Part shown: positions 1-64,000 of the stretch, one piece after another | How the letters are laid out: each line of letters begins with the position of its first letter | Position numbering within the stretch: position 1 is the stretch's first letter | Assembly: GCF_019059575.1 (NCBI RefSeq) | Contig: NW_024881792.1 | Span: 310,001 to 374,000, forward strand | Direction of reading: 5' to 3' | Source: Amphibalanus amphitrite | Lineage: Eukaryota > Arthropoda > Thecostraca > Balanomorpha > Balanidae | DNA: 64,000 nucleotides | Translations under genes and position numbers: made by a program | The notes under the pieces: model-generated | Told to the model about the DNA's origin: nothing | The model's input: only the letters and a program-made list of their open reading frames with translations | Database searches by the model: none

Positions 1-1527
1 TACAAAACTAGGCTATTTTCATTGTGATGGCATCACAGACTACACCGCTAAACCCAATAAAGCAGATTTATGTCGCGTCATCGATGATTACATATAATGT
101 TTCTTTGATATATATGTAGTCGGGTCTTTCAGCTGCGTCCCTCCCCTCCCTCGCCGCGCCGGCGGGTCGGCCATCCGCGGCTTGCCGCCCGCCGGCTGCT
201 GGCCGGTCAGCTGGCCGGTCAGCTGGTCGCCCGCGGCTGTCGGTGCAGTGCGGGATGCCTACTTGCGGGGGGCCGTCGTGGCGGCGGCCCGGGTGGACTG
301 GGCGAGCAGTGAGTTGGGGAGCGCTGCGCTGTCGGTGCTCTAGTTTGTATTGCGTTCGCATGATACGGCTTGAGCCAATACAGAGTGAACTGATTGAGCT
401 GAGCAAGTCTTTATATACATTGAAAAGTAAAGCACTTTTTACTGCATCTACGGTGAGATGCTAGATAAAATTTATGGTCTAATGGTACCCATTACTTAAC
501 AATTAAGTGAATCATTTCGTCGCTAAACTCTCGTAAATTCGTATGTCCGCCTCACTATGGAGTTTGGACCGTAACGTATGGCCTTTGCTCAGACAGTATA
601 CGAACAGGTGACGGGGATACCTCCCATAGAAGGATGCGACACGATTTTACTGCTAAATAGCGGCCGGCCGCCGTGGGGACGTTTTTGTACGACTTATATC
701 TCGGCAACCACTGGGCTGATACACGTGCGGTTTTTTGTGTGGGGTAGCTTTTTCCCTTCTTTCACATAGTGTGCTACTCTCGATGCATATGGGTGACCCC
801 TAACGCACGTTCCACGTGCAAAGCCAAGAGGTGCCTGTTTTGTAATAAGCGCAATAGCTCGCGGTAATTACTGGGCCGATTGCGCTAAAACTTGGCATGG
901 AGGTAGACACTTTCCAGGCGATGCATTTCCATGTGTCTTGGTAGGGGTGCAACTGCACGTGCGCACGTGCAGGGTGACGCTTCCAGATCTCGAGAACGGC
1001 TGGACCGATTGTGTTCAAATTTGGCATAACGCTTGATACCGATCAGTAGGTTGCAGTCATTTAGTATGTATTTCCATGTGCCACGATTGGGGTGCAACTG
1101 CACGTGCGCACGTGCAGGGTGACGCTTCCAGATCTCGAGAACGGCCGGGCCGATTGAGTTCAAATTTGGTACACCGCTAGAGACCGATTAGTAGGGTGCC
1201 GACTGCCGTGCGCAAGTCAGTTTGGACCCATCTTGCACGTGCGCACGTGCAGGGTGACGCTTCCAGATCTCAAGAACGGCTGGACCGATTGCACTCAAAT
1301 TCGGCAAACATCTAGAGATCGATCAGTAGGGTGCCGTGCACAAGTCAGTTAGTATGTATTTCCATGTGTCACGGTTGAGATGCAACTGCACGTGCGCACG
1401 TGGAGGGGTCGTTTCAAGATCTTGAAAACGGCTGGGCCGATTGAGCTCGAATTTGGTACACCGCTAGAGACCGGCGAATAGGGTCCCATGCACAATGCAA
1501 TTGGACACAGCTTGCACGTGCGCACGT
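1..1527 (+). mobile_element. Long-form unit, 3' part (modules M, B, C), cut by window start
   Basis: Matches 5857-7383 without visible difference. It holds the GC-rich module M (1-576), module B (about 577-870, starting with the ATGGCCTTTGCTCAGACAG text) and a C array whose 16-bp palindromic cores GCACGTGCGCACGTGC start at 955, 1100, 1235, 1388 and 1514 (the fourth and fifth are cut or varied at the end), giving spacings of 145, 135, 153 and 126 bp. The array breaks off inside the fifth core and is joined directly to the next unit's 5' end at 1527/1528. Short reading frames on either strand follow the tandem repeat and are not taken as genes. Confidence 0.75.
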
Positions 1528-3400
1528 AACCGCAGGTTGTTTGAAAAGACAAACACTATTCGTTAGAATTGTGTTTTTCTATTGAAAAACAACCGGAGCG
1601 GTCGTTGTCCGGGCTATGTTTTGCAAGTCTGGCAGCGAATTGGGGCAACTTGGTAGGGGCCTAGACTAAATGTACAATCGTCGCAAAAAGTTCAGTGTAT
1701 GGGCTCCCGGAGGCGATCTACCTGATGGCAACGGTCGCTACTCGCTTAAAACCTCGTGGCACGTGGCACGTGCGATTCCATTTTTCCCATGTTAAGTCAA
1801 CGGGGTTTTGGACACTTTTTGCGCGATCGCGAATGGCGGGAAAACGAGCCAAGGAAGAGGTGGTTTTCTTCCCAGCATTTTATGGCAAACACGTTTGGGT
1901 ACACGCCAGTGTGCGCTGTATACCCCTCAGAATCTCGGAACGTGTCTTTGCACGAGGTCAAAGTTGGAATTTTCCTGTGTCCCATGTTAAGTCAATGGAC
2001 GGCGATGTCGAGACTTTGCAGAGACATTTTCATTCGTTCATTGTACAAAATTTTAGAGATAGATTTCGCCCAAACTCTTATATCTTGTAGAGGAAAGAGC
2101 ATAGTACTTGCTGGTATGCTTCGTTAAGGTGGCAAAACTCATTTTTTCTTTTAAAGTTAATTTGAAATTTAAACTTTTTAACATGGAAAGTCAATGGGAG
2201 CGTCTTTATTCCTCTATAACTTTTAGCTTTAGTAAGATATATAGGTGAAAAGTTAATATAATATACAACTTTTGATGCTCTTTCCACTGATGCATAGGAC
2301 GTCACTGCACGATGTGCCGTTTTTAAGAAAAGCTGTAAAAAATCAGGGCTCGACTGTGACTTGAACCCAACCACATTAGAGTATACGAACAGGTGACGGG
2401 GATACCTCCCGTGTGCGGATGCGACACTAATTATTGCTAAATATTAGCATTCGGCCGCCGTGGGGGCGCCTTTACAAACCTTATATCTCTGCAACCACTG
2501 GACCGATTCACTCGCGGTCTTTTGTGTGGGATAGCTTCTTCCTTTCCCAAACGTAGTGTGCTACTCTCGATGCGTATGGGTGACCCCCTAATGCACGTGC
2601 CACGTGCAAAACGAAGAGAAGTCAGTTCGGTAACAAGTCTAATAACTCTGTAGTTATTTTGCCGATTGCGCTGATCCTTGGCATGGATGTAGGCACCCGC
2701 CCCGCAATGCATTTCCATGTGCCACGGTTGGGGTGCCGCTGCACGTGCGCACGGGCAGGGTGACGCTTCCAGATCTCGAGAACGGCTGGGCCGATTGTGA
2801 TCAAACTTGGCACACCGCTAGAGGCTGGTTAGTAGGGTGCCGTGCACAAGTCAGATGGGACCCGTTATGCACGTGCGCACGTGCAGGCTGACGCTTCCAG
2901 ATCTCAAGAACGGCTGGACAGACTGTGCTCAAATTTGGCATACCACTAGAGACTGGTTAGTAGGGTGCCGTGCACAAGTCAGTAAGTATGTATTTTCATG
3001 TGCCGCGGTTGGGGTGCAGCTGCACGTTCGCACGTGTAGGGGTCGTTTCCCGATCTTGGAAACGGCTGGGCCGATTCATATTATATTTGGTACATCGCTA
3101 GAAACCGGCGAATAGGGTGCCGTGCACAAGTCAATTGGGGCCCAGGCTGCACGTGCGCACGTGCAGGGTGTCGCTTCCAGATCTCGAAAACGGCCGGGTC
3201 GATTGCACTCAAATTTGGCACACCGCTATAGACCGGCGAATAGGGTGCCGTGCACGTCAGTCCGTAGCACACCGACTCCGGTCTGCACGTGCAAGGCTCA
3301 TCCTCTCGTTTGGCGGCGGGCGTTTTTGCTGCGTTTACAAAGGTGCTTGCTCAAACAACCTGCGGTCCCGCGATGCGGAGCCCAGCATCGCAGATGCTGG
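1528..3400 (+). mobile_element. Complete short-form unit (A-B-C-D)
   Basis: About 1.87 kb. It starts AACCGCAGGTTGTTT after a T. Module A (1528-2380) opens with a long imperfect hairpin in which ACCGC-GGTTGTTT pairs with AAACAACC-GCGGT. Module B follows at 2381 without M, then the C array (about 2640-3270), then the 3' segment D with AAACAACCTGCGGT at 3353-3366, the hairpin GCGATGC/GCATCGC and terminal CTGG at 3397-3400. Here the next base is G before T. A near-identical copy lies at 7384-9257. Non-autonomous, no protein-coding capacity seen. Confidence 0.75.
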
Positions 3401-3503
3401 GTATCGAACATGGGACGATTAGGATGCGCTTTGATTGAGGGATGGCTGCTTAAACGGCAGATATGAATACACCACACTTGCCGCAAGGCGCCATATTTGT
3501 CTT
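3401..3503. other. Spacer between two repeat units
   Basis: About 100 bp that does not recur elsewhere in the window, lying between the CTGG end at 3400 and the next AACCGC start. It is absent at the matching place in the second large copy (9257/9259). It may be original host sequence or captured DNA. No gene seen. Confidence 0.5.
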
Positions 3504-3689
3504 AACCGCAGGTTGTTGTTTCATTAGATTCAAGATAGCACACCGACTCCGGTTAGCACACCGACTCCGGTCTGCACGTGCAAGGCTCATCCTCTCGTTT
3601 GGCGGCGGGCGTTTTTGCTGCGTTTACAAAGGTGCTTGCTCAAACAACCTGCGGTCCCGCGATGCGGAGCCCAGCATCGCAGATGCTGG
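3504..3689 (+). mobile_element. 186-bp minimal unit with both ends
   Basis: Starts T|AACCGCAGGTTGTT and ends AAACAACCTGCGGT (3642-3655), hairpin, CTGG|T (3686-3690), but lacks modules A, B and C. A short 5' stub of about 32 bp is fused to segment D, in which the text AGCACACCGACTCCGG is duplicated. It looks like an internal-deletion derivative that keeps the two termini. Confidence 0.6.
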
Positions 3690-4547
3690 TAACCGCAGGT
3701 TGTTTGAAAAGACAAACACTATTCGTTAGAATTGTGTTTTTCTATTGAAAAACAACCGGAGCGGTCCTTCTCCGGGCTATGTTTTGCATGTCTGGCCGCG
3801 AATTGGGGCAACTTGGGTCAGGCCTAAACTTGTGGCTCGATTTTCTTAAAAATTTCAGTGTATGGGCTCCCGCAGGCGATCTACCTGTTGGCACCGGTCG
3901 CTACTCGCTTAAAACCTCGTGGCACGTGGCACGTGCGATTCCATTTTCCCCATGTTAAGTCAACGGGGTTTTGGACACTTTTTGCGCGATCGGGAATAGC
4001 GGAAAAACGAGCCAAGGAAGAGGTGGTTTTCTTCCCAGCATTTTATGGCAAACACGTTTGGGTACACGCTGGTGTGCGCCGTATACCCCTCAGAACTTCG
4101 TAACGTGTCTTTGCACGAGGTCAAAGTTGAATTTTTTTCGCTCCCCATGTTAAGTCAATGGGCGTTTTTGCAGAGACTTTTTCATTCGCTCATTGTACAA
4201 AATTATATGATACGATTTTGTTTAAACTTTCAGGACTTGTTGAGAAAAGACCATAGAACATGTTGTTATGCTTCTTTAAGCTGTGCAAATTCGTTTGTTC
4301 TTTTTAGGCTCGTTTAAAAATGAAAAATTTTAACATGGAAAGTGAATGGGAGCGTCTTTGCTGCTTAATAACTTTTTACAGTTGAGATATATTTAAGTGA
4401 AAAGTTGATAGGTTATACAACTTTTGATGCTCTTTCCAATGATATATACAACTTTATTGCACGTGGTGCCGTTTTTGAGAAATATAGTAAAAAAGCACGA
4501 CATTACCGAGATTTGAGCTCAGACCTATATCGTTACGGTGTCAGGCG
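3690..4547 (+). repeat. Module A, tandem copy 1 of 2 (858 bp)
   Basis: Apparently identical to 4548-5405. It carries the 5' hairpin, the paired E-box GGCACGTGGCACGTGC, three versions of the text CATGTTAAGTCAATGGG and an AT-rich 3' half. It ends in TCAGGCG and is joined directly to the next AACCGC start, so this unit is only an A module. Confidence 0.8.
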
Positions 4548-7383
4548 TAACCGCAGGTTGTTTGAAAAGACAAACACTATTCGTTAGAATTGTGTTTTTC
4601 TATTGAAAAACAACCGGAGCGGTCCTTCTCCGGGCTATGTTTTGCATGTCTGGCCGCGAATTGGGGCAACTTGGGTCAGGCCTAAACTTGTGGCTCGATT
4701 TTCTTAAAAATTTCAGTGTATGGGCTCCCGCAGGCGATCTACCTGTTGGCACCGGTCGCTACTCGCTTAAAACCTCGTGGCACGTGGCACGTGCGATTCC
4801 ATTTTCCCCATGTTAAGTCAACGGGGTTTTGGACACTTTTTGCGCGATCGGGAATAGCGGAAAAACGAGCCAAGGAAGAGGTGGTTTTCTTCCCAGCATT
4901 TTATGGCAAACACGTTTGGGTACACGCTGGTGTGCGCCGTATACCCCTCAGAACTTCGTAACGTGTCTTTGCACGAGGTCAAAGTTGAATTTTTTTCGCT
5001 CCCCATGTTAAGTCAATGGGCGTTTTTGCAGAGACTTTTTCATTCGCTCATTGTACAAAATTATATGATACGATTTTGTTTAAACTTTCAGGACTTGTTG
5101 AGAAAAGACCATAGAACATGTTGTTATGCTTCTTTAAGCTGTGCAAATTCGTTTGTTCTTTTTAGGCTCGTTTAAAAATGAAAAATTTTAACATGGAAAG
5201 TGAATGGGAGCGTCTTTGCTGCTTAATAACTTTTTACAGTTGAGATATATTTAAGTGAAAAGTTGATAGGTTATACAACTTTTGATGCTCTTTCCAATGA
5301 TATATACAACTTTATTGCACGTGGTGCCGTTTTTGAGAAATATAGTAAAAAAGCACGACATTACCGAGATTTGAGCTCAGACCTATATCGTTACGGTGTC
5401 AGGCGGACACGAGGACAGGTGGCGCCGCCGCCGCCCGCATAGCGGCGGGAATGTGAACTAACCTGTTTACCAGAGGGGTGTTCACGGGCACCGCACACTG
5501 CTGCGTGCGCTGTGTGCGGTGCGTCCAGCAGGCGTGGGGGTAGGGGATGGGTAGGCGGTTCTGACGTCACGGCTGCGTGCGGTGGACGGTCCGCTGTGGC
5601 CAGTCCCGACCGGCCACAGCGATCGCTGTGTGCGGTGACGGAAGGCTGACGTAGGGACGCAGTGGGCGGAGCTTGGAGGCTATGTGCGGTCCGACCGCAC
5701 ACAGGGCCCGTGAACAGCCCTCTGATCTATGGTATGGTACCATCGGGGGACCGGCCGCCGTCGGCACCATTTCGGGACTTTGCATCGCAATAAAAGGCTT
5801 ATTTACAATTGAAAATGGACTAGCGAGAGTCGTTATGGAATCAGAATTTGATGCTCTACAAAACTAGGCTATTTTCATTGTGATGGCATCACAGACTACA
5901 CCGCTAAACCCAATAAAGCAGATTTATGTCGCGTCATCGATGATTACATATAATGTTTCTTTGATATATATGTAGTCGGGTCTTTCAGCTGCGTCCCTCC
6001 CCTCCCTCGCCGCGCCGGCGGGTCGGCCATCCGCGGCTTGCCGCCCGCCGGCTGCTGGCCGGTCAGCTGGCCGGTCAGCTGGTCGCCCGCGGCTGTCGGT
6101 GCAGTGCGGGATGCCTACTTGCGGGGGGCCGTCGTGGCGGCGGCCCGGGTGGACTGGGCGAGCAGTGAGTTGGGGAGCGCTGCGCTGTCGGTGCTCTAGT
6201 TTGTATTGCGTTCGCATGATACGGCTTGAGCCAATACAGAGTGAACTGATTGAGCTGAGCAAGTCTTTATATACATTGAAAAGTAAAGCACTTTTTACTG
6301 CATCTACGGTGAGATGCTAGATAAAATTTATGGTCTAATGGTACCCATTACTTAACAATTAAGTGAATCATTTCGTCGCTAAACTCTCGTAAATTCGTAT
6401 GTCCGCCTCACTATGGAGTTTGGACCGTAACGTATGGCCTTTGCTCAGACAGTATACGAACAGGTGACGGGGATACCTCCCATAGAAGGATGCGACACGA
6501 TTTTACTGCTAAATAGCGGCCGGCCGCCGTGGGGACGTTTTTGTACGACTTATATCTCGGCAACCACTGGGCTGATACACGTGCGGTTTTTTGTGTGGGG
6601 TAGCTTTTTCCCTTCTTTCACATAGTGTGCTACTCTCGATGCATATGGGTGACCCCTAACGCACGTTCCACGTGCAAAGCCAAGAGGTGCCTGTTTTGTA
6701 ATAAGCGCAATAGCTCGCGGTAATTACTGGGCCGATTGCGCTAAAACTTGGCATGGAGGTAGACACTTTCCAGGCGATGCATTTCCATGTGTCTTGGTAG
6801 GGGTGCAACTGCACGTGCGCACGTGCAGGGTGACGCTTCCAGATCTCGAGAACGGCTGGACCGATTGTGTTCAAATTTGGCATAACGCTTGATACCGATC
6901 AGTAGGTTGCAGTCATTTAGTATGTATTTCCATGTGCCACGATTGGGGTGCAACTGCACGTGCGCACGTGCAGGGTGACGCTTCCAGATCTCGAGAACGG
7001 CCGGGCCGATTGAGTTCAAATTTGGTACACCGCTAGAGACCGATTAGTAGGGTGCCGACTGCCGTGCGCAAGTCAGTTTGGACCCATCTTGCACGTGCGC
7101 ACGTGCAGGGTGACGCTTCCAGATCTCAAGAACGGCTGGACCGATTGCACTCAAATTCGGCAAACATCTAGAGATCGATCAGTAGGGTGCCGTGCACAAG
7201 TCAGTTAGTATGTATTTCCATGTGTCACGGTTGAGATGCAACTGCACGTGCGCACGTGGAGGGGTCGTTTCAAGATCTTGAAAACGGCTGGGCCGATTGA
7301 GCTCGAATTTGGTACACCGCTAGAGACCGGCGAATAGGGTCCCATGCACAATGCAATTGGACACAGCTTGCACGTGCGCACGT
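4548..7383 (+). mobile_element. Long-form unit (A-M-B-C) with truncated 3' end
   Basis: Module A (4548-5405) runs on into GC-rich module M from 5406, interrupted by a 254-bp inverted-repeat element, then module B (about 6433-6730) and the C array, which stops inside a palindromic core at 7383. Segment D and the CTGG end are absent. The same truncation is seen at 1527. M contains an AATAAA (5790-5795) and CTGGCCGGTCAG in two tandem copies, but no gene that I recognise. Confidence 0.7.
5471..5724. mobile_element. 254-bp hAT-like MITE inside module M
   Basis: Ends are CAGAGGGGTGTTCACGGGC and, reverse-complemented, CAGAGGGCTGTTCACGGGC (18 of 19 identical). Inside are repeated GTGTGCGGTG motifs in both orientations. 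The copy of module M at 62467 reads straight through the same point (GTTTAC|ATCTATGG), and the copy at 10181 has one extra C, so the element is present or absent between units. No 8-bp target duplication is visible, which is odd for hAT. A second copy lies at 57945-58198. Confidence 0.7.
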
Positions 7384-9257
7384 AACCGCAGGTTGTTTGA
7401 AAAGACAAACACTATTCGTTAGAATTGTGTTTTTCTATTGAAAAACAACCGGAGCGGTCGTTGTCCGGGCTATGTTTTGCAAGTCTGGCAGCGAATTGGG
7501 GCAACTTGGTAGGGGCCTAGACTAAATGTACAATCGTCGCAAAAAGTTCAGTGTATGGGCTCCCGGAGGCGATCTACCTGATGGCAACGGTCGCTACTCG
7601 CTTAAAACCTCGTGGCACGTGGCACGTGCGATTCCATTTTTCCCATGTTAAGTCAACGGGGTTTTGGACACTTTTTGCGCGATCGCGAATGGCGGGAAAA
7701 CGAGCCAAGGAAGAGGTGGTTTTCTTCCCAGCATTTTATGGCAAACACGTTTGGGTACACGCCAGTGTGCGCTGTATACCCCTCAGAATCTCGGAACGTG
7801 TCTTTGCACGAGGTCAAAGTTGGAATTTTCCTGTGTCCCATGTTAAGTCAATGGACGGCGATGTCGAGACTTTGCAGAGACATTTTCATTCGTTCATTGT
7901 ACAAAATTTTAGAGATAGATTTCGCCCAAACTCTTATATCTTGTAGAGGAAAGAGCATAGTACTTGCTGGTATGCTTCGTTAAGGTGGCAAAACTCATTT
8001 TTTCTTTTAAAGTTAATTTGAAATTTAAACTTTTTAACATGGAAAGTCAATGGGAGCGTCTTTATTCCTCTATAACTTTTAGCTTTAGTAAGATATATAG
8101 GTGAAAAGTTAATATAATATACAACTTTTGATGCTCTTTCCACTGATGCATAGGACGTCACTGCACGATGTGCCGTTTTTAAGAAAAGCTGTAAAAAATC
8201 AGGGCTCGACTGTGACTTGAACCCAACCACATTAGAGTATACGAACAGGTGACGGGGATACCTCCCGTGTGCGGATGCGACACTAATTATTGCTAAATAT
8301 TAGCATTCGGCCGCCGTGGGGGCGCCTTTACAAACCTTATATCTCTGCAACCACTGGACCGATTCACTCGCGGTCTTTTGTGTGGGATAGCTTCTTCCTT
8401 TCCCAAACGTAGTGTGCTACTCTCGATGCGTATGGGTGACCCCCTAATGCACGTGCCACGTGCAAAACGAAGAGAAGTCAGTTCGGTAACAAGTCTAATA
8501 ACTCTGTAGTTATTTTGCCGATTGCGCTGATCCTTGGCATGGATGTAGGCACCCGCCCCGCAATGCATTTCCATGTGCCACGGTTGGGGTGCCGCTGCAC
8601 GTGCGCACGGGCAGGGTGACGCTTCCAGATCTCGAGAACGGCTGGGCCGATTGTGATCAAACTTGGCACACCGCTAGAGGCTGGTTAGTAGGGTGCCGTG
8701 CACAAGTCAGATGGGACCCGTTATGCACGTGCGCACGTGCAGGCTGACGCTTCCAGATCTCAAGAACGGCTGGACAGACTGTGCTCAAATTTGGCATACC
8801 ACTAGAGACTGGTTAGTAGGGTGCCGTGCACAAGTCAGTAAGTATGTATTTTCATGTGCCGCGGTTGGGGTGCAGCTGCACGTTCGCACGTGTAGGGGTC
8901 GTTTCCCGATCTTGGAAACGGCTGGGCCGATTCATATTATATTTGGTACATCGCTAGAAACCGGCGAATAGGGTGCCGTGCACAAGTCAATTGGGGCCCA
9001 GGCTGCACGTGCGCACGTGCAGGGTGTCGCTTCCAGATCTCGAAAACGGCCGGGTCGATTGCACTCAAATTTGGCACACCGCTATAGACCGGCGAATAGG
9101 GTGCCGTGCACGTCAGTCCGTAGCACACCGACTCCGGTCTGCACGTGCAAGGCTCATCCTCTCGTTTGGCGGCGGGCGTTTTTGCTGCGTTTACAAAGGT
9201 GCTTGCTCAAACAACCTGCGGTCCCGCGATGCGGAGCCCAGCATCGCAGATGCTGGG
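7384..9257 (+). mobile_element. Complete short-form unit, second copy
   Basis: Corresponds position by position to 1528-3401 at an offset of 5856 bp. C cores, B module and D segment are all present; AAACAACCTGCGGT is at 9209-9222 and CTGG at 9253-9256, followed by G and T. The next unit starts immediately at 9259, whereas the first copy is followed by a unique spacer. Confidence 0.75.
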
Positions 9258-9258
9258 T

Positions 9259-12085
9259 AACCGCAGGTTGTTTGAAAAGACAAACACTATTCGTTAGAAT
9301 TGTGTTTTTCTATTGAAAAACAACCGGAGCGGTCCGTCTCCGGGCTATGTTTTGCAAGTCTGGCCGCGAATTGGGGCAACTTGACCGGGGCCTAAACGTG
9401 CATTGCGATTTTCGTAAAAATTTCAGGGTATGGGCTCCCGGGGGCGATCTACCTGATGGCTTCGGTCGCTACTCGCTTAAAACCTCGTGGCACGTGGCAC
9501 GTGCGATTCCATTTTCCCCATGTTAAGTCAATGGGGTTTTGGACACTTTTTGCGCGATCGCGAATAGCGGGAAAACGAGCCAAGGAAGAGGTGGTTTTCT
9601 TCCCAGCATTTTATGGCAAACACGTTTGGGTACACGCTAGTGTGCGCCGTATACCCCTCAGAACTTCGTAACGTGACTTTGCACGAGGTCAAAGTTGAAC
9701 TTTTTTCGCTCCCCATGTTAAGTCAATGGGCATTTTTGCAGAGACTTTTTCATTCGCTCATTGTACAAAATTATATGATACGATTTTGTTTAAACTTCCA
9801 GGACTTGTTGAGAAAAGACCATAGAACATGTTGTTATGCTTCTTTAAGCTGTGCAAATTCGTTTGTTCTTTTTAGGCTCGTTTAAAAATGAAAAATTTTA
9901 ACATGGAAAGTCAATGGGAGCGTCTTTGCTGCTTAATAACTTTTTACAGTTGAGATATATTTATGTGAAAAGTTGATAGGTTATACAACTTTTGATGCTC
10001 TTTCCAATGATATATACAACTTTATTGCACGTGGTGCCGTTTTTGAGAAATATAGTAAAAAAGCACGACATTACCGAGATTTGAGCTCAGACCTATATCG
10101 TTACGGTGTCAGGCGGACACGAGGACAGGTGGCGCCGCCGCCGCCCGCATAGCGGCGGGAATGTGAACTAACCTGTTTACCATCTATGGTATGGTACCAT
10201 CGGGGGACCGGCCGCCGTCGGCACCATTTCGGGACTTTGCATCGCAATAAAAGGCTTATTTACAATTGAAAATGGACTAGCGAGAGTCGTTATGGAATCA
10301 GAATTTGATGCTCTACAAAACTAGGCTATTTTCATTGTGATGGCATCACAGACTACACCGCTAAACCCAATAAAGCAGATTTATGTCGCGTCATCGATGA
10401 TTACATATAATGTATCATTCTTTGATATATATGTAGTCGGGTCTTTCAGCTGCGTCCCTCCCCTCCCTCGCCGCGCCGGCGGGTCGGCCATCCGTGGCTT
10501 GCCGCCCGCCGGCTGCTGGCCGGTCAGCTGGCCGGTCAGCTGGTCGCCCGCGGCTGTCGGTGCAGTGCGGGATGCCTACTTGCGGGGGGGGGGGCCGTCG
10601 TGGCGGCGGCCCGGGTGGACTGGGCGAGCAGTGAGTTGGGGAGCGCTGCGCTGTCGGTGCTCTAGTTTGTATTGCGTTCGCATGATACGGCTTGAGCCAA
10701 TACAGAGTGAACTGATTGAGCTGAGCAAGTCTTTACATACATTGAAAAGTAAAGCACTTTTTACTGCATCTACGGTGAGATGCTAGATAAAATTTATGGT
10801 CTACCTAATGGTACCCATTACTTAACAATTAAGTGAATCATTTCGTCGCTAAACTCTCGTAAATTCGTATGTCCGCCTCACTATGGAGTTTGGACCGTAA
10901 CGTATGGCCTTTGCTCAGACAGTATACGAACAGGTGACGGGGATACCTCTAATAGAAGGATGCGACACGATTTTACTGCTAAATAGCGGCCGGCCGCCGT
11001 GGGGACGTTTTTGTACGACTTATATCTCGGCAACCACTGGGCTGATACACGTGCGGTTTTTTTGTGTGGGGTAGCTTTTTCCCTTCTTTCACATAGTGTG
11101 CTACTCTCGATGCATATGGGTGACCCCTAACGCACGTTCCACGTGCAAAGCCAAGAGGTGCCTGTTTTGTAATAAGCGCAATAGCTCGCGGTAATTACTG
11201 GGCCGATTGCGCTAAAACTTGGCATGGAGGTAGACACTTTCCAGGCGATGCATTTCCATGTGTCTTGGTAGGGGTGCAACTGCACGTGCGCACGTGCAGG
11301 GTGACGCTTCCAGATCTCCAGAACGGCTGGACCGATTGTGTTCAAATTTGGCATAACGCTTGATACCGATCAGTAGGTTGCAGTCATTTAGTATGTATTT
11401 CCATGTGCCACGATTGGGGTGCAACTGCACGTGCGCACGTGCAGGGTGACGCTTCCAGATCTCGAGAACGGCCGGGCCGATTGAGTTCAAATTTGGTACA
11501 CCGCTAGAGACCGATTAGTAGGGTGCCGTGCGCAAGTCAGTTTGGACCCATCTTGCACGTGCGCACGTGCAGGGTGACGCTTCCAGATTTCAAGAACGGC
11601 TGGACCGATTGCACTCAAATTCGGCAAACATCTAGAGATCGATCAGTAGGGTGCCGTGCACAAGTCAGTTAGTATGTATTTCCATGTGTCACGGTTGAGA
11701 TGCAACTGCACGTGCGCACGTGGAGGGGTCGTTTCAAGATCTTGAAAACGGCTGGGCCGATTGAGCTCGAATTTGGTACACCGCTAGGGACCGGCGAATA
11801 GGGTCCCATGCACAATGCAATTGGACACAGCTTGCACGTGCGCACGTGCAGGGTGACGCTTCCAGATCTCGAAAATGGCCGAGCCGATTACACTCAAATT
11901 TGGCACACCGCTATAGATCAGCGAGTAGGGTGCCGTGCACGTCAGTTTGTAACACACCGACTCCGGTCTGCACGTGCAAGGCTCATCCTCTCGTTTGGCG
12001 GCGGGCGTTTTTGCTGCGTTTACAAAGGTGCTTGCTCAAACAACCTGCGGTCCCGCGATGCGGAGCCCAGCATCGCAGATGCTGG
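9259..12085 (+). mobile_element. Complete long-form unit (A-M-B-C-D), 2.83 kb
   Basis: The only long-form unit in the window with both ends. A is 9259-10115. M follows without the MITE (empty site at 10180/10181). B starts about 10905, the C array covers about 11200-11950, and D carries AAACAACCTGCGGT at 12038-12051 and CTGG at 12082-12085. It differs from the other long forms by small indels, for example extra G residues near 10585 and ATC at 10414. Confidence 0.75.
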
Positions 12086-12086
12086 T

Positions 12087-13618
12087 AACCGCAGGTTGTT
12101 TGAAAAGACAAACACTATTCGTTAGAATTGTGTTTTTCTATTGAAAAACAACCGGAGCAGTCGTTCTCCGGGCTATGTTTTGCATGTCTGGCCGCGGATT
12201 GGGGCACCTTGCTACCTGCCCAAACTACTGCAACGATTTTCGTAAAAATTTCAGAGCATGGGCTCGCGGAGGCGATCTAGCTGCTGGTACCGGTCGCTAC
12301 TCGCTCAGAATTCTTTTGCGCGTGGCACGTGCGTTTCCATTTTCCCCATGTTAAGTCAATGGGGGTTTGGGGCTTTTTTTGCGCCATCGCTAATGGCGGA
12401 AAAACGAGCCAAGAAAGGGGTGGTTTTCTTCCAGGCATTTAATGGCAAACACGTTCCGGTACACGCCAGTGTGCGCCGTTTACCCGTCAGAATCTCGGAA
12501 CGTTTCTTTGCACGAGGTCAAAGTTGGAATTTTGCTGTGTCCCATGTTAAGTGAATGGACAATTTTGCAGATATATTTTCATTCGCGCATTGTAAAAAAA
12601 TATGTGTCACGATTTCGTCCAAACATTCAAGAGTTGTTGAGGAAGGAGCATAGTATATGCTGTTGTGTTTAGTTAAGCTGTGCAAAATCGTTTTTTCCTT
12701 TAAAAGCTTGTTTAAAAATGACAATTTTTAACATGGAAGGTCAATGGGGGCGTCTTTGTTGCTTAATACGTTTTTACGTTGCACGTATATAAAAGTGAAA
12801 AGTTAATGAAATATACAACTTTCGATGCTCTCTCCAACAATGTATAGAACGTCACTGCTCGATGTGCCGTTTTTAAGAAAAGCTGTAAAAAAGCAGGGCT
12901 CGACTGTGGCTTGAACCCAACCATATTAGAGTATACGAACAGGTGACGGCGATACCTCCCGTGTGCGGACGCGACACTGATATTGCTAAATATTAGCAGT
13001 AGGCCGCCTGTGGGGTGCCTTTACAAACCTTATATCTCTGCAACCACTGGACCGATTCACTCGCGGTCTTTTGTGTGGGATAGCTTCTTCCTTTCTTACA
13101 CGTAGTGTGCTATTCTCGATGCGTATGGGTGACCCCTAATGCACGTGCCACGTGCAAAACGAAGAGTTGTCAGTTCGGTAACAAGTCTAATAACTCTGTA
13201 GTTAGTTTGCCGATTGCACTGATACTTGGCACGGATGTAGGCAACCGCCGGGCAATGCATTTCTGTGTGTCACCGTGGGGGTGCAGCTGCACGTGCGCAC
13301 GGGCAGGGTGACGCTTCCAGATCTCGAGAACGGCTGGGCCGATTTTGATCAAACTTGGCACACCGTTAGGGATCGGCGAGTAGGGTGCCGTGCAACAGTC
13401 AGATGGGACCAATTTTGCACGTGCGCACGTGCAGGGTGCCGCTTCGAGATCTCCAAAACGGCCGGGCCGATTGCACTCAAATTCGGCACACCGCTAGAGA
13501 GCGGTTAGTAGAGTGCCATGCACAAGTCAGTTAGTATGTATTTTCATGTGCCACGGTTGGGGTGCAGCTGCACGTGAGCACGTGTAGGGGTCGCTTCCAG
13601 ATCTTGAAAACAGCTGGG
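12087..13618 (+). mobile_element. Short-form unit, subfamily 2, truncated 3' end (1533-bp tandem copy 1)
   Basis: A diverged module A (different text after the hairpin, many substitutions relative to 1528-2380), then module B (about 12933) and part of a C array. The unit ends within the array at AAACAGCTGGG and is followed at once by T|AACCGC. It is repeated almost exactly at 13620-15150 with a 1533-bp period and at least one 1-bp deletion. Confidence 0.75.
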
Positions 13619-13619
13619 T

Positions 13620-15479
13620 AACCGCAGGTTGTTTGAAAAGACAAACACTATTCGTTAGAATTGTGTTTTTCTATTGAAAAACAACCGGAGCAGTCGTTCT
13701 CCGGGCTATGTTTTGCATGTCTGGCCGCGGATTGGGGCACCTTGCTACCTGCCCAAACTACTGCAACGATTTTCGTAAAAATTTCAGAGCATGGGCTCGC
13801 GGAGGCGATCTAGCTGCTGGTACCGGTCGCTACTCGCTCAGAATTCTTTTGCGCGTGGCACGTGCGTTTCCATTTTCCCCATGTTAAGTCAATGGGGGTT
13901 TGGGGCTTTTTTTGCGCCATCGCTAATGGCGGAAAAACGAGCCAAGAAAGGGGTGGTTTTCTTCCAGGCATTTAATGGCAAACACGTTCCGGTACACGCC
14001 AGTGTGCGCCGTTTACCCGTCAGAATCTCGGAACGTTTCTTTGCACGAGGTCAAAGTTGGAATTTTGCTGTGTCCCATGTTAAGTGAATGGACAATTTTG
14101 CAGATATATTTTCATTCGCGCATTGTAAAAAAATATGTGTCACGATTTCGTCCAAACATTCAAGAGTTGTTGAGGAAGGAGCATAGTATATGCTGTTGTG
14201 TTTAGTTAAGCTGTGCAAAATCGTTTTTCCTTTAAAAGCTTGTTTAAAAATGACAATTTTTAACATGGAAGGTCAATGGGGGCGTCTTTGTTGCTTAATA
14301 CGTTTTTACGTTGCACGTATATAAAAGTGAAAAGTTAATGAAATATACAACTTTCGATGCTCTCTCCAACAATGTATAGAACGTCACTGCTCGATGTGCC
14401 GTTTTTAAGAAAAGCTGTAAAAAAGCAGGGCTCGACTGTGGCTTGAACCCAACCATATTAGAGTATACGAACAGGTGACGGCGATACCTCCCGTGTGCGG
14501 ACGCGACACTGATATTGCTAAATATTAGCAGTAGGCCGCCTGTGGGGTGCCTTTACAAACCTTATATCTCTGCAACCACTGGACCGATTCACTCGCGGTC
14601 TTTTGTGTGGGATAGCTTCTTCCTTTCTTACACGTAGTGTGCTATTCTCGATGCGTATGGGTGACCCCTAATGCACGTGCCACGTGCAAAACGAAGAGTT
14701 GTCAGTTCGGTAACAAGTCTAATAACTCTGTAGTTAGTTTGCCGATTGCACTGATACTTGGCACGGATGTAGGCAACCGCCGGGCAATGCATTTCTGTGT
14801 GTCACCGTGGGGGTGCAGCTGCACGTGCGCACGGGCAGGGTGACGCTTCCAGATCTCGAGAACGGCTGGGCCGATTTTGATCAAACTTGGCACACCGTTA
14901 GGGATCGGCGAGTAGGGTGCCGTGCAACAGTCAGATGGGACCAATTTTGCACGTGCGCACGTGCAGGGTGCCGCTTCGAGATCTCCAAAACGGCCGGGCC
15001 GATTGCACTCAAATTCGGCACACCGCTAGAGAGCGGTTAGTAGAGTGCCATGCACAAGTCAGTTAGTATGTATTTTCATGTGCCACGGTTGGGGTGCAGC
15101 TGCACGTGAGCACGTGTAGGGGTCGCTTCCAGATCTTGAAAACAGCTGGGCCGATTCACCTCAAATTTGGTACACCGCTAGAGACCGGCGAAAAGGGTGT
15201 CGTGCACAAGTCAATTGGGACCCAGCTTGCACGTGCGCACGTGCAGGGTGCCGCTTCGAGATTTCGAAAACGCCCGGGCCGATTGCACTCAAATTTGGCA
15301 CACCGCTAGAGACCGGTTAGTAGAGTGCAGCGCACGTCAGTTCATAGCACACCCACTCCGGTCTGCACGTGCAAGGCTCATCCTCTCTTTTGGCGGCGGG
15401 CGTTTTTGCGGCGTTACAGAGGTGCTTGCTCAAACAACCTGCGGTCCCGCGATGCGGAGCCCAGCATCGCAGATGCTGG
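13620..15479 (+). mobile_element. Short-form unit, subfamily 2, complete (1533-bp tandem copy 2)
   Basis: Repeats the preceding unit and then continues past its truncation point through two more C repeats and segment D (AAACAACCTGCGGT 15432-15445, CTGG 15476-15479, then T). This 3' end marks the right border of the block against unshared sequence (TACTGGATGG). Confidence 0.75.
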
Positions 15480-15480
15480 T

Positions 15481-15667
15481 ACTGGATGGAGCCGTAAACT
15501 GAGCGATGAATTGTCGAGATTCATTGGTAATCGTCACTTGAGTTTCGGTGGAGTTCAGCTAATTACTGGGTAACATTTTTGAGGGATCATTTAGTTTTTT
15601 TCCTTGATTCAGTAAGTTCACGGCGGTAAATAAGTTTCCTAAGTGAATTTGTCGTATAAGAAATAAT
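15481..15667. other. Spacer, nothing recognised
   Basis: AT-rich sequence between the last intact unit and an old relic of module A. No coding or repeat signal seen. Confidence 0.4.
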
Positions 15668-16210
15668 AACCGAAGGTTTGTTGTCAATAGTTAAAACACT
15701 ATTCTTTAGAATTGTGTTTTTCTATTGAAAAACAAATCTGAGTTCCCTGACAATTTGGCAAAAGCTGCCTGAGATCAGTACAACTTGATGCTCTTGAAAA
15801 CGGCTGGTCCAAATATTCTGATTTTTTCAGGATTTCTAGTGGGCCAGGTGATCTACGTTCTGGTATGGGTCTCCCCTCCGCGGACCATCTGGTGCACGTG
15901 CCACGTGACTTTAAAAATTCCCGTGTTAAGCCAATGGGGAAAATGAAAAAATGCGTTCCACGGCAGATTGCTCGAAAACGATCCAAACGACCCCCCATTT
16001 TCTTACATGCAGATCAACCACCATTCGGTGCACTACCCATGGGTATGTCGCAAAGTGGCCGGAAAAGTCCAGAACCACGTGCCACGTGCCGTTGAAAATG
16101 ACCCTGCACACCGGAAATTGGGACTTTTGGTCATTTCGGCGCACCCATGATGCATACTATGGCGTGGGTGACCAAACAATGGGTGTCATCCGGTCGGCAA
16201 CTGTTTAAGG
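15668..16210 (+). repeat. Diverged relic of module A
   Basis: The start AACCGAAGGTTTGTTG is a mutated form of the unit 5' end. About 25 bp further on, ACACTATTCTTTAGAATTG and the following TTTTTCTATTGAAAAACAA are almost unchanged from the intact copies, while the rest is heavily diverged. Later landmarks remain in order: a GATCTACG step, paired E-boxes GCACGTGCCACGTG (about 15895), GTGTTAAGCCAATGGGG (15922-15938) and another CCACGTGCCACGTG pair (about 16078). It marks an older generation of the same family next to the young block. Confidence 0.65.
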
Positions 16211-16326
16211 TGTCGTCCAGTGGGCCAAAGTGGTAGTTTCAAACTTTTGGGATCCACCACTCTGGGGATTCTTTTTGACAATATACTTACGTTTCTTGGC
16301 GCAATGTTCATTCCACCCAGCCGGTC

Positions 16327-16560
16327 GTCAATGCGTTAGATGACCCAAATGACGATTGACCTGAAGGAAGTTGGGGGCGAGGAACACGCACGTGCCATCC
16401 GTTTTTTACTCGGGCGCTTTCATCTAGGAGATTTTTGCAGATACGTCAATGCGTTAGATGACCCAAATGACGATTGACCTGAAGGAAGTTGGGGGCGAGG
16501 AACACGCACGTGCCATCCGTTTTTTAATCGGGCGCTTTCATCTAGGAGATTTTTGCAGAT
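16327..16560. repeat. 118-bp direct tandem duplication
   Basis: Text beginning GTCAATGCGTTAGATGACCC starts at 16327 and again at 16445 with one visible base difference (TTTTTTACTCG versus TTTTTTAATCG). Each copy holds one CACGTG. Possibly part of the older repeat next to it. Confidence 0.8.
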
Positions 16561-16619
16561 ATCTTTTTGATTTGTGAAAATGACCAGCCTAGCGGTATGC
16601 CAGCCGCTGATAAATTATT

Positions 16620-17140
16620 ATCTTGCTGCGGCCGGGCGCTTATTTGCGGTGTTTGCGTTTGGCGGCTGGCGGGCGACTTTTAGTCGTTTTCGGTTAGCAG
16701 TTAGCGTCGGTGCGGTGCGGGCGGTTTTATTTTTTTCGGCGTTTCGGCGTTTTTTTCTGTGTGGTTTGCGGCGGTCGGGTGATTTTTTGCCGTTTGCGTT
16801 GGCTTTTCGGGCGTGCGTTTTGCACGTTTTGCGGTGTTTACGTTTTGCGGCGGGCGGGCGTTTTGTGTTTTTTGCGGTGTTTGTCTTTGGCGGCGGGCGG
16901 GCGGGCGGGCGGGCGATGCGGGCGGTTTTCTTCTTTTTTTTTGCGTCGTTTGCGGTGTTAAATTTGTTTGCGGTTGGCGGGCGGTTTTATTGTTTTGCGG
17001 CGTTTTTGCGTTTTTTATTTGCGGTTTGCGGCGGGCGGGCGTTTGTTTATTTTTTGCGACGTTTGCGTTGGCGTTTCGGGCGTGCGTTTTGCGCGTTTTG
17101 CGGTGTTTGCGTTTTCCGGCGGGCAGGCGTTTTTCACAAT
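16620..17140. repeat. A-poor, G/T/C-rich degenerate tract
   Basis: About 520 bp in which A is nearly absent on the + strand, built from degenerate repeats of the type TTTTGCGGCGGGCGGGCGTT and TTTGCGGTGTTTGCG. It contains a run GGGCGGGCGGGCGGGCGGG-like near 16892-16915, a strong quadruplex motif. Long open frames on both strands (for example 16574-17218 + and 16701-17144 -) result from the lack of A and T-stop codons and give low-complexity proteins, so they are not called as genes. Confidence 0.8.
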
Positions 17141-17149
17141 TCAAAGTCC

Positions 17150-19835
17150 AAACCTTCGGGCCACAGCGCTCCTCGAAAAGCGCTGCCCTCGAGTATAATA
17201 AGACACTTCATGTGGTGACAGGGATTTAGAACAGCCATTCACCTAGTTTGATGCTTGTGATATCGCTATTCGGACCACTATATCTTACCAAAGTTATGCA
17301 TGCTTGACGTCATCCCTTTGACGAACCGAGGCCGTTTCACTATCGGCTCTAAGATCCACACTGCGCTGATTTGCACCAATCAATCGTAATCCTGTAGCAA
17401 GTCATTGATTCCTCCGTCAGAGACTGTGACCCCGTTCGGGCCACCGAAACTGCCTGAGGCGGTACGTGGGGTCTATCCGGGTCGGTCGGCATCGGCCGCC
17501 TCCCCAGCAACCTCGGCTGACAGCTGGAGGGGAAACACCGACCCAAACGCGTACCACAACCATAGCAAGCACAACGCACTGTGGTCAAAGAAATCAGTAA
17601 ATTTATTTACTAATTAAAAACGTGTATGCCTGCTGTGCCCAAAGGCACAGATGATGAATTGATCCCTTTGCATCCGCTTTCAATGCCTATGTTTTTCGGC
17701 GGAGCGCCGGGAGTTTCGGTCGATTTTTCGTGCCGGCCGGGTGGGCGGATGTGGCGCGCACTATGTGATTGATGTACTGTCTGCCTTTGTCCGCGCAGTG
17801 CGGACGGGCGGACCGCGGCCGCGTCTCTCCCGACTCCCCAGCGGTAATGGCCGCGGGCAATCACACAATGCCGGCAGACCAGTGCGGCCGTCCTCCCCGG
17901 CGGTGGTGGTGGTGTGGGGCGTGGTGGGACGGAGGGTGTCGCTTCTGGGGTGTGTGACCCACCGAAGGAGGTGCAGAAAGGGGTAGGAGTGTCCCTCTGT
18001 CGCCCAGAAAGACTCACTAACAAAACGCTCCAGTCAAACACGCACCACAACGTGATCCAATTCACCTACGTCCTCGCCGTCAATTTGGCTCAGAGCTCTC
18101 CACTGGAGTTGCACATTTAACCGTGATTGCTCGACTGCCATCACAATTTGTCCGCGGCGACACGGAGCCATTGCGTAAATGTGCGTCCAGGTTCTTCAGT
18201 CGGTGGCGGGCGGCTGCCACCGGGCAGGGGCCTTGATTTCGGCGTGGTGCAATCGGAAGATCGATGTCACCTGGTGCAGTGCCGAGTGGCGGCTTCTGCA
18301 GCGAGCGGCGGTGGCAGCGACAGGCAGTGTTCGAACAACAAACCGCGTTGGCCTGAGAGACGCTGTTTGTTGGTGCGGTAGACGGCTTTATAAGCAGAGG
18401 GAGACGGTGACGGAGAGGGAGACGGAGACGGACACGGAGACGGTTTTTAGACAGATGGTGACGGAGATGGCTTTCTAAACACGGCTCTGGAGACGATGGC
18501 GCTGTCGTAGAAAAGTCTCTGAGTAACTAAGATTGGAAATGCTTCTCTTAGGCAGACGTTGCATGAAATGTCCACCTTGGGCGACAGTGCCCTGCCGGAG
18601 AGAGGTCTGTCATCTGCAGCCAGTGCCGGTCGAACACAAAATCAGGCTACCTAGTGTCAGTCGAGGAGGGAAATGGATCAGGAACGGGAAGGAGATAAAC
18701 CTGCAAGTGATAATAATTTTCTCTGGATCATGGTTACGTAGAGTATGGTCGAGAGACTGAACGAAATCGTAAGACTGAAACTAGGAAAAGTAAACTCGTC
18801 TTGAATCAAGCTGACGCCGATAAGATCAAACTGAATAATAATGTTCGAATTTGAACCTGGCAACTTACTTATTCACCGTCCCATCGGGAGCCTAATTTCA
18901 GTCGAATCAATCTGCCAATCCTTCAGAGTTGGGAGAACTCTGACACATAGGTCAAAGTTTTCATTTCCCTTTGCCATATAACAGAACCAGTGTGGGCTGA
19001 CCTTACTAAGCCGACAGCAGAGGCAAGAGCACATATAGTATTTCTGCAAACACAAAAAATCGAGCTCATCATACATATTCCGACAAAATGTCATACATCA
19101 ACATGCATTTTATATGCATTGAAACACATTGAGGGTGCACATGGGATAGAAAAGAAGGTGCTTTAGCGGTAGGACGGTTCCTGCTAGAATGGGTAGATAA
19201 AACCCACATGCGCTGTTACTTTTCGCCTCGATTGCATTTGCAGAGACATCGCCACGAACGATTTATTCTCACAATGACGCTACCATAGTTCAAGCATCGC
19301 GAATGATGACGTGCGAATGGTACTAACGATACGATCAATTTCGGTGTCGGCACCTGACAGAATGGTGTCCCGGTAAGGAGACTGACTGGCGTTTTCGCTA
19401 TCATGATCGATATTTAACTGTGAAAAGTAAGTGGAGTGACATCATAGCTTATGTTCTTTTTTGAAGCTCCGATTGCACAGTCTCATGATTCATATAATTT
19501 TTCTTTTCGATGGCAAGTCCTTTCGCAAGAAAACGGTGACCGTTGAAGTTCACGAACCTATTTGAGGCGTTCCAGTTCTGCAATGCCTTTTAAACTTTTG
19601 GTGGGACATGATTGTTGGCCTGCTTTTATTGCGAACACAACTTGCAAGCATCTCGCCGTTAAAAGACATTGTCCTAATAAATCACGGCTTGTAACTCGCA
19701 CTTGAAGAAACATAAAAGCAGCTGCCCAAACGTTGTCTTTTCATGCCCTAATTGACCTCAGGATTGTCATCTTCATTCCAAACAGCTTCCGGTGCCACTG
19801 ATAGCCACCCACCCACCGTTACCAGTTCGGTTACT
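17150..19835. other. Non-coding region, no gene recognised
   Basis: Mixed GC-rich (17400-18400) and AT-rich sequence. Short reading frames are present on both strands but none resembles a known protein or has supporting splice structure. A purine-rich run of GAGACGG/GACGGAGA repeats covers about 18405-18470, preceded at 18386 by a TTTATAAG TATA-like string that could be chance. Confidence 0.4.
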
Positions 19836-19895
19836 AAAGATATCGGTACCGGCACTATCAATATCGGTGCCGACAGTATCGATATCTCTCCGCTT
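19836..19895. repeat. Imperfect inverted repeat around GATATCG
   Basis: AGATATCGGTACCGGCAC faces GGTGCCGACAGTATCGATATCT across about 10 bp, with an interior third copy of TATCGGTGCC. This gives an imperfect hairpin. No function inferred. Confidence 0.5.
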
Positions 19896-21859
19896 CCGGG
19901 ACCTCGAACAGCATCATCGTTTTTGTCTGGGAACCGTTCCATTAGTGGAGGGGTCGTGCGGCTCACGGGGGCGGTCTAAACGACCGGCTTGCATGTGCGC
20001 GGCTGGATCCGCGCCATTGGAGCACATCCCGGCCGTCGTTTTAAATCGCTGCCGTCCGCGACTCACGCGACGGCCGGCCGCCAGCTGTTCCCAGCTTCGT
20101 CCGTCCTCCGCCAGGCGGCGGCCGCCGATCGCTGTCGACAATTTGCTACAAATCGGCCCGTTCGACGCCATCGACTCAACGGAGCTACTGCCGCCGCCAC
20201 GAGCCGAGCCGCCCGGCCTGTCACTGGCACATCAAAGATCCCGGCGCCGCCGGCCCACGACGACGTCCGCGCCGCTTTTTGTCTCGCTGCGCCGCTGCCG
20301 TCGCCCGCCGGCTTTTTGTCACGGCGCCGTCTCCTCCACCCATAATGTTTGCCGGGCGGGGCAGGACGGCGCCGTGCCGCTCTGCATTCTCCCCGTCTCC
20401 CTCCTATCGCCGGCAAAGAGCGGTGTTATTCAGGCTTCCGCGGCCTCCGATCCCCGCCCGCCACGACCGACAGTCAGCCGTTGACCCGCGCATGTTTGCC
20501 CGCTTCATGGGGCTGACCCGGTCTGACCCGGGTGACCTCTGAGCCAGTTTTCGTCGGCCGCGTGCGAGCCGCCGCCGGGCCGTGGCAATCGGGTCACACC
20601 GGGTCACAGAGGTCACGTGCAACGACCTCAGGGCCGGTGACCCGTCGGCGGCGGCTGGGTCGGGTCGTGACGCCGCCGGTCGCCGCTCGTGACGGTGACG
20701 GACGCGATGGGAAGTGCTCCACCCATGGCGTGAGGACGACGCGCCGGGACGGAAAACAATGCCGTGCTGGTACCGATTTAATGTCGGTGCACTCAGCGTC
20801 AAGACAAATAACATCCTCTTCACTCTAGTGAATTAGCTCAGTGCACGTTCCCGAAACTGCTTGGCGCGTTGGTAGATCAGTTGCATTCACGCATTAAATT
20901 TATTTGTTCATGCATTAATTAGGTGAAAGCGAGTGCATGATTTTGTGCATTCAATCTCGTCGTTAAAACTGCCATTTCCGGCTCGGATTTCACGATGCTA
21001 TACTGTCGCTTCCTGGTCGGTACTTGACCGTCATTATGTAACCCTCAAGCCTGTAATTGGTGGTGCAATTTTTTGTGCAAATAGTCTAAACGCCTTCCCT
21101 ACTGCACAAGGGCACGGTATTGAGAAAGTAGGCGCAGGCGGGCATAGAAAAGCAACAGCGGACATATATACAAAAATTCAACGTCTGGTTGGTCCTCTAT
21201 TCCAGCTCTCCTGCCTAAACTCATGTGTCTCCTGTCCCGACTCATACATTCACTGCCTAAATTCACGGCTCCAGCCCCCACTAGTTATGTCCCGACTCAC
21301 GGTGTGTTTCGGTCCACCGTGATCTGTTCAGTCGTGACCGAGATAAGGTGAACCGGTTACGATTGCCAGCGCTCTCCATGCTGCAGTCGGGCCCGTGCTG
21401 CTTGCCGTGATATGGGGCGTGGCGCTCGAGTGTTGTTCTTTGGTGTCCTGTGTTGCTGTGAAACACGCAACATGTTTATAACTGAAAATTTGTTCTTTGC
21501 TGAGATTTTCAATGCTGGTGATTCTCGAGGGAATCCTCATTCACCATCATATCATTGTCTATTTCCGACTAGCTGAGGGAGCAATAAGCAATTATCACGT
21601 CCAGCAAGCTAACGGCGGGCACAGATCGAGCTTGTAGTGCCTTACAGTCAATTAGACTTATCTTGTAACCTATTTGACGGAATGCGTCCATTTATTATCA
21701 GCCACCTGCCACCATGTCACCCTGTCCTGAACTTGTTGGTTGTTCTCTGAGCTTCACCCCTCTGACAGCATCCCTTCTGTTGCAGGTATGTTTGAGTGAC
21801 CGGCCGGGTGGGGTCGAGCTGGTGGGCGCCTCTGGTAAGCTGATTCATCCCTGCCCTGA
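19896..21859. other. GC-rich non-coding region
   Basis: 20000-20720 is very GC-rich and keeps several frames open for 100-230 codons on both strands. The predicted peptides are Pro/Arg/Ser/Ala-rich with no recognisable domain, as expected from base composition. Three direct GGTCA half-sites lie at 20591-20615. The rest is AT-richer with nothing recognised. Confidence 0.4.
20591..20615 (+). promoter_or_regulatory. Three direct nuclear-receptor-type half-sites
   Basis: GGGTCA (20591-20596), GGGTCA (20601-20606) and AGGTCA (20610-20615) follow one another with spacers of 4 and 3 bp, that is DR4- and DR3-like arrangements. Further GTGACC/GGTCA strings surround them. Whether a receptor binds here is unknown. 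Confidence 0.3.
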
Positions 21860-21867
21860 CCCCTGAC

Positions 21868-23614
21868 TAGAGTTGCAAAATTTCACTACCGCACTACCGG
21901 CATGCCGGTAATTTTTCACTACCGCAGGTTTATTCGTGGTAACTGGCATGTCTTGCCGGTAGCATGCCGGTATTTTTGATTTTGTGCAAAAAAAAAAATC
22001 AGCAAATGATTCAAACTTTGGACACTAAGAGGCTCTCAAATTGTAGTAACAGCAATATTAGCCACTGCAAGATACATTTTGTGGTAGAAGTTCCATTGCT
22101 AAGTGTAGGGGTAACACATGGACCTCAGCATTTCACACAATTCACAGGCTTGGTTATAATTAGAATTGTCAAGAATCTACTGTGGTCTATAAAAGGAAGA
22201 ATACTCATTCATGTTGCAAAAGCACGATAAACTAGTAAGTCTAATGGTAGGTAATACGTATAGCACAATAAAATAAATCAATGTTCATGACAACATTCCC
22301 TAGGGGAAAAGCCAGAATCAAAACACCAAAAAAACACAATGTTTGGAAACTGGCCTTGAGTCCTGAGATCATGAGATGTGGTCTGAGAAACTCTACAAAG
22401 AATTTGACACTGAAAATCCAGCTGAAAAGGCAGGTGTTAGGTAGCCCTGAGTCTGACTTTGGTCCCATTATTAAATGAAAATGGATTTAAACTGGCATTT
22501 TGTCTTATCTTTACAAGAAAACACATCATGCAGGCAAAATTGACAAAAAGTGGCGCAAATAATTAGACAACCAAGGATTTACTTTTAAGATTCTCTCTCC
22601 CCTAATGAATGGATGTAATCTGATGACGTAATATTTATTCATATGCCCTTATGGTTGAATAACTGAAGAGAGATGAATTTCTTTGCAGTGAATTACACTA
22701 CAATGTTGATTTCATTATAATTTAATATTGTGTTGGGTAATTTTTATCAATATAATCATTCACGAAGCAGTGGCTTGCAGTCGTTAAACATTTTTTTGCA
22801 GCGTTTTAATCAGCTGGTTAAAACTTAAAAGCCTCTATTATGGCGCATCTGTTTCGAAATCGATAACCTTGTGTTTGTTCCCGCTTGAGGCTGGAGAGGA
22901 TGGAAGATATCGTTTTTATACATATTATTTGGTGACTATTCTCAGGACCAGTGAGTTATTAACACATTTTTTACATGATTCGTATCTTATTCACGAACCA
23001 GCAAGCCATAGTGGATAGGAAAAAGTAGATGTTGATCTCGCTTCCTCAGTTAGGAAGATGGCCTAATCTGTACTTGTTAATCTATGTTTTGACCATCTAT
23101 ATTTTAAACATTTGGCTGGTGCCTGCAACATTTTAGGAGAATATGGAAAAGTAGAACAACTGTGAAATGTAAATGTGATTACTGCTCACTGTCCAGTCTT
23201 CAAAAACACATTTCAGTAATTCAAGTCCTTTTTGTCCTCACCTTTTTGATGAATGTAATAGTTTTTTTTTTTTTGTAGGCAATACTTCTTTGATTACAGG
23301 TGATATTTTAACAGTTATAGACTGGAATTGAGTTTCAAAATTGTGGGTATTTGTGGGGCCAACTCAGCCAAAATCAGCCTGCTGGTATTTGTGGTTGGAC
23401 AATGGATGGCTGTTGGGTGGGAGGGGTACTGAAACTGCCAAAATGTGGCATCTCTTGCAGGGGTAAGCTAGAATCAAGAATGCAGGTTTTTTTAGTATGC
23501 CGGTAATTTGGCGGTTTTTTTGCTTGGGGCGTGGTAGCATGCCGGTATCCCAGAAAATTTTTGTGGGGCGGGGCGGTGCCGGTAGCAGCCTTTTGGGAAA
23601 ACTTTGCAACTCTA
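21868..23614. mobile_element. Non-autonomous hAT-type DNA transposon (1747 bp)
   Basis: Left end TAGAGTTGCAAAATTTC and reverse-complemented right end TAGAGTTGCAAAGTTTTC share the first 12 bases and most of the next five. The flanks carry a perfect 8-bp target duplication CCCCTGAC at 21860-21867 and 23615-23622. Both subterminal regions hold several copies of GCCGGTA in both orientations (for example around 21900-21970 and 23500-23590), typical of transposase-binding repeats in hAT elements. The AT-rich interior has no long reading frame, so it depends on a transposase elsewhere. Confidence 0.88.
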
Positions 23615-23622
23615 CCCCTGAC

Positions 23623-24185
23623 CCTAGACTGGCGCCTGGGGCGGCTCATGAGGCCGGCTATGGCGACGTTCCGCTATCTTCATGCAGGCTACGAGTCTCA
23701 TATGCTCTGGGGCGGTCTGAGGGAGATGATAGGAGAAACGGCTGCGGTGGTGCCGAGATAGGAGGATAGTGGAAGAAGAGTGGGAGATGAGACACGGAAG
23801 GTTAGAGAGAATGAAGAGGGGAGACAGGAGAATAAAAAGTGAAGAAAGTGACAACACAAACTCCTGGCAGAATCCTGCTTACTTGCAATATTACAAATGC
23901 ATACTAATCTAGAAGAGATGAAGGCTCAAACTGCCACGCTCTTTGCCTCGGAAGCCTGGCCGAGCAGCAGTGGCCGCGGCGGTACCTTCTAGGAAGGAAG
24001 CTGACCTCTCGCCGTGGCTCTAATTCCACCTGAAGTCCCAATTACCCGGCCGGTCGTCGGACTCTGATTGTCCGCCTGTTTTCCTGCAGTGATAACTGGG
24101 CCGGGCATTGTACAGCCTCCGGCAGCTGGTACGATCTCTGACAGGGTGTGTCTCGGCTCCTGGCGGTGTCAGAAACACCCGGCGG
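23623..24185. other. Non-coding, nothing recognised
   Basis: Host sequence beside the hAT insertion, including a GA-rich stretch (23750-23840). No gene or RNA seen. Confidence 0.4.
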
Positions 24186-24189
24186 CCTG

Positions 24190-24230
24190 CCGCGGGGCGG
24201 GGGCGGGGGCGGGGGCGGGGGCGGCTGGCT
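24190..24230 (+). repeat. GGGGGC tandem run (quadruplex motif)
   Basis: GCGGGGGC repeated four times in direct succession on the + strand. A second run of the same type is at about 26934-26970. Confidence 0.75.
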
Positions 24231-24899
24231 CGCTGTGCATTGTGGTAGGTCGGCCGACCCAGCCGCCCCAGCAGACCAGAGTTCTGCAGAGTCAAGTTGG
24301 CACTGAAAAGTAACGGATCCTATAACAAAAAACTATACCTTTTTAATTGTCTACCTTTTCGGAAACTCGAGACATTTGCACGGAAGACAAAATTCAGCCA
24401 AAAAATGGCATCAAAACTGCAGGAGTACATGGACTCAGAAACACATCATCTTTGCAGACGGTTTTCAGTGACCGTTTTTGGCGTGTGGCGCAACATGATA
24501 ATAAAGCACCAACTTTACTGTATGAGAAGGATAAAACTTGTCATTCCGTCTATCAGCTGGTGCCGTTTGTAGGTTTTCCGTTTTACTTCTCTTGAATTAT
24601 TCATTGCCTAACGCTGTGTAAAAAGGCGATATGACAGCAACTGCCTTCCACCACCCACACCGCCGCGCGGCGCCGACCCGTCGAGCCCCATGCAGAGTGG
24701 TTCGTTATTTCAGACATCCACTAAGCGGGCGGCGTTGTCGCCGTGACCTTTGGTCGCTGTTTTGTCCCCTTTGACCCGGCTGATGTCGCCGCTGGGCTCC
24801 AGTATCGATCTAACACGCTTCGAAGCCGGCCCGATGATCGGCCACAAATCACGCCACCGCGGTCCGCTATAATAGGCACCGGTCGAACGCGGCTGGGCC

Positions 24900-25015
24900 T
24901 CGGGGGATGGGGTTCTGGTCACGGAGGAACGGGGGACTGGGCACGGAGGACTGGGGACCGGTCACGGAGGAACGGAGGTCCGGTCACGGAGGAACGAGGG
25001 TTCAGACATTGAGGA
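24900..25015 (+). repeat. GGTCACGGAGGAACG minisatellite
   Basis: Four to five imperfect direct copies of a unit of about 25 bp with the core GGTCACGGAGGAACGG, between flanking single-copy sequence. Confidence 0.75.
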
Positions 25016-25030
25016 AAAAGGTTCAGTCAT

Positions 25031-28000
25031 CGAAAGATGAGGACTCAGTCACTACCTACCCTAATGCCCCTTACATAAGTTGCAGATCCAAGGTTCCATA
25101 AATAGCTACCGATGGGTAACAAAATTACTTCAACTTTGCCAACCTCTCTAATGTATTGCAGTCCACCTTTCTGCCTACTACCCTTCCCCCAAATGACCCC
25201 ATCGACCCCTGCGGCCTGCCCGACCCCTGCCTGGTGCCTGTTTGTCCATCCGGCGCGGTGGTGGGCCAAACGAAACGCTCCGCGGCCGGCGCTCATTAGG
25301 AGCTGTACCGGCTATTGATTCGGCCGATCAGACCCCACCGCCGTGCCGCCGCCGCCGCCGCCCCGCCCGTCCGTGATTTGTGTTGTTTACTCGGCGTGGC
25401 GGTCGGCAGCGCGCCGCTCTCGGTGCAGCCCAGTCAAATCAGTGGACGGCTCTGAATTTATGCCCGCTGGCGGCCGCAGCGGAGGTGTGGTCGACCCCTG
25501 ATGGTCGGAGAGATTGAGCGCCGCCAGTTTTTGGGAACCGATAGTGAATGGGGTGATTACCGCATGATTGAGATTGGAGAATCGAGACGTTGGTTTGGTT
25601 TTGTGGGGCGAACGAAGCGGAGGCAGATAAATGATTTTACTACAATGCACTCGGGCTAAAAAAACAAAACCTCTCCATCGTGCAAACGCTCGCGGCGATA
25701 AAGATCCCTGAGGATAAATGGGTTTCTTTTGACTGCCGGAACATTTCAATGCTGGCGTGGATCGCAGGCTGCTTCTCTTCTCCGATGTTCCAACTTGGCC
25801 TGGTGGCATCCCGCGCAGACGAACAGACGGAGTCGTGACTAGCAGCTCGGTGTCCCGGTGACTCGCAGCTCGGTGCAGACTCACTCCTTTGTCCAGTGCA
25901 AGGAGTTTGTGTGCACGACGGCGGGTCAGCCGGACGACTCTGTGGAACAGTGGCGCCACCTCTGTCTCTGTCTCCGAGGCGCTGTGGAGATCAACTCTGC
26001 AATTGAATAGTGTGAGAGGCATCTTCTGGGTGTGGTAGTGCCAACCGGTGCACTCAGCGCCCACTAGGGACTATAATTCTGTGTTTCTCTCACAGTTATG
26101 CAGTTCTTACGTCCACTCTTCCTCTATTCTTCCGTCATTTATTATTCCATTCCTCCTTCTGTCCTCCTTCTCTTCTCCGGGGACCGGACTCGGTACCTAA
26201 CGAGCCTCTCCACAGCTCCGCTATCAAATCACGACCGGAGCCGCCCCACCACCGCCGACGCCGCCCTCCGCCGCCGCCGCCGCCGCCATCGACCCAGTCA
26301 GCCACTGTTTGTGATGCTGCCTCCGCCGGGCGCTGTTTTTGCCGGCCACAGTCGGTCAGTGGCCGGCCGCCCCGGCCGCTTCCGGTAGCCGCTGAATGAA
26401 AATTTCCCGCCGTCAGATCGGTTTTGACAGTACCGAAGCCGTGCATCAACTCGGGCTTCCAGCTCGAGTTCCATCATGTCTGGGCGTGGTTATTGTTCTG
26501 GTCACGTTCGCCAACGCTTGACGAGGCTCACTGGCCTGTCTTCGGTGCGATAGTTTAATTATATTCCCCGCTCGACATCTGTTCTTCGAGCATTCACTAT
26601 CCCACATCTAGTGGAGTCTGATTTCCACGCACCCCACTCTCACAAAAGCCCAATGGTGCTCTCTCCGTCTGCTGTTCCTCGAAAATCTCAGCCGCCCGCC
26701 CTTCAGCCGTTCCCCAAAGCGTCGTCCTGATAACTGTAAAAGCCCTTATAGCCTCAAGTGCGTGCCCGGCATTGCGCTGCGGCCGAGTGCGTCCGTATTC
26801 CCGGAAGGTGGAAAGCTCGTCCTCCGGTCCCCAGTAGGCCCGGCTGGTGTCACTGCCGCCCAGCGCAGCTTCTGGGCAGCTTCTGGAGAGCTGCGGCAGC
26901 TCCGTGGCGCCCGCGGCTCGACGGGAGCGGCGGCAGGGCGGGGGCGGGGGCGGGGGCGGATCCGCCCAGGTCGTGTACAAGCGGCGAACGCGTGCGGAGA
27001 TTCCCGTAGCGGAATACCAATCGGCAGCGGACCTGCTATCCGGACGGTGGTGGTGGCGTACAGACGCGGGCGCGTTATGGCAGGGAGAAATCGTCAAATC
27101 CTCTGCACAGCGAACTAACGGCGGGGCCGAACAAGATGCATAACTACCTATGGGTCATGGGACAATGGAATCTGATAAACTTTAGACTTGGCAATTTTGT
27201 TGCATATTTTCAGTCCCAAATTAAATAATGCATGGATTACTTGATCGTCAACGCCGGGTAGTTCAATGAGCCTCGACATTTTCTATACTGCACTTCGCAA
27301 AACTTTCCGCATTTTTCGTGTACATACATAGTATCATTCTTACGTTCTTTTGTCCAATTAGTAGCTCACCCGGGCGCAAAATTGTTTCTGTTTAACATGA
27401 CATGTTTGTTATGAATCAGACCCACATAATTCTAATCATGTCTGAACCAACCTCCATTGACCTCTGGCCCAGCCCGACTGAGCATCCGTCCACCCCTGAC
27501 TGTGGATGACCCCAGCAGTGAGTCCCTGGGGACCGGGTCGGCCGACCACGGGGCACGGCGTGCTGAGCCTGGCGTGCCAGGCCGCGGGCGGGTCCCACCC
27601 GTCCATCCGACCGATGGCACCACACTATCAGCCGCCAATTTGCGTGTCCATAAATGAGACGAAACCCCAAAGTGCATTAGTGTATTGTGCACTTAATGTC
27701 GGTACTACAATGTCGGACTAATGAAATCACGACCGCGCCGGCGGCGGCGACTCTCACGAGCGTTCGACACGGGACGACACGGCTGATGAGAGGTCAAAGG
27801 GTCATGGGTGCGAGCCTGCGAGGTGACCCGTCGCCGGTCGGCCGCTGGCGTGTGACAGCTTCCGACCGGGTCTGGCAAACACCGGGCTGCTTCGAACTGG
27901 CTGTCTCCAGTCGCTCCTGCCGTTGTGATGGCGGCGGACGTGACCGCGCCCCCCGAAACGAGCCACTCACGGCCACACAGCGCCCCTAAACACCCGCCGG

Positions 28001-30646
28001 TAAAGGTGGCTTTGCCCGTATTAGTGGCGGCGATTGACCCTTGTCGCCGCGCCAAGCAGGCGTTTCCCGGAGCCGCAAAAGGTCGCAGGAGATTGGGGCG
28101 GCGCCCGTGTCACGTGACCTGTGTGCCAAATGGCGGGGTCGACCCGGTGACACTCGAGGACACTCGGTGACACCGCTGAAACGCGGTGTGACCGGACGCG
28201 TCGGCCCCGATCGGATGGTGGAGAGCGACCGCCGGCGTCACGCAGAACGTCGCGTGACGCCGCTGACCGAAGACGCTCATTGTCAGCGCCTGGTGCGTGA
28301 CGCTCGGACGGTCACGTGACGCACCACGGGATCGGTCCAGTCACGATTGGAGGCCCGAGTCCGGCCATTGTTCCCTGTGTAACACACCGGACCGCGCCTG
28401 TGGAACCCAGCGAGTTGAAGCGACCTGCGAGCGAGGCCTGCTGCCTCCGACACCACAATGTCGAAGCTATACAGATGCTCCAATGTCCACTGAGCCCACC
28501 TCCTGCATGTGCGTTGCCATTTGTTTCGGCACTGCTTCCTCCATGTAAGCTAGCCAGGAGTTCCCGAAGAAGAGACAATGTGCCGGTGCCGGTGTCTTTT
28601 CCATTTCGTTGTGTGGGTGTCGACCCGCTGTTAGTGCCCAGTGAGCGGGTGAGCAAGTGAGCAGGTGGCCTTTGGTGCCGCGCCTCTCACTCCGCCAGCC
28701 GAGCTGAACGGCCCAGCACGGCGCTCGCTCGTTCGTTCCGGCTCGCTACGGCCGAGGCGGTCCCGATTCGTTCGTGCGTCACATCATGAGCAGATCACGA
28801 GCGTCTCGGCGCAGCTGGGCGCGCCCCGCCCGCGCCGGGTCACCTGAGGTCAGAGGTCAGCGGCGCGGCGCCGTTCAAAGGTGCCGCGCGTGCTGCCATC
28901 GTGACCCCGGGTCAGCGTGAGCCGGTCGGCTCCAACGGAGGCGTTATTGTGCGCCAATGATCGACGCACGTCGGTTCCAAGTTGGAATATCGCTCCACAT
29001 TACAACTTGAATGGATGTTAATTTGACTGTCAGCGATCGCTATTCATTTCGGCGAGGGTAATGAATAGAAATGAGAGTCACAAGTGGAAGAGCTAGCTTC
29101 GTTGCACGTCGAGCGCGACGGCGCATGCGCGAGACGCCATTTTTCCGGTCGGCGCCGCTGGGACGGACATGCTGCTCTCGCTCCTATTGCTATTCGCCGG
29201 CGCATTTGCATATGAATCCGGTATTTATATTGTAATGGGGAGCAGTATTAGTGGGGCGGCGGCGCCTCTCGGTCGGCCTTTGTGCTAGTAGCCGTCGCCT
29301 GAGGTCGTATGGGATCTTGTGTCACCCTGGGCGTCAATAGTTATGAAAGCGCCGCTCTTGAGGTGGAGCTGCATCTTACCAAGTGATTAAACAAACCGAC
29401 CTAGCTCAGTATCACACATGGACTTTATCTTGGTGAAACAGCACATATAAATGAAAACAATGGTTATTTTGGACTTAAAATTTTATACCTAAACACGTTT
29501 TTGTATGGTCAGCATTGCCTGAACGTGAACCTCTTGCTTATGAATAAACAATGCCACATTTTTTTACAGTCATGGTCCAAAACCTATCCTGTATATCAGT
29601 AAAATCACGGACTCCCAACGCTCACGGCCCTCCGTGACCCGGTGTTCGCTCGGCGCCCGTAGCGCCGTTAATGACACACCGCTCCCGTTAATGGCGTTAA
29701 TGAGAGGGCGCCGCGCCGCCCGCCTGGCGTGACCGCCTGTTAACCTGCCCCGTGTCAAAGGTGCGGCTCTGTCTGGCTGTCCGATGAGCCCTCTGGCCCC
29801 GGGCCCACCGGCCCAGTAGCGTGATGACCGATACACCACCTCTCACACGGCGGTTCAGTGTAAAACACAGCACTCTGACAAATCAGAATTCACAAGTCCA
29901 TTAGCGCCTACGTCGGTAGCAATTTTCGCCATACACAAATCAGAAAGTTCACAACAAATTGCGATGCTAATTTATGTTTCGGGACAACTAATCATATTCA
30001 GTGTGCGGTTGTTCCTTTAACTACCGTAACTATTTGGATTTGAGCAAAGTAGTCTCATTAGCTAAAGCGGCCATCGGGTCGTGCCGCTTTTGGTCCCATC
30101 ATGGACGGCCGGCTCGCGACCCGATGGTTCAATACGGAATGGCAGTCATCCCGGCGACACTGGCAGCCTGTTAGTCTAATTCAATCGTCCACTGACGTCA
30201 TTAATTCGGTACCCAGTGACGTCACGACACCCACGCTGCTCGGCCGCCGCCGCCGGTAAGGGCCGGACGATGACACTTCTGTCTTGCACTGTGGGACATA
30301 CGCGCGGTGTCGCCTCCGGCTACCACATCGGTGTACCGCTCGTGGGTGGGGGTAATGGCCTTCTCACCGCCGCCGCAGCTCGTATAGGTGGGTGTATCGT
30401 GCCCGGTGCGGCGCTAATTTGACTCTGCTAATGGTGTTACTGGTAAGAATAGCACACCGGGCGATGATAAGGATAGAAACATTAGCAGCAAGCAAGCTGC
30501 GTTAGGAAGCAGCCCGGCTTAGAGACAAGATGCCACGCAGGTGATATACACACAAACAAGTGTTGTAAACAGTGTTCGATTCATTCGGGGATTTCTGGAC
30601 AAGTCTGCTCGTCTCCATGCACGACCTTTTTATGACAATGTGGGTG
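25031..30646. other. Large GC-rich non-coding region
   Basis: No gene recognised. Open frames in the GC-rich parts (for example 25387-26064 -, 26597-27097 -, 27705-28055 -) give low-complexity peptides without domains. Features of note are (GCC)n-type trinucleotide runs near 25335-25360 and 26255-26290, a quadruplex run at 26934-26970, dense GTGACC/GGTCAC strings at 28100-28330, and an octamer-like site at 29204. It may be upstream intron or intergenic DNA of the Rbp6 gene. Confidence 0.4.
29204..29217. promoter_or_regulatory. Octamer-like POU site ATTTGCATATGAAT
   Basis: Contains the consensus octamer ATTTGCAT, followed by an imperfect second half-site in opposite orientation (ATGAAT). Single occurrence; regulatory use is conjecture. 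Confidence 0.3.
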
Positions 30647-30683
30647 ACACGATACTAGCATGTAGCCCGTGCTAGTATCGTGT
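30647..30683. other. Near-perfect 16-bp stem hairpin
   Basis: ACACGATACTAGCA (30647-30660) is exactly reverse-complementary to TGCTAGTATCGTGT (30670-30683). Two more base steps (one wobble) extend the stem inward, leaving a 5-nt loop. Too short for a microRNA precursor. It is not accompanied by a T-run, and no similar sequence occurs elsewhere in the window. Confidence 0.7.
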
Positions 30684-30689
30684 AAAAGG

Positions 30690-33600
30690 CCTGTGATGGT
30701 GGTTATTTGCACGACGTTGTTCGCTCGTTACTCTCACACATCTGAAGACCGTTTTGAGTCCCAGGTGTTGACTAAACCAGTCACGCCTCACCACTCTTAC
30801 GAGAGGTGTAAAAAGAGCTATCAACACCCCGCCAGCTGGGGTCTTCCCTCCTGCGACTGAGAGGGACGAGGCGGCGGTGTCTGCCACCGGGACCCTGTCG
30901 GCCAGATCCGGCCTAATCCCGACCCTCAATCTCTCCCTCTCTCCCAGTAAACATCCCCGGCGCATCACGTCCACCAACCGTCTCCCGCGGCGGCACACGG
31001 CCTCGTCGTCCGCGACGGTCGGCGTCGGCGGCGACGGCGCTCCCACCGGCCGCCGCCGTACCACCGCCGCCGCGGCGCTGTTTTTACAATCGTCCGCCGT
31101 ATCTGTCGGAGCCTGCAGAGCCGGGGCCGCGCTGGTGCGCCATATCTCGCCGCAGCCGCGCCACCAGCGCCGTCGGGCGCCGTATGGAGGCCGAATCGGC
31201 CGTACTCGGCGGCCAAGTTGCGCAGTCTTTCTGACAAATGGATATTTTATCATTGGGAGGAGAAATAAAGCCAGAGCGCAGAGGGAGGCGGGCGCTGCGG
31301 TGACGGACGAGAGTAGTATGCGGCTTCCGTAGACGGCCGGCAGACAGGCTTGTTGCTGGGCGCACAGCAAAGTTACGGGACGATGCAGCTGCGATATGCA
31401 GCTGAAGGCGGCAGGGCAAGGGATGTAGCGAATTGAAAATACAGAGAGCATGTATGCACCGTTCGGATGGCGGTAGTGTTCCGTACAAGGTGCGTTTTGC
31501 GGTGTGCATTGTTGAATACCGAAGGCTTTGCTCTATTGTGGACTGAGAACATACATAGATGTGATGACCAGGCTTGATAGGGAAAGGGCAACGTAATAAG
31601 CAATGAGATAGATAGGTAAGCCGAAATTACTGAGATTCCGACGCCATTAATCACCTAAATTTCACATTGTCCATACAAGCAGATGTATCATAAATCCATT
31701 TTAATCGTTGAAGCAGTTAACCTCAGGGGGTCTTTCGTCACTTTTTTGCAACACACCGCGGTATTTACCACATACATACCTAAACCAGCCTGTTTTTACC
31801 TTACGACGTTCCCCAACTCCCTCACCAGACGTGCGGTCTCAGCCGCTGCCTGAGGTCTGGGTTGGATCACTACGGTGTTTCTTCCGACGTTAATTTCATT
31901 GCCGACACCGGGCAGTATCCGTCAGGTCTGCGGAACACCCCTGCTTTGACGGCTTCCAGCTGGAGTAACGCACAGACCATCAGTAGCAGGCCATACCGAA
32001 GCGGATCGGTCTGGTCAGACCAACCAACCGGTGCGAGGAGCAGTATGAGCTGTGCTTTCTCTGAAGCGTTACGTGTGGTCGCATTTCGCTGACGCTCATC
32101 CACGCTTAGCGACCTCAAGGACACTTGTCGGAGACACGGTCCTGACGATCCGAGGTCTCCGAATTCCAGTACCGGGGAAGTCCAGATCGAGCGGCGCCTC
32201 TGCTGCGGTCCGAGCCGCGCGGTAGAACTGAATGTCATGTGGACTCAGCAGTTGGTGTGGCCCCGGAGACGCTCTATTGGCTCCGATCGGCCACTCGACC
32301 ACCGCCGCTCCAGGTGGAAAGTTCCATCGTCTCCGAGAGGCACGGGCGAATCCACAGCATTCCACCTCTGTGGAATTCTCTACCGGGTAATATCGACTTT
32401 CCCGTTTGCACACGAGTCCACCTTCGGCCACACGCGCAGCGGTGGATTCCTGCTAATGAATTTGTGCATGTTCCAGGCATCGTTCAGGGTTCGAGTTTTG
32501 GACCACATGCTTTGACAGCATCAGTGCTAGGTACGGTTTGTTGAATCGATGCCAGACCGGATTGAGTCGCGGCGAACAAACTCAATATGTGGACGTCCCA
32601 TATGTCAACTTGCCTTATTGGACGCGACTTGCAATGAAGTTAGGAAAGCAATGTAAAGTTGGATGAGCATATACAATGGTATGCCTATCGACAAAGCTGC
32701 AATAATGTGCAAAAGTCGTGCAGAGAACACTTAACGAACCGCTGTGAAGCAAGTTTTAAAGTATAGTCGTTATAATGATTTACTAATAACTAATGACAAC
32801 TTACCACAGTTATTATAAAATAAAACTATTACTGCGAACCGTCAAACATTGATACCCGACGGTATAAGTTTTTATTTTTTCTTCAGCACACTCAAGTAAG
32901 AGACTTTTTAAGTCTGTCCAGAAAGATTCATTGAAAAAAAGCAAAGAAGTACCTGCCTGCTCTCTATACTACATACACAAATCTCCCTTTTATCGAAACG
33001 GTCACTTCTAAGCCTGTGCTCCTGAACCGCGCCCCGGGATCCCGTTTCCGAGCCAACCGTTATACCTTATCCTCGGCTCTATTTTCTCCGCGGCGTTGTC
33101 GCTATCCCCCTCCAAACGCAGTGACCCACCGGCCGTCCCTACGACCCTTCCGTCCGCCCCGCCAACAATGGGTAACCGACCGGGCCGCTGTCGAGACCGC
33201 TTTTATACGCGCAGCCGGCCCGGCCCCTGGCCGCGAATGGCATTGTTTTGGTATCGCGCTGTCCCGGACGCATCATTTAGCCTTACGAGCCTCCGACACT
33301 GATAGCATCTCTGGAGACGCTTTAGGGCCGGCCGGGCCGGTCAGGCGAGAGGGCCTCTGGCAGGCGACCTCCCAACCCTCCCCGCACAGGAGGATGGGTG
33401 GGGTGGAGGTGGGGTAGGACGTGATGCTCGTACGTACAGCTCAGCGTAAAGTTTATGTGGGCTGATGAGTTGCTGATGCACTTCGAACTGAAAAGAGCCG
33501 GCAATATCCAAATCTTTTGTAATTGGGGCAAGTCCGAGAATCTTAAGACGAGCTTTTGCATTATTTTCTTATTCCAGCAATATATAAAAGAGCGTTGCAA

Positions 33601-35590
33601 TCAGCTGATCACAGAATTCGCTCTAATATTTTCCCGAGTGAACGGGTTGCAAGGAAGGCGAGGATACTCACAAGTCCGCTAGTGTATGCAGGATAAGTCG
33701 CCTTACATACAATACAGCTACGTTCGTGCGAGAGTGGGAAGGACGTCGAGTGGTAGTTAGCGGACCAGGGTGCGCCTAATCGGCCGCGGTTCTCAGATCC
33801 TGCTCGCATTATCTGCAGAGCGCACCATGCGGTAAACACGGCGCCGTGACCAGCGCAGTCACCGTGGGACGCACAGTGCGCCAGCTGGGCGCACAGTGCA
33901 ATGTGCGTGACCTGGAGCGGCCAGGGCGAGGTAGGCAGGCAGCCCCTCGATCCCGTGAGGGGAGAGCTGAGGGGAGCTCACTCAAATACCGCTGGTCCAC
34001 GCTGACCAGACTGCGGAGTAGCCCGGCGTTCCGAGACTGAGTCGGCATACGGAGATGTTGCAAGTCAGTCGACGGAATGAGCACTGAGCAGCGGCGTTCA
34101 GAAGAAGTGCAGGCTGTTTGGCGGAGGACGCCCGGCCGCAGGTAACGTGATGCGCATGTCTGCCGACCGCGCGGTCCGTCCTCGGAGGTCAGCCAAGGTC
34201 ACCGAGGTATCGGCGGGCCTGGGAGTCGGCCGCAGCCCCCAGAGTCATGATTGGCCGCTTTGTCCTGACATGTGGTAGAGCTTCATGGCGAATGCCACCC
34301 CTGGGTGGGCGGCCGGTCCGAATCCGCCCATTGTTCGTCGGGCATCGGCTGATCCCGTCGGTGTGCTTAAGGCCGCCCGGACTCGGCGCCCGGGGAAATT
34401 GCACCGTTTCGCACTAAACGCCCGATTCGGGTGGCTCGTTACACAGCGCTCTAAAGAGCCATCTCGGCCATAATATATGAAGATTACGCGCTGCGGGTTC
34501 ATTCTCACATAAGCTCTTTGAAATTAGCTGACGCTTCTGTCGACTGTGGGTCCGGCCGGGTTGAAAGGGAACACGAAAGAACACTGCGGAACACGAAACG
34601 ACATTTGAGATCTCACACGAGTTGTGTGAGACATATTAAAATGCTTTGAGTACGACTAATAACCAGAAACCTGCGAAGGACACAACCAAAAGTGACAAGA
34701 TACAGTCTAAACACAACTCACAATTCAGCCATCCGGACACCCAGAGCCTCACATTGTCCTCAGCTCAGCTCGTGATCAAACCTCCCGAATCCTGCGCGCA
34801 GCACGTGTGAGCTGTCCCCGTCATCCTCCGAAGTCCGATCGTGCCAAGTCCCTCGCTCCGTGCTCGGCCGGTTCGTGCGGGCGTGCAGACCGTAAAAACA
34901 CGGCCATTAGTCTTGTCTGCGATTGCCGACGGCCGAGCCGAATGATTCGTAATGCGTCCGACGAAAACGACGAGATTTCTTACAGTAGTGGGGTATATCG
35001 ACGGAGGCTTTCCTTCCTGCGAGTCCATTGGGGCAGGCTGGCTTCTTTGACCGAGTGCATCCACACACCTTCGTTTTTATTGTCGTTTACATAGGTAGTT
35101 CATTATCCATAGGCCATAGCTCCGACCCAGCTGTCATTGCTGCCGGTTTTCTGCTTGCTTTGGGCCCCGCTGCAACCACAGACATTGTTTTCTGGTTTGC
35201 AATGTAAGGGCGTTGTCCAGCGGTGCCATGGAGCGGTCGTGAGCCATGTTGTCCTTGGTGGAGGCGAGGTAACAGAGAATGACTGCAGACTACGGTGACT
35301 GGATGTTTGCAGACACGGCCCCCGTCACGACTCTGTTCGCCTTTCAACGGCGCGGCCTCTATGCATGGCGTACTGATGTGTCGTGAATGGAGGAGAAAAA
35401 ATACTCAGGCTAAGAGCGTTGAGGATTTATGTTTTGAATTGATGAGGATTGATGAGGATTAATGTGCCAGAATGACGGAGCAACGATGTCTCGATGAGTG
35501 CAGAAAAAATGCATCATTGTGATCTGTCACTGATACTTTAAATGAACAGGGTGTGAGAGGGATAATACCATAGCCTTTAAATATCCCACA
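30690..35590. other. Non-coding region upstream of the first visible Rbp6 exon
   Basis: Mixed composition. The GC-rich part at 30890-31240 keeps frames open on both strands (30877-31332 +, 30672-31451 -), but the peptides are Arg/Pro/Ala-rich and domain-free. I looked for an RRM1-coding exon in all frames here and saw none. Probably intron or intergenic sequence. Confidence 0.35.
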
Positions 35591-35629
35591 CATTTCCCAT
35601 TTGACCTACTTGTGTCTCACCGTTCCCCA

Positions 35630-35770
35630 TGGCCTTCATTTCCGTAACCGTGACCTTCCATCCGTGACCGTTAACTACCGGTGGCGGACCGTGATCCCTC
35701 CTATCGTGGTTCCGTGATCCCTCGTGCAGAAGTTCCGTGAGTTTCCTGCCTTGGTTCCGTGAAGGCGACA
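35630..35770 (+). repeat. Degenerate TTCCGTGA(C) repeats
   Basis: At least five copies of TTCCGTGA or CCGTGACC within 140 bp, about 200 bp before the first visible Rbp6 exon. Irregular spacing. Confidence 0.55.
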
Positions 35771-35968
35771 TGACGGTCGTGTTCGGTCGCCCCACTGAGC
35801 CTTCCGACCCGTGTTTTGACAGCCGGTTAGCTGGGGGCCGCTAATCGCGCCTCCATCTGACCGTTTTTGTCGACCGCAGTGTGTTGGCTCCGCTGCGTTC
35901 GGACCTCGGACCTTCTACCGCTCCTCGCTTGCCATCTCGTCTGATGAGGTATGTCTCTCCACCCACAG

Positions 35969-36061
35969 ATGGTCACCCGAACAAAGAAGATTTTCGTGGG
36001 AGGACTGTCGGCGCCCAGCACGCTGGAAGACGTCAAGAATTACTTTGAGCAGTTCGGCAGG
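35969..36061 (+). CDS. Rbp6: Rbp6/Musashi exon: start of RRM2
   Basis: Encodes 31 residues beginning [16 protein letters not shown] and ending YFEQFGR. This is the first half of the second RNA-recognition motif of Musashi-family proteins, with the RNP2 motif IFVGGL at residues 8-13. A CCACCCACAG acceptor precedes it and AGG|GTGAGT follows, phase 0. In known Musashi proteins this segment follows RRM1 and a short linker, so the preceding exon should lie upstream. The ATG at the exon start could only be an initiator if an RRM2-only product exists, which I consider unlikely. Musashi proteins bind UAG-containing mRNA and control translation in neural and stem cells. Identity to the family is close to unmistakable. 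Confidence 0.95.
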
Positions 36062-37799
36062 GTGAGTACGGTTCGGTCGTGACCGGTTTTTGTAGCCGGC
36101 TGTCGGCCGTTTTTGTTTGGCGCTCACCGCAAATGACGTCTTCCGGGGCTTATCGTTTGATTGGATGTTCATGTTTGTGTCATTTTCCGATAGAATGGTA
36201 CGGCGATAACCGATCCCATTTGACGATAGCTAAATGGCCTGCGTGGATGACATGAAGATAGCTTGTTTTTGCTGTTGAGCAAGTTCAGACTTTTTCGATT
36301 GGCCTTTTCTGTTAGAAGAATAACGAACGGATACAGGATTACGAGTTGGTTGTTACTTACATGACGAATATTACCGATATTTAGGAGTGAGTAGATATAT
36401 GGCCTAAAACGCCCCTTTATTGGGCATCGGTAGGCTCCACGTCAAAGTCTATATAATTAAGCCAGAACCATACTCAGCGAAAACAAATTGGTTGTTATTA
36501 TGATAGATAGTGCGGTTTGGGGAAAGTTGGCTAAAATTGACAGAACGTCTCGGACGCAATGAAGCGCAAGAGGTTAATGATTTTCCCTGGAACGGGCAGC
36601 CATCTATCATGTTTCATGTTAGCTGGCATACACATCTTCATTGACATGAAAATCTCATATTGATCGTGTGCCTTGCAGCGGCCTCAAACATGCAACGGTG
36701 TCACAGAAGCGTATGGGTCGCTCAATAACTCTAATGGCCCGTTGGGACTTTGGCATGCAATTTCACTCTCATAGTTTGCGTAGCGGGTTAATCTATGTGG
36801 GCTGCTCTTTGTAGGTATAATGGCGACCTATTTCCTATGGAATCGATTTTAGAAGGATCCTGAGTAGGACACTTGCGGTCGGCGATAGCTTTAAATTGCA
36901 ACGTGCCACTTTTTGCGAAAAAGACACTTAACGATAAATGAATTAAATGTTCAGTTTAGTCGGCCTTGTTGCAGTTTCTTCAATGGTTGAAGCTGGCGCA
37001 ATGCCTGAAAATGTTCCCAGTTGCGTTCAAGCATAGATATCGCTGATGGAAGAATCCTAGCAATAGCAGGTGGCTAGCAATCAAACAATTTGATCTAAAA
37101 TATCCAGACTGTTCGGTTTCTACTGCCAACCAACGAGCAGAGCCCGAGATAGATTTCAACACTGGTTGCGAACGCTGTTGGTCTAAATACAAGCTGAAGC
37201 AAGCGCTTGCTTTTTGTCTCAAAGAGGCTTTCTGGTTCCGTGTCCTTTAGGGTCCAAGCAGGCGTGACTCACAGCCAGTTCAGCCTGCTCTTTGACGTGG
37301 CTCGGCCAGTTTTCCTCTCTATGGCATTCAACATATTTAATTTCCTTTTATTTTCCTGCTTCCTCTTTGGCCGGGCTTATCTCGGCTGGGTGCAGCGAAC
37401 GGGGCCGGTATCGCAGATAACTAGACTGGACCCGCATATCTATGAAGACACCGCGGCCAATCGCTGCGTTTGCATAGAGCACTATCCCAGGAGTGGCCTC
37501 CCTGGATATATTGGGGGCGACGGTCCCCGCCCTGGACCGAAGAGATAGCTCAATATCGCAGTGTTATGTTTGAAAGCAATTTCCATTTGTCAAGAAATGT
37601 GCCAGACAGAAATGAAGGAATGACGGAATTCAATGGATGGCTGCGTTGCGCTTCTGGAAATACTTTGAGTAACATGGCCAGAAATCACCCTTGACATTTA
37701 CCAGCGTATATATGATTGCTAATCTGTGTACTATCGTATGCGGACTATACTATCGCATGGTTAGATATGTCATTCCTAAAGTTATTTCTGTGTTTTCAG
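36062..37799 (+). other. Rbp6: Rbp6 intron (1738 bp)
   Basis: GT-AG intron between the two halves of RRM2, ending TGTGTTTTCAG. No embedded gene or repeat recognised. Confidence 0.85.
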
Positions 37800-37848
37800 A
37801 TAGAGGATGCCATGCTGATGTTCGACAAACAGACCAACAGACATCGAG
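37800..37848 (+). CDS. Rbp6: Rbp6/Musashi exon: middle of RRM2
   Basis: A 49-nt microexon encoding IEDAMLMFDKQTNRHR plus the first base of a Gly codon. It follows GTTTTCAG and is followed by GTAAGA. It joins in frame to the previous exon (FGR|IED) and supplies the central strands of RRM2. The sequence matches the Musashi family consensus for this segment closely. Confidence 0.95.
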
Positions 37849-40467
37849 GTAAGAGATGCATGACAATGTTTCATCATATTTCGTCTTTTCTTTTATAAAT
37901 CAAGGCAATGACACGGCCATGCATTTTCGTTCATTTGATTTACGAGTCAAATTTAACTGGTCACAAAAGACACATGCGCTCTTGAGCAACGTCTGGCTCC
38001 TCCGCCTCTTAATATGGCTAACTTTTAACAATACGGTATTCGGATGGGCCAATTTCGTCAAAGAGCGCGCGGTGCCACCGAGGAAGTGATGCGCAGCGGA
38101 CCGGCCGACCGCCATCGGACCGACCAGACTCGTTAATTAGATGCACTGGTGCCGAGTTTTATGGGTTGATACTGGGCCGTCCAGTGCCGGTCTGGACCCA
38201 CCTGAGTTTGCTACTCGTCTAAGGACGTCTGAAGGACCGGCCCGGTCCAAAGTGCGCCCCTGGTTCCGTGGAAGAACGCCGGCCCTCGCCGCGGGAGGGG
38301 AATTGCACCGGGCGGCTGCTTTATAGCGGTTTTGATGAGCTTCGCTCTTTCCAATTCCTGGTACGGTTCGATCTAAATTTGACCGAATCTAATACCGACT
38401 GGACGCCGGCGATAAACGAGAATAGGTGTTTGAAAGACCATTTCCTTCGAGGAGAGTTGGCATTCAATTTTCAGCGCCGACCATTTTCAGCTCAATATTG
38501 TATCGGCTCTAAACCGCGTGTGGAAGTCGTGCCAATCGAACCACCCACAAAAATAAGCAAACTCTCCAGGATAAAATCTCTAAGAAGTTTGAACCGGTTC
38601 TTTTCAAAAGCGGAACAACTTGTGGTAATAATCCTCTGTAATCTTGTTCTGGAGACGCGAGATAAATAATTGAACTTTTCTCTTATAAACATGGTGACAC
38701 TAATGAAAAAAGGTAAGGGATACACGAATTTTTAGCTGGATTGTTTGCTTTTTTATTATCTGTTCGTAAGCAATCGATGAATCAGGTGTCTTCAGGAAAG
38801 TTCATATAAATATTCTATTTGTTGATTCCCATTAGCGTTATTTTCCGCTCGAGGCAGCCGGCTACAGGCCGCGGCCGGAGCCTCCCAGCGCGGCGGCGTC
38901 TGCCTGTACTGGTATGCTGTGCCGCATCACACGAGACTGCACCGGCCGGGAGACACAGGGCCCTAACACCACGCGGCGCGGCCGCCGCGGTCCGCCAGCC
39001 GACATCAGGAGCCCCGCCCAGCGATTGTTGCTAATTTTCCGCCTGTGTTTACGTTCGAAAGCGCTTCCATTTGCCATGGTGCGGGTCGCGGAGCGCGTGG
39101 GACAGGCGGCGTTAGTTCGCCGGTCGTCCCCCGCACCCGGGTATTTTCTCAGCAAACAGCCCTGGCGCCGGTTCGACTTTACTCGGCCGTCCGACGGACT
39201 GACGGTGGCGACGGAGGTGTGCGATTGGAGAGTGACTGGACGCAGGAGAGACGGAGAGGTGTGAGCACAACAGTCGAGCGGTGCAGTTAGAACAACTTCC
39301 TCACCGCGCTGACAAGTTCACATTTCGGTATGACCGGTCTGGCCCATCTCACGGCGCCGAACACCAGGACAAACATCTCACTGCGCCGGGGCAAACAGCT
39401 AACGGAGAAGACAGTGAGAGCAGTAAGCGGAGTGTCGAACCGTGCCGAAAGCACGGCACCCAGCCTGTCACTTCCCCTCCCTAGTGAGCCGATCGTGCTG
39501 ACAAACGACGGTCCGATTCGAACACAAATAAACCGACAATGCTCTCTACTGTTGTCACTGCGGTTTCGCGCGTCTCCCGACCAACAGAGACGAATGGACT
39601 CGTGTCGCTGGGGCGTCGAGAACGCCCGGAATCCGCCACGAAAGGTGACGCCGGCACGTGTCATCGCTAAGGGCCTGTGCTCGAGCCATTTTGCCACGGA
39701 ACTCGCGATACCCCGGGCGCAGTCCAGGGATCTGAGGCGAGCGATACTCCGCCGCGTAGAACTGCCTCGTATTTACGCCCGCCTCGAATTCGCGTCCGTC
39801 TTGAATTTGCGTCGTCTCGAGGAGGATAATCGAACGCGACGCTGATAAATGAGGGCGTGTAATTAAGACGGCGCTAAATTTATTGCCAGGCACTGTGTAT
39901 ATTGAGCGTTCCTTTGAAGCTTGCTGTGCTGTTTGTTTTCAAACGCCATTGTTTTGTCGGAATTGGAAGCGCAAATTGACAATAACGATTCATCGATGCA
40001 TGGCACACTGTCAAATGGTCCATTCGGGCTCGTGGCTTGGCAGACAATGCACGTCTTAAATTCCATTCATTGCGTCTGTTTTTCCGAGATGAAGAAAAAC
40101 CGTGCCATTATATCCGTTCGGGCCAAAGATCTGGCGACTGCCGACTCCGAACGATGTCGCGAATGCAGCGGCTAATTGGGTTGGTCGGCAGCGGAACTGT
40201 GCAAAAAAGAGACAGTATTGGGATGCGGGGCGCGCTTCAGTGCCATCAGGGCGTGGCGGACGATCGTGGCGCAGGAGGCGATGGCGGCGCGGCGGCATTG
40301 TCGCCGTCACGTCTCGTCAACTGGGGCGGTTACGGCGCAGCGGCCGGCGATTCCTGGCGCGTCTGCCGGGCCAGGTTGGGTCTGCGGATCATCTGCTGCG
40401 GCAGGTCAGGGGTGGAGGTGTCGGGACAATGTCAGACCCGGGGACGCACAGAAGACACTCCGGCGCA

Positions 40468-40600
40468 CGGATTTAGCACAAACGCTAAATCCGCTAAATT
40501 TAGCACAACGCTAAATTTAGTAACTAAATCTCACGTGGATTTAGCCCAAACGCACGTATAGTAGCTAAATCTAACGTGGATTTAGCCCAAACGCACGGAG
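40468..40600. repeat. ATTTAGC/GCTAAAT palindromic minisatellite
   Basis: GGATTTAGC and GCTAAATCC or GCTAAATTTAGC alternate in both orientations. The last part is two direct 41-bp copies of a unit with GTGGATTTAGCCCAAACGC. Able to form cruciform structures. Lies inside the large Rbp6 intron. Confidence 0.75.
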
Positions 40601-41649
40601 TTCAACCTGACGTCGCCAGTAGCAAGTTCGGGGTAGATGTTTTAATTCACATCGCATGTATCTGCAATCGCTGCCGACACTCGTTGCAGTGAGGTCCACT
40701 GCTGGCCGGTAGCGGTGGCGTATTTTGGGCGGACCACCTCGAGCGAGACGTTTTAATTGCTTGTTTGTGTAGTGGGCTCGATATGATCGAACAGGGATGG
40801 TGCCCTCACGAATCTCAGCAATATGATGGTAACCGTCGTATACAAAACGTATACGAAAGCCGCAATCGTCTCATGTTTTGGGTGCGATGCCCTTACACCT
40901 TTTTTTTGTCCAAGCACATTTAAAATTCCGAGGCAAACATTAAGAAAAACAACACCAAGCGTGTTCTATGTCTGTAGCTCTTTAATCGTCATCGACAAAA
41001 CATCAAGTTAGAACGTTTAACGTCAAGGAAAGCAAACATTCGTGGGCTTAAACGTTTCTCTACAAAGGTATCATTTTGTGGCATATTATAGCCTGAATAT
41101 GCTAGCTCTGATTACATGGTAGCTTCTGAAGCAGATTGTTTGCAGGATAACTAGGCACGAACTCGTGGTTATGTGTGAAACCGCCAGTAATTACATGAAG
41201 TATTGTGTATAATCACCTTTCCACTTCCTAAGTGACTTCCAAATTACGTTGGCGTAAGGAGGTATATTTCCATGAACCACATAAAACTGTGTCTGGAGAA
41301 GGGCGACTCAAATGCATGTTATTCCAACGTGGCATTTTAGAGTCAAAAACAGTAGGCCACGGAGGGCCGCACGAGATGCAGGAGGAAATGTAGTCGAATT
41401 TACCATTTATCCGACGACCACAAAACATTCAACGAAATCGTCTACTTTGTGACGTACTTCACCACATCACACGTTCTGATAAAGCCTTCCATTTTCACCA
41501 TGAATCACAATCTAAAATCGAAATACGAGTACGTCGTGCCGCAATGCGTTCCAAACCCCGGCTCTTCTTCACACTCCTCGCCAGTACCCGCGTCGCGCTC
41601 TCGCCCGGCATCTCAGGAACTCGGCAGAGGGAGGGCCCGGGGTCGACTC

Positions 41650-41751
41650 CACCCCCCCCCCCTCCTCCGATCACCGGAAATCCGTGCCGGCGGCTCGCTG
41701 ATTGATGTCGCTCTGTGCCCCCCCCCCCCCGACCCCCCCCCCCCCCGCCGG
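41650..41751. repeat. Poly-C runs
   Basis: Homopolymer C stretches of 10 to 13 bases at about 41650-41662, 41718-41731 and 41735-41748. Candidate i-motif/quadruplex and an assembly-sensitive spot. Confidence 0.8.
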
Positions 41752-42628
41752 AATGGGACTCAGGCTAATGGAGTCTCAGGACACGTCAGAGACCGACCCG
41801 TTGACGTCAGAGCTTGTACGAGCGGTCGGATGTCTGAAGAGTCGGATGATATATCCTACACAGCAGGCGCCCTTCTTATCCTCCGAATGATCTAAAATTG
41901 GGGCGCACTCAGGACGTTTTAGCATGTACGACGGGATATTTATCCAATACTCGTAGAACATCAACACCAATTTTAATTTTGATAACAACAACGTGAACAT
42001 GAATTTCAATGTTAAATTCATGAAAAATACGGTTTGCAGACAACCATGAATGTCTTCCAGCATATCCTAATGTTATTCTGTTGTGCGTATTGTATGGGCT
42101 AATGCCAGTTCAACGTTTCATCGTTCAACGTTTCCTGCCGTATCCTTCACAACTACCATTCCAACTCCCACCCTCCCAGCTCTTAGCACGTGCCGCGGCG
42201 CGGCGCAGAGACACTCGCGGCGCATCTGCGGCGCCCCACGGCCGCGCCACCGCAGACATTGCCGTCGCGACCATCATTTAATTCGGTCGCCGCGCTCGGT
42301 CAATTTGGCTCGAATCTGGCGACGACACTTCGCTGAACTATTTGCACTGAACAATCGTGCCGCGGCCAGCCCGTCGGTGCGGAATGGATCCATATGTGCC
42401 CGAGTCAGTCGCCGGCCATGACAATAAACGCAGCGGGCCGCTCGGCGCCGCCGCCGCCGCCGCCCGCTCGTCGTTACAACGTCGTCGGGCCGAGATTTAC
42501 ATGTTTCTGTGAGTGCCCATCTGTCGCAGGCCGACGCTGCCTGTGCGTCAGATTTGTCGCAGGCGTGCTGCGTTTGTCGCTGGTGCGCTGCGCAGAAACT
42601 GACGCCGCTCGTCTCTCTATGTTTGCAG

Positions 42629-42711
42629 GATTTGGATTTGTCACATTCGAGAATGAGGATGTTGTCGACAAAGTGTGCGAGATTCATTTCCACGAGATCA
42701 ATAATAAGATG
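42629..42711 (+). CDS. Rbp6: Rbp6/Musashi exon: end of RRM2
   Basis: Completes the split Gly codon, then reads [20 protein letters not shown] and HEINNKM. Together with the previous exon this forms the RNP1 motif RGFGFVTF, whose aromatic side chains stack on RNA bases. Acceptor TTTGCAG, donor ATG|GTGAGT, phase 0 at the 3' end. With the flanking exons the RRM2 fold is complete (about residues 7-85 of the visible protein). Confidence 0.95.
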
Positions 42712-44108
42712 GTGAGTACCCGGGCCCAGACGCTGATCACCTGATCTAACAACACAATACGCAATACACATGTGTGCGAGACAATGGTCATGCAAGCCAT
42801 CGCATGCTAGGAAGAGATGCTAAGTGCTCTTGATGTGCACTCCAATGTAAATGTTGACAAATTACATTTTAGATTGAGAACCTTACATTTTTGCGGTAGC
42901 TTTGGTCTAAAAACAGGGCAGCAGCTCCCACCTACCGATAAAGTCTGACAGGAAAATTAAAAAAAAGAACAAATACAATGCACTTTGCACGTCAGCAAAA
43001 CTCGTCGGCACCACCCGCTTCCAGCTACATCAAAGTGCTGGCTCATAAATTGTTTCATTTTGATATTTTTGCCGAGCGGCCGCTGATCAAGACCCCGATT
43101 GCCGTGCCTCGGAGGATTTACAGAGCGTTTTATGTCCTAACCGAATTCGGCGAACCGCTCAACTGCTTAGTTGTTCCAGCCTGCAGCTCACAGCGAACTT
43201 CTCCCAGTAAAACTGCTGTTTGAAATCAGCCGATGGGGCGATGTGTCGAGCCATTTGTTCCGTCATCAAAAGCTTACCAGCCACTCTGCGCTTCTGGTGG
43301 CGCTCACCGGCGGCCGTCCCGTGCAGACGGGAGAAGCGGCCGCCCGGGGACGACAAAAATGAACAGCCCGAGCGACAGAGTCGGCCCGAGATGCCGGAAA
43401 AGTAGCAGATCATAGTTGCGATGGTGTCAGAAAGCGCGACATCCCGCTTCATTGGCGATCAATGCAGCGACGAATGTCGTCTATGCAATGTAACAATTAT
43501 TCAAAATAAAAGCATTGATACACCCAATCATTGAGTTTGGAATATGCCAACACTTTCTGAGCCTGACTGGCAATCAGCTGGGCGAATGGGCCGGCCAAAC
43601 GCCGATATTTTCAGCCCGGTCCCATCGGTTCCGTCGCGGCCCGGCACGGTTGGGGAGGCAGCTCCTCGGACCCAGCCGACTCTGTCTGTTCATTCTGCTG
43701 ACACCAGCTCGGGCCGGCGAATAAATTCAGCATCGTGGGCCGGCGGATCAACTCGAGAATGGATCGGATCGCCGCAGAGCCGCTCGCCATCCAAAATAGT
43801 TTGCCGCCAGATTTATGCGCGGGCTGTGTTTGCGAATCGGCACGAACGGTCTCCCCGGCTCGCCTCGGAGCCGATCGGACAGCGCGGGTCGGGGGGTCAA
43901 ACGGAGACGACCCGATCGCAGAACTTGGACCTCAGTGCCATTCCAAAGCTCAGCGACGCAACTTTTACTATAGAATGCATAACTTTGGCCATGTGTCAAG
44001 CACAGTCATGATTTCCAATGCATCTCATGGGCTGAGTTTGACGCAGTGAAAAAGGATATTCATGAAATTATTTGCATATCCGGCTTGATCACATGCGGTA
44101 CTGTCACG

Positions 44109-46028
44109 CATGGGCGGCGCCACCGGGGGGGACGGGGGGGACAGGTCCCCCGCTATCGAAAGTTAGGGGGGTACAGTACCCCCCTATCGGCGAGGCCCGT
44201 TCAATAGTTGATAATAATGCATTGTAAAGTTATCCGTCGCATTTAATGCATCGTTCGTTAATCAAGGCAGGTTCTGAATAAAGATTGCTGTTGGGATGTA
44301 TCGCAGGGGGTCCTGGCCATCTGCAAAAGGTGTGGAGCTGTGATGCCTATAAGGTGATCGGCAGGGCCTCGGGGATCGTGCCCCCCTTTTTTTGGGGCGC
44401 CAGGCAGGGTTATTACCTCCCCACCCCACTGCCAGACCCCACTGCCGACAAAACCAAGTTAACTGAAATTCCATAGATTTCCGTTACTATATGGATATTT
44501 TCCATTCCTAATTAGTCAAGTTCAAGCATGGCAGTTCTACCACAGGAACCATTTGAAATCTATGCCATTTAACCCCAGCACTTGTGGGGAGAAGTGTTCG
44601 GATAGATCACAGGCTGGACCAAAAAAGCACGCAGTAGCCCAAGACCTTATAATTGGGTAGCATCGGCTCCCTCTCGTCAAGGGGTTCGATAGCACTCGTT
44701 TTTTTTTTTCTGCAAAACTAAGTTCGGTCGGCGGCCGAACGGCTGGGGGTCTAATCGAGCCCCCCCCCCTCCCCTTCTTACGTCAGCGGCTGTGAAAATG
44801 CCATTACCAGCTGTTGAAACATGGCAGTTGCTTTTGCATGAGTGCACGAAAGTGTTTCAGGTACGTGATACGTGAAAGGTTCTACAAGGAAACTGAGATA
44901 CACCAGCTTATCAAATTGTGCTCACTGTGGTGCGCTCGGTTTTACCTTGACTAGTCTTTGAATTCTGGGGTGAAACAGACCAGTCAAGAAACCTGTTCCA
45001 TAAGGAGAGCCACTAATGCTAAAGAGATGAGGAATGAGGTTTCCAGAGACCTTCATTACCTCCCAAAGGGGGTGCCCCGCCATTTGCCAATCCCCATGCT
45101 GTGTTGTTACGATTGGAGGGTGAATATGAGAACGATGCAGGTCGTGCCAGCTCGATCATGACGAACACAATGGTGCCGACATCACAACTCTACTGCCATT
45201 TTTGACGAAGTTAATCAACTAGGACCGGAATCCTACCCTGGGGCATTTCACCTGCAGAGGCCGCCGGACCTGAGACCCTTTCACTCAATTTTTTTTTTTT
45301 AAAGGTGCATGCGGCATGCGCTCGTTTTTCCCGCGAAGCTCTTGGTGAGTAAAATCCATCAGAAAGTGTGATCAAATAACGGCTGGTGACCTTCCATGAC
45401 CTAGCATGACCTTTTGAGTGACCACCAATGACATGACCACTGACGGCTAGCCATTATAGCTGCACCCTGCCCGTTGCATATGGATCAGGTGGTGATGTCA
45501 TGATTCTGAAATTATATTGCAGTTTTGGCGCACTTGTCAGAGCAGAAGACATTCCCACTTTTCCTCCATGACTATATATATATGATGGTGAAGCCATGAA
45601 GCTGACCAGACGTAAGATCGAAAATTTGAAAGTACGAAACGTAAGAATAGTTGGCACAGCTACTCGACACTGACCGACCGGTCGCGAGCTTCCCGCCTCC
45701 GGATTTCCAGCCGGACACCCAATCCACTCGGCCACGCGGCCAGTATCCCTAAGCAATTCGCAGCTTGTAGGAAACCAGCTTTGAGTTGGAAAGACTGCAA
45801 ATTTTGATTTAGAGGCAAGGATGCTTGAAAAGGTGATCGATCTTAGGTGTCCTAGGATAAGTTTGGAAACGGGATGCAACATTCGATGTGTTTTGGGCTT
45901 TGCCAAGTTTCGCGGCGTTACGTGCCTCGTTTTTTTTTTGCATACACGATCAGTATCTACTTTTGGGATTTTCGGACAGCTACAGTCCCCGTCCCCCCCT
46001 ATCGAAAACCCGTGGCGCCGCCCCTGCA
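44109..46028. mobile_element. hAT-like non-autonomous element in Rbp6 intron (about 1.92 kb)
   Basis: Left end CATGGGCGGCGCCACCGG and reverse-complemented right end CAGGGGCGGCGCCACGGG match at 16 of 18 positions. The 8-bp flanks CTGTCACG (44101-44108) and GTGTCACG (46029-46036) agree at seven positions, fitting a hAT-sized target duplication with one change. C/G homopolymer runs lie just inside both ends. No transposase reading frame remains. A tRNA-Ser-like segment sits inside near the right end. Boundaries are uncertain by two bases on the right. Confidence 0.65.
45675..45745 (-). repeat. tRNA-Ser-like segment, possible SINE head
   Basis: On the minus strand the sequence reads like the 5' half of a serine tRNA: GTGGCCGAGTGGATT (A-box TGGCCGAGTGG, complementary positions 45724-45734), then a TCCGG/CCGGA anticodon stem around CTGGAAAT and a variable-arm-like GGGAAGCTCGCGACC. 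The expected GGTTCGANNCC B-box is degraded (GGTCGGTCAGT). A functional tRNA is unlikely; a tRNA-derived SINE nested in the transposon is more plausible. Confidence 0.5.
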
Positions 46029-46226
46029 GTGTCACGTAGAAAATAGCCACCACTTCTCTTACATCTCAATCACCCCATGCTGTGTTGGGTGGTCTGTATC
46101 TCAGGTCGACAGCCCTTCCTGTGCGCGGCGAGGCCGATGCCCCCTGTCATGGAGCCCTGGACGCGGCCGGCGGCGGGTGACACCGTTGACCCCGCCCTCC
46201 GTTCTCCGCTTCCCGCTCTGCTGCAG

Positions 46227-46311
46227 GTCGAGTGTAAGAAGGCGCAGCCCAAGGAGGTGATGCTGCCGCAGACGCTGGCGCGCGGCCGAGCGGCGGCTCG
46301 CGGCGGCTACG
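46227..46311 (+). CDS. Rbp6: Rbp6/Musashi exon, spliced form
   Basis: The same exon cut at the internal GTGAGT donor. It contributes 28 codons plus one base (up to RGGY-G), and joins in frame to GC|TTC at 50326 to give RGGYGFPAAAAYAAYAG. The GFPAAAYAAYA text is what I recall of Musashi/Rbp6 C-termini, so I regard this splice as real. The long and the spliced form share all of RRM2 and differ only in their tails. Confidence 0.85.
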
Positions 46312-46640
46312 GTGAGTTGGTGCTCGTCTCGCCGGGACTCCCCTCGCTCGCCGCGTACCGCTACAGCCCCTACTCCGTGCCCAGCTCCGTGGCCGCCTGC
46401 GTGGCCAGCGCGCCGCCCACGGCGCTGCCCAGCGCGCCCCTGCTCGGCGCACACTCGCTGGGTCAGGTCGGCCTGGCCGGCGCGCCCCTGCACGGCTTCG
46501 ACCTGGCCAGCTGCAAGAAACTGTTCGCCGGCGGCCTGTCGGCGGCGGCGGCGCCGGGTGCGATGACGCAGCACGCGCTGCCCACCCTGGCCGGTCTCGG
46601 CGGGCTGGAGCAGTACTACCAGATCCCGGTGGGCCTGTAG
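46227..46640 (+). CDS. Rbp6: Rbp6/Musashi terminal exon, read-through form
   Basis: Starts after CTGCTGCAG with VECKKAQPKEVMLPQTLARG, the RRM2 C-terminal strand and the linker typical of Rbp6-type Musashi proteins. The frame stays open for 137 codons to a TAG at 46638-46640. After RGGYG the tail is Ala/Pro/Leu/Ser/Tyr-rich (AAYRYSPYSVPSS, LEQYYQIPVGL) and presumably disordered. Total visible product: 212 residues over four exons. Within this exon the sequence TACG|GTGAGT at 46311/46312 is a consensus splice donor in the right phase for the exon at 50326, so this is a composite terminal exon. The 3' UTR would begin at 46641. Confidence 0.85.
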   Translation, partial: VECKKAQPKEVMLPQTLARGRAAARGGYGELVLVSPGLPSLAAYRYSPYSVPSSVAACVASAPPTALPSAPLLGAHSLGQVGLAGAPLHGFDLASCKKLFAGGLSAAAAPGAMTQHALPTLAGLGGLEQYYQIPVGL

Positions 46641-48556
46641 ACTGGCCCCCCGGCCCGGGGACGTGCCCCGGTGGCTCCGAGCCGTGCGCCCGAGAGCGTG
46701 CCGTGTATGATACTCGCTGCGACCGCCGCGCGGCGCAGTCCGAACGCCCAGCAATAACGGCAGTAATAATGAACAAAGACGTGCATGTTTTCGTGCTGTT
46801 GTATATCTGTGTTATACGACACTAGCTTGAATCTCGTTATTTGAAGTGTTTCACCCTTACCTGTGAGGCTATTTTGCGCTGCGCCCCGGAGGGTGTCACT
46901 GGAATGCAGGGCCGGACGAATTGACGTTCGTAGGAGAGCCTTTCTCTCTGTGAATAGAGTCTCTCTATCTCTCTCTCTGTCGGTTTACGCTGTTGGCCAC
47001 TATCACCATGCAGCAAACGCTTTTAAAAATTATTTGTTTCATTCATAATGTTGCTCCCCTAAAGTTATGTCGGTTGTAATTTGGAAAACGGCAAGATTCT
47101 GGTGGATTTAGTTATAATTAGTTTATATAGTCGAAACTAAAATGCCATTGGACACTAAAATGTCCCATGAATTTTGTACACGAAAATAGTTTAGCCATCT
47201 TAGCTCACTAGCCCGGTGAAAATTAGCCACGGGTTAGTCATATAGCTTAGCGCCAAAGGGTGCCTCATGATTCCAATTTTATACACAATTATTTTGGTAA
47301 AAGTAGCAAGCGATATTGCTGACACTAACTCACTCTCGGTGCCCATGTCTATCTGTCTTTTCACAATCGCCTTGAGCTCCGCCTACGCCCAGCTTTGTGC
47401 CGGTGTCACAGGCATCCGCGCACTGCCGGCTGACGGATGGACTTTGGCGAGGTCTAGCGAGCTTTAACGACATCTAGCTGAATTTCGGAGTCGGCTGCCG
47501 GCCACCAGTGTCTTCCAAATTAGTATTGAGAAGCAATAGTACAAACCGCTGAGTTTTCTATCCTGTGGTTTGTGGGTTAGACCATCAACCCGTGCGTCAT
47601 ATGGGAATGAGCCGACGGCCAGTCCAGCGGCCTCGGTGGCGCGTCTCTCACACCAGCCGAGAGTCGGACAGTCACACCTGTACCCTTCTCGAGTCTAAGT
47701 GGGCTGCTGTTTGCAGGGGTAATTCCATTTAAATGCTCAAGAGGGTTAGTTTCTTTTTGTGAGGTCCGACCACAATCCGTTTTAGTGAGTTCCCAGCAAT
47801 TCTCTATAATTTCTCAAACCTAACTAGTAAGCCGCTGCTGTTGGGCTGGCTGAAATCCTTTCATTGCGTACGAGTACTTAAGTTGTTGATTTAGTACGTA
47901 CATTGCCTGTATTTGTACTTAAGTGCAGCAGTAAAGACGCCGAGTTACCGTATATATTTTAGAGGGGACACAGTGTGGTGGCCCCAGAGACTGAGCGCGA
48001 GTGACTGAAGGACCGAGCGCGTGACTGAGTCAGGAGGGACGGAGCGCGCGCGATACTGATGTTGTCCGCGTTCGTCGCATCGTCGCTGTGTTCTCGTTAG
48101 CGGTTGACCGCGGGGGGCTGAGTGAGGGACGGGAGGGTGTGTGGGTGTGCCTGTGTTACCTGCCGTTGTATGTATGTCTGTGTGCGGCGGGGAGACTGGG
48201 CCCGACATTGAGCACCGGCCGGAGGCGCCGGTTTCGTCTGAGCTCTCAGTTTCTCTCTTTCTCTATCTCATCTATCTCTCCTCTGTGAGTGTGTCTGTGT
48301 GTGCGACCTCACGGCCTCGTCTTCTGTCTGTTCTGTGGGGCTCGCGGTAGCATAACGTCTCGTTGGGTCGCCCTCCCGGTGACCACAGCTCGGAGAGAGG
48401 TGCCGGCGGACGCGCTCGCCCCGCCGGGGCCCCCAGTCTCCCCGCCGCCCCGCCCGCCATCGGGCCGCCCCCACCCGGGTCAACTTTTGCTTTGTGCCAA
48501 GGCCCCCTTTTCGTCTGAATCAGTGTCATTAGCTTTGTATTTAACCTCTTTCACTC

Positions 48557-48562
48557 AATAAA
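48557..48562 (+). terminator. Candidate polyadenylation signal AATAAA
   Basis: Canonical hexamer about 1.9 kb after the read-through stop codon at 46640. It could end the long isoform's transcript. A GT-containing downstream stretch is present but not diagnostic. Confidence 0.35.
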
Positions 48563-48619
48563 TGCGTCGAACGATTATTTTCTGTCCATTTTCTAATCTG
48601 CCCAGCGATACGGCTAATC

Positions 48620-48669
48620 AGTAGTTGGTAGTGAGTAGTAGACGTAGTGCAGTAGACGTAGATCGTAGT
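48620..48669 (+). promoter_or_regulatory. GTAG cluster, possible Musashi-binding sites
   Basis: Eight GTAG strings occur in 50 nt on the sense strand, five of them GTAGT, which fits the described Musashi consensus (G/A)U1-3AGU. It lies in the alternative intron, or the extended 3' UTR of the read-through transcript, of the Musashi gene itself. Binding is inference. Confidence 0.4.
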
Positions 48670-50281
48670 GAACCGGGCTCTTAATCATTGTATGCACACC
48701 TGTCAGAGCGATTAAACTCTGCGCCTGTCTCAGGTCTGGAGGGAGGGCCCTGATTGGCTGACTCAGATCTAAAGCTGATGTTCATTGGCTGGAGGGCGGC
48801 ATGGCAAACTTGGCACGAGCTCCCAGTGACCTCACACCTTCCTTGGCCTCATATTCGTGGCGGCTGATTTCTTGTGAGTTGCCTTGGACGCAGCCCTGTG
48901 GTCTGGCTAGGCGGGTCGGGCGGGGGCAGACTCGACCGTCCCCGCAGCTCCTCGCTCGCTCATTGTGTTTTCCCATTCAGTTGGCTGCACAGCATAGCTG
49001 TTAGTCCAGTATCGGCACCCATAGCTAGTGGGTAGATCGTAAGATCCCAGTGCCCATACGGCGCACCAAATTCAGTCAGGAAATTCTGTACAGTCCGGCC
49101 TTCGGGCGGCCTTCTTTGACCCCGTTGGCCTGGGAAGCAATGCCACCAGCCCCTTCTCCCTACCACGCCCTGTCCGCCCGCCGGCCAGAACCCACGGGCT
49201 AGTCCGTCACCTTCTCACCCTCTCTCACTCTCTGCCCGTCCGGCTCCGTGCCGCGTCCTCCCTCTGTCTCTCTCGTTGTCCTCGAGTTCCCCCTCCTCGT
49301 GTGGTCACTGGGGGTGCGACACAACGGTACGTACCTATCCATCGTTTCGCCGCGGAGTAGTGCCGCCACGCGCTGACTGCTGGTCTGAAGGGGGTGACGC
49401 CCCGCCCCGCCCCCCGCGCCTCTCAGCCGCCCCCCTCTGACCTTTGACCTCGCTCACCAATCGCGGCAGGTCACCGCCTGTCCAGTCGGCTCAAATCGAG
49501 CGACTCAATCACGGCGCACAGCCGGGCGCTCCCGACTTAAACAGAGCAGCACTCAGTGGTAGCGCTTGTAGAGTAGCTCCTAAACAGTGATAAAGTCACT
49601 TGTTTTTCAGTAGTCTAGCTTCATTGTTTCACTACACGCGTCGTGCGTTAATGCTTCTCTGTGGACACCTTTTCACATGCATGGCTGCCGGGACACTCCG
49701 CTTCTGGGACCTCCCTCGGTGCCTTCTTTAAACGGGCTTCTGTTTCTGGGCTTTGGGCTTTCTTTCTTCTGGGTTCTAACATTAACATCCAACAAAAGCC
49801 GTGAAATTTCTGTAACTATTTTCCCTAGCTGCAACGTAACCGATTCCGAATTCAATACCATGCTGTGTCATGATGAACCGCCTCGCTGAAGGCAACCTTA
49901 CAAAATTTCATATAAAAAGTTAAACTGCCTCACAAAATTTTGTCTCAACAATCTGTGTCCCCACGAGTTGCCGCAGTGGAACAATACGTTAGCACAGGCT
50001 GCTTAGCGCGTCTGAGCCGGGTTCGCTTGGCCCACTAGTGAACAGGTGCTCAGCTAAGGGGGACGGACTAGTCTATAGACGCTATTAGTCCACTGCTGGC
50101 AACCCTGTGAATATGCTCGCTTCTCGTTTGTTTGATTTGCGGACGACCCAGCGTCAGAGGCATCGCATATAATCGCTTAGGCGTTGTCAGTATAAGTCAA
50201 AAGATGATCTGACAGAAGTATCATTTTGATGACGTCATTCATTCTGACGCCGGGTCGCCCGCATTTGTTTGTCATGTTTGC

Positions 50282-50325
50282 TGACCTGCCATGACCTGAC
50301 CTGACCTGGCCGGGGCGTGTTACAG
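50282..50325 (+). promoter_or_regulatory. Rbp6: Unusual splice acceptor: repeated CTGAC, weak pyrimidine tract
   Basis: The branch-point-like text CTGAC occurs three times, plus one ATGAC, within 44 nt of the acceptor TTACAG|GC. The last 18 nt (GGCCGGGGCGTGTTACAG) are purine/G-rich with almost no pyrimidine tract. This contrasts with the pyrimidine-rich acceptor at 46226 and suggests a regulated site. Confidence 0.55.
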
Positions 50326-50480
50326 GCTTCCCAGCGGCAGCAGCCTACGCCGCCTACGCCGGCCGCGGCTACTCTGGCTACGCCGGCTTCGGTTTCCCGT
50401 ACGCAGGTAATATTCCGGCCCAGATGGTGCCCTACCTCCCCGAGCTGGGCCTGTACGGGCTGCACGCGTTGCCGTTGTGA
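50326..50480 (+). CDS. Rbp6: Rbp6/Musashi alternative last exon
   Basis: After completing the split Gly codon the exon encodes 50 residues. They begin FPAAAAYAAYAGRGYSGYAG, continue FGFPYAGNIPAQMVP and end YGLHALPL before TGA at 50478-50480. The Tyr/Gly/Ala-rich start resembles the low-complexity C-terminus of Rbp6-type Musashi proteins. The spliced product would have 154 visible residues. A further GCAG|GTAATA donor at 50406/50407 could splice to an exon beyond what I can identify, so the last 24 residues are less certain than the first 26. Confidence 0.8.
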
Positions 50481-53400
50481 GGCCGTCGCCGCCGGTCCGG
50501 CCGGCGCCGCGCGGCTGCCGCCGCCGTCACCGCCGCCGCCGCATGTGCTGTGGCCGGCGGGCTCCCAGCGGCCGGCAGAAGCACCCACCGCCGCCGCCGC
50601 TGCCGCCGCGGCGCCCGTGTCCCTGTACGTGTGGCGGTCAGCGCCGGGGGACCAGTGAGGGTTCTGGAGGACCCTGGGGGTCGGTCGGGGTCGGGGTCGG
50701 GCCCACTGACCACTGCGCCGGCTGCGGTCGGCTGGGCGGCGGCCAGCTGGCGTCACTAGTCTCGGCGGTCGGCCCGAGCGCTCGGCGACGAGTTATGACG
50801 CCGCTATCGTCGTGTCAAAGCGGCGGCGGCTGCCACTGATGGCCACGTCGGCCCCGTTGGACGCAGGCCAGACCGGCGCGCAGACGGTTCGGCCGGGACC
50901 GGGCCGCGGTTACTATCTCAGGTACACTTGTCCATAGGCGGGCGGGCCGCCCCCAGCGGCACGCAAAATGAACGGAGGCAGAGCGCCGCCCGTCTCTCGC
51001 TAGCCACGTCATCTTGGTCCTCGGTTATCGGTGTTAGTTGTGGCTACAGTGGCCAGTTGGGAGTGACGCGTAGGTAGTCCATTTGAATCCCATCTCTAAT
51101 CCGGTAGTTGTCCAGTCTTTTACTTTTGTCGATCCGGTTGTTATAGGTGTTCTAGTGATAGCTGGGCTTCTGCCTTTAGGGATAGGTTAAGGTTTACAGT
51201 AAGTGAGTATCGGGAGATGAATCGAGGCTTGACTTCATTTTGTTAGCTGTAAGGTCCCCGGTAATATTTTCCTCAGCGCTCGATTTAAGTGATTTTTCCT
51301 CGCCTCTTCTCGGACAAAGTAATGGCCATAATTCCATTTGATGCGTTGTAACGTGAAGCGAACAGTGATAGATTCGAAAGTCCACATCTACCAACAATAT
51401 TACAAATGTTATTATGCATAAAGATACCTTATTATTTGTTGACGTTATTACACTATCGTACAGCAGGATTCTATTGTAAACCATTCGATTCAGATATAAC
51501 TTCAATACGTGGGTGGGTCGGCTTGTCGCTTCAGATTCAGCCATCACTTTCATGTCCTTGCATATCATATCATGCTGTCAAAGATCCCACACAAATATCT
51601 GTCACGATGCTTTGACTTCGCCAATGTTTGTTCACTGTTATCGCTTGCGTTGTTTGCCTGCTGGGTGGATTTAACAAGCTCGTCGCAATGATCACCTTTT
51701 CCGACCACCTCTTTGCAGAGGACAGAGTTTTGATATCGAGCCGTGCAGCGTTTCACGGACGCTCCATACCGCCCCAGTTTCTATTGTAACACCAGTGTTA
51801 CTTATTACACATATATGAAGCGTTTTACCGATGTGCAATATCGCGTTTCGCTGTTACACTCTTGATGTGCTGCGTGTTTTCGCTGTGCTCCGCGCCGGAG
51901 CGCGTGGGTTCCGTCTTGTTTGTGTGCTCCGGCCGATTGTGTGCTCCGCGGAGCCTTCGTGTCGTGTGTGCATGTGTTCTTCAATGTGCTCTCTCTGTGC
52001 CGGGCGGTCGACCGCACGTCGGGGATCGAGGCTGGTATCCCGCCAGTCTGCGGGGTGCGCCTCCCGGCCAATACACTAACGACAGCCACATATCATAGTT
52101 ATCGGCCCGCAAACTGATGCGTGCGTAGACAACTTAGCATTGCTCAAGGAAAAAGAAACAAAAATGATGTCCAGGCTAGTGTTCCATTGATATAACTACC
52201 AGTTCCCTTGCTTCTTACCCAATCGTTCATATCCGAATTGCAAACAAACTTTTTCCTGCTATCTCAGCTTAGTAAATTGTGACGGAATCAGTACAAGGTG
52301 CTGTCGATGGTAAAGGCCGATTTTTTTTTTTAATCAGCACATTATTATTCGATAGTCTGCGTTCTACCGGTGACTTCGCCTATCGGTCTGAGCGGTATGG
52401 CGGCTGCGGGCGGGTTCTGACTGATAGGGTGCGAAAATTCGGCGCTAGAGGTGGCGGCGGCGGTGGCAGCGGCGGCGGGGGCGGCTGGGGCTGCAGCGCA
52501 CTGAATGGTGTATGAACGTGTTCCGCCATAAGACTGGCACACAGCTAGATCCTATTGGCTGCGCCGGCTGGGGCTCCTGCCGCCCCCGCCGCGGCGACGG
52601 CGGCCGTCCTGCCAGTAGTCTCCGCCGCCACCTCTAGTCGCCTAGTCGCCCTGTCGTTAGACCATCGCCCGTAGTCGCCAGTGTTCGGCCCAGCATGCGC
52701 AGTCACCGGAGAGCCCAAACTAGCAGTACCAAGTGCTCCTCCATCCTCCCACAACGACTCATCCAGTAAAGAGGGTAATGTCAGTGGAGCGGGCGAGGGA
52801 TTAGTGCGGCCCGCGTGCCGCGACTCAACTCACTTCTCATTTGGCTCCGAGCCGACAAAGTGAGCCGCGCCCCGCGTCCACTGGCCAATCCTGGCGGCGA
52901 TAAATTAGGTAAGGATAATGCCTAATGAGTGTGTAGCCTGACTATATATCTGCCGAATACATAGCAGTAGCCGTAGGGATTTAGGCGGATCTTCCGCGGC
53001 CGAGTCGGCCCCGTATTTACGACCGGGCTTTAGAGGTAAATGCGCCCGATGATATTAACACTAGATCTAGACGAGTGGACTTCTCGGCCGAATAGAGAGG
53101 CGAATATCCGTAGTTCTAGACGATATTCCTAGTCTGTATTGGAGCGGTGGCGATTGAGGAGTTGGCAACGCTCTCCGATATTGCGTCTGAAGTTAGTATC
53201 GCGTAGTCGGCGGCCGTCCGCTGGTAGGTGAGATGCTGTGAATTAGACGGTGTTCTAGCTAGACTCTAGGTGACTTCTCTCGAGTTAGCGATCTAGCGAT
53301 CTATCTATTTAGTAATCTATCTAGTTCGTAATTAGTGTGTTCTTCCTACGGTCGTTCTCCTTTCTCTTGATGCGTGGGTATGTGAACTCTGTATTTTGAT

Positions 53401-53852
53401 GTATGTTGAGGTCTTGACTATGAAAACCGGTGTGTTCCCTACGTTGACAGTGGAGGTTGTGTTTCCAAAGCCGATATGTCGACTTACCTGCACTGCAACG
53501 TTCTCCGCTTTTTCAAAGAAGCAAAATTCCCAAAGCATTTGCCTGGTTGGAGCACGACAGCACTCTGACCAGATCCCCAATTCCATGTTATTCGCGTGAT
53601 AAATGCGAGCATAATGTGTAACATGCCCGCGTGAGCCGTTTTTAGGCAATTCAAATCTATTCTGTGACTACACTATGACATGATGTGTGGAAAGGCAGCG
53701 ACCTTTATGTGCCATGCGCCTTAAATATTCATCAGTTTTGCACAACAATCTGCGACAAGAGGTGATACCGATGCCAGAAACACGCTAAAACAATTCATCA
53801 AATGTTCAATAGAACATTAACATTCCCGAGACTACCAAAGCATATTCGATCC
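50481..53852. other. Region downstream of Rbp6, no gene recognised
   Basis: Starts very GC-rich (50480-51010, open frames on both strands without domains; (GCC)n-type runs near 50520 and 50590), then mixed. 52445-52500 holds a GGCGGC-type quadruplex-prone run. 52904-53340 is rich in TAG on the + strand. No canonical AATAAA was noticed in this stretch. It may include the 3' UTR of the spliced Rbp6 transcript. Confidence 0.4.
52904..53340 (+). repeat. TAG-enriched stretch
   Basis: About two dozen TAG trinucleotides in roughly 440 nt, including runs such as CTAGCTAGACTCTAGG and GATCTAGCGATCTATC. Some clustering comes from short GATCTA/CTAG repeats. It could be simple-sequence drift or a UAG-rich 3' UTR downstream of the Musashi gene. 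Confidence 0.4.
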
Positions 53853-53853
53853 T

Positions 53854-56800
53854 AACCGCAGGTTGTTTGAAAAGACAAACACTATTCGTTAGAATTGTGT
53901 TTTTCTATTGAAAAACAACCGGAGCGGTCCTTCTCCGGGCTATGTTTTGAAAGTCTGGCAGCGAATTGGGGCAACTTGAGCGGGGCCTAGACGAATCGCT
54001 CAATCTTCGTAAAAAGTTCAGAGTATGGGCTCCCGGAGGCGATCTACCTGATGGCATCGGTCGCTACTCGCTTAAAACCTCGTGGCACGTGGCACGTGCG
54101 ATTCCATTTTCCCCATGTTAAGTCAATGGGGTTTTGGACACTTTTTGCGCGATCGCGAATAGCGGAAAAAATCGCGGAACAAGGTATGGTTTGCTGCCCA
54201 CCATTCTATGGCCCACACATTCAGGTACACGCCCGTGTGCGCCGTATACCCGTCAGAATTCGTTAACGTGAGTTGCACGAGTTTGAAGTTGAACTTTTTT
54301 CGCTCCCCATGTTAAGTCAATGGGCGTTTTTGCAGAGACATTTTCATTCGCTCATTGTACAAAATTATATGATACGATTTTGTTTAAACTTTCAGGACCT
54401 GTTGAGAAAAGACAATAGAACATGTTGTTATGCTTCGTTAAGCTGTCAGAATTCGTTTGTTCTTTTTAAGCTGGTTTAAAAAAGAATTTTTTTAACATGC
54501 AAAGTCAATGAAAGCGTCTTTGATGCTTAATAACTTTTTACGTTAAAGCATAGACCACTATATATCTGGACTGTGCACGGAAACTAGGGCCCTGCCATTA
54601 GGGCCCTAACTTTCGAAGGTCGTCACAGCCAACTTATTCGCCATATGATGATGTGCTTTGGGAAACATCACCACTAGTCAATTTGTAATCTGAGTTATAT
54701 CTTACATTGAGCAAAAAATATATAATATTAGCGCAATCATCGAAAAAAGAAGGGCATTTTCTGCCCATTTCTTCCATGATTTAACATGGTGTGGATGATG
54801 GTTCCCAGCTAATTTTCACGAGAATTAGCAAATTTTCACAGACATGTAGCGAAGATTTTTGCAAGATTATTGTTGTTTGTTTATCATTGACATGCGGGAT
54901 AGTTCTCTTTTGTCTTTAAATAAAATGAAACCTTTTAATGCATACATGCCACTGAAATACAGTAAAATGTGCCGCTAGTGATAATCACTTCAGAATATCC
55001 TATGAACAGAACAGGGAGTGAGCATATTCAAAGAGCCAAGACAGTGCATGCAACAATGTCAGTTTTCCGGTTCCTGGCTAAGGCATCAATATGAAGTCAA
55101 TTTCTATATGCCCTAAAGCTGAAAATGTCTTGGAATTCTGACCACTGGGCTCCCTGTGAGTTTTATTACATGCTGTGACGCTGGCCGAGACCGAAAAATT
55201 GAGCAGAAGACTACTGTAAGGAGAGGTGGCGGATCCGTTTCCAGACTGGCGGCTCCTATAATATCAGTCACAACTACAAGTGAAGCCCAAAACTAGCTAA
55301 AGTCTTGCAATTTGGTCAAGTGATGGTCACATATGTTATGGCTTGCGGAGAGCTGGCGTGCCCACATCAGCAATCTGTGTTCCGCTCCTGCATGCAAGCA
55401 ATGGGTCCTGCTCTGGTAACAGCTGCCGAGTCGCTCTCTCTTCGGCACACGTATAGCTTCAAACGTGTGTTTCAAGACAGCGCGACTACCATTGTAAAGG
55501 AAAACGATAACTTTCTTCACATTGCTCGCTGAGGGAGTCACACTGTCGAGAAGCACCTCAAGTTACAACGCTACGACCTGCATTCCTTCAACACATTGAT
55601 GTGTATAGTTGAGCGAAAAACAAACATTGCAATTCATGGAGTCAATATGGACAGTATACCGTCACTCAACACCAGCGATGCGCGAACAGAGCTTCATGAA
55701 ATAAGAAAGCTTCATGAAAATGAGAAAGGTTGAGCCGCAGGACGTAAACACAATGCAACATTCCTGGGATCAGTTTGTCTATGCAATCAATAACTACGAT
55801 CCTATTCGTCGATGTGTAAGATACCTACATGGCTGAGAATTTCAGATGTGGATTTACAATTCGAATAGTAACTAAAGGCAGATGTAGCACAAGAACTATA
55901 AGAAAGTGCATTCCTAAGTGCGAAGCTCTGCTGCAGTGTCCAGTGAACCGAGATCTCGTGACTCCGTCTAAATCTCGAATCTCGATCGCCATCACCCGCT
56001 GCAAAATGCGGCCACCGTCACTGACAACGGTGTTCAAAAGTCCCCTTCTCTCGAGAGGGACAGATGACAGAACCCGTCTGTCCCTATGCTGAGCATGAAA
56101 TCGGCCTCAGTGGAAGCAGGGAACAGTTGTGGCCCAGCAGGTCACCTCGGACGGTCTCGCTAAAAACGCAGCACCGGCAGCTTTGTTATTTACCCATAGG
56201 AATCTTCGTAATTCCGTGGCGCAGATCGTGTGGGCTTTCAAAGCATTGAGCCGGGTGCGTGTCTGATTTAGACAGGCAAATTAATCTGCAGTGTGTCCAA
56301 TATGTCATCAGACTGTCTCTTGTCAAAAACGACCGATCACGGATTGTTCCTGTCTATTGATGCTTTGAACTTAATACAGTGTGATATACCTGTCTATAAG
56401 TGCTTTTATTTATTTATGGTGTTAAAAATCATGCTATAAATTATACATTTATTAAAATATACATCACATTTAAGAAGTTACTTTCATTTAAATGGGCTTA
56501 CTAGAGCGTCAATACACAATTCCGCGTGCTACGTCGAATTTCCCAGCAGGGCCCTAATAGCAGTCGGCAAAATCCGTGCACAGTCCAGATATATAGTGGT
56601 CTATGGTTAAAGATATATTTAAGTGAAAAGTTGATAGGTTATACAACTTTTGATGCTCTTTCCTGTGATATATAGAACGTCATTGCACGTTGTGCCGTTT
56701 TCGAGAAATTTAGTAAAAAAGCACGACATTACCGAGATTTGAGCTCAGACCTATATATGGCCTTGGCTCAGACAGTATACGAACAGGTGACAGGGATACC

Positions 56801-57021
56801 TCCCATTGAAGGATGCGATTTAATGTTGAATATTAGCGGCCGGCCGCCGTGGGGACGTTTTTGTACGACTTATATCTCCGCAGCCACTGGACCGATACAC
56901 TTGCGTTTTTTTGTATGGGGTGGCGTATACCCTTCTTACAAGTATTTTACTATGGACGATGCATGCGGGTGACCCCTACTGCACGTGACACGTGTAAAAC
57001 AGAGAGGTGTCACTTTTGTTG
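53854..57021 (+). mobile_element. Unit (A-B) interrupted by a DNA transposon, truncated 3' end
   Basis: Module A (53854-54548 and 56606-56756) is split by a 2057-bp insertion. Removing the insertion and one duplicate of GTTAAAG restores the text seen in other A modules (TTTTTAC...ATATATTTAAGTG). Module B follows directly at about 56757 and stops after CACTTTTGTTG, where the next AACCGC start is joined. C, D and M are missing. Confidence 0.75.
54549..56605. mobile_element. TIR transposon with 33-bp perfect ends, P-element-like (2057 bp)
   Basis: The two ends are 33-bp exact inverted repeats starting CATAGACCACTATATATCTG (54549-54581 and 56573-56605). The flanks duplicate GTTAAAG (54542-54548 and 56606-56612). 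AGGGCCCT palindromes lie just inside both ends. CA...TG termini, long TIRs and a 7- to 8-bp duplication point to the P superfamily, but hAT or another cut-and-paste group is not excluded. The interior has only short broken reading frames (for example 55305-55532 +), no transposase that I recognise, so it is probably non-autonomous. Confidence 0.8.
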
Positions 57022-57022
57022 T

Positions 57023-59728
57023 AACCGCAGGTTGTTTGAAAAGACAAACACTATTCGTTAGAATTGTGTTTTTCTATTGAAAAACAACCGGAGCGGTCCT
57101 TCTCCGGGCTATGTTTTGCATGTCTGGCCGCGAATTGGGGCAACTTGGGTCAGGCCTAAACTTGTGGCTCGATTTTCTTAAAAATTTCAGTGTATGGGCT
57201 CCCGCAGGCGATCTACCTGTTGGCACCGGTCGCTACTCGCTTAAAACCTCGTGGCACGTGGCACGTGCGATTCCATTTTCCCCATGTTAAGTCAACGGGG
57301 TTTTGGACACTTTTTGCGCGATCGGGAATAGCGGAAAAACGAGCCAAGGAAGAGGTGGTTTTCTTCCCAGCATTTTATGGCAAACACGTTTGGGTACACG
57401 CTGGTGTGCGCCGTATACCCCTCAGAACTTCGTAACGTGTCTTTGCACGAGGTCAAAGTTGAATTTTTTTCGCTCCCCATGTTAAGTCAATGGGCGTTTT
57501 TGCAGAGACTTTTTCATTCGCTCATTGTACAAAATTATATGATACGATTTTGTTTAAACTTTCAGGACTTGTTGAGAAAAGACCATAGAACATGTTGTTA
57601 TGCTTCTTTAAGCTGTGCAAATTCGTTTGTTCTTTTTAGGCTCGTTTAAAAATGAAAAATTTTAACATGGAAAGTGAATGGGAGCGTCTTTGCTGCTTAA
57701 TAACTTTTTACAGTTGAGATATATTTAAGTGAAAAGTTGATAGGTTATACAACTTTTGATGCTCTTTCCTATGATATATACAACTTTATTGCACGTGGTG
57801 CCGTTTTTGAGAAATATAGTAAAAAAGCACGACATTACCGAGATTTGAGCTCAGACCTATATCGTTACGGTGTCAGGCGGACACGAGGACAGGTGGCGCC
57901 GCCGCCGCCCGCATAGCGGCGGGAATGTGAACTAACCTGTTTACCAGAGGGGTGTTCACGGGCACCGCACACTGCTGCGTGCGCTGTGTGCGGTGCGTCC
58001 AGCAGGCGTGGGGGTAGGGGATGGGTAGGCGGTTCTGACGTCACGGCTGCGTGCGGTGGACGGTCCGCTGTGGCCAGTCCCGACCGGCCACAGCGATCGC
58101 TGTGTGCGGTGACGGAAGGCTGACGTAGGGACGCAGTGGGCGGAGCTTGGAGGCTATGTGCGGTCCGACCGCACACAGGGCCCGTGAACAGCCCTCTGAT
58201 CTATGGTATGGTACCATCGGGGGACCGGCCGCCGTCGGCACCATTTCGGGACTTTGCATCGCAATAAAAGGCTTATTTACAATTGAAAATGGACTAGCGA
58301 GAGTCGTTATGGAATCAGAATTTGATGCTCTACAAAACTAGGCTATTTCCATTGTGATGGCATCACAGACTACACCGCTAAACCCAATAAAGCAGATTTA
58401 TGTCGCGTCATCGATGATTACATATAATGTTTCTTTGATATATATGTAGTCGGGTCTTTCAGCTGCGTCCCTCCCCTCCCTCGCCGCGCCGGCGGGTCGG
58501 CCATCCGCGGCTTGCCGCCCGCCGGCTGCTGGCCGGTCAGCTGGCCGGTCAGCTGGTCGCCCGCGGCTGTCGGTGCAGTGCGGGATGCCTACTTGCGGGG
58601 GGCCGTCGTGGCGGCGGCCCGGGTGGACTGGGCGAGCAGTGAGTTGGGGAGCGCTGCGCTGTCGGTGCTCTAGTTTGTATTGCGTTCGCATGATACGGCT
58701 TGAGCCAATACAGAGTGAACTGATTGAGCTGAGCAAGTCTTTATATACATTGAAAAGTAAAGCACTTTTTACTGCATCTACGGTGAGATGCTAGATAAAA
58801 TTTATGGTCTAATGGTACCCATTACTTAACAATTAAGTGAATCATTTCGTCGCTAAACTCTCGTAAATTCGTATGTCCGCCTCACTATGGAGTTTGGACC
58901 GTAACGTATGGCCTTTGCTCAGACAGTATACGAACAGGTGACGGGGATACCTCCCATAGAAGGATGCGACACGATTTTACTGCTAAATAGCGGCCGGCCG
59001 CCGTGGGGACGTTTTTGTACGACTTATATCTCGGCAACCACTGGGCTGATACACGTGCGGTTTTTTTGTGTGGGGTAGCTTTTTCCCTTCTTTCACATAG
59101 TGTGCTACTCTCGATGCATATGGGTGACCCCTAACGCACGTTCCACGTGCAAAGCCAAGAGGTGCCTGTTTTGTAATAAGCGCAATAGCTCGCGGTAATT
59201 ACTGGGCCGATTGCGCTAAAACTTGGCATGGAGGTAGACACTTTCCAGGCGATGCATTTCCATGTGTCTTGGTAGGGGTGCAACTGCACGTGCGCACGTG
59301 CAGGGTGACGCTTCCAGATCTCGAGAACGGCTGGACCGATTGTGTTCAAATTTGGCATAACGCTTGATACCGATCAGTAGGTTGCAGTCATTTAGTATGT
59401 ATTTCCATGTGCCACGATTGGGGTGCAACTGCACGTGCGCAAGTGCAGGGTGACGCTTCCAGATCTCGAGAACGGCTGGGCCGATTGAGCTTAAATTCGG
59501 TACACCGCTAGAGACCGGCAACTAGAGTGCCGTGCACAAGTCAGTTGGGACCCAGCTTGCACGTGCGCACGTGAAGGGTGCCGCTTCAATATCTCGAAAA
59601 TGGCCGGGCCGATTGCACTCAAATTTTGCACACCGCTAGAGTGGTTAGTAGAGTGTCCTGTTCGTCAGTTCGTAGCACACCCACTCCGGTCTGCACGTGC
59701 CAATCTCATCCTCTCGTTTGGCGGCGGG
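57023..59728 (+). mobile_element. Long-form unit (A-M-B-C-part D) with MITE, truncated 3' end
   Basis: A 57022-57879, M with the 254-bp MITE, B from about 58907, a shortened C array and a D segment cut at GGCGGCGGG, where the next unit begins. It matches the left-block long form at 4549 closely until the C array and then differs in the last two C repeats. Confidence 0.75.
57945..58198. mobile_element. 254-bp hAT-like MITE, second copy
   Basis: Corresponds exactly in position and length to the copy at 5471-5724 (offset 52474). Probably duplicated with its host unit rather than inserted independently. Confidence 0.7.
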
Positions 59729-59729
59729 T

Positions 59730-59850
59730 AACCGCAGGTTGTTTCTTCATTAGACAAACACCATTCGTTAGAATTGTGCTTTTCTATTGAAAAAAACAAC
59801 CGGAGCAGTCCTTCACCGGGCTATGTTTTGCATGGTTGGCCGCGAATCGA
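59730..59850 (+). mobile_element. Truncated 5' end of a unit
   Basis: AACCGCAGGTTGTTT, the conserved core (CCATTCGTTAGAATTGTG, then TTTTCTATTGAAAAAAACAA) and about 60 bp more, then the sequence leaves the family after GGCCGCGAATC. A variant insertion TCTTCATTAGAC follows the 15-bp start, as in the mini-unit at 3504. Confidence 0.65.
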
Positions 59851-61320
59851 AATGTGTTTGTGATTGCAGTAGAAGACTCGAACAGGGAACAATCGGCGAG
59901 TTTGCTACCAAAACACATTAACCTCCGCCCGAGTGGGGCGAAGGTGTTTTTAGCCACACCTATTAGCTTTTTTGCGTTTGTTAAGAAAATCACTACGCGC
60001 ATTGTTATAAAGCTTTGTATGATAGATCAATTTCAGCGGCATGGTTGGACCTCTATGTAGGCACACACCGGCGAGAACGGCTGCGCCAATTGCGCTTAAA
60101 TCTTCATCCATGCGGCTGCATACAGAAGAGGTGGCACTCCGGCGCAACATGCTTTCAGGCGTTTGACACTTCTGCGTCATCTAGCGAGTAAAACGGAATG
60201 TTTGGCTAAAATGCCAGACGCATTTACCATACTCGATAATCGTCCTCAAAAGCTCCAGTCTCGTGCGAGTCATCAGTTCTAAAGAGATAGTGGTTTTCCC
60301 GGATCCCTCATTACTCCGCCATTTATTTAGGCGGTTATATACAATAGAGCCGGCATTGCGGCACAGCATACATTCAGGCGTTTGACGCTTCTGCCATCTA
60401 GCGAGTAAAAAGGAATGTAAGGTGTTTTCGACTGATATACAGATCCGTTGAAGCATCAATCTTAAACTTGATATTCGGCACAATTCAATGACTCTGATTC
60501 GAATGGTGACGTCGACGGCGACCGTGACGTCACCATTGCGTCAATATTGATTAACCCTCGCCGGCAGAGGGGCAGCACCCGCCTCTTCCCATAGGGTTTT
60601 TCGTGATAGCTCGGGACACGCCGGAGACAAAAGTGCTGAAACTTGGAATACCTAACCTATGATTTAAGCCGGATCTTATGACTTCGACCACATTTTCTGG
60701 TTACGTAAGGTCACTGACCTATGACGTCATAAGTGAACTTCTGCACTGTCCTCAGAGGTCGCAACTTCGCACCGCCCTCAGTACCAGAGGAACTTTCACA
60801 GAAAGATGAAACTTACAGGACGTAGTAGCCTCCCAGGATGTCCAACTTGTATAACTCGTATTTTTCAAAGGTCACATGAGGTCAGGTCGGTCATGTGACC
60901 TCACTATTATAAGTCAATGGGGAAATATGAAAACTGGTATTTTGGCGCTGGAAATGATCTAAAACTATCTCAAGCGCATGAAATCGTGATTTCATGCATT
61001 CCTTGCAAGGTCCAATGTTCTATTTTTAATTGTTGACATTGCGTAACGTCATTTATGACGTCACTATAGTCAAAGGAGTTTTCTGTCAATAACTCCTGCT
61101 AAAATTGAGCTAGGGAGTCGAAAAAGCTACAAATGGACTCTGAAAGACCTGCCGAATCAAATGGTATGCGATATGACCTCCTTCGACCAGCCTCATGACC
61201 TGAGGGGCTCTGACCTGCCCTTGACCCGAGGTCAATACCTTAGGTTGACCTAAACCAAACAAAAAAAATATCATTCGACGCGCCTTAGCAAGGTAAGCAC
61301 GATGATAGCGGTTAGTAGTG
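59851..61320. repeat. Unrelated repeat-like segment rich in TGACCT and TGACGTCA
   Basis: Contains a diverged copy of the GAGAACGGCTG...CCAATTGCGCTTAAAT core (60072-60100), a pair of direct repeats (60154-60201 and 60373-60419), a 12-bp inverted repeat at 60502-60537, three TGACGTCA sites, many AGGTCA/TGACCT strings (60700-61260) and one TAAGTCAATGGGG shared with module A. No coding potential seen. It may be a captured segment or a different transposon type. Confidence 0.5.
60502..60537. other. Inverted repeat with CRE-like cores
   Basis: AATGGTGACGTC (60502-60513) and its exact reverse complement GACGTCACCATT (60526-60537) are separated by 12 bp. The right arm overlaps TGACGTCA. Confidence 0.7.
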
Positions 61321-61543
61321 TCGTGCACGTCGGTTCGTAGCACACCCACTCGGGTCTGCACGTGCAAGGCTCGTCCTCCGTTTGGCGGCGGGCGTTTTTG
61401 CTGCGTGCACGGGTGAGTGGGTTACAGAGGTTAGAGTGCAGTGCACGTCAGTTCGTAGCACACCCACTCTGGTCTGCACGTGCAAGGCTCATCCTCTCGT
61501 TTGGCGGCGGGTGTTTTGGCGGCGTTACAGAGGTGCTTGCTCT
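61321..61543 (+). repeat. Two partial copies of segment D
   Basis: The text CGTGCACGTCGGTTCGTAGC to GGCGGGCGTTTTTGCTGCGT occurs at about 61322-61408 and again at about 61440-61525, separated by a short GTGAGTGGGTTACAGAGG stretch. The second copy stops at GCTTGCTC, just before where AAACAACC would begin, and is joined to T|AACCGC. Confidence 0.65.
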
Positions 61544-64000
61544 AACCGCAGGTTGTTTGAAAAGACAAACACTATTCGTTAGAATTGTGTTTTTCTATTG
61601 AAAAACAACCGGAGCGGTCCTTCTCCGGGCTATGTTTTGCATGTCTGGCCGCGAATTGGGGCAACTTGGGTCAGGCCTAAACTTGTGGCTCGATTTTCTT
61701 AAAAATTTCAGTGTATGGGCTCCCGCAGGCGATCTACCTGTTGGCACCGGTCGCTACTCGCTTAAAACCTCGTGGCACGTGGCACGTGCGATTCCATTTT
61801 TCCCATAGTAAGTCAATGGGGGTTTGGGACACTTTTTGCGCAATCGCGAATAGCGGGAAAACGAGCCAAGGAAGAGGTGGTTTTCTTCCCAGCATTTTAT
61901 GGCAAACACGTTTGGGTACACGCTAGTGTGCGCCGTATACCCCTCAGAACTTCGTAACGTGTCTTTGCACGAGGTCAAAGTTGAACTTTTTTCGCTCCCC
62001 ATGTTAAGTCAATGGGCGTTTTTGCAGAGACTTTTTCATTCGCTCATTGTACAAAATTATATGATACGATTTTGTTTAAACTTTCAGGACTTGTTGAGAA
62101 AAGACCATAGAACATGTTGTTATGCTTCTTTAAGCTGTGCAAATTCGTTTGTTCTTTTTAGGCTCGTTCAAAAATGAAAAATTTTAACATGGAAAGTGAA
62201 TGGGAGCGTCTTTGCTGCTTAATAACTTTTTACAGTTGAGATATATTTATGTGAAAAGTTGATAGGTTATACAACTTTTGATGCTCTTTCCAATGATATA
62301 TACAACTTTATTGCACGTGGTGCCGTTTTTGAGAAATATAGTAAAAAAGCACGACATTACCGAGATTTGAGCTCAGACCTATATCGTTACGGTGTCAGGC
62401 GGACACGAGGACAGGTGGCGCCGCCGCCGCCCGCATAGCGGCGGGAATGTGAACTAACCTGTTTACATCTATGGTATGGTACCATCGGGGGACCGGCCGC
62501 CGTCGGCACCATTTCGGGACTTTGCATCGCAATAAAAGGCTTATTTTTTTGAAAATGGACTAGCGAGAGTCGTTATGGAATCAGAATTTGATGCTCTACA
62601 AAACTAGGCTATTTTCATTGTGATGGCATCACAGACTACACCGCTAACCCCAATAAAGCAGATTTATGTCGCGTCATCGATGATTACATATAATGTTTCT
62701 TTGATATATATGTAGTCGGGTCTTTCAGCTGCGTCCCTCCCCTCCCTCGCCGCGCCGGCGGGTCGGCCATCCGCGGCTTGCCGCCCGCCGGCTGCTGGCC
62801 GGTCAGCTGGCCGGTCAGCTGGTCGCCCGCGGCTGTCGGTGCAGTGCGGGATGCCTACTTGCGGGGGGCCGTCGTGGCGGCGGCCCGGGTGGACTGGGCG
62901 AGCAGTGAGTTGGGGAGCGCTGCGCTGTCGGTGCTCTAGTTTGTATTGCGTTCGCATGATACGGCTTGAGCCAATACAGAGTGAACTGATTGAGCTGAGC
63001 AAGTCTTTATATACATTGAAAAGTAAAGCACTTTTTACTGCATCTACGGTGAGATGCTAGATAAAATTTATGGTCTACCTAATGGTACCCATTACTTAAC
63101 AATTAAGTGAATCATTTCGTCGCTAAACTCTCGTAAATTCGTATGTCCGCCTCACTATGGAGTTTGGACCGTAACGTATGGCCTTTGCTCAGACAGTATA
63201 CGAACAGGTGACGGGGATACCTCTAATAGAAGGATGCGACACGATTTTACTGCTAAATAGCGGCCGGCCGCCGTGGCGACGTTTTTGTACGACTTATATC
63301 TCGGCAACCACTGGGCTGATACACGTGCGGTTTTTTTGTGTGGGGTAGCTTTTTCCCTTCTTTCACATAGTGTGCTACTCTCGATGCATATGGGTGACCC
63401 CTAACGCACGTTCCACGTGCAAAGCCAAGAGGTGCCTGTTTTGTAATAAGCGCAATAGCTCGCGGTAATTACTGGGCCGATTGCGCTAAAACTTGGCATG
63501 GAGGTAGACACTTTCCAGGCGATGCATTTCCATGTGTCTTGGTAGGGGTGCAACTGCACGTGCGCACGTGCAGGGTGACGCTTCCAGATCTCGAGAACGG
63601 CTGGACCGATTGTGTTCAAATTTGGCATAACGCTTGATACCGATCAGTAGGTTGCAGTCATTTAGTATGTATTTCCATGTGCCACGATTGGGGTGCAACT
63701 GCACGTGCGCACGTGCAGGGTGACGCTTCCAGATCTCGAGAACGGCCGGGCCGATTGAGTTCAAATTTGGTACACCGCTAGAGACCGATTAGTAGGGTGC
63801 CGTGCGCAAGTCAGTTTGGACCCATCTTGCACGTGCGTACGTGCAGGGTGACGCTTCCAGATCTCAAGAACGGCTGGACCGATTGCACTCAAATTCGGCA
63901 AACATCTAGAGATCGATCAGTAGGGTGCCGTGCACAAGTCAGTTAGTATGTATTTCCATGTGTCACGGTTGAGATGCAACTGCACGTGCGCACGTGGAGG
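61544..64000 (+). mobile_element. Long-form unit (A-M-B-C), cut by window end
   Basis: A 61543 to about 62401, M without the MITE (GTTTAC|ATCTATGG at 62466/62467), B from about 63176 and three C cores before the window ends. It shares the CCTCTAATAGAAGG variant with the unit at 9259, so these two MITE-free long forms are sister copies. Confidence 0.75.

Follow-up and report, generated by a model that had tools for sequence, protein, structure and literature searches.

The stretch of DNA analysed here (64,000 nt, hereafter the window; G+C content of 51.1%) carries twelve copies of one 5' end, TAACCGCAGGTTGTT, all on the same strand (+), which open units grouped in two clusters, at 1-15,479 and at 53,853-64,000, the second one reaching the window end (Table 1). 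Five of these twelve units have both ends, six are 3'-truncated and one runs off the window, and a seventh 3'-truncated unit occupies 1-1527 with its 5' end outside the window. The array at 1528-15479 and its four complete units, which an earlier note had described, were found again, the units being correct to 1 nt (the one starting at 7384 ends at 9256 and is followed by an extra G at 9257), while the 186-bp mini-unit and the second cluster had been missed.

Table 1. Units and terminal structures located in the window
Feature	Position	Strand	Remark
3'-truncated long unit, 5' end beyond the window	1..1527	+	identical to 5857-7383
Complete short unit, type A	1528..3400	+	both ends present
Mini-unit of 186 bp with both ends	3504..3689	+	about 32 nt of the 5' end fused to about 150 nt of the 3' end
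3'-truncated long unit	3691..4547	+	matches the beginning of the unit at 4549 at 100%
3'-truncated long unit with a 254-bp inverted-repeat insert	4549..7383	+	insert at 5471-5724
Complete short unit, type A	7384..9256	+	both ends present
Complete long unit, 2,827 bp	9259..12085	+	both ends present
3'-truncated short unit, type B	12087..13618	+	matches the beginning of the unit at 13620 at 99.9%
Complete short unit, type B	13620..15479	+	about 87% identical to type A
Old diverged copy with T-AACC and 5' hairpin retained	15667..15986	+	61-65% identical to four units
3'-truncated divergent unit, split by an inverted-repeat element	53854..57021	+	element at 54549-56605
3'-truncated long unit	57023..59728	+	
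Unit with a different interior	59730..61542	+	cut off just before the 3' subterminal repeat
Long unit leaving the window	61544..64000	+	
5' terminal hairpin starting at T-AACC (example)	7383..7459	+	from folding
3' end (example)	9209..9256	+	AAACAACCTGCGGT, then 34 nt with the terminal hairpin CCAGCATC-GCA-GATGCTGG

At the 5' side, the exact 14-nt end AACCGCAGGTTGTT starts at 1528, 3504, 3691, 4549, 7384, 9259, 12087, 13620, 53854, 57023, 59730 and 61544, all on the plus strand and all twelve preceded by a T; when the old copy at 15667 is counted as well, T-AACC opens 13 of 13 5' ends. The 3' ends, which finish at 3400, 3689, 9256, 12085 and 15479, are identical to one another over their last 48 nt: a 14-nt subterminal inverted repeat (AAACAACCTGCGGT) is followed by 34 nt that close with the hairpin CCAGCATC-GCA-GATGCTGG and CTGG, so that the CTGG end proposed earlier at 34 nt past the subterminal repeat is seen in all five. 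The pair of subterminal inverted repeats, AACCGCAGGTTGTTT and AAACAACCTGCGGT, contains the palindrome AACC-GCA-GGTT. Searching the window for AACCGCAGGTTGTTT with up to two mismatches gave 17 matches against 0.25 expected from 100 shuffles, twelve on the plus strand and five on the other strand that correspond to the 3' repeats, which confirms that the shared ends are real. Concerning the old copy at 15667, a 3' partner repeat was not found (4 matches against 1.93 expected).

Hairpins were found at both termini, as had been claimed. The first 88 nt of a unit (7383-7470), folded as DNA, reached -17.5 kcal/mol compared to a shuffle mean of -8.66 (z -4.27), with none of 200 shuffles folding as low, so that the long 5' hairpin is not only present but also strong. 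The corresponding fold of the old diverged copy reached -17.2 (z -6.88), and its stem carries two-sided changes at two pairs with pairing kept (GGTTGTTT/AAACAACC compared to GGTTTGTT/AACAAATC, as read by eye). The 3' hairpin is an 8-bp stem that ends at CTGG and has the same sequence in each of the five 3' ends. The 24 nt of the 3' end fold at -7.6, a value that only 0.6% of 2,000 random unit positions attain, and longer 3'-end stretches stand out less from their shuffles, with a z of -2.23 over 66 nt (7 of 200 folding as low) and of -0.52 over 72 nt (60 of 200).

The three complete units compared, one each of type A, type B and the long kind, display overall pairwise identities of 82.6-87.3%, and in none of the three pairs do the two ends show any change, over 72-76 nt on the 5' side and 60-133 nt on the 3' side. 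Such conservation is not confined to the ends, as inner stretches are equally identical in two of the three pairs: types A and B share unchanged runs of 79 and 59 nt inside the units, and type A and the long unit share runs of 71 and 53 nt. The two ends stand out in the comparison of type B with the long unit only, where the next-longest inner run is 33 nt. Between the ends, the period of the internal repeats, which was read from the spacing of a palindrome within the monomer, runs 145-128-153-126 bp for the complete long unit. The long copies that end at 1527 and 7383 show 145-135-153, and both types of complete short unit show 128-153-127, so that the spacing is mostly within the 126-153 bp proposed earlier for the tandem array.

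When the first 680 nt of ten of the twelve units were compared (the 59,730 unit and the mini-unit sharing too little length to be included), they fell into a long group (mutually 95.6-100% identical), type A, type B and the 53,854 unit (79.9-89.9% identical to the rest). Since the 59,730 unit and the mini-unit differ again at their 5' ends, there are at least five sequence variants, and the two subfamilies of 1.87 and 2.83 kb of the earlier note are an undercount. The interior of the 59,730 unit (59860-61300), which is possibly captured sequence, has no close match in the other units; this unit also displays a direct repeat (60112-60201 and 60331-60418, 81%) and a doubled 3'-like stretch past 61,300.

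Other sequences are inserted in the units or lie beside them. The 53,854 unit is interrupted by a 2,057-bp element (54549-56605) with terminal inverted repeats of about 33 nt (CATAGACCACTATATATCTGGACTGTGCACGGA) and 7-bp flanking repeats GTTAAAG, in which a six-frame Pfam search gave no match. The 254-bp inverted-repeat insert at 5471-5724 (left end CAGAGGGGTGTTCACGGGC) is carried by two long units, those starting at 4549 and 57023; the insert-free site reads GTTTACATCTATGG in the 61544 unit and has one extra C in the 9259 unit, and from these sites no target duplication is visible for the insert. A 118-bp repeat in two copies at 99% lies downstream of the old diverged copy (16326-16561).

No open frame longer than 286 aa was found in the window. 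Translated in all six frames, neither the long unit nor 53,853-61,546 gave a Pfam match at 0.01, so that no recognised protein domain was found in these two scanned regions. Searching 10 of 84 open frames returned a single weak match below the cut-off (DUF3762, E 0.087), and two of the six frames of 38,400-53,000 returned none at 0.01. An open frame on the minus strand (42277-42819) without Pfam match contains LACDGLHD, which we take to resemble a PP2C phosphatase motif. Neither Rfam, at gathering scores, nor ARAGORN gave matches over the window. The exact 30-nt 5' pattern had no match in viral_contigs and genome_contigs, and a 3' pattern had none in viral_contigs, collections that may omit the records of the source genome; among the matches listed in a literature search for the terminal sequences, we found 12-nt pieces in one unrelated paper.

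Considering this anatomy, we propose, with a probability of about 0.85, that these units are gene-less elements of the HINE-like non-autonomous rolling-circle type that work like a HINE. HINEs are described as non-coding elements with palindromic subterminal inverted repeats of 12-15 bp, a 3' palindrome and, in some copies, tandem repeats (PMC4067079), and the units have 14-nt palindromic subterminal repeats, a 3' palindrome, the optional central tandem repeats and no recognised coding capacity (a frame maximum of 286 aa, and Pfam on the long unit and 53,853-61,546). Whole rolling-circle elements in tandem are also described, their inner copies being often 3'-truncated (PMC7492417), as many units are here. 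The class membership suggested earlier is partly supported, agreeing with published anatomy and arrangement apart from its two-subfamily scheme. Canonical Helitrons (Helitron1) are described with 5'-TC, 3'-CTRR and a hairpin 10-12 nt from the 3' end (PMC5148889); the CTGG of the units does fit CTRR, but they start with TAACC, their hairpin abuts the 3' end and their ends share an inverted repeat. It is the hairpins, the asymmetric repeats and the junctions that carry the HINE-like reading, despite the inner identical runs.

The alternative that survives best is that the units are Helitron2-type elements without endonuclease domain, like FoHeli of Fusarium, which would use the same mechanism with another partner protein. 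Helitron2 elements are described as having asymmetric terminal inverted repeats and hairpins at both ends (PMC5148889), which the units have too, and the FoHeli1/2 termini carry a 12-bp hairpin-forming repeat whose 3' copy is 38-51 bp from the end (PMC5148889). Helentron-associated and Helitron2 elements are in fact inseparable by structure alone, but central tandem repeats in a gene-less element give the usual picture of a HINE (PMC4067079, PMC7492417), and we consider a Helitron2 origin unlikely.

The head-to-tail arrangement reported earlier was verified with units on the same strand and nine distinct junctions (those at 1527 and 7383 being counted once). Because these junctions were located through their 5' ends, the resumption at T-AACC in every one of them comes by construction and is not evidence. 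Three junctions follow a complete CTGG end, which abuts T-AACC directly at 3689/3690 and 12085/12086 and is separated from it by one extra G at 9256/9258; the six others follow a truncated unit (4548, 7383, 13619, 57022, 59729 and 61543). Like is joined with like at only two of the nine (4548 and 13619), different variants being linked at the other seven. To see where the T came from, the truncated upstream units were aligned with their paralogues: among those listed, the position of the T is occupied by G in four of four at 4548, by C in 20 of 20 at 13619 and by A in five of five at 61543, so that the T appears to have arrived with the downstream unit at these three junctions. The same position is C in five of six paralogues and T in one at 59729, and T in all 14 rows at 7383, one row being the duplicated junction itself; no paralogue aligns to junction 57022. 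The T before AACC is thus probably the first base of the element.

These junctions also bear on a second alternative, in which the locus would be satellite-like, its copies multiplied through unequal crossing-over or segmental duplication, and the ends would be nothing but frozen landmarks. A test that does not depend on our list of 5' ends used the plus-strand blocks of self-similarity that reach 600 nt (78 blocks, which overlap and are not independent): 36 of the 78 start no further than 5 nt from one of the twelve 5' ends, 13 stop just before a 5' end and five end at a 3' end. The 42 blocks that start elsewhere would fit such amplification. Amplification of this kind would also fit the 100% identity of 1-3403 with 5857-9259, as if a truncated long unit and a complete type A unit had moved together, although this 3,403-bp repeat, whose left limit is outside the window, halts at an element 3' end plus GTA; this identical repeat may also be a misassembly. 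Given the blocks that begin at 5' ends, the prevalence of junctions between different variants and the 3' limit of the duplication, a satellite-like origin is very improbable.

Host flanks are few in the window. If the element starts at the T, the host base before it is T at 3502 and C at 53852, and on the 3' side the host sequence reads GTATCG in one case and TACTGG in the other. When 3503-15479 is taken as a single insertion, which is one assumed case, the flanks TTTGTCT and TACTGG would meet as T|T without duplication. All twelve 5' flanks of AACC are T, but as this T looks element-borne at three junctions and host flanks are so few, insertion in T-rich or TT targets without target duplication, as is described for HINEs, is no more than a possibility for the units. 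A cut-and-paste DNA transposon of the ordinary kind (MITE), whose inverted ends would be imperfect and which the 14-nt inverted repeat borne by the ends might recall, is the least probable explanation of all, since the 3' copy of that repeat lies 34 nt from its end, which makes the pair asymmetric, since both ends have hairpins, and since 3503-15479, taken as one insertion, shows no duplication at its flanks.

For the HINE-like elements that we favour, we infer that a Rep/helicase encoded elsewhere, as no autonomous element is seen in the window, would cut the 5' end just before T-AACC, peel off one strand, recognise the 3' subterminal repeat and the terminal hairpin, and then cut after CTGG; the copy would be made and pasted in, often directly onto the tail of an earlier copy. 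The clean junctions probably put the T inside the element and suggest a joining that is directed by the 5' end.

Intact 5' ends, variable 3' ends and the lack of visible left-over 3' halves give the arrays a polarity that neither unequal crossing-over nor nested insertion readily provides. Simple nested insertion is not favoured, as no two 3' ends were found without an intervening 5' end, and the sequences after complete units (3401-3502 and 15480-15666) have no match elsewhere in the window at E 0.01 and thus contain no left-over 3' half; the doubled 3'-like stretch at 61,300-61,542 is a possible exception. Cryptic terminators at the truncation points were also rejected: the six truncated junctions fold no better than 2,000 random unit positions, the fractions of positions folding as low being 0.32-1.0 for the 24 nt before the junction and 0.12-0.79 for the 40 nt before it, compared to 0.006 and 0.012 for the two true 3' ends tested. 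Truncation points that are not hairpins speak against mistaken terminators. Repeated copying of one circle would leave most junctions unexplained, as only the two same-variant junctions fit it; amplicons of joined ends that suggest circles have been described (PMC5148889).

A tentative explanation, which we regard as possible but doubtful, is that the arrays grow by one-ended transfer: a T-AACC 5' end held by the enzyme would be joined to whatever 3' end is available, the acceptor being either an authentic CTGG terminus or a chance break inside an older copy, whichever its variant, rather than by read-through of a single circle. With its small collection of junctions, the window can serve to study at which point Helentron-type elements cut their 5' end, and these junctions bear on the origin of tandem arrays with 3' truncation, from which satellite DNA may arise.

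The find is real and well preserved, and it is also largely ordinary, its pattern being one already described for rolling-circle elements. The tandem Helitron arrays of plants and bat are made of canonical Helitrons with other termini. Their inner members often lack 3' ends, as here (PMC7492417, PMC5876387). Tandem clusters are described for bat and silkworm, and side-by-side insertions for bat and maize (PMC4067079). In oyster, Cg_HINE resembles the units by its satellite-like arrays between left and right modules and its 3' palindrome, but it is described as dispersed (PMC7492417), whereas the units lie in head-to-tail clusters. Drosophila DINE-1 is similar in its 13-bp subterminal repeats, its 3' stem-loop and its 5' inverted repeat with the left arm within the subterminal repeat, and differs in that its subterminal repeats are described as not themselves palindromic (PMC4067079). 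Palindromic repeats are reported for Culex Helentrons as well (PMC4067079). HINE-Mo of the mite Metaseiulus occidentalis, which we compared by its description, is also gene-less, with palindromic subterminal repeats, a 3' palindrome and some tandem repeats (PMC4067079), in a genome with a G+C content of 52% (PMC5467014) compared to 51.1% in the window. Its repeats are placed 2-4 and 38-60 nt from the ends (PMC4067079), compared to 0-1 and 34 nt here, and the 5' hairpin of the units runs past the palindromic repeat, resembling an inverted repeat that PMC4067079 describes for DINE-1 but not for the mite HINEs.
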